Source: Demequina mangrovi
GTDB lineage: Bacteria; Actinomycetota; Actinomycetes; Actinomycetales; Demequinaceae
Direction of reading: 5' to 3'
Assembly: GCF_000759715.1 (NCBI RefSeq)
Contig: NZ_BBLU01000008.1
Location: forward strand, 62,001 to 126,000
DNA length: 64,000 bases
In this document: piece by piece, positions 1-64,000 of the stretch
Layout: each line of letters opens with the position of its first letter
Position numbering within the stretch: the stretch's first letter is position 1
Translations under genes and position numbers: made by a program
Notes under the pieces: model-generated
What the model was told of the DNA's origin: nothing
The model's input: the letters and a program-made list of their open reading frames with translations, nothing else
Databases searched by the model: none

Positions 1-2
1 AC

Positions 3-260
3 GGCGGCACCGGCGGCACCCTGGGCGCGACCTCCTCGACCGTGGTGCGCTTCGCGGACCTCACCGACGCCGAGATCGAGGCGTACGTCGCCACCGGTGA
101 ACCCCTCAAGGTCGCCGGCGCCTTCACCGTCGACGGCCTGGGCGGCCCGTACGTCGAGGCGATCGAGGGCGACTACCACGGCGTGGTCGGCGTGAGCCTG
201 CCCCTGCTGCGTCATCTGCTCGCGGATCTCGAGATCGCCTTCCACGAGCTGCGCGCCTGA
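3..260 (+). CDS. maf: Maf-family nucleotide pyrophosphatase, C-terminal part only
   Basis: This gene enters from the left edge; the reading frame is open from base 3 and only about 85 C-terminal residues are present. Maf proteins hydrolyse non-canonical or modified nucleoside triphosphates in the cytoplasm and restrain septum formation. The family is recognisable from the C-terminal block [20 protein letters not shown] followed by [14 protein letters not shown], which closes Maf/YhdE proteins. The segment before it ([28 protein letters not shown]) matches the usual Maf helix region. It ends 54 bp before the ABC exporter pair, which has its own putative promoter. The family call is firm; substrate preference cannot be judged from the fragment. 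Confidence 0.88.
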
Positions 261-302
261 ACTTTCCACCTGGAACCCCCTGACAGCCAGGGGCATCCGG
301 GT

Positions 303-308
303 TAGCGT
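303..308 (+). promoter_or_regulatory. Putative -10 box (TAGCGT) for a leaderless start
   Basis: TAGCGT lies exactly 6 nt before the ATG at 315 and no Shine-Dalgarno sequence is present. That spacing places the transcription start on the start codon, as in actinobacterial leaderless mRNAs. No good -35 hexamer is visible. Confidence 0.55.
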
Positions 309-314
309 CGAGGG

Positions 315-2243
315 ATGGGCGCGGGGGTGGGCCCGGAACTCTCCCGGGTGCGCTGGATTCAGGCGTGGCGTCGGCTCGTGACGGCACGCTGGCGGGTCGC
401 GCGCTTCACGCGGCACGGCAACCGCCCCGCCGCGGCGGCAATGCTCGCCCTCAACGTGGTCCTGGGTCTGCTTCCCGCGGTCTTCATCGTCGCCACCTCC
501 GTGCTGATCGGCCGGGTCCCGGCGGCCGTCCGCGACGGGCTGGACTCCGCCGCGTGGGACTCGCTCGTCACCGCCTTCGCGGTCGCCGGCGCCGCCCTGC
601 TGACGATGCAGGCGCTCTCCCCCGTCGAGCAGGCGCTGTTCTCCGTGGTGAGGCAGAGCGTCGACGCGACGATGCGCGACCGCCTGATGGAGCGGACGCT
701 CGCCGCGTCGGGCATGGCGGCCATGGAGGACCAACGCGTGCTCGACGCGCTCGCGCGGGCCACGTCCGACCTCGACAAGGAGGACGAGGGCCCGGGCGCC
801 GGAGCGGCCGCGTCGATCGCGGTGGTGCGCAACTGGACCGCGCTGCTGTCGATGGCGACGCTCGCCGGCGTGGCAGCCGGCTGGTGGGCGGGCGCGGGCG
901 TGGCCCTCGTCGCCGGCGCGCTGCGCTGGCGGCAGCGACGCCAGATGCGGGTCGCGGAGGCCGCGTTCACGGCGGCCGCGCGCGACCTGCGCGGCTGGGA
1001 GTACTTCCGGGACCTCTCCACGGGGGCGGCGGTCGCCAAGGAGACGCGCGTGTTCGGGCTCACCTCGTGGCTGGCCGACCGCACGAGCGCGTTCTACGCC
1101 GCCTACACGGTCCCCCTGCAGCGCATCTACGAGGACACGCAGCGACGCGAGGCGTTCGCGGCGCTGGCCTCCGGCATCGCGATCCTCGGCACGGTCGCGG
1201 CCGTCGTCGGCGCGCAGGCCGCCGCGGGCGCGCTCAGCCTGACCGCGTTCGCGCTGTTCCTCCAGGCCGCCGCGGCCGCCATCCCGCTCGGCGACTTCTG
1301 GGGCCGCCCGGACATCGGCTCCCAGTCGGGCCTGCGGCACCACCGGGCGATCACCGATCTCGACAACGCCCTCGCCTCGCACCGGGCACCCGCCGCAACG
1401 GAGCCCACGACGGCGCTCGCGCCCGACGCGCCCTCGCGCTCGCTCGACCTGGTGGGCCTCCGCTTCCGCTACCCGGGGTCCGAGGAACTGGTCCTCGACG
1501 GCCTCGACCTCACCCTGCAGGCCGGACGGACCACGGCGATCGTCGGCGTCAACGGGGCGGGCAAGACCACCCTCGTCAAGCTCCTCGGACGACTCTACGA
1601 GCCTACGGCCGGCCGCATCGAGGTCGACGGGGTCGACGTCTCGACCGTGGACATCGCGGCGTGGCGCCGGCACCTGTCCGTCGTGTTCCAGGACTTCCTG
1701 CGCTACGAGCTGAGCGTGCGCGAGAACATCGCCGCCGGCTTCCCGAAGGCGCCTGTGGACGATGCGGTGGTCGCGCAGGTGGCGCACGAGGCGGGCGTCC
1801 TCGACGCCCTGCGGGAGCGCGGGCTCGGCCTCGACACGCCGCTCGCGCGCGTCTACACCGGCGGGACCGACCTCTCGGGCGGGCAATGGCAGCGGATCGC
1901 GATCGCCCGGTCGCTGTACGCGCTGCACCACGGCGCCCGGGTGCTGGTGCTCGACGAACCCACCTCGGCGCTCGACGTCCGGGCCGAGGCACAGTTCTTC
2001 GACCGCTTCGTCGACCTCACCCGCGGTGCCACCACGGTGCTGATCTCGCACCGCTTCTCCTCGGTGCGGCGCGCCGACGACATCGTGGTGCTGGACCGCG
2101 GGCGCGTCCGGGAGCGCGGCTCGCACGGGGCGCTCATGGCGGCCGGCGGAGAGTACGCCCGGCTCTTCGGCCTCCAGGCCGCGCGCTTCCGCGCCGGGCT
2201 CGACGCCGAGGGCGCGCCGCGGCCGACGGAGGAGGACCGATGA
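315..2243 (+). CDS. ABC exporter half-transporter (membrane + ATPase), first of a pair
   Basis: A 642-residue type IV ABC protein: membrane domain in about residues 1-350, ATPase domain in about 385-620. The ATPase shows Walker A GVNGAGKTT (from residue 411), the signature LSGGQWQ (about 520), Walker B VLVLDEPTSALD (about 543) and the switch histidine in LISHRF. It overlaps the next gene by 4 nt (ATGA), so the two products probably form a heterodimeric exporter. Substrate is unknown; such pairs export drugs, lipids or peptides. The ATG at 315 is chosen because it follows a TAGCGT box by 6 nt. No peptidase C39 domain and no adjacent peptide-precursor gene were seen, so a bacteriocin role has no support here. 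Confidence 0.85.
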   Translation: MGAGVGPELSRVRWIQAWRRLVTARWRVARFTRHGNRPAAAAMLALNVVLGLLPAVFIVATSVLIGRVPAAVRDGLDSAAWDSLVTAFAVAGAALLTMQALSPVEQALFSVVRQSVDATMRDRLMERTLAASGMAAMEDQRVLDALARATSDLDKEDEGPGAGAAASIAVVRNWTALLSMATLAGVAAGWWAGAGVALVAGALRWRQRRQMRVAEAAFTAAARDLRGWEYFRDLSTGAAVAKETRVFGLTSWLADRTSAFYAAYTVPLQRIYEDTQRREAFAALASGIAILGTVAAVVGAQAAAGALSLTAFALFLQAAAAAIPLGDFWGRPDIGSQSGLRHHRAITDLDNALASHRAPAATEPTTALAPDAPSRSLDLVGLRFRYPGSEELVLDGLDLTLQAGRTTAIVGVNGAGKTTLVKLLGRLYEPTAGRIEVDGVDVSTVDIAAWRRHLSVVFQDFLRYELSVRENIAAGFPKAPVDDAVVAQVAHEAGVLDALRERGLGLDTPLARVYTGGTDLSGGQWQRIAIARSLYALHHGARVLVLDEPTSALDVRAEAQFFDRFVDLTRGATTVLISHRFSSVRRADDIVVLDRGRVRERGSHGALMAAGGEYARLFGLQAARFRAGLDAEGAPRPTEEDR

Positions 2244-4027
2244 GGGAGCTCGTGACCGGCATCGCGCGGCTCGCGGCGGTCGCATACCGCGCGCGCCCCG
2301 CGCGATTCGTGCTGGTCATCACCCTCGCGATCGTCCGCGCGATCTCGGGACCGGGCGCCGCGATCGCCGCGGGTGCGGCGACCGACGCCGCCGTCGCTGG
2401 CGACGGGACGCGCGCCGCCTGGGCGGGGGCCCTGCTCGTCGCCTCCGGGGTCACCTATGCGGTGCTCGGCCAGATCAACTTCCTCATGGGGCTCGACCTG
2501 TCGCGGAGCGTCTTCGAGCGGCTGCAGCGCGACGTCATCGAGGCGACGAACGGCTCGGACGGGATCGCGCACCACGAGCGCCCCGACTACGCGGACCGGC
2601 TGCGCGTGCTCACCACCGACCTGGAGTTCTTCCAGTACTTCGCCATGGAGCACGTGTTCTCCTCGGTGCGGGTCGTCGTCGGCGGCGCCGTGGCGCTCGC
2701 CGCGCTGACAGCCGTGTCGCCGTGGCTGCTGCTGCTTCCCCTCGCAGGGGCACTGCCCGTGTGGGCGGGCCGGCGAGCCGAGAGCGTCATGGGGCGCGCC
2801 CGCGAGCGGGCCGCGCAGGACGCCAGGCGCGCCACCCACCTGCTCGGCCTCGCCACGGCCCCCGGACCGGCGAAGGAGATCCGCCTCACCCGGATGGGGG
2901 CGCGGATCCGCGAGCTCCACGCGAGCTCGTACCGCCGCGCGAGCTCCACCGTGGTGCGCGGCGAGCTCGCCTCGGGCACGCTGCAGGGCCTGGCGCTGCT
3001 GCTCTTCGGCGCCGCGTTCATCGGCTCGGCCCTGTTCGTGGTGCGCAGCGCGGTCGCGGGCGACGCGAGCGTCGGCGACGTGGTCCTGGTCATCACGCTG
3101 GCCTCGCAGATCGTGGCGCAGCTCGCGGAGGCGCAGTTCCTCGCGAACTCGCTGCAGCGGATCGCCGCCTTCATGGAGCGCCTCGAGTGGGCGCGCTCGC
3201 TCGTCGCCTCGCGTGCGATCGAAGCACCGCTGGCGGCGCCCGAGTCGCTCGCCGACGGCATCAGGTTCACCGACGTGCGGTTCACCTACCCCGGGACGGA
3301 CGCGCCGGTGCTCGACGGCGTCGACCTCCACCTGCCCGCCGGCGGCGTGGTCGCGATCGTCGGCGAGAACGGCGCGGGCAAGAGCACGCTCGTCAAGCTC
3401 CTGTGCCGTTTCTACGAGCCCACGCACGGCGTGGTGCGGGTCGACGGGACGGATCTCGCGCGCATCCCGGTCCCCGAGTGGCGCTCACGGCTCACCGCCG
3501 GATTCCAGGACTTCTGCCGCCTGGAGACGACCGCACGCCACACGGTGGGGCTCGGGGATCTCGACCGCCGCGACGACGACGACGCTGTGCTCGCGGCGCT
3601 CGAGCGCGCCGCGTCGACGGTGATCCTCGATCGCCTGCCCGACGGCCTCGACACCCACGTGGGCAAGTCCTACACCGAGGGCACCGAGCTGTCGGGCGGC
3701 CAGTGGCAGAAGCTCGCGCTCGGGCGGGCGATGATGCGCGACGCGCCCCTGGTGATGCTGCTCGACGAGCCCACCTCCGCGCTCGACGCCGAGGCCGAGC
3801 ATCGGCTGTTCGAGCGCTACGCGGCCTCCGCCTCGAGGGTCGCGCGCACCACCGGGGCGATCACGGTGCTCGTCTCCCACCGCTTCTCCACGGTCCGGAT
3901 GGCGGACCTGATCCTGGTGGTCGACGACGGTCGGATCCGCGAGGCCGGTTCCCATGAGGAGCTGATGGAGGTGCCCGGCGGGCTGTACGCGGAGCTGTTC
4001 GCACTGCAGGCCGCGCAGTACTCGTGA
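2240..4027 (+). CDS. ABC exporter half-transporter (membrane + ATPase), second of a pair
   Basis: A 595-residue partner of the preceding gene, translationally coupled through an ATGA overlap. An N-terminal membrane domain of about 330 residues precedes an ATPase domain with Walker A GENGAGKSTLVKLL, signature LSGGQWQ, Walker B LVMLLDEPTSALD and the H-loop in LVSHRFSTVRMADLI. The same frame stays open far upstream through the first gene, but that extension is a GC-rich shadow; the start at 2240 is fixed by the overlap and by the alignment of MRELVTGIARLAAVAYRARP with the usual N-terminus. Both ATP sites look intact in sequence, so this is not an obviously degenerate heterodimer. Substrate is unassigned. 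Confidence 0.85.
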   Translation: MRELVTGIARLAAVAYRARPARFVLVITLAIVRAISGPGAAIAAGAATDAAVAGDGTRAAWAGALLVASGVTYAVLGQINFLMGLDLSRSVFERLQRDVIEATNGSDGIAHHERPDYADRLRVLTTDLEFFQYFAMEHVFSSVRVVVGGAVALAALTAVSPWLLLLPLAGALPVWAGRRAESVMGRARERAAQDARRATHLLGLATAPGPAKEIRLTRMGARIRELHASSYRRASSTVVRGELASGTLQGLALLLFGAAFIGSALFVVRSAVAGDASVGDVVLVITLASQIVAQLAEAQFLANSLQRIAAFMERLEWARSLVASRAIEAPLAAPESLADGIRFTDVRFTYPGTDAPVLDGVDLHLPAGGVVAIVGENGAGKSTLVKLLCRFYEPTHGVVRVDGTDLARIPVPEWRSRLTAGFQDFCRLETTARHTVGLGDLDRRDDDDAVLAALERAASTVILDRLPDGLDTHVGKSYTEGTELSGGQWQKLALGRAMMRDAPLVMLLDEPTSALDAEAEHRLFERYAASASRVARTTGAITVLVSHRFSTVRMADLILVVDDGRIREAGSHEELMEVPGGLYAELFALQAAQYS

Positions 4028-4104
4028 GCAGGTCCGTCGCTCCCCCGCCTTTGTAGGCCCGGCACAACCTACGGCGCCGTAATCACGCATCGACCCACGA
4101 AGCG

Positions 4105-4121
4105 TTGTCGGAATCCGACAA
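4105..4121. promoter_or_regulatory. 17-bp perfect palindrome upstream of the carboxylase gene
   Basis: TTGTCGGA-A-TCCGACAA is a perfect dyad with 8-bp arms and one central base, about 95 bp upstream of the start codon at 4216. It could be an operator for a dimeric regulator of acyl-CoA carboxylation, or part of the exporter operon's 3' end. No regulator family is assigned. Confidence 0.4.
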
Positions 4122-4158
4122 AGCCGCGCGGGCACGGTTATCGCGCGGCACAGACTTA

Positions 4159-4188
4159 GGTCCCGGCCCCGCCGCGTGCACCGGGACC
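4159..4188. promoter_or_regulatory. Inverted repeat over the presumed -35 region
   Basis: Arms GGTCCCGG (4159-4166) and CCGGGACC (4181-4188) are perfectly complementary with a 14-nt spacer. The right arm ends 15 bp before the putative -10 box at 4204, so it would overlie the -35 region of the carboxylase promoter. Confidence 0.35.
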
Positions 4189-4203
4189 CCGACACCCCCG
4201 CGC

Positions 4204-4209
4204 TACGGT
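4204..4209 (+). promoter_or_regulatory. Putative -10 box (TACGGT) for a leaderless GTG start
   Basis: TACGGT is followed by exactly 6 nt and then the GTG at 4216. This decides the start in favour of 4216, since the frame is also open upstream to an ATG at 4105. Confidence 0.55.
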
Positions 4210-4215
4210 TTCGGG

Positions 4216-6003
4216 GTGACCGCCTTCTCCTCCGTCCTCATCGCGAACCGCGGCGAGATCGCCGTCCGCATCATCCGCGCCTGCGCGGATGCCGGACTGC
4301 GCTCGATCGCCGTCTACGCGGACCCCGACCGCGACGCCCCGCACGTCGCCCTCGCGGACGAGGCGTACGCGCTCGGCGGCTCGACCGCCCGCGAGACGTA
4401 CCTCGACATCGAGAAGATCATCGATGCGGCCCGCCGCTCGGGCGCGGAGTCGGTGCACCCCGGCTACGGCTTCCTCGCGGAGAACTCCGACTTCGCCCGC
4501 GCGGTCATCGACGCGGGCCTCACCTGGATCGGCCCGTCGCCCGAGGCGATCGACGGCCTCGGCGACAAGGTCAGCGCGCGCCACATCGCGCAGCGCGCCG
4601 GCGCGCCCCTGGTGCCCGGCACGCCGGACCCCGTCGAGACGGCCGACGAGGTGGTCGCCTTCGCACAGGAGCACGGCCTCCCGGTGGCGATCAAGGCGGC
4701 CTTCGGCGGCGGCGGTCGCGGACTCAAGGTCGCGCGCACCCTCGAGGAGATCCCCGAGCTCTTCGACTCCGCGACCCGCGAGGCCGTCGCGGCCTTCGGC
4801 CGCGGCGAGTGCTTCGTCGAGCGGTTCCTCGACCGGCCGCGCCACGTCGAGACGCAGTGCCTCGCGGATGCGCACGGCAACGTCCGCGTGGTGTCCACGC
4901 GCGACTGCTCGCTGCAGCGTCGCCACCAGAAGCTGGTCGAGGAGGCGCCCGCGCCCTTCCTCACCGACGCCCAGAACGCGCGCCTCGTCGAGGCCTCCGA
5001 GGCGATCCTCACGGAGGCCGGCTACCAGGGCGCCGGCACGTGCGAGTTCCTTGTCGGCGTCGACGGCACCATCAGCTTCCTCGAGGTCAACACGCGTCTC
5101 CAGGTCGAGCACCCCGTGACCGAGGAGGTCACCGGCGTCGACCTGGTGCTCGAGCAGTTCCGGATCGCGGCGGGCGGGTCCATCGCGGACCTGGCACCCG
5201 AGACCCGCGGCCACTCGATCGAGTTCCGCATCAACGGCGAGGATCCCGCGAACGGCTTCATGCCCGCACCGGGCCGCCTCACCACGCTGCGCTTCCCGTC
5301 CGGTCCGGGCGTGAGGATCGACGCCGGCGTCGCGCAGGGCGACACCGTGTCGGGCAACTTCGACTCGATGATCGCCAAGGTCATCGTCACCGGAGCGACG
5401 CGCGATCAGGCGCTCGCCCGCGCCCGCCGCGCGCTCGCCGAGATGGCGGTCGAGGGGATCCCGACCGTGCTGCCCTTCCACCGCGCCGTGCTCGACTCGC
5501 CCGCGTACACGGCGGTCGACGGCTTCGGCGTCTACACCACCTGGATCGAGTCCGAGTTCGCGGAGACCCTCGCGACGCTCGCGCCGGCGCCCACCGCGGC
5601 ACCGGCGCCGCACGAGGACGACGAGCCCGAGCACGTCGAGCGCGTCGTGGTCGAGGTGGGCGGCAAGCGCCTCGAGGTGGTCCTGCCCGCCTCGCTCGCG
5701 CAGGCCGGGCGCGCCAACGCACGCAAGGCGGGCAGGCGGCCGATGCGGCGGTCCACCAACGGGGCCGCGCGCGGCTCCAGCAACGGCACCACGCTGAGCT
5801 CGCCCATGCAGGGCACCATCGTCAAGGTCGCCGTCGAGGACGGCGCCGAGGTGGCCGAGGGCGACCTCGTGGTGGTGCTCGAGGCGATGAAGATGGAGCA
5901 GCCGCTCATCGCGCACCGCACCGGCGTGGTGCGCTCGCTCGCGGCAACCGTGGGCGCGGGCGTGTCCGCCGGCACCGCGATCTGCGACATCGTCGACGCC
6001 TGA
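4216..6003 (+). CDS. accA3: Acetyl/propionyl-CoA carboxylase alpha chain (biotin carboxylase + biotin carrier)
   Basis: A 595-residue fusion. Residues about 1-450 are biotin carboxylase: the opening [18 protein letters not shown], the Gly-rich ATP-grasp loop [11 protein letters not shown] and the active-site segment [18 protein letters not shown] are visible. The last 70 residues are the biotin carrier, with the modified lysine in EAMKMEQ at residue 559, about 36 residues from the C-terminus as usual. It carboxylates enzyme-bound biotin with ATP and bicarbonate to make malonyl- or methylmalonyl-CoA for lipid synthesis; the carboxyltransferase beta chain is not in the window. I start it at GTG 4216; the alternative ATG at 4105 would add 37 poorly conserved-looking residues. 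Two dyads upstream suggest regulation. Confidence 0.93.
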
Positions 6004-6098
6004 GCCTTTTCTTACGGCTCCGCGGCGGCACGCCGGGGTCTTGACCAGGGGTTTCGCTGCGCCAGCGGGGAATTACGCAACAGCCGCGTTCTCTATAT

Positions 6099-6128
6099 TT
6101 GACACCGCTCGCGGGGTGCCAATACGCT
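6099..6128 (+). promoter_or_regulatory. Promoter of the efe operon (TTGACA-N18-TACGCT)
   Basis: A perfect -35 hexamer TTGACA (6099-6104) is separated by 18 bp from TACGCT (6123-6128). Transcription would start near 6135, about 45 nt upstream of efeU. It is one of the few housekeeping-type promoters in the window with a consensus -35. Confidence 0.65.
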
Positions 6129-6140
6129 CACGTCAGCACG

Positions 6141-6158
6141 GGTAAGGCGCGCCTTACC
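6141..6158. promoter_or_regulatory. 18-bp perfect palindrome, candidate iron-responsive operator
   Basis: GGTAAGGCGCGCCTTACC is a perfect dyad just downstream of the predicted transcription start of efeUOB, where a bound repressor would block transcription. Its left half contains GGTAAGGC, matching the core of DtxR/IdeR-type iron boxes, but the right half departs from that 19-bp consensus. An iron-dependent repressor is therefore plausible, not proven. Confidence 0.5.
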
Positions 6159-6180
6159 GTCCCCCAACGGAAGGCACGCG

Positions 6181-7044
6181 ATGCTCGCCAACTACCTCAT
6201 CGGCCTGCGTGAGGGCCTCGAGGCCGCGCTCGTCGTGAGCATCCTGGTCGCCTACCTGGTCCGCACCGACCGCCGCGCGCTGCTGCGCCAGGTCTGGTTC
6301 GGCGTCGGGATCGCCGCGGGCCTGTCGATCGGCTTCGGCGCGCTCCTCACGCTCGGCCCGCAGGGCCTGAGCTTCGAGGCCCAGGAGGCCATCGGGGGCG
6401 GGCTCAGCATCGTCGCCGTGGGCCTCATCACCTGGATGATCTTCTGGATGGGTCGCAACGCCCGTCACCTCAAGGGCCACCTCGAGGGCGCGCTTGAGAA
6501 CGCGATCGCCGTGGGCAAGGGCGCCATCATCGCGATGGCGCTGCTCGCCGTCGGACGCGAGGGCCTCGAGACCGCGCTGTTCCTGTGGGCGGGCATCACC
6601 GCCGCCGGGTCGACCTGGGTGCCGATCGTGGGCGCCTCGCTCGGCATCGCCACCGCGATCGGCCTCGGCTTCCTCATGTACCGCGGAGCGGTCAGGCTCA
6701 ACCTCCGCGTGTTCTTCCAGTGGACGGGCGTGTTCCTCATCCTCGTCGCGGGCGGCGTGCTCGCATACGGCGTCCACGACCTCCAGGAGGCCGGCATCCT
6801 TCCGGGCCTCCACACCCTCGCGTTCGACATCTCGGGCGCGGTACCGGCCGGCTCGGTGCACGGCACGCTCCTCAAGGGCATCTTCAACATCTCTCCGCAG
6901 ACCACGGTGCTCGAGGCCGTGGCGTGGGTCGCCTACGTGGTGCCCGTCATGTGGATCTTCGTGCAGATGGCGTTCCGCTCCGGACCGCCGCGCACCCGGC
7001 CCGCCGCCGCGACGTCCCGCGACCTCGCCGCCGCCGGCGCCTGA
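6181..7044 (+). CDS. efeU: EfeU/FTR1-type iron permease
   Basis: A 287-residue polytopic membrane protein with about seven hydrophobic segments. It carries both copies of the FTR1 iron-transfer motif, REGLEA near residue 11 and REGLET near residue 124, whose glutamates coordinate iron. With EfeO and EfeB it forms the EfeUOB elemental iron importer of the cytoplasmic membrane. It is first in the operon: efeO follows 45 nt later and efeB 10 nt after that. The start follows a short purine stretch (GGAAGGCACGCG). The promoter carries a palindrome suited to iron-dependent repression. The last 25 residues (PPRTRPAAATSRDLAAAGA) form a disordered cytoplasmic tail. Confidence 0.93.
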   Translation: MLANYLIGLREGLEAALVVSILVAYLVRTDRRALLRQVWFGVGIAAGLSIGFGALLTLGPQGLSFEAQEAIGGGLSIVAVGLITWMIFWMGRNARHLKGHLEGALENAIAVGKGAIIAMALLAVGREGLETALFLWAGITAAGSTWVPIVGASLGIATAIGLGFLMYRGAVRLNLRVFFQWTGVFLILVAGGVLAYGVHDLQEAGILPGLHTLAFDISGAVPAGSVHGTLLKGIFNISPQTTVLEAVAWVAYVVPVMWIFVQMAFRSGPPRTRPAAATSRDLAAAGA

Positions 7045-7089
7045 CACCCGTCCCAGTACCCCGTTCCCCGACCCGCTGAAGGATCACCT

Positions 7090-8253
7090 ATGCCCCGCCC
7101 TGCCCTCGCACGCCCCGCCGCCGCCTCCGGCGCCGTCCTCGCGGCGCTCGCGCTGACCGCGTGCGTCCCGAACGCCAGCGCCGACGATGCGACCATCGCG
7201 GTCGAGTCGACCGCCGACGAGTGCGCCGTCGCCACGACCGAGGCGCCCTCCGGCACCGTGGTGTTCGACGTCACCAACGCCGGCGACGACGTCACCGAGT
7301 TCTACCTGCTCGCCTCGGACGGCCTGCGCATCATCTCCGAGGTCGAGAACGTCGGACCGGGCATCACGCGCCAGCTGGTGGTCCAGGTGCCCGCGGGCGA
7401 CTACATCACGGCCTGCAAGCCCGGCATGACCGGCGACGGCATCCAGGCGGCCTTCACCGTCACCGACTCGGGCGAGGACGTCTTCTCGGGCGACAACGCC
7501 GAGCGCCTCGCGGCCGCCGGCGAGCAGTACCTGCTCTACGTGCGCGACCAGATCCAGACGCTCGAGGACAAGACCGACGCGTTCCTCGCGGCCTACACCG
7601 CGGGCGACGACGACGAGGCCCGCGCGCTGTACGCCGACGCCCGCGTCCACTGGGAGCGCATCGAGCCCGTCGCGGAGTCCTTCGGCGACCTCGACCCGAT
7701 GATGGACGCCCGCGAGGCGGACCTCGCCGAGGACGAGGAGTGGACCGGCTGGCACCGCATCGAGAAGAACCTGTGGCCGCCGGCGGAGGGCTACGACCTC
7801 ACCGACGCCGAGAAGCAGGAGCTCGCGGACAAGCTCGCCGCCGACACCGCGGAGCTCGCCTCGCGCGTCAACGCCGAGGACTTCGTCATCGACGCCTTCC
7901 AGGTGGGCAACGGCGCGAAGGAGCTGCTCGACGAGGTCGCCGCCGGCAAGATCACCGGCGAGGAGGAGATCTGGTCGCACACCGACCTGTGGGACTTCCA
8001 GGCGAACGTCGACGGCGCCGCCGTGGCCTTCGGCGTCCTGCGCGACATCGTCGCCGAGTCCGACGCAGACCTGGTCGAGGAGCTCGACTCCCGCTTCTCC
8101 GAGCTGAACGAGCTCCTTGCGCAGTACGGCTCGATCGACGAGGGCTTCGTGCTCTACACGGAGCTGACCGAGGACCAGATCGTCGAGCTCGCACGCGCCG
8201 TCGACGCGCTCGGCGAGCCCCTGTCGCGCCTCACCGCGGCGGCCATCGCCTAG
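7090..8253 (+). CDS. efeO: EfeO iron-binding lipoprotein (cupredoxin + M75/imelysin domains)
   Basis: A 387-residue exported protein. The N-terminus is a lipoprotein signal ending LALTAC, with Cys25 as lipidation site. A cupredoxin-like domain occupies about residues 30-130 (TVVFDVTNAGDDVTEFYLL), followed by the helical M75 domain with its HxxE metal motif HWERIE at residue 187. EfeO captures iron at the outer membrane face and passes it to EfeU. The ribosome-binding site GAAGGA sits 7 nt before the ATG. Both domains are present, which is the full-length EfeO type and not the M75-only version found in some operons. Confidence 0.93.
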   Translation: MPRPALARPAAASGAVLAALALTACVPNASADDATIAVESTADECAVATTEAPSGTVVFDVTNAGDDVTEFYLLASDGLRIISEVENVGPGITRQLVVQVPAGDYITACKPGMTGDGIQAAFTVTDSGEDVFSGDNAERLAAAGEQYLLYVRDQIQTLEDKTDAFLAAYTAGDDDEARALYADARVHWERIEPVAESFGDLDPMMDAREADLAEDEEWTGWHRIEKNLWPPAEGYDLTDAEKQELADKLAADTAELASRVNAEDFVIDAFQVGNGAKELLDEVAAGKITGEEEIWSHTDLWDFQANVDGAAVAFGVLRDIVAESDADLVEELDSRFSELNELLAQYGSIDEGFVLYTELTEDQIVELARAVDALGEPLSRLTAAAIA

Positions 8254-8256
8254 GGT
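8251..8256 (+). promoter_or_regulatory. Possible internal -10 box (TAGGGT) before efeB
   Basis: TAGGGT, which includes the efeO stop codon, lies 7 nt before the efeB ATG at 8264, and efeB has no Shine-Dalgarno sequence. This could give efeB its own leaderless transcript inside the operon; the overlap with the stop codon makes chance a real alternative. Confidence 0.35.
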
Positions 8257-8263
8257 TCACCGC

Positions 8264-9607
8264 ATGACCGAGCAGGACCGCACGGACGCCCCCGCCACCT
8301 CGACCGAGGATGGCGGGGTCGCTCCCGCGCCCGCGGACGATGCGGCGGCCCGCTCGGGCCTGTCGCGCCGCGCGGCGCTGGGCACCGCGGGCGCGGTCGC
8401 GGGTGCGGCCGCCCTCACCGCCGGGGGCTTCGCCGCGGGACGCGCCACCGCGAGCCCGCTCCAGCAGAACGCGTACGACTTCTTCGGCGCCCACCAGTCG
8501 GGCATCGTCACGCCGCAGCAGGACCGCCTGCACTTCGCGGCCTTCGACATCACCACGGACTCCCGCGCGCGCGTGATCTCGCTGCTGCGCCGGTGGACCG
8601 AGGCCGCCGCGCGGCTCATGACCGGCTCCGAGCTCGGCTCGGGCGCCGCGGGCGGCGCCTACGCCGCTCCCCCGGACGACACCGGCGAGGCCCTCGGCCT
8701 GCCCGCCTCCGGGCTCACCATCACCTTCGGCTTCGGCCCCGGGCTCTTCGACGAGCGCTTCGGGCTCGCGTCCAAGCGCCCCGCGCAGCTCATCGACATG
8801 CCGAAGTTCTCCGGCGACACGCTCGACGAGCAATTCGTGGGCGGCGACCTCTGCATCCAGGCCTGCGCGGACGACCCGCAGGTCGCTGTCCACGCGATCC
8901 GCAACCTCTCGCGCCTCGCGTTCGGCGACGCCGCGATCCGCTGGGCGCAGCTCGGCTTCGGACGCACGTCCTCGACCACGCGCGCGCAGGACACGCCCCG
9001 CAACTTCATGGGCTTCAAGGACGGCACCGCGAACCTTCGCGCCGAGGACACCGACCTGGTCGACCGGTGGGTGTGGGCCGATGCGGCCGACGGCCAGGCG
9101 TGGATGGCAGGCGGCTCGTACCTGGTCGCGCGCCGCATCCGCATCCTCGCGGAGATCTGGGACCGCACGTCTCTCCAGCAGCAGGAGCAGGACGTGGGCC
9201 GCACCAAGGGCTCGGGCGCGCCGCTGTCCGGCGGCTCGGAGTTCACCGAGCCGGACTTCACCGTGACCGGCCGCGACGGGGAGCCGCTCATCCGCCCCAC
9301 GTCGCACGTGGCCCTCGCGCACCCGTCGGCCAACGGCGGCGCGATGATGCTGCGGCGCGGCTACAACTTCACCGACGGCGCCGACGCGCTCGGCCGCCTC
9401 GACGCTGGGCTGTTCTTCCTCGCGTACGTGCGCGATCCCGCGACGCAGTTCGTGCCGGTCCAGAACGCGCTCTCGAGCGCCGACGTCATGACCATCGAGT
9501 ACCTGCGCACCACCGGCTCCGCGCTGTTCGCGGTCCCGCCGGGCCTCCCCGCGGGCTCGGTGCTTGGCCCCGACGGTGCGTACATCGGCCAGGAGCTCTT
9601 CGCCTAG
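8264..9607 (+). CDS. efeB: EfeB, Tat-exported DyP-type haem peroxidase
   Basis: A 447-residue protein with a twin-arginine signal (LSRRAALGTAGAVAGAAALTAGG, arginines 35-36), so it folds with haem before export. The DyP fingerprint GFKDGT is at residues 250-255, with the distal catalytic Asp253. The proximal haem ligand is expected in the later His-rich segment TSHVALAHPSANGGAMMLRRGYNF. In EfeUOB systems it oxidises ferrous iron with peroxide to feed EfeO and EfeU; removal of iron from haem has also been reported. It ends the operon; downstream is a convergent gene and a nested set of inverted repeats. Confidence 0.93.
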   Translation: MTEQDRTDAPATSTEDGGVAPAPADDAAARSGLSRRAALGTAGAVAGAAALTAGGFAAGRATASPLQQNAYDFFGAHQSGIVTPQQDRLHFAAFDITTDSRARVISLLRRWTEAAARLMTGSELGSGAAGGAYAAPPDDTGEALGLPASGLTITFGFGPGLFDERFGLASKRPAQLIDMPKFSGDTLDEQFVGGDLCIQACADDPQVAVHAIRNLSRLAFGDAAIRWAQLGFGRTSSTTRAQDTPRNFMGFKDGTANLRAEDTDLVDRWVWADAADGQAWMAGGSYLVARRIRILAEIWDRTSLQQQEQDVGRTKGSGAPLSGGSEFTEPDFTVTGRDGEPLIRPTSHVALAHPSANGGAMMLRRGYNFTDGADALGRLDAGLFFLAYVRDPATQFVPVQNALSSADVMTIEYLRTTGSALFAVPPGLPAGSVLGPDGAYIGQELFA

Positions 9608-9621
9608 CCCTCTCCCCCGAC

Positions 9622-9714
9622 TCCCAATGGCCGATGTGACGGGTGTGACCAACGGGACGGTTCGACCGTTCCCACGCATCGCATGAGCCACATGGCTCAC
9701 CTCCACCATTGGGA
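9622..9714. repeat. Nested inverted repeats between convergent efeB and lpdA
   Basis: Outer arms TCCCAATGG (9622-9630) and CCATTGGGA (9706-9714) are perfectly complementary. Inside lie two small hairpins, one around GGGACGG/CCGTTCCC (9654-9673) and one with GAGCCA/TGGCTC arms (9685-9698). The position suits a bidirectional terminator, though neither side has a U-rich tract. Confidence 0.45.
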
Positions 9715-9726
9715 ATCGACGGGGGG

Positions 9727-11112
9727 CTACGCCTCGTCGGTGATGCGGTGCAGGCGTCGCGCGGCCTCCGAGATGGTGCCGGACAGCGACGGGTAGACGG
9801 TGAAGGCCGCAGCGACGTCGTCGACCGTGAGGTGGTGCGCGACCGCGAGCGACAGCGGGTAGATGTGCTCGCTCGCCCGCGGACCCACCACCACGGCCCC
9901 GAACACCTGGCCGGTGACGGTGTGGCCGAAGACCTTGACGAAGCCCTCGTCGATGCCCAGCATCTTCGCGCGCGGGTTGCCTGCGAGATCCAGCCGGGAC
10001 ACCTCGTAGAAGAGCCCGCGCTCCTTGAGCTCGGCCTCCGAGGCACCCACGGACGCGATCTCGGGCACGGTGAACACGTTCGACGCGACGGTGCGCAGGT
10101 CGATGGGGGTGACAGCGTCGCCCAGCGCGTGCGCCATCGCGATGCGGCCCTGGGTCGCGGCGACGCTCGCGAGCGGCAGCACGCCCGTGCAGTCGCCGGC
10201 CGCGTACACGCCGCGCGCCGTGGTGCGCGAGACCCGGTCCACGCGGATGAGGCCGCGCTCGTCGAGCTCGACGCCCGCCTCCTCGAGCCCGAGGTCCTCG
10301 GTGTTGGGCACCGAGCCGACCGCCATGAGCACGTGGCTGCCCTCGAGCACCCGCCCGTCCTCGAGGGTCACCCGGACCCCCGCATCGTCCCGCGCCACCG
10401 TAGCGGCGCGCCCGCCCACGAGGGACATGCCGCGGGAACGGAAGACCTCGGTGAGGTGCGCCGAGGCGTCGGGGTCCTCGCGGGAGAGCACCCGGTCGCC
10501 CGAGGCGACCAGCGTGACCTCGCTGCCGAGGAGCCGGTAGGCGCCGGCGAACTCCGCGCCGGTGACGCCGCTGCCGACCACGATGAGGTGCTCGGGGAGG
10601 TCCGTGAGGTCGTAGAGCTGCGTCCACGTGAGGATGCGCTCGCCGTCGGGCTCGCAGCCGGGGACGATGCGCGGGCGGGCGCCCACGGCGAGGAGCACGG
10701 CGTCGGCCTCGAGCACCTCCCCGTCCACCTCGACGCGCTGCGGTCCGGCGAGCCGGGCCCGGCCGTCGACCACGCGCACGCCGCTCGCCTCGAGGCGCGT
10801 GGCGATGTCGTCCGACTGCTTCCGCACGAGCCCCTTGATGCGCGCGTTGACCTGCGCCATGTCGATGGTGAGCGAGGACGTGAGCTCCGCGCCGTCGGGG
10901 CGCCGGATACCGAGCTCGGGGGCGCGGTGCGCGATGGTGAGCCACTCCGCTGTGGCGATGACGGTCTTGGAGGGGACGACGTCGGTGAGGACGGCGTTGC
11001 CGCCGAGGCCCTGACGCTCGACGAGCGTCACCTGGGCCCCGGCCTTGGCGGCCACCAGCGCCGCCTCATAGCCGCCCGGACCGCCGCCGACGATGACGAC
11101 GCGTGGGGACAT
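9727..11112 (-). CDS. lpdA: LpdA-type flavoprotein (NAD(P)H:quinone oxidoreductase-like), not a true lipoamide dehydrogenase
   Basis: A 461-residue two-dinucleotide-binding-domain flavoprotein of the pyridine nucleotide-disulfide reductase fold, with FAD motif VVIVGGGPGGYEAA at the N-terminus and a second Rossmann motif VVGSGVTGAEFA. The redox-active disulfide segment GGTCLNxGCxPSK is replaced by GLGGNAVLTDVVPSK, with no cysteine. The C-terminal His-Glu dyad of dithiol enzymes is replaced by FTVYPSLSGTISE. This matches the mycobacterial LpdA (Rv3303c) group, which reduces quinones with NAD(P)H. I choose ATG 11112; a GTG at 11130 would add six residues. The sequence TTGAAT lies 6 nt before the ATG. 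The gene faces the nucleoside phosphorylase gene divergently. Confidence 0.85.
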   Translation of the reverse strand: MSPRVVIVGGGPGGYEAALVAAKAGAQVTLVERQGLGGNAVLTDVVPSKTVIATAEWLTIAHRAPELGIRRPDGAELTSSLTIDMAQVNARIKGLVRKQSDDIATRLEASGVRVVDGRARLAGPQRVEVDGEVLEADAVLLAVGARPRIVPGCEPDGERILTWTQLYDLTDLPEHLIVVGSGVTGAEFAGAYRLLGSEVTLVASGDRVLSREDPDASAHLTEVFRSRGMSLVGGRAATVARDDAGVRVTLEDGRVLEGSHVLMAVGSVPNTEDLGLEEAGVELDERGLIRVDRVSRTTARGVYAAGDCTGVLPLASVAATQGRIAMAHALGDAVTPIDLRTVASNVFTVPEIASVGASEAELKERGLFYEVSRLDLAGNPRAKMLGIDEGFVKVFGHTVTGQVFGAVVVGPRASEHIYPLSLAVAHHLTVDDVAAAFTVYPSLSGTISEAARRLHRITDEA

Positions 11113-11171
11113 GACCCCATTCAACCGCACGGACGCCCGTGGTCGGCCGCGCCTCTCCGCCCGCCCGCGAC

Positions 11172-11177
11172 TAGGCT
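11172..11177 (+). promoter_or_regulatory. Putative -10 box (TAGGCT) for a leaderless start
   Basis: TAGGCT lies 6 nt before the ATG at 11184, with no ribosome-binding site in between. Confidence 0.55.
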
Positions 11178-11183
11178 CGACGC

Positions 11184-11981
11184 ATGACTTCTGCCACCGA
11201 GTTCGCCGCCGAGGCGGCCGCCACCCTTGCCGCCGCGACGGGCGTCGAGAAGCACGACATCGCCCTGGTCCTGGGCTCCGGATGGGGCGGCGCCGCCGAC
11301 CTCATCGGCGAGGAGACGGCACGCGTCGATGCCGCCGACATCCCCGGCTTCGACGCCCACGTGGTGCCGGGCCACCATCCCGTCTTCCGATCGCTCGTCG
11401 CCCCGACGGGCAAGCGCGTCCTGGTGCTGGGCGCACGCCAGCACTACTACCAGGTCCGCGACGCGGGCAAGGTCGCGCACGCGATCCGCATGGCCGCCGC
11501 AGCGGGCTGCACGCAGCTGGTGCTCACCAACGGCTGCGGGTCCACCCGCCCCGAGGTGGGCCCCGGCTCGGTGGTGCTGCTCGAGGACCACCTCAACCTC
11601 ACCGGCCAGACCCCGCTCGAGGGCGCGACCTTCGTCGACATGAGCCAGGTGTACTCGAAGCGCCTGCGCGACCTCGCGCACACCATCGACCCCGAGCTGC
11701 CGGACGGCATCTACGCGCAGTTCACCGGCCCGCAGTACGAGACGCCCGCCGAGGTGCGCATGGCGGCGATCCTCGGGGCGAACCTCGTGGGCATGTCCAC
11801 CGTGCTCGAGGCGATCGCGGCGCGCGAGGCGGGCCTCGAGGTGCTCGGGCTGTCGCTCGTCACCAACCTCGCGGCGGGCATCGGCGGCGACACGCTCGAC
11901 CACCAGGAGGTGCTCGACGCGGGCGCCGCCGCCGGGCCGCGGATCTCCGCGCTGCTCGCCTCGATCGTCAGGGAGATGTGA
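11184..11981 (+). CDS. punA: Purine nucleoside phosphorylase (trimeric type)
   Basis: A 265-residue enzyme that splits purine (deoxy)ribonucleosides with phosphate to base plus (deoxy)ribose-1-phosphate in the cytoplasm. Family markers are the phosphate-binding LGSGWGG near residue 31, the histidine in VVPGHHPVFRSL, TNGCGSTRPEVGPGS, the substrate glutamate in GPQYETPAEVRM and the base-binding asparagine in LVTNLAAGI. It is followed by the phosphosugar mutase with a one-base stop/start overlap (TGATG), so the sugar phosphate is likely handed to the next enzyme. The opposite strand of this region carries add, deoA, cdd and deoC, completing the salvage set. Confidence 0.93.
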   Translation: MTSATEFAAEAAATLAAATGVEKHDIALVLGSGWGGAADLIGEETARVDAADIPGFDAHVVPGHHPVFRSLVAPTGKRVLVLGARQHYYQVRDAGKVAHAIRMAAAAGCTQLVLTNGCGSTRPEVGPGSVVLLEDHLNLTGQTPLEGATFVDMSQVYSKRLRDLAHTIDPELPDGIYAQFTGPQYETPAEVRMAAILGANLVGMSTVLEAIAAREAGLEVLGLSLVTNLAAGIGGDTLDHQEVLDAGAAAGPRISALLASIVREM

Positions 11982-13687
11982 TGGAGGAGCTGCTCGCCAA
12001 GGCCGAGGCCTGGATCGAGGACGATCCCGACGGCGTCACCCGCGAGGAGCTCGCGGGCGTCCTCGAGGCGGCCGTCGGAGGGTCCGCCGACGCGCTCGCC
12101 GACCTGGAGGACCGTTTCCGCGGCTTCCTCGAGTTCGGCACCGCCGGGCTGCGCGGGCGCATCGGCGCCGGCCCGAACCGCATGAACCGCGCCGTGGTGA
12201 TCCGCGCCGCCGCCGGCCTCGCGCGCTTCATGACCGACGCGCTCGCCGAGCTCGGCGCGCCCGGCCCCGGCCGCGTGGTCATCGGCTACGACGCGCGCCA
12301 CGGCAGCCACGACTTCGCTCTCGACACCGCGGCGGTCATGACCGCGGCCGGTCACGAGGCGCTGCTCCTCCCCCGCACGCTCCCCACCCCGGTGCTCGCC
12401 TTCGCGACGCGCCTGCTCGATGCCGATGCGGGGGTCATGGTGACCGCCTCGCACAACCCGCCCCAGGACAACGGCTACAAGGTCTACCTGGGCGGACGCA
12501 TCGTCACGGACGAGGGTCAGGGCGCGCAGATCGTGCCGCCGTACGACGCGGAGATCGCTGCGCGTATCGCGGCGATCAGGTCCGTCGAGTCGGTGCCGCG
12601 CGCCGCCGACGGCTGGCAGGTGCTCGGCGAGGGCGTGATCGACGACTACGTCGCGCGCGTCGCGACGCTCGGCGGCGACCTCGCGCCGGTCGCGGCGCGG
12701 CGCGCCGCCACGCGCATCGTCCTCACCCCGCTGCACGGCGTGGGCGGGGAGACCATCGAGCGCGTGCTGCGCTCCGCGGGCTTCACCGATCTCCACACGG
12801 TCGTCGAGCAGGCCGAGCCCGACCCCGACTTCCCCACCGTCGACTTCCCCAACCCCGAGGAGAAGGGCGCGATCGACCTCGCTCTCGCGCTCGCGTCCTC
12901 GGTCGAGGCGGACCTGGTGATCGCGAACGACCCGGACGCGGACCGCTGCGCGGTCGCGACGATGGTCGACGGCCGGTGGACGATGCTCCACGGCGACGTC
13001 GTCGGCTCGCTCCTGGGCGAGCGGGTCGCGTCGATGACCCCGGCAGGCTCGCACGTGCTCGCGAACTCGATCGTGTCCTCGCAGCAGCTGGGCGCGATCG
13101 CCTCCGCTCACGGCCTGGGCCATGCCAACACCCTCACGGGCTTCAAGTGGATCGGGCGCACCCCGCGCATGGTCTTCGGCTACGAGGAGGCGCTCGGCTA
13201 CTGCGTCGCGCCCGAACTGGTGCGCGACAAGGACGGCATCTCGGCGGCGCTGCTCATGGCGGACTTCGTCTCGGAGCTCAAGGAGGCCGGGCGCTCGCTG
13301 TCCGACGCGATCGACGACCTCGCGCGCGCCTACGGCGTCTACCTGACGTCCCAGGTCTCGGCGCGCTACGCCGACCTCGCCGAGATCCCGGCCACCATGG
13401 CGCGGCTGATGGCCTCTCCCCCGGCGACGCTCGCGGGCTCGCCCGTGGTGGCGACCGACGACATGTCGCAGGGCTTCCGGGGCCTGCCTGGCACCACCGG
13501 GCTGCACCTCGCGGCGGAGTCCGGCGCGCGGGTCATCGTCCGGCCGTCAGGGACCGAGCCGAAGGTGAAGGCGTACCTGGAGGTCGTCGTGCCCGTGTCC
13601 GGCGACGATGTGGCGGGCGCGAAGGCCGCCGCCGCGGAGACCATGGAGGCGCTGCGCGCCGACGTGACGACGGCGCTCGGCATCTGA
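11981..13687 (+). CDS. pmmB: Phosphosugar mutase (phosphomannomutase/phosphopentomutase family)
   Basis: A 568-residue alpha-D-phosphohexomutase-superfamily enzyme, the long form typical of PGM2/PmmB. The catalytic phosphoserine is Ser157 in TASHNPPQDNGYKVY; the magnesium loop is NDPDADRCAV; the sugar-binding loop GYEEALGYCV and the phosphate-binding RPSGTEPKVKAY near the C-terminus are present. Eukaryotic PGM2 and bacterial relatives accept pentose-1-phosphates, and the coupling to the nucleoside phosphorylase gene suggests the role ribose-1-phosphate to ribose-5-phosphate. No DeoB-type phosphopentomutase is in the cluster, which strengthens this reading. A hexose-phosphate role cannot be excluded. 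Confidence 0.9.
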   Translation: MEELLAKAEAWIEDDPDGVTREELAGVLEAAVGGSADALADLEDRFRGFLEFGTAGLRGRIGAGPNRMNRAVVIRAAAGLARFMTDALAELGAPGPGRVVIGYDARHGSHDFALDTAAVMTAAGHEALLLPRTLPTPVLAFATRLLDADAGVMVTASHNPPQDNGYKVYLGGRIVTDEGQGAQIVPPYDAEIAARIAAIRSVESVPRAADGWQVLGEGVIDDYVARVATLGGDLAPVAARRAATRIVLTPLHGVGGETIERVLRSAGFTDLHTVVEQAEPDPDFPTVDFPNPEEKGAIDLALALASSVEADLVIANDPDADRCAVATMVDGRWTMLHGDVVGSLLGERVASMTPAGSHVLANSIVSSQQLGAIASAHGLGHANTLTGFKWIGRTPRMVFGYEEALGYCVAPELVRDKDGISAALLMADFVSELKEAGRSLSDAIDDLARAYGVYLTSQVSARYADLAEIPATMARLMASPPATLAGSPVVATDDMSQGFRGLPGTTGLHLAAESGARVIVRPSGTEPKVKAYLEVVVPVSGDDVAGAKAAAAETMEALRADVTTALGI

Positions 13688-13721
13688 GCTCCACCGCTCC
13701 CGCCTGCCCCGCCTCCACGCC

Positions 13722-13884
13722 AAGTGGTAGGTGAGGGTCGCTTCTGCGAGGTTCCTCCATCGCAGCGGTAGGCCGTGTTCGGTCGCCGAGCCTGGGCGGT
13801 CCGGCCAGGGTCACCCGGCCTGGACGTCCCTGGCCTACCGCTGCGGAGCAGAGATCGCCAAGATCCGACACTCACCTACCACTT
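13722..13884. repeat. Long inverted-repeat element, copy A
   Basis: Two 53-nt arms, 13722-13774 and 13832-13884, are inverted copies. Their outer 14 bases (AAGTGGTAGGTGAG) and inner 14 (CGCAGCGGTAGGCC) match perfectly, with a diverged middle. The 57-nt centre contains a smaller CCAGG/CCTGG dyad. The element fills the gap between convergent pmmB and deoC. A second copy with the same arm ends and the same 53-nt arm length is at 28282-28496. It has no coding potential that I can support and no transposase. Confidence 0.8.
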
Positions 13885-13909
13885 CGGGGAGAGGCCGGCG
13901 TCGGAAGCC

Positions 13910-14581
13910 TCAGTAGGAGCCGGCGGCCTCGCCGCCGTCGAGCACGGCGCGCGTGCCCGACAGGCCGAGGCGCGTGGCGCCCGCCTCGATCATCGCGACC
14001 GCGTCGTCCCAGGTGCGAATGCCGCCCGAGGCCTTGACCCCGAGGCGTCCGCCCACGGTCTCGGCCATGAGCTTCACCGCGTGGACCGAGGCGCCGCCGG
14101 CGGGGTGGAAGCCGGTCGAGGTCTTGACGAAGTCGGCGCCCGCGGACTCCGCGGCGAGGCATGCGCCCACGATCGCCTCGTCGGTCAGCGCGGCCGACTC
14201 GATGATCACCTTGAGGATCTTGGGGGCCGGGACGGCGGCGCGCACGGCCGCGATGTCGTCCTCGACCGCGGCGAAGTCGCCCGCGAGCGCGGCGGCGACG
14301 TCGATCACCATGTCGACCTCGTCGGCGCCCTGCTCGCAGCTCAGCGCGGCCTCGGCGGCCTTGATCGACGAGTGGTGCTTGCCCGACGGGAAGCCGCACA
14401 CCGTGGCGACGGCGACGCCCTCGGGCGTGGACACCGGCAGCATCGACGGCGAGACGCACACGGAGAAGACGCCCAGCTCGGCGCCCTCCTCGATGAGGGC
14501 CTCGACGTCCGCCGGGGAGGACTCGGGCTTGAGGAGGGTGTGGTCGACGTAGCGGGCCAGCTCGGCACGGGTGAGGGTCAT
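13910..14581 (-). CDS. deoC: Deoxyribose-phosphate aldolase
   Basis: A 223-residue class I aldolase cleaving 2-deoxyribose-5-phosphate to acetaldehyde and glyceraldehyde-3-phosphate. The Schiff-base lysine is in FVKTSTGF, the proton-relay lysine in [10 protein letters not shown], and the opening [13 protein letters not shown] is characteristic. The ATG at 14581 is preceded by AAGGAGA at ideal spacing; the open frame upstream of it is not used. It is last in the leftward nucleoside series, 17 nt after add. Element A lies directly downstream and may end the transcript. Confidence 0.95.
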
Positions 14582-14598
14582 GTCAGTCTCCTTGAATC

Positions 14599-15669
14599 TC
14601 AGAGCTCGAGGCCGTAGCCCTCGATGACGAGCTCGGCGAGGTCCGCCTTCTCGTCGTACGGCAGGAACGCGCCCCACGCGGCGGCGAGGGTCGCCTCGAA
14701 CAGGTCCTCCTTGTCCCAGCCGGTCTCGACCAGCGCGGCGAACTCGGAGGACATGGAGACACCCGAGACCAGGCGGTTGTCGGTGTTGACCGTGACGGCG
14801 AAGCCGAGGTTGCGCAGCTCGTGCATGGGGTGCGCCTCGATCGACGGCGCGGCGGCGGTCTGGACGTTCGAGGTCGGGCACACCTCGAGCGGGATCTGCA
14901 TGTCGAGCGCGTGCTGCGCGATCGGGCCGAGCACCAGCTCCTCGCCGCCGAAGCCCTCGATGTCCTCGTGGATGCGGACGCCGTGACCGATGCGGCGGGC
15001 CGAGCCCAGGCCGAGCGCCTCGCCCACCGAGCCGGCGCCGTCGGCCTCGCCCGCGTGGATGGTGACGGGCATGTGCGCCTCGCGGAGCAGCTGGAAGGCC
15101 TCGCGGTGGTTCGAGGCGGGGAAGCCGAGCTCGGGGCCGGCGATGTCGAACGCGACGCAGCAGCGGCCGCGGTTCGCGAGCGCGAGCTCGGCGATCTCCA
15201 CCGAGCGGTCGAGGTGACGCATCGCGTCGAGGATCGCGGCGGCGCGAATCGCGAAGCCCGCCTCGAGCGCCTCGGAGACGCCCTCCTCGATGCCCTCCTG
15301 GACGGCCTCGACGACCTCCTGGAGCGAGAGGCCGCCGTCGACGTGCTGCTCGGGCGCGTACCGCAGCTCCGCGTAGATGACGCCGTCCGCCGCGAGGTCG
15401 AGGACGGCCTCGCGCGCGACGCGGCGCAGGTTGACGGCGGTCTGCATCACGGCGGTGGTGTGCGCGAAGGCCTCGAGGTAGCGGACCAGGTCGCCCGAGT
15501 TCGCGTTCTCGGCGAAGATGCGCGCGAGCTCGTCGGGCTCGGTCGACGGGAGCTCGTGCCCGATCTCCGCGGCGAGCTCGATGAGGGTGGCGGGGCGGAG
15601 TCCTCCGTCGAGGTGGTCGTGCAGCACGACCTTGGGCAGGGCGAGGATCTCGTCAGAGGTGAGGGTCAT
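14599..15669 (-). CDS. add: Adenosine deaminase
   Basis: A 356-residue zinc enzyme converting (deoxy)adenosine to (deoxy)inosine. Zinc and catalytic residues are visible in order: HDHLDG (His17, His19), HAGEADG, the catalytic histidine region [16 protein letters not shown] and VTVNTDNR carrying the zinc-binding aspartate. Its ATG lies 6 nt behind a TAGCCT box, so it may be transcribed from its own leaderless promoter despite lying only 34 nt after the preceding gene. Inosine produced here feeds the purine nucleoside phosphorylase encoded on the other strand. Confidence 0.94.
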
Positions 15670-15675
15670 GAGGCC

Positions 15676-15681
15676 AGGCTA
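15676..15681 (-). promoter_or_regulatory. Putative -10 box (TAGCCT) for leaderless add
   Basis: Read on the minus strand, TAGCCT is followed by 6 nt and the add ATG (15669). It sits in the 34-nt gap after the papain-like gene. Confidence 0.5.
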
Positions 15682-15703
15682 GTCGCGGGATGCGGGGCGC
15701 GCG

Positions 15704-16678
15704 TCACGAGCGGCGCGGGACCGGCAGCACCACCCACGATGCGCGCGACCAGTTCCCCAGCGCGGGCAGCCGTCCCGAGTCCGGGCGCAGGTCCGCGTCC
15801 GCGAGGGGGAGGATGCGCGCCGATCCCGGCTCGTAGACCAGGAACCCGTCTCCGGTGTCGCCGACGAGCAGCACCACGTGGCGCGGGATGACCGAGTCGA
15901 TCCCGAGCGCGGAGTCCCCCGACGAGTAGAGCGGCACGGGGATGCCGTCCCCGAGCGCGCGGCGTGCGTGCGCGAGGACGGGGGCGAGCGCCTCGGGCGA
16001 GGAGTCGTCGACCAGCGCGCCGCGGAACCGCAGGCCCGCGTACCGGGTGTTGTCGTCCACCTTCCACGGCGGCGTGCCGAGCGAGCGCGGCCACGCGACC
16101 GGGCCCAGCGCCGAGGTGGTGGTCTGTGCGTGGAGAGCGCGCTGGAGCGCGTACCAGCGCTCGTCGAGACCACGGACCGGCCGGTCCTCCGCCATGACGG
16201 CGAGCACCTCCGGCGGGATGTAGTCGGCGAGCGTGCGTCCCGTGACGACCCACAGCGCCACGAAGGGATCGCCCTGCATGAGCATCGCGCTCATGGTCGC
16301 CGCGCCGCACGTGGTCTGGTCGACCTGACGGGCCTCGACATGCACCCATCTGAGGTGGCTCTGCGGGCGCATCACGGGGTTGCCCACCGCGTCCCGCGCC
16401 TCGGGGTCGAGCCCGTCCCAGGCCGCGGCGAGCGCCGCGACCGCCGAGATCGGCGCTCCCGACGCGACCGCGCGGTACAGGACCGGCGCATCGTCCCCCA
16501 TCTGGTCACGCGCGACCCCGAGCGCCTTGGCATCGGCCGCGGAGGCGCGGTCGACGGCGCGCTGGAAGGCGCGCGCGAACAGCGGCTCGCTCGTCGCGGG
16601 CTCCTCGGCGGGGCGCCGCTCCGACACCCCGACGAGGCCCGCGATGCGGGCCACGGCGGAGGTGAGCGTCCAGGGCAT
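15704..16678 (-). CDS. Unrecognised protein, possible papain-like (C39-type) fold
   Basis: A 324-residue protein I cannot name. A cysteine in a C39-like context (QVDQTTCGAATMSAML, Cys124) is followed about 150 residues later by IPRHVVLLVGDTGDGFLVYEPGSARILPL, which resembles the catalytic His then acidic residue of papain-like C39 peptidases. No signal peptide or membrane segment is seen, so it should be cytoplasmic. Its ATG overlaps the deoA stop by one base (TGATG), so it is translationally coupled to thymidine phosphorylase inside the nucleoside operon. A protease, a transglutaminase-like enzyme or a degenerate binding protein are all possible. The start is fixed by the coupling; upstream open frame is a shadow of deoA. 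Confidence 0.6.
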   Translation of the reverse strand: MPWTLTSAVARIAGLVGVSERRPAEEPATSEPLFARAFQRAVDRASAADAKALGVARDQMGDDAPVLYRAVASGAPISAVAALAAAWDGLDPEARDAVGNPVMRPQSHLRWVHVEARQVDQTTCGAATMSAMLMQGDPFVALWVVTGRTLADYIPPEVLAVMAEDRPVRGLDERWYALQRALHAQTTTSALGPVAWPRSLGTPPWKVDDNTRYAGLRFRGALVDDSSPEALAPVLAHARRALGDGIPVPLYSSGDSALGIDSVIPRHVVLLVGDTGDGFLVYEPGSARILPLADADLRPDSGRLPALGNWSRASWVVLPVPRRS

Positions 16679-17991
16679 CAGACGGTCTTCGCTCCCACGG
16701 AGTCGAGGATGATCCGCCGCTCGACCGAGCCGCCGGGCGTGATGTCGAGCGTGCCCGCGCCGTCGCAGGCCTCGGCGAGCGCCGCGACGCCGCGCGGCAT
16801 CCGGTCCTCGGTCTCGGTGTGGAGCGTCATGATGACGTCCCCCTCGCGCACCTCGTCGCCGACCACCTTGTGCAGCAGGACGCCCGCGGAGACCTGCACC
16901 GGGTCCTCCTTGCGCGCGCGCCCCGCGCCCAGGCGCCAGGCCGCGACGCCCACGCCGAGCGCGTCCATCCGCGTGATGACGCCGTCGCGGTCCGCGCGGA
17001 CCTCCTCGACGTGAGGTGCCGCGGGCATGGGCGCGTCGACGTCGCCGCCCTGCGCGGCGATCATGCGGCGCCACGCGTCCATCGCGCGGCCGTCCCTGAG
17101 CGCCTCGGCGGGGTCGACGTCGGTGACCCCGGCGCCGGCGAGCATCTCGCGTGCGAGGGCGACCGTGAGCTCGACGACGTCCGCGGGGCCGCCGCCGGCG
17201 AGCACCTCGAGCGACTCGGTCACCTCGAGGCCGTTGCCGATGCCGCGTCCCAGCGGGGTCGACATGTCGGTGAGGAGCGCGGAGGTCACCACGCCCGCGT
17301 CGGTGCCGAGGTCGACCATCGTCCGCGCGAGCTCGCGCGCCTGGTCGATGTCCTTCATGAACGCGCCCGTGCCGACCTTGACGTCGAGCACCAGCACGCC
17401 CGTGCCCTCGGCGATCTTCTTGGACATGATGGACGAGGCGATGAGCGGGATGGTCTCGACCGTGCCGGTGACGTCACGCAGCGCGTAGAGCTTCTTGTCC
17501 GCCGGGGCGAGACCTGCGCCCGCGGCGCAGATGACGGCGCCCACGTCCTCGAGCTGACGCAGCATCTCCGCGTTGGAGACGTCGGCGCGCCAGCCGGGGA
17601 TCGACTCGAGCTTGTCGAGCGTGCCGCCCGTGTGGCCCAGGCCGCGGCCCGAGAGCTGCGGGACGGCGACGCCGCACGCGGCGACCAGCGGCGCGAGCGG
17701 CAGCGTGATCTTGTCCCCGACCCCGCCGGTGGAGTGCTTGTCGGCGGTCGGGCGAGAGAGCGACGAGAAGTCGAGACGCTCGCCGGTCGCGATCATCGCC
17801 GCGGTCCACCGCGCGATCTCGGCGCGCGACATCCCGCGCTGGAGGATCGCCATCGCGAGCGAGCTCATCTGCTCGTCGGCGACGACGCCGCGCGTGTAGG
17901 CGTCGACCACCCAGTCGATCTGGTCGTCGGACAGGGTGCCGCCGTCACGCTTGGTGCGGATGACGTCGACGGCGTCGTGGCGCTCGGCCAT
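16678..17991 (-). CDS. deoA: Thymidine phosphorylase
   Basis: A 437-residue enzyme converting thymidine or deoxyuridine plus phosphate to base and deoxyribose-1-phosphate. The family signature is clear in RPTADKHSTGGVGDKITLPLAPLVAACGVAVPQLSGRGLGHTGGTLDKLE at about residues 78-127, with the glycosyltransferase-3 helical N-terminus (DEQMSSLAMAILQRGMSRAE) before it. It directly follows cdd with no gap, and its stop overlaps the start of the papain-like gene. Together with cdd and deoC it routes deoxycytidine and thymidine carbon to glycolysis. Confidence 0.95.
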   Translation of the reverse strand: MAERHDAVDVIRTKRDGGTLSDDQIDWVVDAYTRGVVADEQMSSLAMAILQRGMSRAEIARWTAAMIATGERLDFSSLSRPTADKHSTGGVGDKITLPLAPLVAACGVAVPQLSGRGLGHTGGTLDKLESIPGWRADVSNAEMLRQLEDVGAVICAAGAGLAPADKKLYALRDVTGTVETIPLIASSIMSKKIAEGTGVLVLDVKVGTGAFMKDIDQARELARTMVDLGTDAGVVTSALLTDMSTPLGRGIGNGLEVTESLEVLAGGGPADVVELTVALAREMLAGAGVTDVDPAEALRDGRAMDAWRRMIAAQGGDVDAPMPAAPHVEEVRADRDGVITRMDALGVGVAAWRLGAGRARKEDPVQVSAGVLLHKVVGDEVREGDVIMTLHTETEDRMPRGVAALAEACDGAGTLDITPGGSVERRIILDSVGAKTV

Positions 17992-18387
17992 TCAGCCCTC
18001 CTCGAGGTGCTGGGGCCCGAAGGCCCACGGAAGAAGATCGTCCAGGGTGAGGGTGCCCGCGGGGCCATCGATGAGCAGCCCCGGTCCCCCGAACTCGTAC
18101 AGCAGCTGGCGGCAGCGGCCGCACGGCTGCAGCGGCGCACCCGCCGCGTCGACGCACGCGAAGGCGACGAGCCGCTTCCCCAGCGCGTCGGTGTGGAGCT
18201 TCGACACGAGCGCGCACTCGGCGCACAGCGTGAGCCCGTAGCTCGCGTTCTCGACGTTCGCGCCGGTCACCACCTCACCGGTGTCGGTGATCGCGGCGGC
18301 ACCCACGCGGTACTTCGAGTAGGGCACGTACGCACGCTCGCTCGCCCGCCGCGCCCGCGCGCGGAGCATCTCCCAGTCGACGTCCAT
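17992..18387 (-). CDS. cdd: Cytidine deaminase
   Basis: A 131-residue tetrameric-type enzyme deaminating (deoxy)cytidine to (deoxy)uridine. Zinc ligands Cys55 and the pair in PCGRC (Cys89, Cys92) with catalytic Glu57 in LCAEC are all present, as is the substrate-binding NVENASYG. The ATG at 18387 is preceded by GTAGGAG, which overlaps the end of the upstream permease gene. It abuts deoA without a gap, so uridine made here can be phosphorolysed next. Confidence 0.95.
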   Translation of the reverse strand: MDVDWEMLRARARRASERAYVPYSKYRVGAAAITDTGEVVTGANVENASYGLTLCAECALVSKLHTDALGKRLVAFACVDAAGAPLQPCGRCRQLLYEFGGPGLLIDGPAGTLTLDDLLPWAFGPQHLEEG

Positions 18388-18391
18388 GCTC

Positions 18392-19705
18392 CTACTTCTT
18401 GTAAGGGATGCCCTCGGCGGCCGGCGGGCGCACGTGGCCCACCAGCCCGGCGACGGCGAAGATCGTGGCGAGGTACGGCAGCATCGCGAGGAACTGCGAC
18501 GGGATCGACGAGCCGACGATGCCGAACTGCTCGCGCAGCGCGTCCGCGAAGCCGAACAGCAGTCCCGCCGCGAGCGCGCCCTTGGGGCTCCAGCGTCCGA
18601 GGATCATCGCGGCGAGCGCGATGAAGCCCTTGCCTCCGGTCATCTCCTTGCCGAAGGCGAGACCGTTGGCGACCGTGAAGAACGCGCCGCCCAGGCCCGC
18701 GATCGCACCGCCGAGGATGGTGTTGCGCACGCGGGTGCGGTTGACCTTGATGCCCACGGTGTCCGCGGCGCGCGGGTGCTCGCCGACCGCGCGGACCCGC
18801 AGGCCCCAGCGCGACTTGAACAGCATGATGTTCATGACGATCACGATGATGTACATGAGGTACACCACCATGTTCGAGTTGAACAGCACGGGTCCGATGA
18901 TCGGGATCTGGTGCAGCAGCGGGATCGGCAGGCGCGGGAGACCGATGGCCTGGTTGAGGTCCGGGTTCTCCTTGAGGAGCGTGCCGAACAGGAAGTTGGT
19001 CACGCCGACCACGAGCACGTTGAGCACCACGCCGACCACGATCTGGTTGACCCAGTACTTCACCGCGAACAGCGCCAGCGCGGCGCCCACGAGCGCACCC
19101 GCGATCGGGGCCGCGATGAGACCCATGTAGGCGCCGAGCGCGCGGGAGCCCGAGGCGCTGGCGACGCCGCCCGCGACCACGGCCGCGAGGAAGGCGCCGG
19201 CGAGCAGCTGGCCCTCGATCGCGATGTTGATGATGCCGGAGCGCTCGCAGAGCGTGCCGGCGAGCGCGCCGAAGACGAGCGGCACCGCGAGGAACACCGA
19301 GCCGATGAGCAGGCCGGTGATCTGCATCGACGTGCTGCCCTTGCCGGCGCCGACCCACGTGAGCATCGCGAAGATCACCGCGAGCGCGAAAGCGGAGTAC
19401 AGCCACAGCGGCACGGGACGATGCGCCCACGCGAACCAGAACGACAGCCCGGCGAGCCCGAGCGCCACGAGCGACAGGATGATCGCGGTCGCCTGCGACG
19501 GGACCGCGAAGTCGGGGATGTCGACGAAGTCGGTGGGACGGGCGATCGCGAACGTCGTCTCGAGCCCGCCCTGGGTGCCGAAGCCGAAGACGATCAGCGA
19601 CAGCAGGCCGATCGCGCCGAGCGCGATCGGGGCCACGAGCCGGCGGTGCCGGACGATCCCGGCGGGCGCCTCGGCGGCGGGGGCGTCCATCGTCGCGGTC
19701 GTCAT
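18392..19705 (-). CDS. Nucleoside ABC transporter permease 2 (BmpB/NupQ type)
   Basis: A 437-residue branched-chain-amino-acid-type (BPD_transp_2) permease. About ten hydrophobic segments are visible, starting with APIALGAIGLLSLIVFGF. The core CERSGIINIAIEGQLLAGAF is the typical helix pair of nucleoside uptake permeases, and RAVGEHPRAADTVGI is the cytoplasmic coupling loop. An extra N-terminal block of about 120 residues with three or four helices precedes the core. The start overlaps the stop of permease 1 (ATGA), and cdd follows 4 nt later. Import of nucleosides is inferred from the operon. Confidence 0.87.
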   Translation of the reverse strand: MTTATMDAPAAEAPAGIVRHRRLVAPIALGAIGLLSLIVFGFGTQGGLETTFAIARPTDFVDIPDFAVPSQATAIILSLVALGLAGLSFWFAWAHRPVPLWLYSAFALAVIFAMLTWVGAGKGSTSMQITGLLIGSVFLAVPLVFGALAGTLCERSGIINIAIEGQLLAGAFLAAVVAGGVASASGSRALGAYMGLIAAPIAGALVGAALALFAVKYWVNQIVVGVVLNVLVVGVTNFLFGTLLKENPDLNQAIGLPRLPIPLLHQIPIIGPVLFNSNMVVYLMYIIVIVMNIMLFKSRWGLRVRAVGEHPRAADTVGIKVNRTRVRNTILGGAIAGLGGAFFTVANGLAFGKEMTGGKGFIALAAMILGRWSPKGALAAGLLFGFADALREQFGIVGSSIPSQFLAMLPYLATIFAVAGLVGHVRPPAAEGIPYKK

Positions 19706-20907
19706 GCCGCCACCTCCTTCTCGTGGGTCGGGGCAGGCAGGCGGAACAGGAACCTCACGAGCGGCGGCGCCGCGATGAAGAGCACGATGAGGGACTGGAT
19801 CACCAGCACGATGTCGACCGGCAGCTGCGCCTGGACCTGCAGCGCCGGACCGGCGGCGCGGAGGCCTCCGAAGAGGATCGCCGCGAGCACGATGCCGAGC
19901 GGACGCGAGCGTCCGAGCAGCGCGACCGTGATGGCGTCGAATCCGAACGAGGCGGCGATGCCGGAGGTCAGCGACTTCTCCGTGCCGAGCACCTGCGCCG
20001 AGCCCGCGAGACCGGCGAGCGCACCCGCGATCACCATGACGAGCACGATCGCGCGCTTGACGTTCATGCCCGCGGTGCGCGCCGCCGAGGGGTTCGCGCC
20101 CACGGCGCGGAACTGGAAGCCGAGCGTCGAGCGCTCCATGAGCCACCACGCTCCCCACGCGCACAGCAGCGCGAGCACGAAGCCGAGATGGAGCGGGAAC
20201 TGGTCGCCGAGGACCAGCGGGTACTCCGCCGTGTCGGCGACCTGCGGCGACTGCGGGTTGTCGGAGCCGGGGCGCTGGAACGCCTCGAGCGTGAGCAGCC
20301 AGGACAGCAGGTTGAGCGCGATGTAGTTGAGCATGATCGTGACGATCACCTCGTGCGCGCCCGTGGTGGCCTTGAGGATGCCGGGGATGAAGCCCCAGAT
20401 CGCGCCGCCGAGCGCGCAGCCGAGCACCGCCAGGAGCAGGTGCAGACCGACCGGCAGGTCCCAGGCGAAGCCGACGTAGCCGCCGAGCGTCGCGCCCATG
20501 ATGATCTGGCCCTGCGCACCGATGTTGAACAGGCCCGCACGGAAGCCGATGCCGAGCCCGAGACCCGCGAACAGCAGCGGGGTCGCGACCGTGAGCGTCT
20601 GCATGAAGGGTCTGATCTGCGCCGCGAACGTGCCGCCGTTGGGGTTGTAGATCGCGCCCTGGAACATCGCGATGTACGCGCTCGAGACCGCGTGCCACAT
20701 GGCCGAGAACGTGTCGCTCGGGCGCGAGAAGAAGTACGTGGCGGCCTCGCGCACGTCCTCGGACGCGGCGATGATGAGGAGCGATCCGAGGATCATCGAC
20801 GCGATGATCGCGAAGACCACGACCGCGGTCTGGCTCTCCGCGATCTCCCGGAGCAGTCCGCGCCCGTCGCGCTTCTCGTCCGTCGCGGTGGCGGTCTGGT
20901 CGCTCAC
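19702..20907 (-). CDS. Nucleoside ABC transporter permease 1 (BmpC/NupP type)
   Basis: A 401-residue BPD_transp_2-family permease. After a charged N-terminus, helices begin at AVVVFAIIASMILGSLLIIAAS. The conserved core GLGLGIGFRAGLFNIGAQGQIIMGATLGGYVGF and the coupling loop RAVGANPSAARTAGM match the first permease of bacterial nucleoside ABC importers. It overlaps both neighbours by 4 nt (ATGA), ATPase before and permease 2 after, so all three should be made in fixed ratio. Confidence 0.88.
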   Translation of the reverse strand: MSDQTATATDEKRDGRGLLREIAESQTAVVVFAIIASMILGSLLIIAASEDVREAATYFFSRPSDTFSAMWHAVSSAYIAMFQGAIYNPNGGTFAAQIRPFMQTLTVATPLLFAGLGLGIGFRAGLFNIGAQGQIIMGATLGGYVGFAWDLPVGLHLLLAVLGCALGGAIWGFIPGILKATTGAHEVIVTIMLNYIALNLLSWLLTLEAFQRPGSDNPQSPQVADTAEYPLVLGDQFPLHLGFVLALLCAWGAWWLMERSTLGFQFRAVGANPSAARTAGMNVKRAIVLVMVIAGALAGLAGSAQVLGTEKSLTSGIAASFGFDAITVALLGRSRPLGIVLAAILFGGLRAAGPALQVQAQLPVDIVLVIQSLIVLFIAAPPLVRFLFRLPAPTHEKEVAA

Positions 20908-22421
20908 GCGGCCTCCTCCTCGTCGTGGGCGCCGGCCATCATGAGGCCGAGCGTGTCGCGATCGGTGTCCGGCGGGACGATGCCGACGATGCGGCCGTGG
21001 TACATCACGGCGATGCGGTCGGCGAGCGCCACGACCTCGTCGAGCTCGGCGCTCACGATGATGACGGCCGCGCCGCCGTCGCGCTCCGCGACGATCCGCT
21101 TGTGCACGAACTCGATCGAGCCGACGTCGAGGCCGCGCGTCGGGTTCGACGCGATGAGCAGCTTGAGCGGGCGCGACAGCTCGCGGGCGAGCACCACCTT
21201 CTGCTGGTTGCCGCCCGACAGCGAGCCGGTGGTCTGCTCGATGGAGGTCGCGCGGACGTCGAACTGCTCGACGTGCTTGCGCGCCTCCTCGGCGATCACC
21301 TTGGGCTGGAGCACGCCGCCGCGCGAGTAGGGCTTGCGGTCGTGGATGTCGAGGATGAGGTTGTTCGCGATGGTCATCGGCGCGACGATGCCGTCCTCGG
21401 TGCGGTCCTCGGGGACGAAGCCGAGCCCGGACATGAGGATGTCCTTGATCGCCTTGCCGGTGATGACCTCGCCGTCGAGCGTCGCGCTGCCGGCGTCCGA
21501 GGGGACGATGCCGAGCAGCGCCTCCGTCAGCTCGGTCTGGCCGTTGCCCTGGACGCCCGCGATCGCGAGGATCTCACCCGCCTTGACGTCGAAGCTGACG
21601 CCGTCGAGCTGCACGATCCCGGCCTCGTCGACGACCGTGAGGCCGTCGACGGAGAGCATCGTCTCGCCGGGCTTCGCCTCGTCCTTGTCGACGCGCATGG
21701 TGACCGCGCGCCCGACCATGAGCGAGGCGAGCTCCTCCTGCGACGCGGTGGGCTCGGCGGTGCCGACCACCTTGCCGCGGCGGATGACGGTGATGGTGTC
21801 CGCGACGGCCTTGACCTCACGGAGCTTGTGGGTGATGAGCACCACGGCCGTGCCGGCGTCGCGGAGGTCGCGGACGATGCCGAGCAGCTCGTCGGTCTCC
21901 TGCGGCGTCAGGACCGCGGTGGGCTCGTCGAGGATGAGCACCGAGGCGTCGCGCGAGAGCGCCTTGATGATCTCGACGCGCTGCTGCGCGCCCACCGGAA
22001 GGTCCTCGATGACCGCGTCCGGGTCGACGTTGAAGTTGAAGCGCTCGGAGATCTCCCGCACCTTGGCGCGCGCCGCCTCGAGGTCGAGGAGCTTGGCCGG
22101 GCCGGTGACGTCCTCGTGGCCGAGCATGACGTTCTCCGCGACGGTGAACGGGTGCACGAGCATGAAGTGCTGGTGCACCATGCCGATGCCCGCGGCCATC
22201 GCGTCGCCGGGACCGGCGAAGACGACCGGCTCGTCGTTGAGCAGGACCTCGCCCTCGTCCGCGTCGTACAGACCGAAGAGCACGTTCATCAGCGTCGACT
22301 TGCCGGCGCCGTTCTCGCCGAGGAGCGCATGCACCGTCCCGGACTCGACCAGCAGGTCGATCCTGTCGTTCGCGGTGAAGTCGCCGAAGCGCTTGGTGAT
22401 GCCGCGGAGCTCGAGTTTCAC
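20904..22421 (-). CDS. Nucleoside ABC transporter ATPase (two nucleotide-binding domains)
   Basis: A 505-residue protein with two fused ABC ATPase domains, as in sugar and nucleoside importers (RbsA/YufO style). Domain 1 has Walker A GENGAGKSTLMN, Q-loop MVHQHFMLV, signature LPVGAQQRVEI and Walker B VLILDEPTAVL. Domain 2 has a degenerate Walker A (IAGVQGNGQTELTEALLG) and signature LSGGNQQKVVLAREL, typical for the second half of this family. It lies downstream of the binding-protein gene but separated by a strong hairpin, and overlaps permease 1 by 4 nt. Confidence 0.9.
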   Translation of the reverse strand: MKLELRGITKRFGDFTANDRIDLLVESGTVHALLGENGAGKSTLMNVLFGLYDADEGEVLLNDEPVVFAGPGDAMAAGIGMVHQHFMLVHPFTVAENVMLGHEDVTGPAKLLDLEAARAKVREISERFNFNVDPDAVIEDLPVGAQQRVEIIKALSRDASVLILDEPTAVLTPQETDELLGIVRDLRDAGTAVVLITHKLREVKAVADTITVIRRGKVVGTAEPTASQEELASLMVGRAVTMRVDKDEAKPGETMLSVDGLTVVDEAGIVQLDGVSFDVKAGEILAIAGVQGNGQTELTEALLGIVPSDAGSATLDGEVITGKAIKDILMSGLGFVPEDRTEDGIVAPMTIANNLILDIHDRKPYSRGGVLQPKVIAEEARKHVEQFDVRATSIEQTTGSLSGGNQQKVVLARELSRPLKLLIASNPTRGLDVGSIEFVHKRIVAERDGGAAVIIVSAELDEVVALADRIAVMYHGRIVGIVPPDTDRDTLGLMMAGAHDEEEAA

Positions 22422-22477
22422 CGGTGTCCTTCCACCATGATTCAGGGCCTTCCCTGAGACTACTAGCGGAGACGCGA

Positions 22478-22514
22478 AGGGGCGCGCCGCAGAACGAGCC
22501 TGCGACGCGCCCCT
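22478..22514 (-). terminator. Strong hairpin between the BMP lipoprotein gene and its ABC ATPase gene
   Basis: Arms 22478-22492 and 22500-22514 form a 15-bp stem with a single mismatch and a 7-nt loop; the stem is almost all G-C. It begins 19 nt beyond the lipoprotein stop codon. No U-tract follows, so it may act as a partial terminator or 3' stabiliser giving more binding protein than ATPase. Confidence 0.65.
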
Positions 22515-22533
22515 GGTGCGTGACCGTTGCTGC

Positions 22534-23598
22534 TTAGGAGACGGCCACCGAGATCGAGCCGTCGATGATGCCGGCCTTGATGGTCTCGAGCTCCTCGACC
22601 ACCGAGGCGTCCACCGCGTCCGCGACGTCGGCCAGGCCGACGCCCTCGTTCTCGAGCGTGCCGAGGTAGTTCTCGTTCGAGAAGGCGCCGTCGACGTCCT
22701 CCGCGATGGCCTCCTCGACCGCGACGTCGATCTTCTTGAGGACCGAGGTCAGGATGATGTCCGCGTACTCCTCGTACTTGGCCGCGAAGTCGGAGTCGAC
22801 GCCGATGACCCAGGTGTCGCCGGCCTCGGAGGCGGCCTGGAGCGAGCCCTCGCCCACGGGTCCCGCGACCGGGAGGATGATGTCGACGCCCTGGTCGATC
22901 ATGCCCTGGGTGAGCGACTTGCCCGCGGGGATGTCGTCGAAGGACTCGGTGAAGGAGCCGGTCGAGCCGTCCCAGCCGATGACCTCGACCGAGCCGCCGG
23001 TCTCCTCGTTGAAGTAGTTGACGCCCGCGAGGTAACCGTCCATGAAGGCGGTGACCGACGGGATGTTCATGCCGCCGTAGGTGCCGACCTTGCCGGTCTG
23101 CGTGGCGGAGGCGGCGACGTAGCCCGCGAGGAACGAGGGCTGCTCGGCCGCGAAGGTGAGGCCCTTGACGTTGTCGATCGCCGGGTCGTACGCGAAGTCG
23201 ATGATCGAGAAGTGCGTGTCGGGGTTCGCCTCAGCCGCGGCCGCGGTGGCGTCGCCGAGCAGGAAGCCTGCGGAGACGATGTGGTCGCAGCCGTCCGCGA
23301 CGAGCGCGTCGAGGTTCGGGCCGTACTCGTTGCCGTCGGCCGACTGAGCGGTGTTGATCTCGATGCCGAGGTCGGCCTCGGCGGCGAGGAGACCCTCGTA
23401 GCCGGTCTGGTTGAACGACTTGTCGTCGAAGCCGCCGGCGTCGGAGACCATGCAGGCCTTGAAGTCGACGGTCTCCGCGGGCATGGCGTCCATCGTGGAG
23501 TCGGCCGAGGACTCGGTCTCCTCCGGGGCCGACGAGCACGCGGCAAGGGCCAGCGCCGACACGGCGGCGACCGCACCCACACGGATGATGTTCTTCAT
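22534..23598 (-). CDS. BMP-family nucleoside-binding lipoprotein
   Basis: A 354-residue exported substrate-binding protein. The lipoprotein signal MKNIIRVGAVAAVSALALAAC ends at Cys21. The BMP/PnrA fold is indicated by ACMVSDAGGFDDKSFNQTGYEGLL, DHIVSAGFLLGDATAAAA and GVDSDFAAKYEEYADIILTSVLKKID. BMP proteins of this type bind purine and pyrimidine nucleosides and hand them to the permeases encoded downstream. The ATG at 23598 has the site AGAGGGA upstream; the frame is open further but the signal peptide fixes the start. The acidic linker after the cysteine (EETESSADSTMDAMPAETVD) is typical for a tether. Confidence 0.92.
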   Translation of the reverse strand: MKNIIRVGAVAAVSALALAACSSAPEETESSADSTMDAMPAETVDFKACMVSDAGGFDDKSFNQTGYEGLLAAEADLGIEINTAQSADGNEYGPNLDALVADGCDHIVSAGFLLGDATAAAAEANPDTHFSIIDFAYDPAIDNVKGLTFAAEQPSFLAGYVAASATQTGKVGTYGGMNIPSVTAFMDGYLAGVNYFNEETGGSVEVIGWDGSTGSFTESFDDIPAGKSLTQGMIDQGVDIILPVAGPVGEGSLQAASEAGDTWVIGVDSDFAAKYEEYADIILTSVLKKIDVAVEEAIAEDVDGAFSNENYLGTLENEGVGLADVADAVDASVVEELETIKAGIIDGSISVAVS

Positions 23599-23694
23599 CA
23601 GGTGATTCCCTCTGTTCTGATTCCCGCCCGGCTGCCACCGGGAGGTGTCGTACGGGTCATCGTACGGCCGCAATGTTACGGAACGTGAAGACTT

Positions 23695-23723
23695 CGTTGC
23701 GCCGCGGCTACGATTGCGCAACG
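23695..23723 (-). terminator. Inverted repeat directly downstream of manC
   Basis: Arms CGTTGCGC (23695-23702) and GCGCAACG (23716-23723) with a 13-nt loop start one base after the manC stop codon. Flanking GTGAA/TTCAC (23685-23689, 23724-23728) could extend the stem. It probably ends the manC transcript; it also lies upstream of the BMP gene, so an operator role is possible. Confidence 0.45.
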
Positions 23724-23724
23724 T

Positions 23725-24795
23725 TCACGCCTCGGCGAGCGCCCCGGCCGCATCCTTCACGCGCTGCGCAGCCGACCTCACGGTCACCAGGATCGCCTCG
23801 TCGGACTCGACGACCACCGCATCGTCCACGCCGACCACGACCACGGGCTTGGTCCCGCCGACCACGAGCGGCGCGCTCGCGCCGACCGTCGCGACGGCCG
23901 CCTCGCGTCCGATCGACACGGCCCCTCCGGTGGGCTCCGAGAGCTCCGCGAGCGAGTCGAAGTCACCGACGTCGTGCCACTCGAAGCTCGCGGGCACCAC
24001 CGCGACGCCGCCCTCGGCGGCGACCGGCTCCGCGATCGCGTGGTCGATCGCGATCTTGGTGAGCGTGGGCCACACGCGGGCGAGGACCTCCTCGCGCGAC
24101 GGCCCGTCCCAGGCCGCGGCGATCTCCCGCGCTCCCGCGGCGAGCGTCGGCTGCAGCCGGTCGAGGTGGCCCAGGAGCACATCGGTGCGCATGACGAACA
24201 TGCCCGCGTTCCATGCGAACCCGCCCCGCGCGAGCATCCCGGCGGCGGTCTCCGCGTCGGGCTTCTCGGTGAAGGCGACCACGTGGCGCGCGTCGCCGTC
24301 GATGGGCTCGCCCATCTCGATGTAGCCGAAGGCCGTGGACGGCTCGGTGGGCTCGATGCCGATGACCACCACCTTGCCGCCCTGCGCCGCGCGCGCGGCC
24401 TCGCGGACGGTCGCGCGGAACGCCTCCGCGTCGGGGATGAGGTGGTCCGCCGCGAAGGACGCCATCACCTGCGATCCCCAGCGCTCCTCGATCAGCGCGG
24501 CCGCGAGCGCGATGGCGGCCATCGAGTCGCGCGGGCTCGGCTCGGTCACCAGGTTCGCGGCCGGCACCTCGGGCACCTGCGACGCCACGGCGGGCGCATG
24601 CCGCTCTCCGGTGACGATGACGACGCGCTCCGACAGCGGGCTCACGCGCGCCACGGTGTCCTGGATCAGCGTCGCCCCGGTACCCAGGAGATCCAGCAGG
24701 AACTTGGGACGATGCGGCTGGGACAGCGGCCACAGACGCGATCCGACACCTCCGGCCGGGATGACGGTCACGAGACCGTCGACGACTTCCGACAT
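23725..24795 (-). CDS. manC: Mannose-1-phosphate guanylyltransferase
   Basis: A 356-residue nucleotidyltransferase making GDP-mannose from mannose-1-phosphate and GTP for glycan synthesis. The N-terminal signature VTVIPAGGVGSRLWPLSQPHRPKFLLDL contains the GTP-binding loop and pyrophosphorylase motif; FTEKPDAETAAGML and GGFAWNAGMFVMR are the sugar-binding blocks. It is the short form, without the C-terminal isomerase domain. I start at ATG 24795, which has GGGGGAG at good spacing, not at the open frame further upstream. It is divergent from sdhC. Confidence 0.92.
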   Translation of the reverse strand: MSEVVDGLVTVIPAGGVGSRLWPLSQPHRPKFLLDLLGTGATLIQDTVARVSPLSERVVIVTGERHAPAVASQVPEVPAANLVTEPSPRDSMAAIALAAALIEERWGSQVMASFAADHLIPDAEAFRATVREAARAAQGGKVVVIGIEPTEPSTAFGYIEMGEPIDGDARHVVAFTEKPDAETAAGMLARGGFAWNAGMFVMRTDVLLGHLDRLQPTLAAGAREIAAAWDGPSREEVLARVWPTLTKIAIDHAIAEPVAAEGGVAVVPASFEWHDVGDFDSLAELSEPTGGAVSIGREAAVATVGASAPLVVGGTKPVVVVGVDDAVVVESDEAILVTVRSAAQRVKDAAGALAEA

Positions 24796-24863
24796 GCGCT
24801 CCCCCTCAGTCGAGTTGCTGTTGGCGACCACACTAGGATGCGAGGCAAGCCCGGAGAAGTGCT

Positions 24864-25247
24864 GTGAGGAGTCCTGTGTCACCGACGACGTTGTACCGAG
24901 GCCACGAAGGCATGTGGATGTGGGTGGTCCACCGTGTCACCGGTGTGGCCATCTTCTTCTTCCTGCTCGTCCACGTGCTCGACACCGCGCTGGTGCGCGT
25001 GTCGCCCGAGGCCTACAACGAGGTGATCGGGAGCTACAAGACCCCGATCTACGGCCTCATCGAGGCCGGCCTGGTCGCCGCGATCCTGCTGCACGCGTTC
25101 AACGGCCTGCGCATCATCGCCGTCGACCACTCCACCTGGGCGCTGCGCCACCAGCGTCAGCTGGTGTGGGGGGTCTGGGGCCTGTTCGGGGTGCTCATGG
25201 TGCCGTTCCTCATCCGCCACCTCGGCCACGTCTTCGGGGGTGCCTGA
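24864..25247 (+). CDS. sdhC: Succinate dehydrogenase cytochrome b556 subunit
   Basis: A 127-residue membrane anchor with three hydrophobic segments. The haem/quinone motif region [32 protein letters not shown] contains the conserved HRxTG; a haem-ligand histidine is in [13 protein letters not shown]. Two GTG starts are possible: 24864 (GGAGAAG upstream) and 24876 (AGGAG upstream); I give the longer. A TAGGAT box at 24834-24839 is a candidate -10. The stop overlaps the sdhD start, beginning a tightly coupled four-gene operon. Confidence 0.92.
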
Positions 25248-25717
25248 TGACCGCATCGTCCGCGCCCTTCACCCCCGGCCCCAAGATCAAGGAGCCGCGC
25301 ATCCGCTCGGGACGCCTCCGTCCCGGCGCCGAGCAGTGGTCGTGGCGCTTCATGCGCATCTCCGGCCCGCTCCTCGTGGTGCTGATCCTCACCCACCTCT
25401 TCATCAACCTCCTCACCGGCGACGGCGTGAACCAGATCGACTTCGCCTTCGTCGCAGGCAAGTGGGCGTCCCCGCTGTGGCAGGTCTGGGACATCCTCAT
25501 GCTGGTGCTCGCGATGCTGCACGGCGGCAACGGCATGCGCCTGCTCATCAACGACTATGCGCACCACGCGACGCTCCGGAAGGTGCTCCACAGCGCGCTC
25601 GGCGTCGCGGTGATCGGCATCATCGTGCTCGGCGCGCTGGTGATCTTCACCTTCGACCCGTGCCCGCTCGACGCCGACCCGTCCCTGCTCCCCAGCTTCT
25701 GCGAGGATGTCCGATGA
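25247..25717 (+). CDS. sdhD: Succinate dehydrogenase hydrophobic membrane anchor
   Basis: A 156-residue subunit with three membrane helices ([56 protein letters not shown]). Together with SdhC it anchors the flavoprotein and iron-sulfur subunits and binds quinone. The start overlaps the sdhC stop by one base (TGATG), and its end overlaps sdhA (ATGA). The short C-terminal extension ([18 protein letters not shown]) holds two cysteines outside the membrane helices. Confidence 0.92.
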
Positions 25718-27483
25718 CCCACCACGAGTACGACGTCGTCATCGTCGGCGCCGGCGGCGCCGGCATGCGCGCAGCCCTCGAGAGCTCGCAGCGCGCCCGC
25801 ACCGCGGTGCTCACCAAGCTCTACCCCACCCGCTCGCACACGGGCGCGGCGCAGGGCGGCATGGCCGCGGCGCTCGCCAACGTCGAGGACGACAACGCCG
25901 AGTGGCACGTCTTCGACACCATCAAGGGCGGCGACTACCTGGTCGACCAGGACGCCGCCGAGATCCTGTGCAACGAGGCCATCGACGCGGTCCTCGACCT
26001 CGAGAAGATGGGGCTGCCGTTCAACCGCACGCCCGAGGGCAAGGTGGACCAGCGCCGCTTCGGCGGCCACACCCGCAACCACGGCGAGGCCGCGGTGCGT
26101 CGCGCCTGCTACTCCGCCGACCGTACGGGCCACATGATCCTGCAGACGCTGTACCAGCAGTGCATCAAGCAGGAGGTCGAGTTCTTCAACGAGTACTACG
26201 TGCTCGACCTCATCCTCGACTCCGACCCGCAGGCCGCCGCCGAGGGCGAGGACGTGTCCGTGGCCGGCGTGGTCGCCCTCGAGCTGTCGACGGGCGAGAT
26301 CCACACCTTCAGCGCGAAGTCGGTGGTCTTCGCGACCGGCGGCGCGGGCAAGGTCTTCAAGACCACGTCGAACGCGCACACGCTGACCGGCGACGGCATG
26401 GGCATCGCGCTCAACGCGGGTCTGCCGCTCGAGGACATGGAGTTCTTCCAGTTCCACCCGACGGGCCTCGCGGGCCTCGGCATCCTCCTGTCGGAGGCGG
26501 CACGCGGCGAGGGCGGAATCCTGCGCAACTCCGAGGGCGAGCGCTTCATGGAGCGCTACGCCCCCACCATCAAGGATCTCGCGCCGCGCGACATGGTCGC
26601 CCGCGCGATGGCCAACGAGGTGCGCGAGGGCCGCGGCGCCGGTCCCCACAAGGACTACGTGCTGCTCGACCTCACCCACCTCGAGCCGGCCCACATCGAT
26701 GAGAAGCTCCCGGACATCACCGAGTTCGCGCGCACCTACCTGGGCGTCGAGCCGTACACCGAGCCTGTGCCCGTCTACCCGACCGCGCACTACGCGATGG
26801 GCGGCATCCCCACGACGGTCCAGGGCGAGGTGCTGCGCAACAACCTCGACACCGTCAAGGGCCTCTACGCCGCCGGCGAGTGCGCATGCGTGTCGGTGCA
26901 CGGCGCCAACCGCCTGGGCACCAACTCGCTGCTCGACATCAACGTCTTCGGACGCCGCGCGGGCATCGCCGCCGCCGAGCACGCCGTCGCCACCGCGGAG
27001 GCCGCAGCCTTCCCTGACGATGCGGCGGCGCGGGTCGAGGGCATCGTCACCCGCTTGCTGGGCACGGTGGGCGGCTCGGGCACGGAGCGCGTCGCGGAGG
27101 TCCGCAAGGTGCTCCAGGAGACGATGGACCGCAACGTCCAGGTGTTCCGCGACGCCTCGTCCCTCGAGGAGGCGACCCGGGTGATCGCCGAGCTCAAGGA
27201 GCGCTACCAGGACGTCGCGATCCACGACCGCGGCAAGCGCTTCAACACCGACCTCCTCGAGGCGATCGAGCTGGGCTTCCTGCTCGAGATCGCGGAGGTG
27301 GTGGTCGCGGGCGCGCTGGCGCGTCAGGAGTCGCGCGGCGGGCACTACCGCGAGGACTTCCCCACGCGTGATGATGAGAAGTTCATGCACCACACGATGG
27401 CGTACGCGACCGGCGACGGCGTCCGGCTGGACACCAAGCCCGTGATCGTGACGAGGTACCAGCCGATGGAGAGGAAGTACTGA
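25714..27483 (+). CDS. sdhA: Succinate dehydrogenase flavoprotein subunit
   Basis: A 589-residue FAD protein oxidising succinate to fumarate. The Rossmann motif [15 protein letters not shown] is at residues 8-22; the covalent-FAD histidine is His42 in [13 protein letters not shown]. The substrate-binding block [23 protein letters not shown] and the catalytic arginine region ([30 protein letters not shown]) are present. It overlaps sdhD and sdhB by 4 and 1 nt. Full length for the family, with no visible defects. Confidence 0.96.
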
Positions 27484-28247
27484 TGACGGCGACCGCCGAG
27501 TCCCCCGCTGTCGGCGAGGTCAAGGCCATGACGGTGACGCTGCGCATCCTGCGCTCGAAGCCCGAGGGCACGGACGAGCACAAGCCCGGCGAGCAGTACT
27601 GGCAGGAGTTCCAGGTCGAGGCGCACGCGACCGACCGTGTGCTCGACGCGCTCCACAAGATCAAGTGGGAGCAGGACGGCTCCCTCGCGTTCCGACGCTC
27701 GTGCGCGCACGGCGTGTGCGGCTCCGACGCGATGCGCATCAACGCGCGCAACCGCCTCGCGTGCAAGACGCTGCTCAAGGACCTCAACCCGGCCAAGCCG
27801 ATCATCGTCGAGCCCATCAAGGGCCTGCCGGTCGAGAAGGACCTCATCGTGGACATGGAGCCGTTCTTCGCCTCCTACCGCGAGATCATGCCGTTCCTCA
27901 TGACCACCGGGAACGCGCCGGCGCGCGAGCGCCTGCAGTCCTCCGAGCAGCGCGACCGCTTCGACGACACGACCAAGTGCATCCTCTGCGCGGCGTGCAC
28001 CACCAGCTGCCCGGTGTTCTGGACCGACGGCCAGTACTTCGGCCCGCAGGCGATCGTGGGCGCGCACCGGTTCATCTTCGACTCGCGCGACGAGGGCCAG
28101 TGGGACCGCCTCGAGATCCTCAACGACAAGGCCGGCGTCTGGAAGTGCCGCACGGCCTTCAACTGCACCGAGGCCTGCCCGCGCGGCATCGAGGTGACCA
28201 AGGCGATCTCCGAGGTCAAGCACGCGCTCACCACGGGCGAGTTCTAG
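27483..28247 (+). CDS. sdhB: Succinate dehydrogenase iron-sulfur subunit
   Basis: A 254-residue electron-transfer subunit. The [2Fe-2S] ligands lie in CAHGVCGSDAMRINARNRLAC; the [4Fe-4S] and [3Fe-4S] ligands lie in CILCAACTTSCP and FNCTEACPRGIEVTKAI. It passes electrons from the flavin to the quinone site. It closes the sdhCDAB operon, and element B begins 35 bp after its stop codon. Confidence 0.96.
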   Translation: MTATAESPAVGEVKAMTVTLRILRSKPEGTDEHKPGEQYWQEFQVEAHATDRVLDALHKIKWEQDGSLAFRRSCAHGVCGSDAMRINARNRLACKTLLKDLNPAKPIIVEPIKGLPVEKDLIVDMEPFFASYREIMPFLMTTGNAPARERLQSSEQRDRFDDTTKCILCAACTTSCPVFWTDGQYFGPQAIVGAHRFIFDSRDEGQWDRLEILNDKAGVWKCRTAFNCTEACPRGIEVTKAISEVKHALTTGEF

Positions 28248-28281
28248 CCTCTCCCCCGTCCCTCGTCGCCTCGCATGCGCG

Positions 28282-28496
28282 AAGTGGTAGGAGAGGGTCG
28301 CTTTCGGGAGATCTCCGCGCCGCAGCGGTAGCCCACGGTCGCTCCGTCGACCGGATGGCCGCATGGGCCGGCAGCCGGAGGCGCCCGAGCGACGGCGGGG
28401 CTGCGGCACCGCGGCGGAGCCCGGCCTCCGCACCACCGACACTCACCTACCGCTGCAAAGCGAGAACCTGCGAGAAGCGACACTCACCTACCACTT
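28282..28496. repeat. Long inverted-repeat element, copy B
   Basis: Left arm 28282-28334 and right arm 28444-28496 share the outer ends AAGTGGTAGG-GAG and the inner GCAGCGGTAG with copy A at 13722-13884. The right arm region carries the 15-mer CGACACTCACCTACC twice in the same orientation (28437-28451 and 28478-28492). The centre is longer (109 nt) and unrelated to that of copy A. Like copy A, it fills a gap between convergent genes (sdhB and the YihY gene). Confidence 0.8.
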
Positions 28497-28529
28497 CGGG
28501 TGCAGCGGCGGGTCGGCCGATGCGGCGGG

Positions 28530-29552
28530 TCAGTCCTCTGGCGCCTCGGGGTTCCTCACCATCGCCCTGGCCGTGGTGACCGGCGTGCCGTGGCGGCGGC
28601 GCCCCTCGACCACCACGGTGGGCGGCTCGAGGCTGTCGAGGTGGATCTGCCCCTCGTGATGCTCGCGCTCATGCGCGCCCAGCCACGCGGCGCAGATGAG
28701 GATGATCCGGTTGACGTAGTCGACGAAGACCATGAGCGTGATGATCGCGGCGAACGGCGCGAGCACAGGGCTGTCCACGGCTCCCTGCACCACGAACGAC
28801 ACGCCGAGCCGCAGGATCCCGATCGCCAGGGCCGCGAGCAGGATCACCCACAGCACGCGCCACGACATCCGCGCGCCGCCGAGCAGCATGAGCACGAGAG
28901 CGACGTAGAGCATGTCCGCGATCACGCCTGCCCCGTAGCCGATGAGGCGGATCTGCCAGGCCGGCACCGTGATGCCGACCGCGTCGGCGATCGCCCGCGC
29001 GGCGCCCGAGGCGACCACCTGGATGGTCACCCCGACCACCGCGATGAGCGCGAGAGCGACGAGCCCGCCGATGTCGCGGACCTTGCCCAGCACCGGGGAC
29101 GCGACCTCGTTGCCGAGCATCGTCCGGGTCGAGGTGCGCAATCCGCGGATGAAGCGCGTCGCCGAGTTGATGAGGATGAGGAACGAGACCACGCCGATGA
29201 TCCCCGCGACGGACGTCGCCGAACCCGATCCGAGGTCGTCAGGCTGGATGATGCCGTTGGTGTCATCGGTCTTGATGAGACCGGGCACCGCCTCCGCGAG
29301 GTAGTCGACGAGCTCCCCGCGGAGCTCGTCGTTGCCGGCGAGGAACACGGTCGCCAGCGTGGTCGCCACGACCAGTCCCGCCGCCACGGACGCCAAGGTG
29401 AGGTACGCGATCCCCGAGGCGAGCACCGCGCCGTTCTGGACGCTGAAGCGCTTGATGCCGCGACCCCAGGAGGAGTTGTCCCACCACTCCTTGAGCCTCT
29501 TGCCACGGGTCACGGCCTCGGTGGCCTTGGCCTTGACGTCCTCCGTGGTCAT
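28530..29552 (-). CDS. YihY/BrkB-family membrane protein
   Basis: A 340-residue polytopic membrane protein with about six helices. The start region WGRGIKRFSVQNGAVLASGIAYLTLASVAAGLVVATTLATVFL matches the first helix block of YihY/BrkB proteins, and later helices FLILINSATRFIRGLR and AIITLMVFVDYVNRIILICAAWLGAH fit its conserved core. The biochemical function of the family is not established. Both termini are polar and predicted cytoplasmic. It is 16 nt downstream of trpS on the same strand and probably co-transcribed. Confidence 0.85.
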   Translation of the reverse strand: MTTEDVKAKATEAVTRGKRLKEWWDNSSWGRGIKRFSVQNGAVLASGIAYLTLASVAAGLVVATTLATVFLAGNDELRGELVDYLAEAVPGLIKTDDTNGIIQPDDLGSGSATSVAGIIGVVSFLILINSATRFIRGLRTSTRTMLGNEVASPVLGKVRDIGGLVALALIAVVGVTIQVVASGAARAIADAVGITVPAWQIRLIGYGAGVIADMLYVALVLMLLGGARMSWRVLWVILLAALAIGILRLGVSFVVQGAVDSPVLAPFAAIITLMVFVDYVNRIILICAAWLGAHEREHHEGQIHLDSLEPPTVVVEGRRRHGTPVTTARAMVRNPEAPED

Positions 29553-29568
29553 GAGGCTCCTCGACTGG

Positions 29569-30576
29569 TCAGCGGTGCATCGGGGGCAGCAGTCCCAGTC
29601 TGTCGTAAATGCGGTCGAGCGTCGCCTGGGCGAGCGTGGACGCCTTGGCGGCGCCCTGCGCCAGCACGGCGTCGAGCTTCTCGGGCGACTCGATCCAGTC
29701 CATCGCGGAATCGTGGAACGGCGTGAGGTAGTTCACCACCACCTCGGCGAGGTCGACCTTGAGGTGGCCGTACATCTTCCCCTCGTAGTCCGCGACGAGC
29801 GACTCGACCGACCGGCCCGTGAGCGCCGAGTAGATCGTCAGCAGGTTCGACACGCCGGCCTTAGCCTCGCGGTCGAAGCGGATCACGGTGTCCGAGTCCG
29901 TGGTCGCGGACTTGAGGTGCTTCGCGACCTTCTTCGGGTCGTCGAGCATCTCGATGATGCCCTTGGGGTTGCCCGTGGACTTCGACATCTTCTTGGTCGG
30001 GTCGACGAGGTCGTAGATCTTCGCCGTCTCCTTGACGATGTGCGGCTCCGGCACCACCACGGTGCCCTCTCCCAGGCGCGTGTTGAGACGCTCGGCGAGG
30101 TTGCGCGACAGCTCGAGGTGCTGGCGCTGGTCCTCGCCCACCGGCACCACGTCGGTGTCGTACAGCAGGATGTCCGCCGCCATGAGGATCGGGTAGGTGA
30201 AGAGGCCGACGTTCGCGCCGGACTCGCCCGTCTTCTGGGCCTTGTCCTTGAACTGCGTCATGCGCGAGGCCTCGCCCATGCCCGTGAAGGTCGACAGCAC
30301 CCACGCGAGCTCGGCGTGCTGCGGCACGTGCGACTGCACGAAGCACAGCGAGCGCTCGGGGTCGACGCCCGCCGCGAGGTACTGCGCCGCGGTGCGACGC
30401 GTGCGCGCGCGCAGCAGCTCCGCGTCCGGGGCCTGCGTGAGCGCGTGCAGGTCGACCACCGAGTAGATGGCGTCGTGGGTGTCCTGGAGCTTCACCCACT
30501 CGACCAGGGCGCCCAGGTAGTTGCCGAGGTGCAGGGAGTCGGAGGTGGGCTGCATGCCCGAGAACACACGAGTCAT
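29569..30576 (-). CDS. trpS: Tryptophanyl-tRNA synthetase
   Basis: A 335-residue class I aminoacyl-tRNA synthetase that charges tRNA-Trp. The HIGH-type motif is HLGNY at residues 16-20, and KMSKS is in [16 protein letters not shown]. The tryptophan pocket region ([38 protein letters not shown]) is typical. It is full length for the bacterial enzyme. The sequence TTGTTTGGAACAATG lies around its 5' side as an AT-richer pocket, where a promoter may sit. Confidence 0.96.
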
Positions 30577-30642
30577 GGGGCCATTGTTCCAAACAATGCA
30601 GGCATCGCCGCACGCATCGGTCCTGCGTCGGGGGACGATGCG

Positions 30643-30969
30643 TCAGGTGGCCTCGGTGTCGAAGGGCGCCTCGCCCGGCGTCGCCTGGGTGACGCGACGA
30701 GCCGTCGCCGCCCCTGCGGGCGACGACGGCTCGTTGAGCGCATCACGGACGATGCGGCGCGGGTCGTACTGACGGGGGTCGAGCTGCGACCAGTCGACCT
30801 GGTCGCCCACCTCCGCCTTGAGCGAGGCCTTGCTCGATTGGAACATGTCGCGACCGCGCACGACGAGGTCGCGCAGCTGCTTCGCGTACTCCGGCATCCT
30901 CTCCGGTCCGATCACCACGATGGCGACCAGCACGAGGACGAGGAGCTCCCCGCCGTTGATGTCGAACAT
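30643..30969 (-). CDS. tatB: Twin-arginine translocase subunit TatB
   Basis: A 108-residue protein with one N-terminal membrane helix and the TatA/B hinge: MFDINGGELLVLVLVAIVVIGPERMPEYAKQLRDLV. A long amphipathic helix and a polar tail follow. TatB works with TatC in recognising twin-arginine signals; EfeB in this window is one likely client. The ATG at 30969 begins 4 nt after the htrA stop, so it belongs to the htrA transcript, as in the mycobacterial sigE locus. The open frame upstream of the ATG is not used. Confidence 0.88.
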   Translation of the reverse strand: MFDINGGELLVLVLVAIVVIGPERMPEYAKQLRDLVVRGRDMFQSSKASLKAEVGDQVDWSQLDPRQYDPRRIVRDALNEPSSPAGAATARRVTQATPGEAPFDTEAT

Positions 30970-30973
30970 GGAC

Positions 30974-32509
30974 CTATTCTGACGGCTCCGGGAAGAGTCG
31001 TTCGCCAAGCCCGCCGCGATCCTCGTCCTGCTGCTGCTCGAGCTCCTGATCCGAGGTGTCCTCGAACGTGACCTCCTTGTTCGACACGAGGGTCACGTCG
31101 ATCTCCTGCTCGTCGTCGCCGCGCTGCACCGTGAGCGTCACGGTGTCGCCCGCGGCCTTGGCGCGGATCGCGACGATGAGCTCGTCGGAGCGGGTGATGG
31201 GACGACCGTCGATCGCGGTGATGATGTCGCCGCGCTCGATGCCCGCCACGTCCGCCGGTCCGCCCGAGACCACGGCGCCGCTGGCGTCCGCGACCTCCAC
31301 GCCCTCGCCGGTGTACGAGGCGTCGAGGCTCACGCCGATCATCGGGTAGGTGGCCTCACCGGTCTCGATGATCTCCTCGGCGGTGCGCCTCGCCTGGTTC
31401 GAGGTGATGGCGAAGCCGAGCCCCACGGAGCCCGACGCCGAGCTGGTGGTGCCGAGCGTCGCGATCGCGGAGTTGATGCCGATGACCTCGCCGTCGGAGT
31501 TGATGAGCGGGCCGCCCGAGTTGCCGGGGTTGATCGCGGCGTCCGTCTGGATCGCGTCGATGAAGGCCGTCGAGGAGGTGTCGCCTGCGGTCACCGGGCG
31601 GTGGAGCGCGGAGACGATGCCCGTGGTGACGGTGGACTCGAGGCCGAGCGGCGAGCCGACCGCGATGACGTCGTCGCCGACCACCAGCTCGTCGGAGTCG
31701 CCGAGCACCAGCGGGGTGAGGCCGTCCATGTCGATCTTCACGACCGCGAGGTCGTAGTCGGCGGTCGCGCCGACCACGGCGCCGTCGTGCTCGGTGCCGT
31801 CGCTCATCACGATGGTGACGGTGTCGTCGTCCGTCCCCTCGACCACGTGGTTGTTGGTGAGGATGTAGCCGTCCTCGCGGATGATGAAGCCCGAGCCCTC
31901 GGCGGCCTCCTCGCCGTTCTGGATGTTCTCGATCGAGACGACCGAGGGCATGACGGCGGAGGCGATCGCGGCGACGGTGTTCTCGTCGGTCCGCGCGATG
32001 GTCGAGCTGCTCGAGTCGGGAAGCGTCGACGTGCTCGACCCGGACGAGCCGCCGCTCGCGGTCGCGTCGTCGGCCACGAAGGAGTCGTAGGCCCAGGCGC
32101 CGCCGAAGCCCGCGCCGGCGGCGAGCACCAGCGACGCGGCGACGAGCGCGGCGATCGCGCCGCGGCTGCGACGGCGGGGCTCAGGCGCGGCGCCGATGGT
32201 CGTGGTGCCGGCCGGCGGCTCGGCGGGGGGCGCGAAGGCGTCGGTCTCGGGGGAGGCTCCCGGCAGCGGCGCCGATGCTGCGACCGGGGCCGCGGGAGCC
32301 GCGGCGGGGGTCGAGGCGGCAGGCACGTAGGCCGGGGTGATCTCGATGGTGTCGTTGGTGACGTCCTCGCGCTGCGCGGCGACGGTGGTCGTGTCCGGGT
32401 CCGGAGCGGAGTCGTGCACCTGCACGGTCGCGGCCTCGTCGTGGTTGGCAGTCGGCTCGTCGCCCGAGCCGGAGGGGTCGCGCGGAGGCGCGAACGGGTT
32501 GTCGTTCAT
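30974..32509 (-). CDS. htrA: HtrA/DegP-like membrane-anchored serine protease with PDZ domain
   Basis: A 511-residue envelope protease. A proline/alanine-rich cytoplasmic segment of about 115 residues precedes one membrane helix (AIAALVAASLVLAAGAGFGGAWAY). The S1C protease domain shows the triad His in LTNNHVV, Asp in YDLAVVKID and Ser in NPGNSGGPL. A C-terminal PDZ domain follows (IGVSLDASYTGEGVEVADASGAVVSGGPADVAGIERGDIITAIDG). It degrades or refolds damaged exported proteins, consistent with its place after sigE-rseA. I choose ATG 32509; a GTG at 32521 would add four residues. Confidence 0.93.
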   Translation of the reverse strand: MNDNPFAPPRDPSGSGDEPTANHDEAATVQVHDSAPDPDTTTVAAQREDVTNDTIEITPAYVPAASTPAAAPAAPVAASAPLPGASPETDAFAPPAEPPAGTTTIGAAPEPRRRSRGAIAALVAASLVLAAGAGFGGAWAYDSFVADDATASGGSSGSSTSTLPDSSSSTIARTDENTVAAIASAVMPSVVSIENIQNGEEAAEGSGFIIREDGYILTNNHVVEGTDDDTVTIVMSDGTEHDGAVVGATADYDLAVVKIDMDGLTPLVLGDSDELVVGDDVIAVGSPLGLESTVTTGIVSALHRPVTAGDTSSTAFIDAIQTDAAINPGNSGGPLINSDGEVIGINSAIATLGTTSSASGSVGLGFAITSNQARRTAEEIIETGEATYPMIGVSLDASYTGEGVEVADASGAVVSGGPADVAGIERGDIITAIDGRPITRSDELIVAIRAKAAGDTVTLTVQRGDDEQEIDVTLVSNKEVTFEDTSDQELEQQQDEDRGGLGERLFPEPSE

Positions 32510-32529
32510 CAGGTCTCTCACCTATCGGG

Positions 32530-33372
32530 CTAGCGACCGGTGAGGGCGTCTCCGAAGACGCCCAGGCCGGCCATGACTTGGTCGACGAAGCCGGGCTCGT
32601 CGTCCTGCGGGAACTCGGCAGCGACCTCCTCGAGGGTCCCCACCGTGCAGTCGCACGTGAGGATCACCACGATGTCCCCCGCCTGCCAGGCGATGCTCGT
32701 GGGGTCGGTGCCGATCACATAACCGTCGAGGCCGTCGACCGCGATCGGGAGGAGGGTCGCCTCCGGATCCACGATCATCCGTCCGTGCCACTCCGTGACG
32801 AGCACGGGCTCGGCGTCGGTCAGCAGCGAGTATGCGAGCACACGCGCTCCGTTCGACGCCTCGCGCACGGTGCCCTCGACGGGATCGAATCCACTCGACT
32901 GCCAATCCGGGTGGATCCACTCGCCCGTGGACGCCCAGTCACGCATGGTGCTGGAGTCCATCCGGGCGACGCTCAGCATCCCGGTCTCGGACGAGGCCAC
33001 GAGTCCGGGGTCGATGTCGTCGGGCTCGCCGGCGACGTAGGCCGCGCCCACCACCGCGATCAGCAGCAGCGTCAGCGACAGCGTGAGGACCGCCGGGCGG
33101 CGGTCGCGCCCGCGTGCCGCGCGCGCGTCGCGTCGCGTCTCGTGCTGCGCCATCTCCGCGATGTGCTCGCGGTCGAGCAGGCGCTGCGCGAACGACACGT
33201 CGATGCCGCACTCCGACGAGTTCAGCGCCTCGCGGGCGGTGCGCAGCTCGTCCCAGCGTCGACGGCACTCGTCGCACCTGTCGAGATGCGCCATCGCCTC
33301 GGCCGCGGCCTCGCGCGGCATGCGGTTGTCGAGGAGGTCGTGGATGCGTTCGCCGAGGTGACGTCCGGTCAC
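32530..33372 (-). CDS. rseA: Anti-sigma factor of the zinc-finger (RseA/RsrA) type
   Basis: A 280-residue single-pass membrane protein. The N-terminal anti-sigma domain carries HxxxCxxC as His29-Cys33-Cys36 ([13 protein letters not shown]). A membrane helix spans about residues 93-115 ([23 protein letters not shown]), followed by an extracytoplasmic domain of about 165 residues that could sense envelope stress. The GTG start overlaps the sigE stop (GTGA), the usual stoichiometric coupling of sigma and anti-sigma. The outer domain ends with [15 protein letters not shown] and is much longer than in the mycobacterial RseA, which lacks such a sensor. Confidence 0.87.
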
Positions 33373-33956
33373 GCGTCCCCCCGCAGGGGCGCTCGATGGG
33401 AGAGGGACTCGCGGAGCCGCGCTCGCGCACGGGACAGGCGTGAGCGGACCGTGCCCATCTTGATGCCGAGCGTCGCGGCGATCTCCTCGTAGGACAGGCC
33501 CTCGATGTCGCTCAGCACCACCGCGGCCCGGTACTCGGGCGGCAGGTCGGCGAGCGCCTCGATGATGTCGTCGCCGAGGTGCGACATGTCGAACGCGTCC
33601 TCCGGCTGGCCGGAGCGCTCGTGCCGGTCGAAGCTGTCGGCCGTCGCGACCGCCGCGTCGTCGTCCGCCATGAAGTCGAAGCGGATGCGCTTCTTGCGAC
33701 GCATGCGGTCGAGGAAGAGGTTGGTGGTGATGCGGTGCAGCCAGCCCTCGAAGGTGCCGGGCTTGTACTGCGACAGCGAGTTGAACACGCGGACGAAGAC
33801 GTCCTGCGTGAGGTCCTCGGCGTCGTGCTGGTTGCCGGTCAGGTGGTAGGCCAGCCGGTACACGCGGGCGGAGTGGTTCGCGACGATGCTCTCCCACGTC
33901 AGCTCCGGTGCGTCGGCAGGGGTGATCGTCTCGGCCGGGACGGCGGTCTCGGTCAT
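33369..33956 (-). CDS. sigE: ECF sigma factor, SigE type
   Basis: A 195-residue extracytoplasmic-function sigma factor. Region 2 is recognisable in [56 protein letters not shown], region 4 in [50 protein letters not shown]. An Asp/Ala-rich linker joins them. Gene order sigE-rseA-htrA-tatB with a divergent methyltransferase equals the mycobacterial envelope-stress locus. I choose ATG 33956 because GAGGAGGGGAG precedes it; GTG 33977 would add seven residues. A matching ECF promoter lies just upstream, implying autoregulation. Confidence 0.93.
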
Positions 33957-33983
33957 CGTGCTCCCCTCCTCGGTCACATCGCT

Positions 33984-34012
33984 TCAACGGGTCCTGACCT
34001 CCTCATGTTCCC
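33984..34012 (-). promoter_or_regulatory. Candidate ECF (SigE-type) promoter of sigE
   Basis: On the minus strand GGGAAC (34012-34007) and CGTTGA (33989-33984) are separated by 17 bp. These match the -35 GGAAC and -10 CGTT elements of actinobacterial SigE-class promoters. Transcription would start about 22 nt upstream of the sigE ATG. Confidence 0.55.
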
Positions 34013-34072
34013 ATGCCTGCCTGAGAGTTCGCTGGGACCGAGCGGATAGGCTGACCCCGAGAGGGAGGCGAG

Positions 34073-34702
34073 ATGACAATCGAGGCAGCGAACTGGGCGT
34101 ATGCCGAGGACTTCGTCGAGGAGGATCGCGTGATCCTCGAGGCTCGCGACGTCGCCGACGAGCTGGGCTGCGTGCCCGTGCTGCCGGGCGCGTCGAGGGC
34201 GATCGAGGTGCTGGCGAAGGCCATGCGCGCCACCACGGCGGTGGAGATCGGCACCGGTGCCGGGATCTCCCTCACCTATCTGCTGCGCGGGATGGCGCCC
34301 ACGGGAGTGGTCACCACGATCGACGTCGAGCCCGAGCACCACAAGGCGGCGCGGCGCACCATCGCGGCGGCGGGCTTCGCGCCCGAGCGCGCGCGCATGA
34401 TCACGGGCCGTGCGCTCGACGTGCTGCCCCGGCTCACCGACGGCGGCTACGACATCGTCCTCATCGACGCCCGCAAGTCCGAGTACCCCGCGTACCTCGA
34501 GCACGCGATGCGGCTCCTGCGCTCGGGCGGCCTGCTGCTCATCGACAACGCGCTATGGCACGGGCGGGTGCCGGACCCGGCGCAGCGCGACAAGGACACC
34601 ACCGCGGTGCGCGAGACGCTCAAGGCCGTACGCGAGGACGAGCGCCTCACCGTCGCGCTGCTCGACGCCGGCGACGGCCTGCTCACCGCCGTCAAGGCGT
34701 AG
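34073..34702 (+). CDS. Class I O-methyltransferase (Rv1220c type)
   Basis: A 209-residue S-adenosylmethionine-dependent methyltransferase of the caffeoyl-CoA/catechol OMT family. The SAM-binding loop is VEIGTGAGISLTYLLRGM; TTIDVEPEHHKAARR holds the acidic ribose-binding residue; YDIVLIDARKSEYPAYLEHAMRLLRSGGLLLIDNALWHG carries the metal-binding Asp and Asp-Asn residues. It diverges from sigE, the same arrangement as Rv1220c in mycobacteria. The start has GGGAGGCGAG upstream, and a TAGGCT box is about 25 nt before it. The acceptor substrate is unknown. Confidence 0.87.
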   Translation: MTIEAANWAYAEDFVEEDRVILEARDVADELGCVPVLPGASRAIEVLAKAMRATTAVEIGTGAGISLTYLLRGMAPTGVVTTIDVEPEHHKAARRTIAAAGFAPERARMITGRALDVLPRLTDGGYDIVLIDARKSEYPAYLEHAMRLLRSGGLLLIDNALWHGRVPDPAQRDKDTTAVRETLKAVREDERLTVALLDAGDGLLTAVKA

Positions 34703-34712
34703 GAGACGACGA

Positions 34713-34744
34713 ACCCCGGCACGGTCCGAGGACCATGCCGGGGT
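34713..34744. terminator. Bidirectional hairpin terminator
   Basis: Arms starting ACCCCGGCA (34713-34721) and ending TGCCGGGGT (34736-34744), extended inward by GGTCC/GGACC, form a stem of about 14 bp with one mismatch. It separates the convergent methyltransferase and DUF3117 genes. Confidence 0.65.
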
Positions 34745-34768
34745 CGGGAAACCTGTGTCGGGCCGCGC

Positions 34769-34936
34769 CTACTGGATCGCGGCGTGGAGCGCGTCGCCGA
34801 GCTCCTTGACCTCGTCCGCGGTGATCTCCACCACGAGGCGGCCGCCGCCCTCGAGCGGGACCCGCATCACGTAGCTGCGACCCTCCTTCACGACCTCCAT
34901 GGGGCCGTCGCCGGTGCGGGGCTTCATTGCAGCCAT
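34769..34936 (-). CDS. DUF3117 small conserved actinobacterial protein
   Basis: A 55-residue protein, MAAMKPRTGDGPMEVVKEGRSYVMRVPLEGGGRLVVEITADEVKELGDALHAAIQ, the full length of the DUF3117 family, which is restricted to actinobacteria and has no known function. AGGAGAAG lies at good spacing before the ATG at 34936; the open frame beyond is not used. TAGAAT near 34992-34997 (minus strand) could be its -10 box. The order next to sigE and dap genes matches the mycobacterial Rv1211 neighbourhood. Confidence 0.9.
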   Translation of the reverse strand: MAAMKPRTGDGPMEVVKEGRSYVMRVPLEGGGRLVVEITADEVKELGDALHAAIQ

Positions 34937-35054
34937 CGTGTGCTTCTCCTCAGGTGGGTCACGGTCCGCGTGACGCGGCATTGCACCTGATTCTACTGCG
35001 GGGGCGGGAGCGTTCCCAAATCCCTCCCCCCGTACGGCGCGTCCGGTCGACCCC

Positions 35055-35333
35055 TCAGGCCCCGTGGTAGAAGTACGGGTCCAGGACCCGCACCTCGGTG
35101 ATGGTGTCGACCGGCAGCCCGGTGAGCGAGGCGGCGGAGCGGACCGCGTCGGGGCTCGGCCCGTCGTAGATGCAGTACGTGAGGGACTTGTCGTCGGTCA
35201 CGTAGGAATGCACCCAGGTCACGCCCTGGGTGGCGTTGGCGTCGACGACGCCGAGGCACCCGCGGGCGCCCTCCGACGTGGTGGGGATCTCGAGGCCGTC
35301 CGGGAACGTCCGCTGGACGAGGTAGCGAGGCAT
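35055..35333 (-). CDS. DUF4242-family small protein
   Basis: A 92-residue cytoplasmic protein, MPRYLVQRTFPDGLEIP...WVHSYVTDDKSLTYCIYDGPSPDAVRSAASLTGLPVDTITEVRVLDPYFYHG. It fits DUF4242, a ferredoxin-like alpha/beta fold; a Streptomyces member (SCO4226) binds nickel. The histidine in VHSYV and the cysteine in TYCIYDGP are candidate metal ligands. GGAAAGGACACCGCC upstream supports the ATG at 35333. The role here is unknown; it stands alone between DUF3117 and the LOG gene. Confidence 0.8.
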   Translation of the reverse strand: MPRYLVQRTFPDGLEIPTTSEGARGCLGVVDANATQGVTWVHSYVTDDKSLTYCIYDGPSPDAVRSAASLTGLPVDTITEVRVLDPYFYHGA

Positions 35334-35490
35334 GGCGGTGTCCTTTCCGTGTGCGCCGGTCCGTCCGGCGTCACCGGGAGCCTCGCGGGCAAGCCGTCCC
35401 GTCCGCATCGGGCACATGCCCTAGTCGCGCGCCGCTCCGGGCGCGGACCTGTGCGCGCTCCCGGCCCGCGTCATCGGCCGGGACGAGGCG

Positions 35491-36216
<726 letters not shown>

Positions 36217-36225
36217 GAGTCCTCC

Positions 36226-37317
36226 TCAGGACGTGAGCCAGGCCTCCAGGCCCGCACGGCAGTTGCGGATGTCCTCGACGGGGCAGCGCTCGTCGTCGGC
36301 GTGCGCGAGCTCGGGGTCGCCCGGGCCGTAGTTGACGGCGGGGATCCCCAGCTCGCCGAAGCGCGCGACGTCGGTCCAGCCCTGCTTCGCCCGCGGCGCG
36401 TCGACACCGGTGGCGGCGACCGATGCGGCGAACGAGGCGGCGAGCGGGGCGTCGAGGCCGGGCCGCGCGGCGCCCGAGAGGTCCGTGTACACGACGACGT
36501 ACGCGTCGAGCCCGGCCGACGCGATGAGGCCCTCGAGGCGCTCCTGCGCCTGCTCGAGGGTCCAGCACGGCGCGAAGCGGTAGTTGACGGTGACGATGCA
36601 CTCGTCGGGGATGACGTTGCCGGCGATGCCGCCCGAGATCCCGACCGCGTTGATGCCCTCGCGGTACTCGAGCCCGTCGACGGCGATGGTCTCGGCCTCG
36701 TAGGCCGCGAGCGCGGCGAGCAGCGGCGCGGCGCGGTGGACCGCGTTGACGCCCTTCCACGCGCGGGCGCTGTGCGCGGCCCTGCCCGGGATCCGCACCT
36801 CCGCGCGCATCGTCCCGTTGCACCCTCCCTCGATGACGCCGGACGTCGGCTCGCACAGGACCGCGAAGTCCCCCTCGACCAGGTCGGGGCGCTCGCGCGC
36901 GACCCGGCCGAGGCCGTTGCGCACCGCCTCGACCTCCTCCTGGTCGTAGAACACCCAGGTGACGTCCCGCGTGGGCGCGTCGAGCGCCGCGGCGAGCGAG
37001 AGCTGCACCGCGACGCCGGCCTTCATGTCGACGGAGCCGCGCCCCACGAGGTCGCCCTCGGGCGACCACTCGCCCGGGACGTTTCCCTTGATCGGCACGG
37101 TGTCGAGGTGGCCCGCGATCACCACCCGCTCGGCGCGCCCCAGCGCGGTGCGCGCGACGATCGCGTTGCCGAGCCGGATCACCTCGAGATGCTCGAGCGG
37201 CGCCAGGGCCGCCTCGACCGCGTCCGCGATCCGGTCCTCGTTGCCCGACACCGAGGGGATGTCGACCAGGGCCTTCGCCAGGTCTTCGACGGATGCGGCC
37301 AGGTCGAGGTGGGTCAT
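36226..37317 (-). CDS. dapE: Succinyl-diaminopimelate desuccinylase
   Basis: A 363-residue M20-family zinc hydrolase producing LL-diaminopimelate for peptidoglycan and lysine. The first metal block is [12 protein letters not shown] with its His-x-Asp, then [13 protein letters not shown] and the YDQEEVE catalytic glutamate region, and [15 protein letters not shown] near the end. The dimerisation domain lies at about 170-280. It is divergent from dapD, with a palindromic repeat element in the 144-bp gap. Full length for the actinobacterial enzyme. Confidence 0.92.
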
Positions 37318-37350
37318 GACGTCAGCCTATCCGCGCGCCCCGGGCGCCCT

Positions 37351-37401
37351 GGCGGGACATGCAGGCACGATCGGGCCCGGATCCGGCCCTCATGTCCCGC
37401 C
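37351..37401. repeat. Short palindromic repeat element, copy C
   Basis: Arms GGCGGGACATG (37351-37361) and CATGTCCCGCC (37391-37401) are perfectly complementary with a 29-nt centre. The same arms around a related 29-nt centre occur at 60724-60772. This copy lies in the divergent dapE/dapD gap, so it cannot be a simple terminator for either gene. Confidence 0.7.
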
Positions 37402-37449
37402 GAAGCCCTCGGGAGCCCGAGGCGCGCGAGGGGTGCGCCGCGCCTGAAC

Positions 37450-37455
37450 TACCCT
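37450..37455 (+). promoter_or_regulatory. Putative -10 box (TACCCT) for leaderless dapD
   Basis: TACCCT is followed by 6 nt and the ATG at 37462. There is no ribosome-binding site. This decides the dapD start, since the same frame is open far upstream. Confidence 0.55.
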
Positions 37456-37461
37456 GGATCC

Positions 37462-38409
37462 ATGACTCGACCCGCCTTCGGATTCGGCCTCGCGACCATC
37501 GACAACAACGGCACCGTGCTCGACACCTGGTACCCCTCCCCCGCGCTCGGCGAGCCGAAGGCCCGCGACGACGCGCCCGCGCAGCTCAAGGCCGCGGAGC
37601 GCACCGACGATCTGCGCGACGTCGTGATCAAGGTCGTGAAGACGGTGATCGACCTGGACGAGGCGCCCGCCTCCGTCGAGGACGCGTACCTGCGCCTCCA
37701 CCTCCTCAGCCATCGCATCGTGCAGCCGCACGGCCTCAACCTCGACGGGGTCTTCGGCGCGCTCACCAACGCCGTGTGGACCTCCGACGGTCCCTGCGCG
37801 ATCGAGGGCTTCGAGCAGGTGCGCCTGCGCTACCGCGCCTTCGGCCGCCAGCTCACGGTGTACGGCATCGACAAGTTCCCGCGCATGGTCGACTACGTGG
37901 TCCCCTCCGGCGTCCGCGTCGCCGATGCCGACCGCGTGCGCCTGGGCGCGCACCTGGCCGAGGGCACCACCGTGATGCACGAGGGCTTCGTGAACTTCAA
38001 CGCCGGCACGCTGGGCCACTCGATGGTCGAGGGCCGCATCTCCGCGGGCGTCGTGGTGCACGACGGCGCGGACATCGGCGGCGGCGCGTCGATCATGGGC
38101 ACCCTCTCGGGCGGCGGCAAGGAGGTCGTGTCGATCGGCGCGCGCTCGCTGCTCGGCGCCAACGCGGGCGTCGGCATCGCGCTCGGCGAGGACTGCGTGG
38201 TCGAGGCGGGCCTCTACATCACGGCGGGCACCAAGGTCACCCTCAAGGGCCGCACCGACGAGGCCGGCGACCCGGTCGTGGTGAAGGCGCGCGAGCTCTC
38301 GGGCCAGGACGGCATCATGTTCTGGCGCAACTCGGTCACGGGCGTCATCGAGGCCGTGGCGCGCGAGGGCAAGGGCATCGAGCTCAACTCCGCGCTCCAC
38401 GCGAACTGA
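37462..38409 (+). CDS. dapD: Tetrahydrodipicolinate N-succinyltransferase
   Basis: A 315-residue acyltransferase that succinylates tetrahydrodipicolinate in the succinylase branch of lysine synthesis. The left-handed beta-helix is visible as hexapeptide-like repeats in about residues 165-270 ([48 protein letters not shown]). The catalytic glutamate region and the actinobacterial N-terminus ([26 protein letters not shown]) fit the mycobacterial enzyme. With dapE (divergent) and dapC (at 41-42 kb) three succinylase-branch genes lie in this window. Confidence 0.94.
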
Positions 38410-38410
38410 C

Positions 38411-39280
38411 GTGAGCGCGCGGCGGCGCTCCGTCGCCGCGCTCGCGATCCTCACGCTCGCGGGCGGCGCCGCGGTCTACGGCACCTACCTGCTCGCGGTG
38501 CAGCCGCGCGAGGGCGAGCCGAGCGGACGATGCACGGCGTCGCTCGACGAGGCATCGGCGAGCCTGTCGGCGGAGCAGGCGGGCAACGCGGCGCTCATCG
38601 CGGCGTCCTCGTCGCGCCTGGGGCTGCCCGCGCGCGGCGCGACCATCGGGATCGCGACCGCGATGCAGGAGTCGAGCCTCATCAACATCGACTACGGCGA
38701 CCGCGACTCGATCGGGCTGTTCCAGCAGCGCCCGTCGCAGGGCTGGGGGTCGATCGAGCAGATCATGGACCCGTACTACTCGGCGGACACGTTCTACACG
38801 GCGCTGGCGAAGGTGAGCGGCTGGCAGGACATGGCCGTGACCGTGGCGGCGCAGACCGTCCAGCGCTCGGCCTTCCCGGACGCCTACGCGAAGCACGAGG
38901 GAATGGCGCGGCTGTGGGCGTCGGCGCTGCGCGGGCACTCCGGCTCGCTCGCCGTCGACTGCGACGTCTCCGCGGGGCCCGGCACCACCGCGGCCGCCTT
39001 CGTCGACCGCATCGACCACGACCTGGGCGCCGGGGCATACGAGGTACGCGCGCTCGCCTCGACCGAGGACGGGCTCTGGCTCGACGTGGTGCCCGCCGGC
39101 GCGGAGCGCTGGCGCCGCGACGCCTTCGCGGCGTGGGCCGTCGCCGTCGCCGCGACCGAGTCCGTCGAGGCGGTGGTCGACGGGACCACCGGGTGGGAGC
39201 GCGCCACCGGCCTGGGCGCGGTGGACGCCCCCGGCGCGCCCCTCGGCGTGGCCGTGCGGCTGCTGCCGGTCGAACCCTAG
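38411..39280 (+). CDS. Exported lysozyme-like protein of unknown function
   Basis: A 289-residue protein with an N-terminal signal anchor (SVAALAILTLAGGAAVYGTYLLAV). The next 120 residues resemble a lysozyme/transglycosylase-like domain: ATAMQESSLINIDYGDRDSIGLFQQRPSQGWGSIEQIMDPYYSADTFYTAL, with a conserved glutamate in QES and the motif GLFQQRPSQGWG. Similar actinobacterial proteins are usually left as hypothetical. A muralytic role would fit secretion, but catalysis is not shown. GTG 38411 follows the dapD stop by one base, so it is probably co-transcribed. Its stop codon shares bases with that of the convergent next gene (CTAG at 39277-39280). Confidence 0.7.
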   Translation: MSARRRSVAALAILTLAGGAAVYGTYLLAVQPREGEPSGRCTASLDEASASLSAEQAGNAALIAASSSRLGLPARGATIGIATAMQESSLINIDYGDRDSIGLFQQRPSQGWGSIEQIMDPYYSADTFYTALAKVSGWQDMAVTVAAQTVQRSAFPDAYAKHEGMARLWASALRGHSGSLAVDCDVSAGPGTTAAAFVDRIDHDLGAGAYEVRALASTEDGLWLDVVPAGAERWRRDAFAAWAVAVAATESVEAVVDGTTGWERATGLGAVDAPGAPLGVAVRLLPVEP

Positions 39281-39573
39281 GAGCTCTCGCCCCCGTCGCC
39301 CATGCTGCCCTTGAGCTTGCGGTACTCGCGCTCGATCCGGTCCTCGCTCGGGCGTCCGGCGCCCGGAAGGAAGGCCGCGGCCGCCGTGAAGGCGAGCCCG
39401 ATGCCCATGCCGAGCATCGGCCACGCGGGCCAGAAGTAGCCGCCGCCGTTCGACCACCAGATGAACGTGAACATGCTCCACAGGATCAGGCAGACGACCA
39501 GGAACCAGTAGAAGCCGTTGCGTGCCTCCACGCGTCGCTTCGCCTCGCGCCGCAGCGCGTCGTCGCTCGTCAT
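39277..39573 (-). CDS. Small two-helix membrane protein
   Basis: A 98-residue protein with two hydrophobic segments (GFYWFLVVCLILWSMFTFIWW and AWPMLGMGIGLAFTAAAAFL) separated by a short Gly/Trp loop, and charged ends. This matches the 2TM-domain family often found as a small integral membrane protein in actinobacteria; no function is known. The stop codon overlaps that of the convergent lysozyme-like gene in a CTAG tetranucleotide. GGGGGCAC lies upstream of the ATG at weak spacing. Confidence 0.7.
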   Translation of the reverse strand: MTSDDALRREAKRRVEARNGFYWFLVVCLILWSMFTFIWWSNGGGYFWPAWPMLGMGIGLAFTAAAAFLPGAGRPSEDRIEREYRKLKGSMGDGGESS

Positions 39574-39659
39574 GACGTGCCCCCTTGCCTCGTCGAGCGG
39601 GTCCGGGGCATCCCGCCGGGCCGGTCGGCCCTCACCGCACGAGTCTACGCCGCGGAGGT

Positions 39660-40958
39660 CTACTCGTCGCCGCGCTGCGCGAGCGGCACGTAGTCGCGCT
39701 CGACCTCACCGGTGTAGATCTGGCGCGGACGGCCGATCTTGGTGCGGGGGTCGTTGAGCATCTCGCGGTAGTGCGCGATCCAGCCGGGCATGCGGCCGAG
39801 CGCGAACAGCGGCGTGAACATCGTGGTCGGGAAGCCCATCGCCGAGTAGAGAAGGCCCGTGTAGAAGTCGACGTTGGGATAGAGCTTGCGCTCGACGAAG
39901 TAGTCGTCGGACAGCGCGATCTCCTCGAGGCGCTGCGCCATCTGGAAGGTCTCGTCCGAGCCGCCCAGCGACGTGAGGAGCTCGTCCGCGAGCTTCTTCA
40001 CCACGGCGCCACGCGGGTCGTACGACTTGTAGACGCGGTGGCCGAATCCCATGAGACGCGCGCCCTCGGCCTTGTCCTTGACCTTCGCCACGAACTGCTC
40101 GACGGTGTCGCCGGACTCCTTGATCTGGTCGAACATGCGCAGCGCGGCCTCGTTGGCGCCGCCGTGCAGCGGCCCGGACAGCGCGCTCACGCCCGCGGCG
40201 ACCGAGGCGTAGATGTTCGCGTGCGACGAGCCGACGATGCGGACGGTCGAGGTCGAGCAGTTCTGCTCATGGTCCGCGTGGAGGATGAGAAGGACGTCGA
40301 CCGCGCGCTTGACCGCCGGGTCGATGTCGATGTCGCCCGACGCGGGCGAGAACGCGATCCGGAGGAACTCGTCCACGTAATGGCCGCCGCGGCGCGGCTC
40401 GATGAGGTCGCCGCCACCGGCGCGACGCTGCAGGTACGCGATCACGGTCGCGGTCTTCGCGAGCAGCAGCACGGTCGCGAGCTCGATCTCCTCGGGAGAG
40501 CGGCCCACGGACTCGGGGTAGAACGTGCTGAGCGCGGAGATGGCCCCGGAGAGCACCGCCATGGGGTGCGCGTCGCGCGGGAAGGCGCCGAGGAAGGACT
40601 TGATCCCCTCGTGCACGTGCAGGTGGCGCGACACGCGGTTGTTGAGCGCGGTGAGCTGGTCCTCGGTGGGGAGCTCGCCGTGGATCAGCAGGTAGGCGAC
40701 CTCGAGGAACGTCGAGTTCTCCGCGAGCTGCTCGATCGGGTAGCCGCGGTAGCGCAGGATCCCGTTGTCGCCGTCGATGTAGGTGATCGAGCTCTCGCAC
40801 GAGGCGGTGTTCATGAATCCCGGGTCGACGGTCACCAGGCTGGTGTCGCGCATGAGCGTGGCGACGGACATGCCGTCGTTGCCGATGGTCGACCGCTCGA
40901 GCGGGAGCTCCCGAGTGCTGCCGTCGACCGTCAGCCTTGCGTCCACCACTTGCGCCAT
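39660..40958 (-). CDS. gltA: Citrate synthase (type II)
   Basis: A 432-residue enzyme condensing acetyl-CoA and oxaloacetate. Catalytic segments are visible: LHADHEQNCSTSTVR, GPLHGGANEAAL, GFGHRVYKSYDPR and DFYTGLLYSAMGFP with the catalytic aspartate. The N-terminal beta-rich region is that of allosteric type II enzymes. GAAGGGGAG precedes the ATG at 40958 at good spacing; the longer open frame is rejected. It lies alone between a short unlabelled gap and dapC. Confidence 0.95.
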   Translation of the reverse strand: MAQVVDARLTVDGSTRELPLERSTIGNDGMSVATLMRDTSLVTVDPGFMNTASCESSITYIDGDNGILRYRGYPIEQLAENSTFLEVAYLLIHGELPTEDQLTALNNRVSRHLHVHEGIKSFLGAFPRDAHPMAVLSGAISALSTFYPESVGRSPEEIELATVLLLAKTATVIAYLQRRAGGGDLIEPRRGGHYVDEFLRIAFSPASGDIDIDPAVKRAVDVLLILHADHEQNCSTSTVRIVGSSHANIYASVAAGVSALSGPLHGGANEAALRMFDQIKESGDTVEQFVAKVKDKAEGARLMGFGHRVYKSYDPRGAVVKKLADELLTSLGGSDETFQMAQRLEEIALSDDYFVERKLYPNVDFYTGLLYSAMGFPTTMFTPLFALGRMPGWIAHYREMLNDPRTKIGRPRQIYTGEVERDYVPLAQRGDE

Positions 40959-41007
40959 GTTCTCCCCTTCGAAATCATGAACCCTCGCCCAAAACTTGAG
41001 CGCTGGT

Positions 41008-42117
41008 TTACTCGCGTTTTGCGAGCCTACTAGATGCCCGAGAGATCCCGGAATCGCTCGCGGTGAGGGCGATGCGCACATGCCGCCGCGCAGCCTCGCC
41101 GTAGAACGCTCCCGGTGCGGCCAGTATGCCCCGATCTGCCAGGTAATCGAGAGTGTCCCAGCAATCCTCGTCGCGGGTGGCCCACAGGTACAGGCCTGCC
41201 TCGGAGTGCTCGACACGGAAGCCCGCGGCCCGCACGGCCGGCAGCAGCAGCTCCCGGCGCGCCCGGTAGCGCTCCTTCTGCTCGGCGACGTGCGCATCGT
41301 CCGCCAGCGCGACCGTCATCGCGGCCTGCACCGGGGCGGGGACGATGAGCCCCGCGTGCTTGCGCACCTCGAGCAGCGGTGCGATCACCGCGGGGTCGCC
41401 CGCGACGAAGGCCGCGCGGTAGCCCGCGAGGTTGGACTGCTTCGAAAGCGAGTACACCGCGAGGACCCCCTCGTGGGACCCGCCGCACACGCGCGGATCG
41501 AGCACGGACGGCACCTCGGCGCCCGTCCACGAGAGCTCGGCGTAGCACTCGTCCGATGCGACCAGCGCGCCGATCTCGCGCGCCGCGGCGACCACCTCAG
41601 CGAGCTGCTCGACGGTGGCGACCCGGCCGGTGGGGTTCGACGGCGAGTTGACCCAGACGAGGCGCACCGCGGGGTTGCCGCGCCACGCCTCGACGTCGTC
41701 GCTCGCGAGCGGGGTCGCGCCGGCGAGCCGCGCACCGACGTCGTACGTCGGGTACGCCGCCTCGGGGTGCACCACCACGTCGCCCGGACCGAGACCGAGG
41801 TAGGCCGGCAGCGTGGCCACGAGCTCCTTGGACCCGACCGTGGGCAGCACGGCCGCCGGATCGAGACCCGGGGCGCCGCGGCGGCGCGCGAACCACCCCG
41901 CGACGGCCTCGCGGAGCGCCGCGGTGCCGTGCGTGGTCGGGTAGCCCGGCGCGTCCGCCGCGGCCGCGAGAGCCTCGCGGACCACGGCGGGCGTCGGATC
42001 GACGGGCGTGCCGACGGAGAGGTCGACGAGGCCGTCAGGGTGCGACGCCGCGCGCGCCTTGTACGGCGCGAGCGAGTCCCACGGGAAGTCCGGCAGCGAG
42101 CGAGGGCTCAGCCCCAT
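41008..42117 (-). CDS. dapC: Succinyldiaminopimelate aminotransferase (DapC-type class I PLP enzyme)
   Basis: A 369-residue fold-type I aminotransferase. The PLP lysine is in VYSLSKQSNLAGYRAAF; the substrate-binding VNSPSNPTGRVAT and the C-terminal HVRIALT are present. It begins 9 nt after ferredoxin, an arrangement shared with the mycobacterial fdxC-Rv1178 pair, where it is assigned to the succinylase branch. The pairing with dapD/dapE in this window supports that. The last codons contain a small CTCGC/GCGAG dyad. Confidence 0.88.
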   Translation of the reverse strand: MGLSPRSLPDFPWDSLAPYKARAASHPDGLVDLSVGTPVDPTPAVVREALAAAADAPGYPTTHGTAALREAVAGWFARRRGAPGLDPAAVLPTVGSKELVATLPAYLGLGPGDVVVHPEAAYPTYDVGARLAGATPLASDDVEAWRGNPAVRLVWVNSPSNPTGRVATVEQLAEVVAAAREIGALVASDECYAELSWTGAEVPSVLDPRVCGGSHEGVLAVYSLSKQSNLAGYRAAFVAGDPAVIAPLLEVRKHAGLIVPAPVQAAMTVALADDAHVAEQKERYRARRELLLPAVRAAGFRVEHSEAGLYLWATRDEDCWDTLDYLADRGILAAPGAFYGEAARRHVRIALTASDSGISRASSRLAKRE

Positions 42118-42126
42118 GCGCGCGCG

Positions 42127-42447
42127 TCAGCCGTTCTGGGGCGCGAGCGACTTGATGAGGTCGTGATCGTGCTCGATCAGCCCCATCTTCGCGGCGCCGC
42201 CCGGCGACCCGATCTCCGAGAAGAACTCGACGTTCGCGTTGTAGTACTCGGCCCACTTGTCCGGGACGTCGTCCTCGTAGTAGATCGCCTCGACGGGGCA
42301 CACCGGCTCGCAGGCGCCGCAGTCGACGCACTCGTCCGGGTGGATGTAGAGCATGCGCTCGCCCTCGTAGATGCAGTCCACCGGACACTCGTCGATGCAC
42401 GCCTTGTCCTTGACGTCGACACACGGCAGAGCGATGACGTAGGTCAC
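42127..42447 (-). CDS. fdxA: 7Fe ferredoxin
   Basis: A 106-residue soluble electron carrier. The [3Fe-4S] ligands are among Cys9, Cys17, Cys21 and Cys25 (CVDVKDKACIDECPVDC), the [4Fe-4S] ligands in CVDCGACEPVCP (Cys40, 43, 46, 50). The C-terminal half (DDVPDKWAEYYNANVEFFSEIGSPGGA) is the helical extension of actinobacterial FdxA/FdxC. The GTG start has GAGGAGG upstream. It is probably co-transcribed with dapC. Confidence 0.95.
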   Translation of the reverse strand: MTYVIALPCVDVKDKACIDECPVDCIYEGERMLYIHPDECVDCGACEPVCPVEAIYYEDDVPDKWAEYYNANVEFFSEIGSPGGAAKMGLIEHDHDLIKSLAPQNG

Positions 42448-42553
42448 TGCGCCTCCTCCAAGCTGGGATCTACGGGGGTGCGGCCATCATACCGCCGCCG
42501 GGCGACGCTCCTACCGGGGCCGTCCACCGCCCCCGGCGTGCGCATCGTGCCCG

Positions 42554-44716
42554 CTATTCGGCGGTGCAGGTGACGCCGTCGTTGGGCTGGTACCTCCACG
42601 TGTACGACGACTCGTCGACCAGCGCGCCGTCGAGGTACACCTCGCGCGTGTTGGTGATGGTGAAGCCCGGGTTGCCGGGGGCCGTGTTGATGCAGCCCTC
42701 GCGGTCGGACTCCACGCGCTCGGGCTGGACGAAGTCGGTCTTCTCGGACGCGTAGGTCTTCACCTCGTAGTACGGCGTCGACCAGATGTCGACGTGCAGG
42801 GTGTCGTCCTCCACGTACGAGCTGAGCACCAGCGCGTACGGCGTGTTGTTCTTGAAGCGCAGGTCGAGCGCACCCGAGTAGATCGTCGCCTCGCGGCCCG
42901 CCGGGTAGCGGTCGAACCACTTGGTGTGCGGACGATGCTCGACGTCCTCGAGCCCCGCGAAGTACGCGGCGTTGTAGACCGTGGTCGCCATCTGCGACAG
43001 GCCGCCGCCGATGCCGTCGGCGAGGAACCCGTCGACGATGACGTGAGCGGCCTGGTAGCCGCCCTCGACGGTGATGGGCGCGAGCGTGTCGAGGAGCGAG
43101 AACGTCTCATCGGGCTGCAGCACGGTTCCGGTGACCTTCTTCGCACCGACCACGAGGTTCTGCGTGCGGATGGGCTCCGGGGTCAGCGGCGTGTCGAACG
43201 ACGCGACCTTCTCCTTGAAGTCGCTCACGCCCAGGTCGTCGCTCGTGACCGAGGCCTCGGTCTCGTGGTACGGCATCTCGCCGGCGCGGTCGACGGTCAT
43301 CGCCGCGGCCACGACGGCCTCGCCGAGCGCGGCGCCGTCGATCGCCTGCCCCGCCGTCGACTCCTTGACCTTGATGTCGTGCTTCTTGTCGAAGGAGAAC
43401 GAGGCGGACGTGGGCGCGCTCACCAGGGACGGGTCGGCCGACTCGAGCTCGGCCGCGAGGGTGAGACCGTCGACCTCGAGCACGAAGCCGTCGCCCTCGG
43501 TCGCGACCGAGCCCAGGCGCGTGAGCTGCTCGGACGTGACCGTCGCGCTGCCGTTCGGCCCCGTCATCTCGACGTCGCCCGCGAGGATCTCCGAGTTGAG
43601 CTCCGTCATGAACGCGTCCGCGGTCTCGGTGGTGATCGCCGCCGGCTTCGAGACCGTGACGGCCTCGTAGGTGTCGACGGGCCAGGCGTCGCCCAGCCCG
43701 GACGCCGTGGTCTCGGAGTCGACCGCGATCCCGTCGATCGCGGGCTCGGACGTGGCACCGGTCGAGGTGACCTCGACCGACGCGTCCTGCCCGTCGACCT
43801 CGAGCGGGCCGGCGGCGTCCTCGATCGAGGCGGCCAGCGCCTCCTCGTCGACCACGGTGACGACCGGGACCTCGACGCCGCGCCCCGTGAAGGCGCGGAG
43901 GATGTCGTAGGGCGAGAGGCTGAACGAGATGAGGTCGTCGACGGTGGCGCCGGCGCCCGCGACGAGCCCGGAGTCCAGCGGGTCGATGCTGGTCTCGCGG
44001 TCGTCCGCGGTGAGGGTCACCGGCGTCGAGTTGAGCTCGTCGACCGCGGGCTTGAGCGCGTCCACGGCCTCGTCGCGGTCCATCCCGCCGAGGTCGACGC
44101 CCAGCACGGTCGTCCCCGCGGGGATCCTGTCCGCCGCGTACACGGCGGCCGCGCCGTAGCCGCCGACCAGCAGCACGAGCACGAGTGCCAGCGCCCAGCG
44201 GCCCCAACGGACCCCTCGGCGCGCCTCGGCAGCGTGGTCCGCATCGTCCTGCGCGGCCTCGTCCTCCGGGAGGGTCTCGACGATCTCCGCCTCGACCGGC
44301 TCGGGCTCCGCCGCCGTCGCCACGGCCGCCGGCACCGCGGGCAGCACCGCGGTGGGCTGGTCGTCGGGGTCGGCGGGCGGCTCGGCGAGGAAGGCGGGAA
44401 CCGTCTCGGTCTCCTCCTCGTCGCCGTCGAGGTCGGCGTCGATCTCGGCCTGGGCCTCGTCGTCATCGAAGCCGTCTGGCTCCTGATCCGCCGCGGGCTC
44501 GTCGGACTCGATGGGCTCGTCGGACTCGATGGGCTCGTCGGACTCGACGGGCTCCTCAGGAGTGACAGCCTCGTCGGGCTTGACGGCCTCGTCGGGCTCG
44601 ACCGTCTCCTCAGTCTCGACGGACTCCTCGGGGGCCGCGGCCTCGTCCTCGGGGCGCGGCTGCTCCTCGACCGCGTCGAGGCTCTCGGTCAGATCGTCGT
44701 CGTGCCGGTCGCTCAT
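42554..44716 (-). CDS. VanW-family protein with long acidic N-terminus
   Basis: A 720-residue membrane-anchored protein. Residues about 1-165 are acidic and repetitive (EEPVESDEPIESDEPIESDEP). One membrane helix follows (WGRWALALVLVLLVGGYGAAAVYAADRIP, about 170-198). Outside lie two putative peptidoglycan-binding-4-like segments (TVLGVDLGGMDRDEAVDALKP) and a C-terminal VanW domain with LQPDETFSLLDTLAPITVEGGYQAAHVIVDGFLADGIGGGLSQMATTVYNAAYFAGL. The molecular role of VanW is not known; an envelope function is likely. The ATG overlaps the preceding small membrane protein gene by 4 nt. Confidence 0.87.
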   Translation of the reverse strand: MSDRHDDDLTESLDAVEEQPRPEDEAAAPEESVETEETVEPDEAVKPDEAVTPEEPVESDEPIESDEPIESDEPAADQEPDGFDDDEAQAEIDADLDGDEEETETVPAFLAEPPADPDDQPTAVLPAVPAAVATAAEPEPVEAEIVETLPEDEAAQDDADHAAEARRGVRWGRWALALVLVLLVGGYGAAAVYAADRIPAGTTVLGVDLGGMDRDEAVDALKPAVDELNSTPVTLTADDRETSIDPLDSGLVAGAGATVDDLISFSLSPYDILRAFTGRGVEVPVVTVVDEEALAASIEDAAGPLEVDGQDASVEVTSTGATSEPAIDGIAVDSETTASGLGDAWPVDTYEAVTVSKPAAITTETADAFMTELNSEILAGDVEMTGPNGSATVTSEQLTRLGSVATEGDGFVLEVDGLTLAAELESADPSLVSAPTSASFSFDKKHDIKVKESTAGQAIDGAALGEAVVAAAMTVDRAGEMPYHETEASVTSDDLGVSDFKEKVASFDTPLTPEPIRTQNLVVGAKKVTGTVLQPDETFSLLDTLAPITVEGGYQAAHVIVDGFLADGIGGGLSQMATTVYNAAYFAGLEDVEHRPHTKWFDRYPAGREATIYSGALDLRFKNNTPYALVLSSYVEDDTLHVDIWSTPYYEVKTYASEKTDFVQPERVESDREGCINTAPGNPGFTITNTREVYLDGALVDESSYTWRYQPNDGVTCTAE
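44495..44548. repeat. Three tandem 18-nt repeats inside the VanW gene
   Basis: GGGCTCGTCGGACTCGAT is repeated head to tail from 44495, 44513 and 44531; the first two copies are identical and the third differs in the last base. The repeat encodes ESDEPI in the cytoplasmic N-terminus and keeps the frame, so copy number could vary by slippage. Confidence 0.8.
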
Positions 44717-45072
44717 GCCGCGACCTCCTTCACGTCACCGAGGAGCCTTCGCGGCAGGAGCCCGACCACGACGACCACGATCGCGCCGCCGTAGACCCAG
44801 GTGAGCCCGCGCGCGTCCGACAGGATCAGCGGCGCGGATCCGCCGGGTCCGGCGGTAGCGAGCAGCGAGGTGAGGATCACCCACGCTGCGGCGAAGATCG
44901 ACAGCCCGGCGTACGCGCGCCAGGCGCGCGAGAAGGTGCTCGCCGCGGCGACCAGCAGCAGGCCTGCCGTCACCCCGAACCAGCCGTAGGCACGGTGCGA
45001 TCCGGCGCCGACGAGCGCGACGAGCGCGCCGAGGACCGCGATCGCGAGGTACGAGGAGAGGATGCGAGCCAT
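44713..45072 (-). CDS. Small membrane protein with four predicted helices
   Basis: A 119-residue protein with about four hydrophobic segments (YLAIAVLGALVALVGAG, WFGVTAGLLLVAAAS, AGLSIFAAAWVILTSLL, LTWVYGGAIVVVVVGLLP) and a short basic end. I do not recognise the family. The ATG at 45072 is chosen over ATG 45081 because a TACCAT box lies 7 nt before it and no ribosome-binding site is visible; the upstream ATG lies inside that box. It is coupled to the VanW gene by an ATGA overlap, so a shared envelope role is likely. Confidence 0.7.
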   Translation of the reverse strand: MARILSSYLAIAVLGALVALVGAGSHRAYGWFGVTAGLLLVAAASTFSRAWRAYAGLSIFAAAWVILTSLLATAGPGGSAPLILSDARGLTWVYGGAIVVVVVGLLPRRLLGDVKEVAA

Positions 45073-45079
45073 GCCGACC

Positions 45080-45085
45080 ATGGTA
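45080..45085 (-). promoter_or_regulatory. Putative -10 box (TACCAT) for a leaderless start
   Basis: On the minus strand TACCAT is followed by 7 nt and the ATG at 45072. Confidence 0.45.
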
Positions 45086-45173
45086 GGTGCGCCGCGGACC
45101 GGTGAGACGACGCCCCTGCGTCGGCGGGTCGCCCGGCCCGCGCCCCGGAGGGGTCGCGAGCCGGGCGGTGCCG

Positions 45174-47075
45174 CTACGCGTTCTGGCGCTTGAGGCGCGA
45201 CGCCGCGCGGGCGCGCTCCGTGCCGTCCAGGATCACCTTGCGGATGCGCACCTTCTCGGGCGTGACCTCGACGCACTCGTCCTCACGCGCGAACTCGAGG
45301 GACTCCTCGAGGGTGAGGCGGCGCGGCGGCGCCAGACGCTCGAGCTCCTCCGCCGTCGACGAGCGGATGTTGTTGAGCTTCTTCTCCTTGGTGATGTTGA
45401 CGTCCATGTCCTCGTTGCGCGAGTTCTCGCCGATCACCATGCCCTCGTAGGCGTCCTCGGTGGGGCCCACGAAGAAGGTGCCGCGGTCCTGCAGCGCCAT
45501 GAGCGCGTTGGACGTGACCGCACCCGCGCGGTCCGCGACCAGCGAGCCGTTGGTGCGGTACTCGATCGCGCCGGCCCACGGCTCGTAGCCGTGACCGATC
45601 GACGAGGCGATGCCGGTGCCGCGGGTGTCGGTGAGGAACTGGCTGCGGAAGCCGATGAGGCCGCGCGCCGGGACGATGAACTCCATGCGGACCCAGCCGG
45701 TGCCGTGGTTCGACATCGACTCCATGCGACCCTTGCGCGACGCGAGGAGCTGCGTCACGGCGCCGAGGTGCTCCTCCGGGACGTCGATGGTCATGTGCTC
45801 CATCGGCTCGTGGAGCTTGCCGTCGATCTCCTTGGTGACCACCTGGGGCTTGCCGACCGTGAGCTCGTAGCCCTCGCGGCGCATCTGCTCGACGAGGATC
45901 GCGAGCGCGAGCTCGCCACGGCCCTGGACCTCCCACGAGTCGGGACGCTCGGTGGGGAGCACGCGGATCGACACGTTGCCGATGAGCTCCTTGTCGAGGC
46001 GGTCCTTGACCTGGCGCGCGGTGACCTTGGCGCCCTTGACGCGGCCGGCCAGCGGCGAGGTGTTGATGCCGATGGTCATCGAGATCGCCGGGTCGTCGAC
46101 CGTGATCTGCGGCAGCGGACGTGGGTCCTCGATGTCGGTGAGGGTCTCGCCGATGGTGATCTCCTCGATGCCCGCGACGGCGACGATGTCGCCGGCCTTG
46201 GCGGACTCCGCGGGGACGCGCTCGAGGCCCTTGGTCTCGAGCAGCTCGGTGATCTTCACGGTCTTGAGCGAGCCGTCCTTGCGGGCCCACGCGACCTGCT
46301 GACCCTTGCGGATCTCGCCGTTGAAGACGCGCAGCAGCGCGAGGCGGCCGAGGAACGGCGAGGCGTCGAGGTTGGTGACGTGCGCCTGGAGCGGGTGGCC
46401 GTCCTCGTAGGACGGCGCGGGGATGCGCTCCATGATGACCTTGAACAGCGGCTCGACCGAGTCGCCGTCGGGCAGCGTGCCGTCGGCGGGCTGGGTGAGC
46501 GACGCGATGCCGGCCTTGGCCGACGCGTAGACCACGGGCACCTCGAGCAGCGCGTCGACGTCGAGGTCCGGGACCTCGTCCTCGAGGTCGGAGGCGAGGC
46601 CCAGGAGCAGGTCGTGGGTCTCCTCGACGACCTCCTCGATGCGCGAGTCGGGGCGGTCGACCTTGTTGACGACGATGATGACGGGGAGCTTCGCCGCGAG
46701 CGCCTTGCGCAGCACGAAGCGCGTCTGCGGGAGCGGGCCCTCGGACGCGTCGACCAGGAGCACGACCCCGTCGACCATCGACAGGCCGCGCTCGACCTCG
46801 CCGCCGAAGTCCGCGTGACCCGGGGTGTCGATGACGTTGATGGTGGCACCCTCGGCGCCCGCCGCCTCACCGGTGTACCGGATCGCGGTGTTCTTCGCGA
46901 GGATGGTGATGCCCTTCTCGCGCTCGAGGTCGCCGGAGTCCATGGCGCGGTCCTCGACGTGGGCGTGGTCGCCGTAGGCGCCTCCCTGCACCAGCATGGC
47001 GTCGACGAGGGTGGTCTTGCCGTGGTCGACGTGGGCGACGATGGCGACGTTGCGCAGATCAGAGCGCAGGGGCAT
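45174..47075 (-). CDS. typA: TypA/BipA ribosome-associated GTPase
   Basis: A 633-residue translational GTPase related to EF-G. G1 AHVDHGKTT, the switch region with GITI, G3 DTPGHADF and G4 NKVDRPD are present; EF-G-like domains follow, then the TypA-specific C-terminal domain ([25 protein letters not shown]). It assists ribosome assembly and stress adaptation. The ATG at 47075 is placed so that [22 protein letters not shown] matches the family start; a 29-residue upstream extension is not credible. It lies in the same region as in mycobacteria, near the fdx and dap genes. Confidence 0.95.
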
Positions 47076-47214
47076 GCGGGAACTCGATTCCGTTGTCAGG
47101 GGGAGAACGGTCCGACATGGACCGCCGGGCCATTCTACCGGCGCTCGCGCTCCGATACCCAATGACGAAGGTGAAGCGTGATGCGGACGTGACGCGGGAC
47201 GCGCCGCATCGTCC

Positions 47215-48285
47215 TCAGGAACGCTCGAGAGTCACATCCGTCATGGGGAGTCCACTGTCCGCAAGGTCGACCTCGTCGACGATGCCGGCGGGCAGCGCAT
47301 CGGGCACCACGTCGGTGCCCGGCAGCGCGGGCTCCGGGGCGCCGGCGAGCCCGTCGTCCGGCTCGCCCAGCTTGACCAGGACGACGCCGGCCAGCACCAG
47401 GGCCGCACCCGCGACCTGGACGGGCGCGGGCTGCTGGCCCACGAGGGCCCAGGCGAAGAGCGCCGCGGCGAGCACCTCGATGAGCGCGATGAAGGAGCCG
47501 AGGCGCGCGCCGAGGCGGCGCGTCGCGGCGATGCCGACCACGTAGGCGACCGCGGAGGTGATGACGCCGAGCAGCGCGACCGCGACCCACCACGGCATGT
47601 CGACCGGGACGAGGTGCACGGTGTTCGTCGCGAACACGACGGGCAGCACGCCGGTCGCCGCGGCCGCGCCCAGGATGGCGGCGGCGACCACGAGGCCGCC
47701 CCACGCCAGGGTCACGGGCGGCAGCCCGGTCGAGGTCGAGCCGGAGATGACGAAGTAGACGGAGGCGCCCACCATCGCGCCGAGCGCCCAGCCGATGCCG
47801 ACGAGGCTGACGTCCGCCGCGCCGCCGATGAGGTCGAGCAGCAGCACGAGGCCGGACATGGCCACCACGGCGCCGAGCAGCGTGAGGCGCCCGGGCCGGT
47901 GCCCGCGCGTCGCCCACAGGTAGCCCACCACCACGATGGGCGACAGGTACTCGATGAGGAGCGCGACGCCTACGTCGAGGTGCCCGACGGCGAAGAAGTA
48001 GAAGAGCTGCGCACCGGCGACGGCGAACGCGCCGTACGCGATGACGGTGCCGGCCGCGCGGCGCAGCAGCACCCACCGCCCGCGCAGCGCGAGGAGCGCG
48101 GGAACGGTGAGGACCACGGCGGCGATCGCGACACGGACGAGCGTCGCGGCGCCCGCGGTCCAGCCCGCATCCATGAGCCCGCGCGCGAGGCTTCCCGAGA
48201 GGCCGAAGGAGGCGGCCGAGAGCAGGGCGAAACCGAGGCCCTGGGCACGGTTGACGCGCGCAGCGTCATGAGTCAAAGCGGTCAT
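47215..48285 (-). CDS. EamA/DMT-family transporter
   Basis: A 356-residue membrane protein with about ten helices arranged as two EamA repeats (FALLSAASFGLSGSLARGLMDAGWTAGAATLVRVAIAAVVL... and ...WALGAMVGASVYFVISGS). A C-terminal tail of about 60 residues is cytoplasmic. Members export or import small metabolites; the substrate is unknown. It diverges from a CGNR zinc-finger protein that may regulate it. TAGGCT lies 8 nt before the ATG on the minus strand, so it could also be leaderless. Confidence 0.85.
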   Translation of the reverse strand: MTALTHDAARVNRAQGLGFALLSAASFGLSGSLARGLMDAGWTAGAATLVRVAIAAVVLTVPALLALRGRWVLLRRAAGTVIAYGAFAVAGAQLFYFFAVGHLDVGVALLIEYLSPIVVVGYLWATRGHRPGRLTLLGAVVAMSGLVLLLDLIGGAADVSLVGIGWALGAMVGASVYFVISGSTSTGLPPVTLAWGGLVVAAAILGAAAATGVLPVVFATNTVHLVPVDMPWWVAVALLGVITSAVAYVVGIAATRRLGARLGSFIALIEVLAAALFAWALVGQQPAPVQVAGAALVLAGVVLVKLGEPDDGLAGAPEPALPGTDVVPDALPAGIVDEVDLADSGLPMTDVTLERS

Positions 48286-48312
48286 GGCTCATGAGCCTAA
48301 GACCGGCTTTGG

Positions 48313-48318
48313 TAATGT
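48313..48318 (+). promoter_or_regulatory. Putative -10 box (TAATGT) for a leaderless start
   Basis: TAATGT lies 6 nt before the ATG at 48325, in the 39-bp gap shared with the divergent transporter gene. Confidence 0.5.
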
Positions 48319-48324
48319 GTCAAA

Positions 48325-48858
48325 ATGACTTTCGCCGATGACACCGCAGAGGCGCTCGAGTCAGGCGTCTTCCTGTCGAACTCCGAGCTCGAGCCCGACA
48401 CGCTCACCACGTTCGACGAGCTCGTCGAGTTCTTCGACCGCTTCGGCTACACCGGCGACCGGCCCACGGCGGCCGACCTCGAGCCCGTCCGCGCGATCCG
48501 CACCCCGCTGCGCGACCTCTTCCTCGCCTCGCGCGACGATGCGGTGCCGCTGGTCAACGCGATCCTTGCGGAGCAGCACGCGCTCCCCCAGCTGGTGCGC
48601 CACGGCGACGTCGACTGGCACATCCACGCGACCTCGGACGACCAGCCGCTGCACGTGCGCATCCTGGTCGAGACCGCGATGGCGATGATCGACGTCATCC
48701 GCGACCACGAGCTCCAGCGCTTCTCGCGCTGCGCGATGGACGACTGCGAGGGCGTGGTGCTCGACCTCAGCCGCAACCGCTCGCGCAAGTACTGCACCGT
48801 GACCTGCACCAACAGGGCCGCGCAGGCGGCCTACCGCGCCCGCCAGTCCGAGGACTGA
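48325..48858 (+). CDS. CGNR zinc-finger (ABATE-type) putative regulator
   Basis: A 177-residue protein. The N-terminal part matches the ABATE/DUF1470 region (LTTFDELVEFFDRFGYTGDRPTAADLEPVRAIRTPLRDLF). The C-terminal zinc finger has four cysteines in CAMDDCEGVVLDLSRNRSRKYCTVTCTNRAAQAAYRAR, but the name-giving CGNR is CTNR here. These proteins are probable stress-responsive regulators. Divergence from the EamA transporter gene, a recurrent pairing, suggests that it controls that gene. Confidence 0.85.
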   Translation: MTFADDTAEALESGVFLSNSELEPDTLTTFDELVEFFDRFGYTGDRPTAADLEPVRAIRTPLRDLFLASRDDAVPLVNAILAEQHALPQLVRHGDVDWHIHATSDDQPLHVRILVETAMAMIDVIRDHELQRFSRCAMDDCEGVVLDLSRNRSRKYCTVTCTNRAAQAAYRARQSED

Positions 48859-48898
48859 CGCGCGCCGGAGCGGGACCCTCGCATGGGACGATGAGCGC

Positions 48899-49492
48899 AT
48901 GCAGACATATCGGGCGCGCTCCTCCGTCGTCTGGGGCTGGGTCGCCATCGGGCTCGGCGTGGTGGTCGCCGTGATCCATGTGTCGACCGTGGGCTTCGAG
49001 TACGCGACGGGCGGCCTCGGGCTCGGCGCCGCGGCGGCGCTCTTCGGCTACGGCGCCTTCCTGCGCCCCCACGTCGCCACGTACGAGGACCGTGTCGAGC
49101 TCCACAACGTCACCCAGACGGCGACGATGCCGTTCTCGCGCCTCGCGGACCTCGACACGCGGTGGTCGCTCGAGGTGATCGGCGACGACGGGCTCAAGGT
49201 CGGCGCCTTCGCCGCCCCGGCGCCCGGCGGCGTGAGCGCACGCCGCCAGCACGTCGAGGACAAGCGCAACGACGTCGTCGACGGCGGCGTCCCGGGCCGC
49301 ATGGGCGACAAGCTCGGCACCCCCTCGGGCGACGCCGCCGCGCTGGTCCACCGCGCATCGTCCGCGTGGCACGAGGCTCACCCGACCGCGCCCGCGAGCG
49401 AGGGGCCGTCCGTCACGCGCAGCCCCGACTGGCTCGGGATCGTGGTGATGGCGGCCGCGCTCGCCGCGACGCTGTGGGGCCTGTTCGGCTGA
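48899..49492 (+). CDS. Membrane protein with PH-like domain
   Basis: A 197-residue protein. Two helices near the N-terminus (VWGWVAIGLGVVVAVIHVSTV and GGLGLGAAAALFGYGAFL), then a beta-rich segment (HVATYEDRVELHNVTQTATMPFSRLADLDTRWSLEVIGDDGLKVGAFAAPAP) typical of bacterial PH-like domains, and a C-terminal helix (WLGIVVMAAALAATLWGLFG). Function unknown. It is downstream of the CGNR gene by 40 nt on the same strand and converges on ramB. Confidence 0.75.
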   Translation: MQTYRARSSVVWGWVAIGLGVVVAVIHVSTVGFEYATGGLGLGAAAALFGYGAFLRPHVATYEDRVELHNVTQTATMPFSRLADLDTRWSLEVIGDDGLKVGAFAAPAPGGVSARRQHVEDKRNDVVDGGVPGRMGDKLGTPSGDAAALVHRASSAWHEAHPTAPASEGPSVTRSPDWLGIVVMAAALAATLWGLFG

Positions 49493-49495
49493 CGC

Positions 49496-50932
49496 TCAGT
49501 CCGAGTCCTGCGCGTGGGACTCGAGGAACTCGTACAGCTCGCGGTCGTCGACGCCGGGGTACGTGCCCTGCGGCAGCGGCGAGAAGATGTGGGCGTGCAC
49601 GCGGGCGCTCGCCCACGCGCGTCCGGACCAGCGCTCGGCGCTCTCGGTGTCGGGACGCCGGCAGCAGCTGAGGTCCGGGCAGTGCGACACCGCGCGGTTC
49701 TGGGTCTCCCGGCCGCGGAACCATCGCGACTCCTCGTACGGGACCCCGAGGGTGATGGAGAACTCCTCGGCCTCGGTCGCGCCGGTCTGCGTCGCCTCGA
49801 AGAAGGTCCCCACCGGGGTGTCGGTGTACTGGAAGTACTCGGTGGTGCGCGTGGTCCGCGCGAACGCGCGCCGCGCGCTCCAGTGGCGGCACAGGACCTG
49901 ACCCTCGGCTGCGCCGGTGACGTCGACGGGCAGCGGCAGTCCGTCGTTCTCGTACGCGCGCACGAGCGCGCCGTCGCCGCCCGCGCGCAGGAAGTGCAGA
50001 CGGATGCCCAGGTGCACCGTCGCGAGGTTGGTGAAGCGCAGCGCGGCGGCCTCGTGCGTGACGCCGAACGCGTCGCGGAAGTCCTCGATCGCGATGTCGC
50101 GCGCCTTCTTCGCACTCTCGAGGAACGGCACCGCGGCCGCCTCGGGCATGAGGCATGCCGCGGCGTAGTAGCTCGCGTCCTGACGCTGGCGCAGGAAGTC
50201 CGCGTAATCCTTCGGCTCGCCGTGGCCGAGCCGGATGTGCGCCATCGCCTGCAGCGCGAGCGAGCGCAGCCCGTGCCCGCCCGGGATCGAGGCCGGCGGG
50301 ATGTAGATGCGCCCGCTCTCGAGGTCGAGCACGCAGCGGGCCGAGTGCGGGAGGTCGTCGGCGTGGACGATGCTGAGCCCCAGGCGGTCCGCCATGAGGC
50401 TCACCGTGCGGTGCGTGAGCGCGCCGCCCAGGTGTCCGACCGAGGCGACGTCCTCGGAGGCGAGCGCCTCGATCGCGGGCACGTGGTTGTCGACCGCCTC
50501 CATGCGCAGGCGCTGGCGGGTGTTGGCGCGGCGCGCCTCCTCCGGGGTCGCGATCGCCTGCCGGGCGCGCCGGTCGAGCTCGCGGTGCAGGCCCACGAGG
50601 GTGCGGAGCACGTCGTCGGGCATGGTGCGCGTCGGTCGCAGCGCCGGCAGCCCGAGCTCGCGGTAGGTCGACCCCTCCTGGGCCCGTTCGAGCGCGATCT
50701 CGAGGGCGGCGCGCGGGCTCGGCGGCGCCTCGTCCAGCAGGTCGCCGACGCTCACCCCGAGCCGGCTCGCGAGCGCCGTCAGCAGCGTGACGCGCGGCTC
50801 GCGCCGGCCGTTCTCGATGAGCGACAGCTGGCTCGGCGCGACGTCGACGTCGCGTCCGAGCTGCTCGAGCGTGAGGCCCGCGTCGGTCCGGAAATGGCGC
50901 ACGCGGCGCCCCAAGGTCGAAAGATCCGCCAT
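49496..50932 (-). CDS. ramB: RamB/ScfR-type transcriptional regulator
   Basis: A 478-residue regulator. An XRE-type helix-turn-helix is at about residues 5-60 ([40 protein letters not shown]). The central IrrE-like segment and the C-terminal short-chain fatty-acyl regulator domain with the cysteine cluster [10 protein letters not shown] follow. RamB controls acetate and propionate metabolism and PEP carboxykinase in corynebacteria; here it diverges from pckG. The ATG at 50932 follows a TAACGT box by 7 nt; the upstream open frame is a shadow. A 12-bp palindrome overlies its presumed -35. Confidence 0.88.
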
Positions 50933-50939
50933 GGAATTC

Positions 50940-50945
50940 ACGTTA
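50940..50945 (-). promoter_or_regulatory. Putative -10 box (TAACGT) for leaderless ramB
   Basis: On the minus strand TAACGT is followed by 7 nt and the ramB ATG at 50932. Confidence 0.5.
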
Positions 50946-50963
50946 TCGAAAGAACAGCGAAAT

Positions 50964-50975
50964 TTCATGCATGAA
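50964..50975. promoter_or_regulatory. 12-bp palindrome between ramB and pckG
   Basis: TTCATGCATGAA is a perfect dyad in an A/T-rich pocket. It lies over the presumed -35 region of ramB and about 30 bp upstream of a TAGCGT box (51004-51009) that may serve pckG. It is a candidate site for RamB autoregulation and pckG control, though it differs from the published TTTGCAAA-type RamB core. Confidence 0.4.
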
Positions 50976-51068
50976 TTGTCGACAAACGACGCCCGGTTGC
51001 TCGTAGCGTCGAGAACAGCACGCAAGTTTCACACCGATCCCATCCCCGAGTCCAACGAAGGAACCACC

Positions 51069-52922
51069 ATGGCGATCATCGACCAGCCGCTCCGCGAGTC
51101 CGCAGCGACCCGCGCCGCCTCCGCACCCGAGTCCGCCGACCCGCGCATCGTCGCGTGGGTCGAGCGCCTCGCGCTTCACGCGACGCCCGACGAGGTGGTG
51201 TGGTGCGACGGCTCGCAGCCCGAACGCGCCCGGCTGATCCGCGACATGGTCGACACGGGGACCATCGTGCCCCTCGACTCCGAGCGCCGCCCCGGCAGCT
51301 ACCTCGCGCGCTCGAACCCCGACGACGTCGCCCGCGTCGAGTCGCGCACCTTCATCTGCTCCGAGAAGGAGGAGGACGCCGGCCCCACGAACAACTGGGT
51401 GCCGCCGGCGGCGATGCGCGAGACGCTCCACGGCCTGTTCCGCGGCGCGATGCGCGGTCGCACCATGTACGTGGTCCCGTTCGCGATGGGACCGGTGGGC
51501 GGCGCCCTCACGCGCTACGGCGTCGAGGTGACCGACTCGCCCTACGTGGTCGTGTCGATGGGGACCATGACCCGGATGGGGGCCGAGGCGCTCGCGCAGA
51601 TCGGCCCCGACACCGAGTGGGTCAAGTGCGCGCACACCGTGGGCGCGCCCCTCTCACCGGGCGAGGCCGACGTCGCGTGGCCGTGCAGCACCACCAAGTA
51701 CATCTCGCACTTCCCCGAGAGCCGCGAGGTCTGGTCCTACGGCAGCGCGTACGGCGGCAACGCGATCCTCGCGAAGAAGGCCTTCGCGCTGCGGATCGCG
51801 AGCGCGATCGGCCAGGACGAGGGCTGGCTCGCGGCGCACATGCTGCTGCTCAAGGTCACCAACCCCCGCGGCAGGGTCTTCCACGTCGCGGCGGCCTTCC
51901 CCAGCGCCTGCGGCAAGACCAACTTCGCGATGCTCCAGCCCACCATCCCCGGGTGGACCGTCGAGACGCTCGGCGACGACATCGCGTGGATCGCCCCCGG
52001 ACCGGACGGGCGCCTGCGGGCGATCAACCCCGAGGCCGGGTTCTTCGGGGTCGCGCCCGGCACGGGCCGCTCGACCAACCCGGTCGCGATGGACACGCTC
52101 GAGCACGACGTGGTCTTCACCAACGTCGCCCTCACGGACGACGGCGACGTGTGGTGGGAGGGCGTGACCGACGAGCCGCCGACGCACCTCATCGACTGGA
52201 CCGGGCAGGACTGGACGCCCGATGCGGACCGCCCCGCCGCGCACCCCAACTCGCGCTTCACGGTCTCCGCCGCGCAGTGCCCCACCATCTCCGACGACTG
52301 GGACGACCCGGCGGGCGTCACGCTCGACGCGATCATCTTCGGCGGTCGCCGCGCGACCAACGTGCCGCTGGTGTCCGAGGCCCGCAGCTGGGAGCACGGC
52401 GTGTTCATGGGCGCGACCCTCGCGTCCGAGCGCACCGCGGCCGCCGAGGGGACCGTCGGCGAGCTGCGCCGCGACCCCTTCGCGATGCTCCCCTTCTGCG
52501 GCGTGCACATGGCCGACCACTGGCGGCTGTGGCTCGAGGTCGGCGCGAAGGCCGAGGCGGCGGGCGGCGCTCCCGCGATCTTCCAGGTCAACTGGTTCCG
52601 CAAGGGCGCCGACGGGAAGTTCCTGTGGCCCGGGTTCGGCGAGAACATCCACGCGCTCGCCTGGATGCTCGATCGGATCGAAGGACGCGCCGAGGGCGTC
52701 GACAGCCCGTTCGGCCGCGTCCCCGCCGCGGGCGAGATCGACTACGCCGCGGCCGACGTGAGCGACGCGCAGTGGGCCGCGCTGTTCGGGCTCGACCAGG
52801 CGGCGCTCACCGCCGAGGCGGACGATGCGGCGCGCTTCCTCGACTCGTACGGCGCCAAGGTGCCGGACGAGGTCCGCGAGCAGCTCGCGGTGATGCGCGA
52901 GGCCATCGACGAGCTCGGCTGA
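51069..52922 (+). CDS. pckG: Phosphoenolpyruvate carboxykinase (GTP)
   Basis: A 617-residue gluconeogenic enzyme converting oxaloacetate and GTP to PEP, CO2 and GDP. The P-loop with the active-site cysteine is [15 protein letters not shown] at about residue 280; the substrate loop [27 protein letters not shown], the metal segment [10 protein letters not shown] and the nucleotide-binding [20 protein letters not shown] are intact. GAAGGAA precedes the ATG at 51069; the longer open frame upstream is not used. Control by the divergent RamB-type regulator is likely. Confidence 0.95.
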
Positions 52923-52991
52923 GACGTCCCGGCGGGCGCCCGGCCCCGGGAGGGGGGAGCCGGCGTCGCGCGTCCGTCGGGCACCCCGAGG

Positions 52992-54698
52992 CTAGAGCCG
53001 CGGGGTGCGCGAGGGCTCGTCGCGCCGGTCGCCCGTGGCCTCGAAGCCGGCGGCCATGCGCAGCAGGCGCACGTCGTCCCAGCCGCGGCCCGCGAACGTG
53101 AGGCCCAGGGGCATCCCGATGTCGCGCATCGTCCCCATGGGGACGGTGACCGTCGGCACCCCCAGGTGCCGGATGGCGAGGTTGCCGTTCGCGACCCACA
53201 CGCCGTTGCGCCAGCCCGCGTCGGCGCTGTCGGGGTTCACGTCCATGTCCGCGGGGCCCACGTCCGCGACCGCGGGGAAGACGATCGCGTCGAGCGCGAG
53301 GGAGTCCATCCACTCCTCGAGGTCGAGGCGGCGGGTCTCCTCGAGGCCGCGCAGACCGCTCTCGATCTCGGGGATGTCCTCGAAGCGCTCCGGCAGGCCC
53401 GCGCGAGCGACGTCGGGGTAGTCGGCGATGTCGTCGTCGAAGCCCGTGTAGCGATCGGGCAGCGCTCCGGGGGGCTGCGGGAAGATCCGGGCGCCGTCGA
53501 CATGCGTGAGGTCCGGCAGCCCCGGGTCGCCGTTGGCACGCAGGAAGTCGTCCCATGCCCACGTGGACAGGTCGACGATCTCGCGCTTGAGGTACTCCGG
53601 CGACACCAGGCCGCGGGTCGCGATGGTGGGCGCGCCGGGGCGGTCGCCCTCGTAGTTCTCGATCATCGGCAGGTCGACCTCGACCACGGTCGCACCGGCC
53701 GCCTCGAGGTCGCGACGCGCGGCCTCCCACAGCTCGAGCCCGCTCGGCCGGGGCACGATGCGCGTGCCGGTCGGGCCGCCGATGCCGCCGTCGGGACGGG
53801 TCCCCGCGTCGGGATCCGTGCCGAGGTAGAGGCGCGGCACGCCGATGCGCGCTCCGTGCAGCGCGCGGCCGGCGCCCTCCGCGAGCGCGACGTACGAGTC
53901 GGGACGATGCGCGTCGACGCTCGGCAGGTCGATCCACGGCTGGGTGCGCCACAGGTCGCCGCGGGTCTCGACGTCCTCGGCGACGATGACGTCGAGCACC
54001 TCGAGCAGATCCGCCATGGTGCGCGTCTGCGGGACCACCACGTCCATGGTCGGGACGAGCGGCCAGTTGCCGCGCACCGAGATCACGCCGCGGCTGGGCG
54101 TGTACGCGCACAGCGCGTTGTTCGAGGCCGGGCCACGGCCGCTCGACCACGTCTCCTCGCCGAGGCCGAAGGCCGCGAACGAGGCCGCGGTCGCCGTGCC
54201 GGAGCCGTTGGACGAGCCCGAGCCGAACGGCGCGGTGAGGAAGTCGGCGTTGTAGGGGCTCTCAGCGCGGCCGTACACGCCGCGCTGCATACCCCCGTTG
54301 GCCATCGGCGGCATGTTGGTGAGGCCGAGGCAGATGGCGCCCGCGTCGCGCAGCCGCGCGATGGTGAAGGCGTCGCGCTGCGCGACGAGATGCTCGAAGG
54401 CGGGGCTGCCGGCGGCGCAGGTGAGCCCGCGCACCAGGTACGAGTCCTTGGCTGTGTAGGGGATGCCGTCGAGCGGGCCGAGGGACTCTCCCCTGGCGCG
54501 GCGTGCGTCGGCGGCCTGCGCCTCCGCGCGCGCGTCGGGGTTGTCGACCACGAGCGCGTTGAGGGCGGTCGCGGTGCCGGGACGGTCGTAGGCGCCGATG
54601 CGGGCGCGGTACGCCTCGACCAGCTCGACGCTGGTGGTCGCTCCCGACTCGAGAGCATCGCGCAGCTGCGCGATGCTCGCCTCGACGACGTCGATCAT
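52992..54698 (-). CDS. Amidase-signature family amidase
   Basis: A 568-residue amidase-signature enzyme. The Ser-Ser-Lys triad is suggested by the lysine in GIPYTAKDSYLV (about residue 85), the serine in GSGSSNGSGTATAASFAAFGLGEETWSSGRGPASNNAL (about 160), and the nucleophile serine in the later SSGRGPASN part. The usual GGSIR near the nucleophile is replaced by SSGRGPAS, so substrate range may differ. It hydrolyses an unidentified amide in the cytoplasm. GGAGGAGTCACC precedes the ATG. The RidA and methyltransferase genes lie upstream on the same strand. Confidence 0.85.
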   Translation of the reverse strand: MIDVVEASIAQLRDALESGATTSVELVEAYRARIGAYDRPGTATALNALVVDNPDARAEAQAADARRARGESLGPLDGIPYTAKDSYLVRGLTCAAGSPAFEHLVAQRDAFTIARLRDAGAICLGLTNMPPMANGGMQRGVYGRAESPYNADFLTAPFGSGSSNGSGTATAASFAAFGLGEETWSSGRGPASNNALCAYTPSRGVISVRGNWPLVPTMDVVVPQTRTMADLLEVLDVIVAEDVETRGDLWRTQPWIDLPSVDAHRPDSYVALAEGAGRALHGARIGVPRLYLGTDPDAGTRPDGGIGGPTGTRIVPRPSGLELWEAARRDLEAAGATVVEVDLPMIENYEGDRPGAPTIATRGLVSPEYLKREIVDLSTWAWDDFLRANGDPGLPDLTHVDGARIFPQPPGALPDRYTGFDDDIADYPDVARAGLPERFEDIPEIESGLRGLEETRRLDLEEWMDSLALDAIVFPAVADVGPADMDVNPDSADAGWRNGVWVANGNLAIRHLGVPTVTVPMGTMRDIGMPLGLTFAGRGWDDVRLLRMAAGFEATGDRRDEPSRTPRL

Positions 54699-54748
54699 GG
54701 TGACTCCTCCGGATGCCGTGGGATGACGAGGCTAGCGCGACGCGCGCC

Positions 54749-55114
54749 TCATCCCCGGTAGGCCGTCGCCTCGATCTCGATCCGCATGGCCGGATCGATG
54801 AGGCCGCACTGCTGCATCGTGGCCGCAGGACGCACGTCGCCGAACCAGCGGCGCAGCACCGGCCAGCACTCCTCGAAGTCCGAGGCGTCGGGCAGGAGGT
54901 AGCGCACGCGCACCACGTCGGCCATCGTGAAGCCGCCTTCGTCGAGCGCGGCCGCGATGATGCCGAGCGCCGCATCGGCCTGCGCGGCAGGCTCGGGGCT
55001 CGCGGTGCTGGTGGTCCCGGACACGAAGCACCAGTCGCCCTGGACCACTGCGCGCGAGTACGCGACCTGCTCCTCCCAGGGACCGCCGGAGGAGATGAGC
55101 CTCCGCTCGCTCAT
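54749..55114 (-). CDS. RidA-family protein
   Basis: A 121-residue Rid/YjgF-fold protein. RRLISSGGPWEEQVAYSRAVVQGDWCFVSGTTS is the family start, and the arginine in DVVRVRYLLPD plus the PAMRIEIEATAYRG end are conserved. RidA hydrolyses reactive enamine/imine intermediates from PLP enzymes; this copy is of the RidA-like subgroup and may act on another substrate. It overlaps the upstream methyltransferase by 4 nt (ATGA) and precedes the amidase by 50 nt. Confidence 0.88.
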   Translation of the reverse strand: MSERRLISSGGPWEEQVAYSRAVVQGDWCFVSGTTSTASPEPAAQADAALGIIAAALDEGGFTMADVVRVRYLLPDASDFEECWPVLRRWFGDVRPAATMQQCGLIDPAMRIEIEATAYRG

Positions 55115-55851
55115 GCGGCCGGGGCCACGCGGGTCCGGTACCCGTGGGTGACGTACGGCATGGGGAACTCGCCGCCGCCGGCCAGCTCGGGGGTGCGCGC
55201 GATGAGGTGCTCGAGCGCGACGTCGAGGTCGACGCGGAAGGCCTCGGGGGCGGTGATGTAGTTGCTGCGCGAGTGCACGAGCGCGCGGAGCCCGTCCGCG
55301 GTGATCGGCCGCTTCCAGGTGAGCTCCTCGATCTCGAGGGGGCCGAAGGGCGCGGGGACGCGAGGCGGTCCCGCCGCGAGCATCGTCTCCGCCGACGAGT
55401 GCCCGATCACGCGGGTGAGCGCGGTCACCCAGTCGCTGCGCTCGTTGCGGATGTTCCATACGAGGCCGAGCACGCCGCCGGGCGCGAGCACGCGGGCGAT
55501 CTCCGTCGCGGCAGCCTCCGGGTCGACCCAGTGCCACGCCTGCCCCATGACGACGGCGTCGACGCTGCCGTCCTCGAGGGGGATCTCCTCCGCCGTGCCG
55601 CGCATGGTCGGCACGCGAGGCACGTGCGCCTCGAGCGTCGCGAGCATCACCGGGTCGGGATCCACCGCGACGACCTCGGCGTGCCGGCAGCGGTGGATCG
55701 CCTCGGTGAGCTTCCCGGTGCCGGCGCCCAGGTCGAGCACGCGTCCGGTGACGCCCTCGAGGAGCCAGTCGACCATCTGGAGCGGGTAGCCCGGGCGGCC
55801 CTTCGCGTAGTCCGACGCGGCCTTGCCGAAGCTGAGCGATCTCTCGTTCAC
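55111..55851 (-). CDS. Class I SAM-dependent methyltransferase
   Basis: A 246-residue methyltransferase of the Methyltransf_11 type. The SAM-binding loop is VLDLGAGTGKLTEAI, with VVAVDPDPVMLATLEAHVP and the post-I segment GTAEEIPLEDGSVDAVVMGQAWHWVDP. It resembles the trans-aconitate/ubiquinone-type small-molecule enzymes; the acceptor is unknown. The GTG at 55851 is chosen because TACGGT lies exactly 6 nt before it; a start at 55878 would add nine residues. It is coupled to the RidA gene. Confidence 0.85.
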   Translation of the reverse strand: MNERSLSFGKAASDYAKGRPGYPLQMVDWLLEGVTGRVLDLGAGTGKLTEAIHRCRHAEVVAVDPDPVMLATLEAHVPRVPTMRGTAEEIPLEDGSVDAVVMGQAWHWVDPEAAATEIARVLAPGGVLGLVWNIRNERSDWVTALTRVIGHSSAETMLAAGPPRVPAPFGPLEIEELTWKRPITADGLRALVHSRSNYITAPEAFRVDLDVALEHLIARTPELAGGGEFPMPYVTHGYRTRVAPAA

Positions 55852-55857
55852 GGGACC

Positions 55858-55863
55858 ACCGTA
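55858..55863 (-). promoter_or_regulatory. Putative -10 box (TACGGT) for a leaderless GTG start
   Basis: On the minus strand TACGGT is followed by 6 nt and the GTG at 55851. It is the same hexamer and spacing as before the carboxylase gene at 4216. Confidence 0.55.
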
Positions 55864-55911
55864 ACCGCGCGCGGGCACGGTCCACGAGGGCCATCGGCCC
55901 GTGCCGGGCGC

Positions 55912-56265
55912 TCAGGCCTTCTTCACCACGGAGGACTTCAGCTGCATCGACCCGAATCCGGGCACCGTGCAGTCGATGTCATGGTCCCCCACGCCGTCGA
56001 CGAGGCGGATGCCGCGCACCTTGGTGCCCACCTTGATGGACTGCGACGAGCCCTTGACCTTGAGGTCCTTGATCACGGTCACGGTGTCGCCGTCGGCGAG
56101 GACGTTGCCCACCGCGTCCTTGATCACGCGCGGGGCGTCCGATGGCGCATCGTCCACCGCCGCGGGGGACCATTCGTGCCCGCACATCGGGCACACGAGC
56201 AGCGCGCCGTCCTCGTACGCGTACTCGCTCGCGCACTCGGGGCACGGTGGGAGGGTGTCGCTCAT
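55912..56265 (-). CDS. PhnA-family zinc-ribbon protein
   Basis: A 117-residue protein often called alkylphosphonate utilisation protein PhnA. A zinc ribbon is formed by CPECASEYAYEDGALLVCPMCGHEW near the N-terminus, and the C-terminal PhnA domain is DAVGNVLADGDTVTVIKDLKVKGSSQSIKVGTKVRGIRLVDG-VGDHDIDC. Despite its name the family has no shown role in phosphonate breakdown, and no phn genes are near. The ATG at 56265 follows a TACGCT box by 6 nt. Confidence 0.92.
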   Translation of the reverse strand: MSDTLPPCPECASEYAYEDGALLVCPMCGHEWSPAAVDDAPSDAPRVIKDAVGNVLADGDTVTVIKDLKVKGSSQSIKVGTKVRGIRLVDGVGDHDIDCTVPGFGSMQLKSSVVKKA

Positions 56266-56271
56266 GCCTCG

Positions 56272-56277
56272 AGCGTA
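56272..56277 (-). promoter_or_regulatory. Putative -10 box (TACGCT) for a leaderless start
   Basis: On the minus strand TACGCT is followed by 6 nt and the PhnA-family ATG at 56265. Confidence 0.5.
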
Positions 56278-56303
56278 GGCCTCCCGGGTCCGTCGGGCCT
56301 GTC

Positions 56304-56333
56304 GGGTGGGCCGGCCGCGGGGCCGGCCCACCC
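56304..56333 (-). terminator. Hairpin terminator of the surface-protein gene
   Basis: Arms GGGTGGGCCGGC (56304-56315) and GCCGGCCCACCC (56322-56333) form a perfect 12-bp stem with a 6-nt loop. It starts 6 nt after the surface-protein stop. No U-tract follows, as for other hairpins in this window. Confidence 0.7.
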
Positions 56334-56339
56334 GGGGGG

Positions 56340-59300
56340 TCAGGCCGCGGTGCGGCGACGCGCGGCGAGCAGCGCCGTCGCGCCGGCGCCGAGCAGGAGC
56401 GCCATCCACGCGAGCGCGGATGCGACGTCGGCGCCGGTCGCGGAGAGGAGCGGCTCCTCGTCGACGTCGTCCACGGGGTCGCCCTCGGTCGCGGCGTCTG
56501 CCGCGTCCGCCTCGTCCGCGGAGCCGTCGACCCCGGCCACGGCGGGCGCGGCCACCACGACGACGACGGTCGCGGTGGTGGTCCCGCCCTCGTGGTCCTC
56601 GACCGTGTAGGTGAAGGAGTCCTCGCCGAAGAAGCCGTCGTCGGGTGTGTACGTCACGGAGCCGTCGGCGCCGATGGTCACGGTGCCGTGCGCGCCGTCC
56701 GTGACGGCGACGATCCTGAGCGCGGTGCCCTCGTCGTCACCCGTGAGGTCGCCGACGGTGAAGGTGACGGGCACCCCGGACTCGGTCGCGGCCTCATCGT
56801 CGGCCGCGACAGGCGTCACCACGACGGTGAGCACGGCGGTGGTGCGCTGACCCGCCGCGTCCTCGACCGTGTACTGCGCGCTCGCCGTGCCGCTGAAGCC
56901 GGCGGCCGGGACGAAGGTGTACGCGCCGTCCGCGGCGATGGAGAGCTCTCCGACGCCGACCGCGAGGCCGTCGTGCGCGACGACGTCGAGGTCGGTGCCG
57001 GAGTCGTTGAGCAGGACGCCCGCGTCGGCGCCGCGCGAGACGGCGGTACCGGCGGAGGTGCGGTCCGCATCGTCGGCCGCGACGGGCGTGACGTCGATGG
57101 TGAGCGTCGCGGTGGCGCGACGCCCCTCGGCGTCCTCGATCGTGTAGTCGGCGGCGACGATGCCGGAGAAGCCGGCTGCCGGCGCGAACGTGTACGAGCC
57201 GTCGCTCGCGATGGCGAGCGTGCCCGCCTCGGCGGCGAGCGCCTCGTGATCGACGACCGTGAGCGCGGTGCCGAGGTCGTTGCGGAGCACGCCGCCCAGC
57301 GCCGACCGGGTCAGCGCCGTGCCCGCGGTGGTGGCATCGGCATCGTCCACCGCCGCGACGTCGACCGCGATGGTGAGGGTCGCGCTCGTGCGCTGGCCTG
57401 CGCCGTCCTCGACCGTGTAGGTGGTGACCACGGTGCCGGAGAAGGCGGCCGGCGGGACGTAGTCGTACGAGCCGTCGGCGTGCAGGGTGAGCGTGCCCTC
57501 GTCCGCGGGGATCGGGGTGCTGCCGACGACGGTGAGCGCCGTGCCCTCGTCGTTGGCGAGCACGCCGCCGCCGGCGCCGCGCGACAGCGGGGTCGAGGCC
57601 GGGGTGCCCGCGACATCGTCCACCGCGGACGGCGTGACGGTCACCGTGACGGTCGCGGCGACGCGCTGGCCCGCGGCGTCCTCGACCGTGTAGGTGAAGG
57701 AGTCGGTCCCCGAGAAGCCCGCGTCCGGCGTATAGGTCGCCGCGCCGGCGGAGTCGACGACGACGGTTCCGTGCGTGCCGTGCGTGGCCGTCACGACCTC
57801 GAGAGCGGAGCCCTCGTCGTCGTCGATCAGCTGCGCCTGCGTCAGGACGAGCGGCGTGCCGGCGACGGTGGTGCCCGCATCGGGTCCGGCGACCGGCGTG
57901 ACCGTGACCGTGAGCGTCGACGTCGCGGTCTGGCCCGAGGCGTCGACGGCGGTGTACGTGGTGCTCGCCGTGCCGGAGAAACCGGCCGCGGGCGTGTAGG
58001 TGTAGCCGCCGTCGGTCGCGATCGCGAGCGTGCCCTGGGCGGGCGGCAGCGCGACGGAGCCGGAGACGGTGAGGCCGGTGCCCGCATCGTCCGCGAGGAC
58101 GCCCTCGGCCGCGGCGCGCGTGATCGGCGTGCCCGCCTCGGTCGCGTCGCTGTCCGCGACCGCCACCGGGGTGACGTCGACGCTCACCGTCGCGGTCGCG
58201 GTCTGACCCGCGGAGTCGGTGACGGTGTAGGTGAACGCATCGGGACCGGAGTAGCCCGCGGCGGGCGCGTAGACCACGTCCCCGCTGGAGAGCGCGACGG
58301 TGCCGCGCGTCGGATCGGTCACGGACGTGACGCCGAGGCTCGAGCCGCGGTCGCCGTCGAGGAGGTCCGCGGCGCTCCAGCGCAGCGGGGTGTCCACGGG
58401 GGTGGTGCCGGAGTCCGCGTCCGCCGTGGGCGTCACCGTGATGGTGAGCGTCGCGGTGTCCGTGGCGCCGTCCGCGTCCTGGATCGAGTAGTCAGCCGAC
58501 ACGATGCCCGAGAAGCCGGGCGCCGGGGTGTAGGCGTAGCCGCCGTCGGCCGCGATGGCGAGCGCGCCGCCGCCCGAGACCGGGAGGTGCCCGGTGACCT
58601 CGAGGTCGCCTCCGATGTCGTTGATCAGGACGCCCTCGGCCGCGCCGCGCGTGAGGGCGATGTCGACGGAGGTCACGTCCGCATCATCGGCCGCCGAGGC
58701 CGGCGCGTGGACGGTCACGGTGCTGGTCACGGGGGTGAGCGGCGACGAGTCCTCGTCGTCCGCCTCCGCGGTCGCGGTGTTGAGCACGTAGCCACGCGCC
58801 GCATCGGCCGAGGTGACCACGTGCGACGCGGTGCAGTGCACGGTGGAGTGCGCGGCGACGCTCGCCCACGAGCAGCCCGCCGTGACCGCGGTCGGGTCCG
58901 AGACCACCACGTCGTTGAGGGGCACGTTGCCCGTGTTGGCGAAGGCGAGATCGAAGGTGAGGGTGTCGCCGACGGCCACCTCTCCCCCGGTGTGGCTCTT
59001 CGTCAGGGACATGCCCGGCGTGGCCGGCCACTCCATGGTGATCGCGTAGTCCTCGACCTCGCCAGCGGAGGAGAAGCCCTCCGGCGTCAGCTCCGCGACG
59101 GTCGGCGCGATGCGGAAGCGGGCGAAGGTCTCTTGGGTGGCGAGGCCCGGCGCGGTCGCCGGGGCGGTGAAGGTGAGGTCGACCATGCCGCCGCCCGCGG
59201 GGCACTCGACCACGGTCGAGCGCTCGGAGGCGTCGAACGCGCCGTCGCCGTCGAGGTCGATCCAGCCGGCGACGTGGCCCTCGTCGGCCGCGGTCGCGTG

Positions 59301-60476
59301 GCACGCGACGTCGGTGACGGTGAAGGTGCCGTCGGGCTCGACGTCGTACCCGGCGGCGAGCGTCACGCCGTCCTCGTCGTCGGAGCCCTTCGCATCGTCC
59401 GCTGCTGCGTCCGCGCTGGGCTGCGCGACGCCGTCGAAGTCGACGGTCGCGCCGAGGCGGAGCGTCGGCGCGAGCTGCTCGGCGAGGGTCATGGTGAAGA
59501 TGCCCTGTCCAGTGCCGCTGGTGTACGGCTCGGGCTCGCCGCCGGTGAAGGAGGCCTGGCTCAGCGCGGCCGCGGCGCCGTATGTCGAGGGCGCGTCGCC
59601 GAAGTCGACGTCGATGACTACGCCGAGCGCGATGGCCTCCTTGCCGCGGCCCTCGAGGGTGACGTCCGTCGCGGCGGAGACGCCGTCCATGAACGCGACC
59701 GCCATGGGGTTGGGCGCCATGCCGGCGGTGGACGACTCGCACGTGGTGTCGGCCGCGCCGCGCAGCGAGAGCGTCTGGTTGCCGCCCGCGCTGGTGAGCT
59801 GCGCGTAGGTGTCGTTGGTGCAGTCGACGCCGCGGGTGCGGTCGAGGATGCGCCACGTGCCCGCGCTCGAGATGGTCGCTCCGACGTTCTCGGTGAAGCC
59901 GCTGGCGGAGACCGAGGACTCGGCGCTGGCGAGCACCAGGCCCGCGAGCTCGATCGGCGTCGTGCCTGCAGCGGTCACGAGCGCGGCGTCGCACGCGAAG
60001 TCGAAGTTCACGGTGTTCGCGTTGTGGATGGCCGCGAGGCCGGCGACCAGCGTGTTGGAGGTGCCGGTGCCACCCGAGTGGTAGAGCTCGTCGAGGCCGT
60101 CGCCGCGCCACGTGCCGCTGGCGTAGGCCTCGATCAGCCTGCCGCCGGAGCCGGACACGGAGTCCGAACCGCGCGTGCGGACGAGGTCGTCGATGGTGCA
60201 GGACACCACGATCTCCTCGTCGCCGATCTCGATGGTCTCGGTCGTGGAGATGCGCCCGGATCCGTCGGGGACCAGGTCCTCGCCGGACGCGCCCCAGGTG
60301 ATCCACTGGACCGACGGGAAGCGGGCGTCGCCGTCGGTGGCGACGGCGGCCCCGGCGGCGGGTGCGGTGAGCACCGCGGGCACGACGGTGACGACCGTCA
60401 GCGCGGTGACGACGGCGGCCGCCGGAAGGCGGCGCCGGGGCGCGCGGGCGCGCGAAAGCCTGATGGCTCGGTTCAC
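56340..60476 (-). CDS. Large adhesin-like surface protein (CshA-type N-terminus, GEVED, eight tandem repeats, cell-wall sorting end)
   Basis: A 1378-residue secreted protein. Signal peptide to about residue 43 (VTALTVVTVVPAVLTAPAAGA). About 50-285 resembles the non-repetitive CshA fibril domain. A GEVED domain follows (VDFGDAPSTYG at about 290, SAGEVEDYAI at about 472). Next is a DUF7507/DUF11-like domain (SLTKSHTGGEVAVGDTLTFDLAFANTG, 490-590). Then come eight Ig/CshA-type repeats of about 89 residues, about 595-1310, each beginning like VAADDxxxTxAGTxxTR and containing YTPAAGFSG and YTVEDAAGQ. The C-terminus has LSATGA at about 1344, a hydrophobic helix and ARRRTAA, a plausible sortase signal although not LPXTG. 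The GTG start has GAGGAA upstream. Likely an adhesin; no sortase gene is nearby. Confidence 0.88.
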   Translation of the reverse strand: MNRAIRLSRARAPRRRLPAAAVVTALTVVTVVPAVLTAPAAGAAVATDGDARFPSVQWITWGASGEDLVPDGSGRISTTETIEIGDEEIVVSCTIDDLVRTRGSDSVSGSGGRLIEAYASGTWRGDGLDELYHSGGTGTSNTLVAGLAAIHNANTVNFDFACDAALVTAAGTTPIELAGLVLASAESSVSASGFTENVGATISSAGTWRILDRTRGVDCTNDTYAQLTSAGGNQTLSLRGAADTTCESSTAGMAPNPMAVAFMDGVSAATDVTLEGRGKEAIALGVVIDVDFGDAPSTYGAAAALSQASFTGGEPEPYTSGTGQGIFTMTLAEQLAPTLRLGATVDFDGVAQPSADAAADDAKGSDDEDGVTLAAGYDVEPDGTFTVTDVACHATAADEGHVAGWIDLDGDGAFDASERSTVVECPAGGGMVDLTFTAPATAPGLATQETFARFRIAPTVAELTPEGFSSAGEVEDYAITMEWPATPGMSLTKSHTGGEVAVGDTLTFDLAFANTGNVPLNDVVVSDPTAVTAGCSWASVAAHSTVHCTASHVVTSADAARGYVLNTATAEADDEDSSPLTPVTSTVTVHAPASAADDADVTSVDIALTRGAAEGVLINDIGGDLEVTGHLPVSGGGALAIAADGGYAYTPAPGFSGIVSADYSIQDADGATDTATLTITVTPTADADSGTTPVDTPLRWSAADLLDGDRGSSLGVTSVTDPTRGTVALSSGDVVYAPAAGYSGPDAFTYTVTDSAGQTATATVSVDVTPVAVADSDATEAGTPITRAAAEGVLADDAGTGLTVSGSVALPPAQGTLAIATDGGYTYTPAAGFSGTASTTYTAVDASGQTATSTLTVTVTPVAGPDAGTTVAGTPLVLTQAQLIDDDEGSALEVVTATHGTHGTVVVDSAGAATYTPDAGFSGTDSFTYTVEDAAGQRVAATVTVTVTPSAVDDVAGTPASTPLSRGAGGGVLANDEGTALTVVGSTPIPADEGTLTLHADGSYDYVPPAAFSGTVVTTYTVEDGAGQRTSATLTIAVDVAAVDDADATTAGTALTRSALGGVLRNDLGTALTVVDHEALAAEAGTLAIASDGSYTFAPAAGFSGIVAADYTIEDAEGRRATATLTIDVTPVAADDADRTSAGTAVSRGADAGVLLNDSGTDLDVVAHDGLAVGVGELSIAADGAYTFVPAAGFSGTASAQYTVEDAAGQRTTAVLTVVVTPVAADDEAATESGVPVTFTVGDLTGDDEGTALRIVAVTDGAHGTVTIGADGSVTYTPDDGFFGEDSFTYTVEDHEGGTTTATVVVVVAAPAVAGVDGSADEADAADAATEGDPVDDVDEEPLLSATGADVASALAWMALLLGAGATALLAARRRTAA

Positions 60477-60584
60477 AGGAGTTCCTCAGCTCGTGCCTTG
60501 TTCGCCCGGGCAGGAGCCCGCGCACACTCCCTCAGCGGCGCGGGACCTCGATCCGGGACGTCAAGGTCTGTCAACAACCCATGA

Positions 60585-60590
60585 AATATA
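60585..60590 (-). promoter_or_regulatory. Probable -10 box (TATATT) of the surface-protein gene
   Basis: TATATT on the minus strand sits in the only clearly A/T-rich stretch of this region, about 110 nt upstream of the GTG at 60476. The -35 position (around CACATT, 60608-60613) is weak, which would suit activator dependence. Confidence 0.45.
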
Positions 60591-60627
60591 GCCATTCTGC
60601 GTATCAAATGTGAGGTACGCCACGCCG

Positions 60628-60642
60628 GTGACGTGGGTCACA
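60628..60642. promoter_or_regulatory. CRP/GlxR-like dyad
   Basis: GTGACGTGGGTCACA fits the CRP-family consensus TGTGA-N6-TCACA in all but the first base. It is centred about 57 bp upstream of the transcription start expected from the TATATT box, close to a class I activator position. Confidence 0.5.
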
Positions 60643-60723
60643 CGCCTGGTGCCCTTCTTGGGACTTCAGTTCGCACTGTCCCGTCGCCTGCCTCGTGCGC
60701 CCCCGCGCACCCCGCGCACCCCA

Positions 60724-60772
60724 GCGGGACATGAGTGCCGGATCCGGCTCAGATCCGGCACTCATGTCCCGC
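60724..60772. repeat. Short palindromic repeat element, copy D
   Basis: Arms 60724-60744 and 60752-60772 are a perfect 21-bp inverted repeat with a 7-nt loop. The outer GCGGGACATG/CATGTCCCGC and the 29-nt centre length are the same as in copy C at 37351-37401, and about 20 of 29 centre bases agree. It lies about 155 bp beyond the stop of the leftward HEAT-like gene. Confidence 0.75.
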
Positions 60773-60858
60773 CAGCGCGCAGGCCGGCGCACTCGCTGAA
60801 GCCGAGCACCGGTGCGTGCCATGGCACCAGCGACATCGCCGTCCGCTGAGACACCGGC

Positions 60859-60882
60859 GCCCGCACACGTGCGTGTGCGGGC
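60859..60882 (-). terminator. Perfect hairpin downstream of the HEAT-like gene
   Basis: GCCCGCACAC (60859-60868) and GTGTGCGGGC (60873-60882) form a perfect 10-bp stem with loop GTGC, 43 nt past the stop codon at 60926. It lacks a U-tract. Confidence 0.6.
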
Positions 60883-60925
60883 ACTCCCGTGTCAGCCACA
60901 CGCCAGGCCGAATGGTGCTTCGTAC

Positions 60926-61540
60926 CTAGTGCTCCGCGCGCTCGCCTGCCTGGAAGAGCATGAAACGTGCGTGGGCCCGGTTCATCTCATCCGGGTCGTC
61001 CACGAGCGCCCGCGCGAAGCGGAGGTCTCCATCCCTCATCGTGAGCAGCGACCACCTGACCACCGCAGACCGGTCCGCCAACAGCTCAAGTGCGAGGTCG
61101 TCGGGGATCGTGGTCGATGCGGCCACCGCGGCACGCACCTCTGCACGGCGGTCTCGCGCGAGCAGCCTCATGAGGTCAGCGGGGCGATGATCAGGCTGCG
61201 CTACTGCGGCGCGAACCTTGGGATCCGGGTCGGCCACGAGCCGGTCGAGAGTGGTGCGATCGTTTGCGGTGAGCGCCAACCCCTCCCGCCCCTCACGACG
61301 AGGGTGCGCGCAGACCGCGTCCCGCACCTCGAGGGACAACGTGTCGCCAAGCTGTCCGACCGCCGAGGCCAGATGCTTGTCACCCGTCGCAAGGGCGGCC
61401 AGCCTGACGGCATCGCCAGCGCCAGGGTTCTGCGCCGCGCTCCACCGAACATGCCAATCGCGGTGCGACAGGCGACCGAACAGGACCTCGTCCGAGGTTG
61501 TCGGATCCTCGGCCAGCGCTTGATCTGCGGCGATGCTCAC
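60926..61540 (-). CDS. HEAT/leucine-rich-variant-like repeat protein
   Basis: A 204-residue helical protein built of short repeats around Asp/Arg-Val-Arg: HRDWHVRWSAAQNPGAGD, DPDPKVRAAVAQPDHRPADLMRLLARDRRAEVRAAVAASTTIPDDLALELLADRSAVVRWSLL. This is the pattern of HEAT-like or LRV repeat proteins, which are usually protein- or nucleic-acid-binding scaffolds. No enzyme motif is seen. The GTG start follows a TAGGTT box by 6 nt. Upstream lies one of the two 64-bp repeats that bracket the hepT/mntA pair, so its promoter region shares sequence with that of mntA. Function unknown. Confidence 0.75.
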   Translation of the reverse strand: MSIAADQALAEDPTTSDEVLFGRLSHRDWHVRWSAAQNPGAGDAVRLAALATGDKHLASAVGQLGDTLSLEVRDAVCAHPRREGREGLALTANDRTTLDRLVADPDPKVRAAVAQPDHRPADLMRLLARDRRAEVRAAVAASTTIPDDLALELLADRSAVVRWSLLTMRDGDLRFARALVDDPDEMNRAHARFMLFQAGERAEH

Positions 61541-61546
61541 GGGGAG

Positions 61547-61552
61547 AACCTA
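61547..61552 (-). promoter_or_regulatory. Putative -10 box (TAGGTT) for a leaderless GTG start
   Basis: On the minus strand TAGGTT is followed by CTCCCC and the GTG at 61540. Confidence 0.55.
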
Positions 61553-61603
61553 GCCGCACGACCACGGCCGAGAAAGACCGGCAAGGTGCTCACCGCAGAA
61601 CTT

Positions 61604-61667
61604 CAGAGGTTGAACCGGAACTACACGTTGAACCTGAACTCGACCACGTTCCGCAGCCGAGCAACCT
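61604..61667. repeat. 64-bp direct repeat, left copy
   Basis: Begins CAGAGGTTGAACC and ends CAACCT; 59 of 64 bases match the copy at 62413-62476, in the same orientation, 809 bp away. Inside is an imperfect tandem pair of GTTGAACCGGAACT with a 4-nt spacer. A further short match (GACCGGC then AGG) lies 28 nt before each copy. It sits between the hepT stop and the HEAT-like gene. Confidence 0.85.
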
Positions 61668-61678
61668 CACAACAGCGC

Positions 61679-62032
61679 TCAGGCCCCTGACGCACGGCCG
61701 CCCTCGACGTGCTGCCGCAGCGCCTCGGCCAGCGGCGGGAGATGGTGCTCCACCACGTCCCGGATCACTTCGAGGTCGACCCCGAAGTACCGATGGACGA
61801 GGATGTTCCGGAAGCCGCGGATCTGGGGCCAGGCGATCTCGGGGTGTGCGTCGACTACGTCAGGGGTCAGGTGGTTTGCAGCCTCGCCGATGACCTGGAG
61901 GTTGCGCTCGATCGCATCCTCGACCATGTCGACGAGGTCGACAACTCCCGCGTCGAGCAGGGCGACGTAGCGACGGCACCGCTCGATCGACTCGAGGATG
62001 TCCGCGATCCGCTGCTCGACGCTTCGCGTCAC
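61679..62032 (-). CDS. hepT: HepT-type HEPN ribonuclease toxin
   Basis: A 117-residue HEPN-domain protein. The catalytic RX4HXY motif is intact as Arg75-Asn-Ile-Leu-Val-His80-Arg-Tyr82 in RGFRNILVHRYFG. HepT toxins are RNases silenced by AMPylation from the partner nucleotidyltransferase MntA (type VII toxin-antitoxin). The GTG start overlaps the mntA stop by 4 nt (GTGA), so antitoxin is made first and the toxin is translated by coupling. Length and motif are normal, so the module should be functional. Confidence 0.92.
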   Translation of the reverse strand: MTRSVEQRIADILESIERCRRYVALLDAGVVDLVDMVEDAIERNLQVIGEAANHLTPDVVDAHPEIAWPQIRGFRNILVHRYFGVDLEVIRDVVEHHLPPLAEALRQHVEGGRASGA

Positions 62033-62358
62033 AGGGCGACCGAATCCTCGACGGCCGACTTCGAGATGGGCCTCCTGAGCAGCTGCTCCGGGAACACATC
62101 GATGTCGTCACGGCCGAACAGCGCCCGAACCTCCTCAAGGAGACCGGAGGCCCGCATGAAGACGTTGCCGTCCGCGGGGTCCATGTCCACGAGGATGTCG
62201 ACATCGCTGCCCGCGTGCGCCGTTCCGCGCGCGACCGAGCCGAACAATCGCGGACGAGTCGCTCCGTAGCGCGCCAGTACTGCGTCGAACTCCTCGCGAC
62301 GCGCGTCGATGAGCCCGCGCAGCGCGAGCGTCTCGGGCGTCACGTCGACCTCGGACAT
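62029..62358 (-). CDS. mntA: MntA-type minimal nucleotidyltransferase antitoxin
   Basis: A 109-residue minimal nucleotidyltransferase. The canonical GSX10DXD signature is complete: Gly40-Ser41 and Asp52/Asp54 in LFGSVARGTAHAGSDVDILVDMD. MntA transfers AMP to HepT and so neutralises it. The ATG at 62358 follows a TATCCT box by 6 nt. The right-hand 64-bp repeat lies 55 bp upstream of the start. The bases of this pair look slightly less G+C-rich than the flanking core genes, consistent with acquisition, but this is only an impression. Confidence 0.92.
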   Translation of the reverse strand: MSEVDVTPETLALRGLIDARREEFDAVLARYGATRPRLFGSVARGTAHAGSDVDILVDMDPADGNVFMRASGLLEEVRALFGRDDIDVFPEQLLRRPISKSAVEDSVAL

Positions 62359-62364
62359 AGGCCC

Positions 62365-62370
62365 AGGATA
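62365..62370 (-). promoter_or_regulatory. Putative -10 box (TATCCT) for leaderless mntA
   Basis: On the minus strand TATCCT is followed by GGGCCT and the ATG at 62358. Confidence 0.55.
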
Positions 62371-62412
62371 ACGAGGCCCACCCAGACCGGCGAGGATGCT
62401 ATCTCGAGGGGC

Positions 62413-62476
62413 CAGAGGTTGAACCGGAACTACACGTTGAACCGGAACTCGACCGCATTCCGTAGCCGACCAACCT
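62413..62476. repeat. 64-bp direct repeat, right copy
   Basis: Same orientation as the copy at 61604-61667, with five mismatches. Here the internal 14-nt tandem GTTGAACCGGAACT is exact in both units, separated by ACAC. It lies between the aldo/keto reductase stop (62558) and mntA; nothing else is seen in that 199-bp gap. Confidence 0.85.
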
Positions 62477-62557
62477 GTGACGACTCGCGAACGAAGGAAG
62501 CGGGCACCTCGAACGTCGCACCGCTCGAGGTACCCGCCCGTCACGTCGGAGCCAGGA

Positions 62558-63493
62558 TCAGCGTCCCGCGACCACTCCTCCGTTGGGTGCAATCTCAGCG
62601 ATGCGCGCGAGGTCAGCATCGGTCAGGAAGATGCTTGCGGAGGCGATGTTCTGCGCGACGCGTGCCGGGTTGCGCGAGCCGGGGATGGGGACGATGTAGT
62701 CCCGCTGCGCGAGCAGCCAGGCGATGGCGAGCTGCGCGAGGGTCGCACCCTTCTCATCGGCGAGCGCGGTGAGCGCCTCGACGATGGCGACGTTGGCGTC
62801 GTAGTGCTCGGGGGCCCAGTACGGGATGCGCTGGCGGAAGTCGGTCGCGTCGTAGGCGGAGCGGGGCTGGACCGCGCCGGAGAGGAAGCCGCGCGCGAGC
62901 GGCGAGTAGGCGACGAGGCCGATGCCGAGCTCCTCGAGCACGGGCAGGAACGCCTCGGACTGGCGGGCGAAGATCGAGTACTCGGTCTGGAGCACCGAGA
63001 TCGGGTGGACGGCGTGTGCGCGCCGCACATTGTCGGGCGTCGTGTTGGACAGGCCGAGGTACCTCACCTTGCCGGCGTCGACGTACTCCTTCATCACGCC
63101 CACGACGTCCTCGACGGGCACGGCCGGGTCGTGGACGTGCTGGTAGAGCACGTCGATGTGGTCGACGCCGAGGTTGCGCAGGCTGTTGTCGATCACGTTG
63201 CGGACGTGGTCAGGGTGCGAGTTGGGGGCATACGTGGGCGTGAAGCCGAACTTGGTGGCGATGGTGACCTGCTCGCGGATGGGCGCGAGCGCAGTGCCGA
63301 GCAGCTGCTCGCCGACGCCCCACCCGTACATCTCGGCGGTGTCGAAGTGCGTGACGCCGAGGTCGTGCGCGCCGCGGATCGCGGCGATGGACTCGGTGTC
63401 GTCGCTCGGGCCGTAGCCGACCGCGGTACCCATCGCGCCGTAGCCGATGGCGGAGACGGCGAGGCCCTGACGGCCGAGGATGCGCTGTTCCAT
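62558..63493 (-). CDS. Aldo/keto reductase
   Basis: A 311-residue NADPH-dependent oxidoreductase of the YajO/Tas-like AKR group. The catalytic tetrad is complete: Asp51 and Tyr56 in FDTAEMYG, Lys81 in ATKFGF, His119 in VLYQHVHD. The NADPH-binding C-terminal part is IVPIPGSRNPARVAQNIAS. GAGAAGGGA precedes the ATG at 63493; the open frame beyond overlaps the regulator gene and is not used. It is divergent from a TetR gene that probably controls it. The physiological substrate is unknown. Confidence 0.92.
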   Translation of the reverse strand: MEQRILGRQGLAVSAIGYGAMGTAVGYGPSDDTESIAAIRGAHDLGVTHFDTAEMYGWGVGEQLLGTALAPIREQVTIATKFGFTPTYAPNSHPDHVRNVIDNSLRNLGVDHIDVLYQHVHDPAVPVEDVVGVMKEYVDAGKVRYLGLSNTTPDNVRRAHAVHPISVLQTEYSIFARQSEAFLPVLEELGIGLVAYSPLARGFLSGAVQPRSAYDATDFRQRIPYWAPEHYDANVAIVEALTALADEKGATLAQLAIAWLLAQRDYIVPIPGSRNPARVAQNIASASIFLTDADLARIAEIAPNGGVVAGR

Positions 63494-63520
63494 GGGGTGT
63501 CCCTTCTCGTGTGACTTCAC

Positions 63521-63542
63521 GACAGAATACGCCCAATCTGTC
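63521..63542. promoter_or_regulatory. Candidate TetR operator in the divergent gap
   Basis: GACAGA (63521-63526) and TCTGTC (63537-63542) are perfect inverted arms with a 10-bp spacer. TATTCT on the minus strand (63524-63529) overlaps the left arm and may be the reductase -10 box, so binding would block it. Confidence 0.5.
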
Positions 63543-63565
63543 AGTGTCTGCCACTTATGGCGCGC

Positions 63566-63571
63566 TATGAT
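63566..63571 (+). promoter_or_regulatory. Putative -10 box (TATGAT) for the leaderless TetR gene
   Basis: TATGAT lies 6 nt before the ATG at 63578; it is the best -10 match of the leaderless set. Confidence 0.6.
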
Positions 63572-63577
63572 CGATCT

Positions 63578-64000
63578 ATGAGCGATCTTGTGAACCCCGT
63601 CGGGACGCGCGCCATCGCGCGCGACGCCGTGCGTGCACGCATCTCCGAGGTCGCGGTGGACCTCTTCGATGAGCACGGGTTCGACAACGTCACCGTCGAG
63701 CAGATCGCCGCCGCCGTCGGCGTCTCCGCGCGGAGCGTGCACCGGTACTTCCCCGCGAAAGAAGACACTGTGATCGGCGATCCTGCCGGCTGGGGCGAGC
63801 ACGTTCGAGATCAGCTCGCGTCCCGTCCCTCCGAGGAACCCCTCTGGGATGCGCTCCTCGCGTCCTACGAGGCGCTGCTCCTGACCCCGAGCCGGAACGA
63901 GGCACAGGGCAGGAAGGCGATGCGGGTCCTCGGCAGCACCCCGGCGCTGCGAGCCAGGAACCTAGAGAAGCACCTGCTGTGGGCCCGCCTGCTCACGCCC
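63578..64000 (+). CDS. TetR-family transcriptional regulator, truncated by the window edge
   Basis: The frame is open for 141 codons to the end of the window. Residues about 15-65 are a TetR DNA-binding domain: RARISEVAVDLFDEHGFDNVTVEQIAAAVGVSARSVHRYFPAKEDTVIGD. The start of a ligand-binding domain follows (EEPLWDALLASYEALLLTPSRNEAQGRKAMRVLGSTPALRARNLEKHLLWA), similar to the MftR-like TetR C-terminal type. It is divergent from the aldo/keto reductase gene with an inverted repeat in the 84-bp gap, so local repression and autorepression are likely. Confidence 0.9.
   Translation, partial: MSDLVNPVGTRAIARDAVRARISEVAVDLFDEHGFDNVTVEQIAAAVGVSARSVHRYFPAKEDTVIGDPAGWGEHVRDQLASRPSEEPLWDALLASYEALLLTPSRNEAQGRKAMRVLGSTPALRARNLEKHLLWARLLTP

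Follow-up and report, generated by a model that had tools for sequence, protein, structure and literature searches.

Dispersed inverted tandem-box repeats in Demequina and their association with DUF559-type nuclease genes

In this study, we analysed a window of 64,000 nt from the genome of Demequina mangrovi (G000) and found two palindromic intergenic elements, W1 and W2, which probably belong, as non-autonomous members, to a dispersed family of repeats with a chromosomal DUF559 nuclease gene as its partner. The link between the dispersed boxes that build these elements and genes for AbiEi/Vsr-type nucleases is well supported. The features of the window are as follows.

13722..13740, plus strand: W1 left arm, outer box (AAGTGGTAGGTGAGGGTCG)
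13765..13781, plus strand: W1 left arm, inner box, 41 nt past the outer box, with a degenerate second half
13782..13824, no strand: W1 centre, whose length and sequence are not conserved
13825..13841, minus strand: W1 right arm, inner box
13866..13884, minus strand: W1 right arm, outer box
28282..28300, plus strand: W2 left arm, outer box
28325..28341, plus strand: W2 left arm, inner box
28342..28436, no strand: W2 centre, unlike the W1 centre in length and sequence
28437..28453, minus strand: W2 right arm, inner box (GCGGTAGGTGAGTGTCG)
28478..28496, minus strand: W2 right arm, outer box
11978..13687, plus strand: phosphoglucomutase/phosphomannomutase-family gene (pmmB in the original prediction), left of W1
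13910..14581, minus strand: deoC, right of W1
27483..28247, plus strand: sdhB, left of W2
28530..29552, minus strand: gene with a BrkB (PF03631) match (YihY in the original prediction), right of W2

Both palindromes of the original prediction were recovered by a repeat finder, with arms at 13708-13774/13832-13898 for W1 and 28280-28331/28447-28498 for W2, each pair being 75% complementary. The five copies of the 15-mer GGTAGGWGAGNGTCG counted there were confirmed as exact. Allowing up to 2 mismatches gave 6 copies in the window against 1.38 ± 1.23 in shuffled sequence, where 1 of 100 shuffles reached 6, and the 2.97-Mb genome contains 14 copies against 0 for the reversed control. Both gaps are convergent, as had been described, and lie between the pmmB-like gene and deoC and between sdhB and the BrkB/YihY-type gene. 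A point missed there is that the outer and inner ends are one box repeated in tandem at a 41-nt step.

Each arm consists of two tandem GYGGTAGGTGAGNGTCG boxes with this 41-nt step, and each element is built from two arms facing in inverted order around a centre that is free in length and sequence. The best partner offset was 41 in 16 of the 17 box rows of G000. In one of these 16, at 28453, the partner differs at 8 positions and does not count as a real box, and the single row with offset 42 is a box with 4 mismatches. The strong arms (15/15) align over 62 columns, gap-free. A left arm with three tandem boxes, again at 41-nt steps, was observed at G000:C15:22436-22535 (L070).

We compared the arms within and across the elements of G000, and found that the outer boxes are 85% matched and the spacers 44% within an element, against 88% and 56% across different elements. 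The likeness within elements does not exceed that between elements in G000, G020 and G011 alike (the identities in G020 and G011 were computed with anchoring). What the arms share therefore appears to be the box, as would fit a site bound by a protein, and not a stem kept by pairing. RNA structure inside a single arm was also considered and rejected, as RNAalifold on 15 arms gave 4 pairs at -2.14 kcal/mol. Likewise, the arms do not represent decayed coding sequence, an origin that the original prediction had named as counting against it, because 41 cannot be divided by three and the elements are located between predicted genes.

The distance between the arms is also patterned. A compact span of 135-136 bp was found in 11/32 measured pairs, and 4/7 additional pairs, taken from match coordinates, are 134-135 bp long. 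Among the 22 longer spans (<300 bp), phasing with a period of about 10.3 bp was seen (p 0.0014 for all and 0.0032 for unique spans), with the period scanned from 9 to 12 and the pattern noticed post hoc, after the spans were known. The 41-nt step itself is about four helical turns.

To describe the family, we used an arm model (R1) built from G000 arms. G000 has 15 strong arms in nine elements, six of them inverted pairs, of which the window contains two, and three single arms; because of how R1 was built, matches in G000 are partly by construction. Among the weaker arms of G000 is an inverted pair at G000:C19, its arms separated by about 1.16 kb. In one relative 66 arm matches were found, and copy numbers vary widely between species. 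The case of only two copies, which would have counted against the original prediction, is excluded.

We examined the gene context of 48 elements in four genomes (21 in G020, 10 in G000, 10 in G011 and 7 in G022), which comprise 32 inverted pairs and 16 single arms. The genes came from a codon-score gene caller with a 60-nt tolerance and not from annotation, and the places outside G000 came from the arm-match list. All of the elements (48/48) are located in gaps between predicted genes, of which 30 are convergent, 17 co-directional and 1 divergent. The remaining gaps of the same stretches are 22 convergent, 150 co-directional and 47 divergent, giving a convergent excess (Fisher p 8e-14) and a divergent deficit (6e-4).

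The probable partner gene does not lie in the window but at G000:C19:88551-89567, where valS and clpX are its neighbours. It encodes 339 aa and is enclosed by the C19 arms. Its product matches REase_MTES_1575 (E 2e-4) and DUF559 (E 0.05), both below the curated cut-offs, and 20 of 21 relatives match REase_MTES_1575 and 16 match DUF559 at E 0.01 or better. Between 2 and 7 matches to the protein were present in every one of 44 Demequina genomes. We analysed the flanks of the best match per genome in 30 of these 44 genomes, and found clpX within the stretch of about 4 kb around the gene in 29/30 and also valS in 25/30.

Flanking inverted arms score above 50 shuffles in 24/30 of these valS-clpX loci. 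The six loci without a flanking pair above the shuffles are L146, L151, L153, L154, L155 and L167. Compared with a control set of 162 genes (99th percentile 21.4, largest 23), the flanking arms exceed the 99th percentile in 23/30 loci. Genes that the gene caller placed within the control stretches and that are themselves of DUF559 type pass the same threshold in 11/17 cases. DUF559 paralogues have flanking inverted arms above shuffles in 19/20 and above the control-gene threshold in 11/20. The sizes of the flank windows vary between these analyses, so the counts differ.

The flanking arms vary in sequence by species and by gene copy, and a two-box layout recurs in many of them. The likeness of the arms tracks that of the proteins across 22 loci (Spearman 0.28, Mantel p 0.001); the similarity between a locus's own left and right arms is biased in this analysis, because arms were picked by inverted-repeat score. 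In G000, the arms flanking the gene score 37 and 32 bits against 49-66 bits for dispersed arms, a difference due in part to the model having been built from dispersed arms. The C19 gene is no obvious recent source.

The orientation of the DUF559 gene relative to valS and clpX is split, being co-directional with valS in 15 and inverted in 14 of the 29 loci with a neighbour (L143-L172). Frequent inversion of the nuclease gene was rejected, since the gene tree needs 3 changes only and the starred branches alone force 1. We also considered R1 pairs about 1 kb apart (G020:C21, G022:C8, G011:C20, G022:C2 and G011:C21) as longer transposons, and rejected them because no DUF559 match was found in the stretches retrieved for these five.

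In G025, G035, G027 and, weakly, G001, boxes resembling those beside the species' own DUF559 gene recur elsewhere in the genome. The flank box of G025, searched with up to 3 mismatches, has 27 matches in G025, 3 beside the gene and 24 away from it, with 0 for the reversed control. The same box has 17 matches in G006, 16 in G031 and 13 in G026, with 0 control matches in each, and at most 3 in each of the other 40 genomes, some of which have one control match. The G035 box gave 11 matches in 400 kb of G035 (control 0), and 8 of these 11 make up two complete elements, in which the boxes start at 0, 41, 56 and 97. In a 400-kb sample of G027, its own box gave 4 matches (control 0) and the similar G064 box 5. 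The own box of G001 is barely above the control (3 vs 1 in a 400-kb sample).

The second DUF559 gene of G000, on contig C27, has a wholly different box, GGGACNNTCACC, with 11 matches in G000, two beside the C27 gene and nine elsewhere (control 0). Its dispersed elements have box starts at 0, 41, 83-84 and 124-125 in 5/6 of those inspected; the sixth, L258, is a minus-strand match whose other side is not covered, and was left out of the spacing count. Taken together, the GYGGTAGGTGAGNGTCG and GGGACNNTCACC data indicate that two unrelated boxes in one genome have a common step length. G006, G031 and G026 were each seen to have two box families, one of the GGTAG type and one of the GGGGAACTCAGCGACGG type, which are perhaps the leftover of a changed gene specificity.

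Beyond Demequina, relatives of the protein were found at E 1e-15 in 43 of 119 sampled genomes of the order, 34 of them from outside the genus. Of 21 such outside loci, 12 have flanks scoring above the 99th percentile found for mismatched flanks (26), and 15 of the 20 that were scored against the control genes lie above the corresponding threshold (21.4). Several of the flanking repeats are near-perfect palindromes. The sole genome sampled for dispersed copies outside Demequina, G112, has one clear copy in 400 kb. Flanking is therefore widespread, whereas dispersal is perhaps not.

We used a structure model of the D. gelatinilytica protein, which is 87% like the G000 protein (16 sequences, mean pLDDT 84.8). 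In the model, the best fold matches of the C-terminal part are the homing endonuclease I-Bth0305I (Z 12.9), NGO0050 (12.8) and Vsr (11.3), and those of the N-terminal 190 residues are AbiEi (Z 11.6 over 182 residues) and Rv2827c (8.8). One PADLOC AbiEi profile is matched by 18/21 proteins. The modelled protein thus appears to be an AbiEi-like DNA-binding part joined to a nuclease of the Vsr/homing-endonuclease type. The family alignment shows no variation at residues E, D, H and D, which presumably form an EDxHD motif. EDxHD is given as a homing endonuclease family in the abstract of PMC6083498, and PMC7319586 describes how AbiEi and Rv2827c each recognise, in their own promoters, inverted repeats of 23 bp that occur in pairs.

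We infer that the DUF559 protein may bind, cut and copy the boxes. In the proposed mechanism, its AbiEi-like part would bind them, and a pair of boxes with a distance of 41 bp, or about four turns of the helix, would make up one arm. Two inverted arms on the same helix face would be brought together, and the nuclease would cut or nick there. Repair or recombination would copy the compact four-box unit (~135 bp) into other gaps, and convergent gene ends would tolerate the inserted unit. Binding of the boxes by the protein, which is predicted, is likely; a putative role in spreading them is plausible. It is quite possible, if somewhat short of probable, that the family represents a new class of selfish repeats of Actinomycetales, in which a gene bounded by inverted boxes of its own encodes a DUF559 protein that combines an AbiEi-like DNA reader with a nuclease of the Vsr/EDxHD type. 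Such a system would spread helically phased four-box miniatures by cut and repair, with the box changing as gene copies diverge, and would be a counterpart of REPIN-RAYT pairs of independent origin, with an unrelated enzyme and no transposase.

We compared the gaps of W1 and W2 with their orthologues in 14 relatives, and found turnover, with an element present or absent in the same gap. A counterpart of W1 is located in the same pmmB-deoC gap in 2/14 relatives (G011 and G020), which suggests that spread is slow or past. Three relatives have a short gap here, of 27-28 nt (G026 and G025) or 54 nt (G023), and in G006 and G022 the gap contains a palindrome of another kind; in G001 and G028, deoC was not found next to the pmmB-like gene. 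Between sdhB and yihY, G025 and G026 have a gap of 21 nt. In G001 this gap contains one element of the box type proper to that species, in G022 it contains a plain GC-rich hairpin, and in G011 and G020 it is more than 1 kb long, with arm matches near the far side. We found no clear target duplication beside the six paired G000 elements, whose flanks were judged by eye, and saw neither an excision product nor polymorphism within a species. Three observations speak against recent spread: the gene-flanking arms of G000 are less like the dispersed ones, W1 has counterparts in two other species, and target duplication was not seen. The REP- or MITE-like character suggested by the original prediction is supported by the many intergenic copies, the inverted pairs, the conserved ends, the free centre and the presence or absence of elements per gap.

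Several other sequences were observed in these gaps. The palindrome in the pmmB-deoC gap of G006 (L266) and G022 (L277) is of the type GGAGGTGCTCAGTGCCC...GGGCACTGAGCACCTC, and this type also flanks a DUF559 paralogue of G022 (L180) about 1.3 kb from pmmB. In the sdhB-yihY gap, G006, G017, G023 and G031 (L283, L289, L281 and L282) have inverted sequences with ends like CAACCGGCGTACG. The pmmB-deoC gap of G020 (L272) has a GGAAGT-type run before the left outer box, likely a slippage expansion.

The same observations bear on the possibility that the boxes are immobile, fixed sites of a domesticated DUF559 nuclease with a host job in repair, chromosome handling or conflict with foreign DNA. The gene is kept at one locus in the genomes examined, W1 counterparts occupy the same gap in two relatives, the arm geometry is rigid and the gene-side arms are less like the dispersed arms, all of which would suit such a system. 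However, the same gaps measure 21-54 nt or have other inverted sequences in other species, copy number varies widely among species, and the arm sequence changes with the gene copy. We consider a domesticated site system unlikely, with a minor but real chance of being right.

The elements could also act as bidirectional terminators or as RNA-stabilising hairpins at convergent gene ends, and a bidirectional transcription stop was among the original suggestions. In favour of this reading, W1 as RNA has a fold z of -8.1 on the plus and -9.5 on the minus strand and W2 of -5.9, far beyond shuffles, and 30/48 elements are in convergent gaps. Given this strong folding, an effect on transcripts, as a side effect on their ends, is possible. 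Intrinsic terminators consist of a GC-rich hairpin and a T run behind it; among five terminator-like sites found in 13000-29500, none is within W1 or W2. A role as bidirectional terminator alone is not favoured, because 17/48 elements are between co-directional genes, 16/48 are single arms, the complementarity between the arms of an element does not exceed that with arms of other elements, and the linkage to a nuclease gene would be left unexplained. We regard this explanation as improbable.

Another explanation, which we consider very improbable, is that the boxes are operators of an AbiEi-like autoregulator and its regulon. It would draw on the 23-bp inverted-repeat pairs bound by AbiEi and Rv2827c at their own promoters, as PMC7319586 describes, and on the arms upstream of the DUF559 gene; yet arms are found downstream of this gene too, and only 1/48 dispersed elements is in a divergent (promoter) gap.

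The inverted ends, free centre and dispersal are also those of MITEs of some classical transposase, but this origin is hardly credible, as such ends were found to enclose a gene for a nuclease and to be specific to the gene, and Y1 transposases (PF01797) were not found in 44 Demequina genomes. The same Y1_Tnp search was positive in 5/14 control genomes. The linked RAYT, which by the original prediction would support mobility, was thus not found, and the gene that does have such arms on both sides is a DUF559-type nuclease gene elsewhere in the genome. That prediction's statement that no named family is known with these ends agrees with Rfam, which gave 0 window matches at gathering scores, and with the literature searched, where none came up. 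The titles and abstract openings in this literature mention no DUF559/MTES_1575 genes with flanking or dispersed repeats.

The association of the repeat family with DUF559 nuclease genes matters because Pfam assigns no function to DUF559/REase_MTES_1575 genes beyond a nuclease fold, and the gene-specific flanking and dispersed boxes give these genes a testable substrate. If the protein spreads the boxes, REP-like repeats would arise in bacteria by another, unrelated route as well, one that depends on a homing-endonuclease fold. Otherwise, it is still necessary to explain why the genome has tens of box sites for a nuclease. The gene copies with differing boxes also form a natural set for reading the DNA specificity of AbiEi-type proteins.

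Among known systems, the modelled C-terminal part is closest in fold (Z 12.9) to I-Bth0305I, a free-standing Vsr-like enzyme that we take to belong to the EDxHD homing endonucleases. The Demequina gene differs from it in having inverted tandem boxes on both sides and dispersed partner elements, and its product in having an N-terminal part that is predicted to be AbiEi-like. This N-terminal fold is shared with AbiEi of S. agalactiae and Rv2827c, and known relatives bind paired inverted repeats; in contrast to AbiEi-type antitoxins, the Demequina domain is joined to a nuclease domain. The antitoxin-like fold recalls the AbiE type IV toxin-antitoxin system; the G000 gene is located between valS and clpX. 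The elements are short and intergenic with inverted ends like MITEs, but have no parent transposase in the PF01797 search and no clear target duplication beside six pairs.

REPINs are defined as inverted REP doublets tied to RAYTs in PMC3116915, and RAYT genes are described as flanked by REPs or other inverted repeats, with repeat-specific sets in one species, in PMC3733652. By these descriptions, both systems have dispersed extragenic inverted doublets (PMC3116915, PMC3733652), a chromosomal enzyme gene flanked by such repeats, here the DUF559 gene, and separate genes in one genome with separate repeat families. The Demequina enzyme differs in being an AbiEi/Vsr-type DUF559 protein and not a Y1 HUH transposase. 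Each Demequina arm is a tandem box pair with a 41-nt step, arms are present in tens per genome, and in the family studied the arms of one element are not specially complementary to each other. Because the logic is the same but the Y1 RAYT was found in none of 44 genomes, we class the Demequina repeats as working like REPIN-RAYT pairs and not as members of that system.
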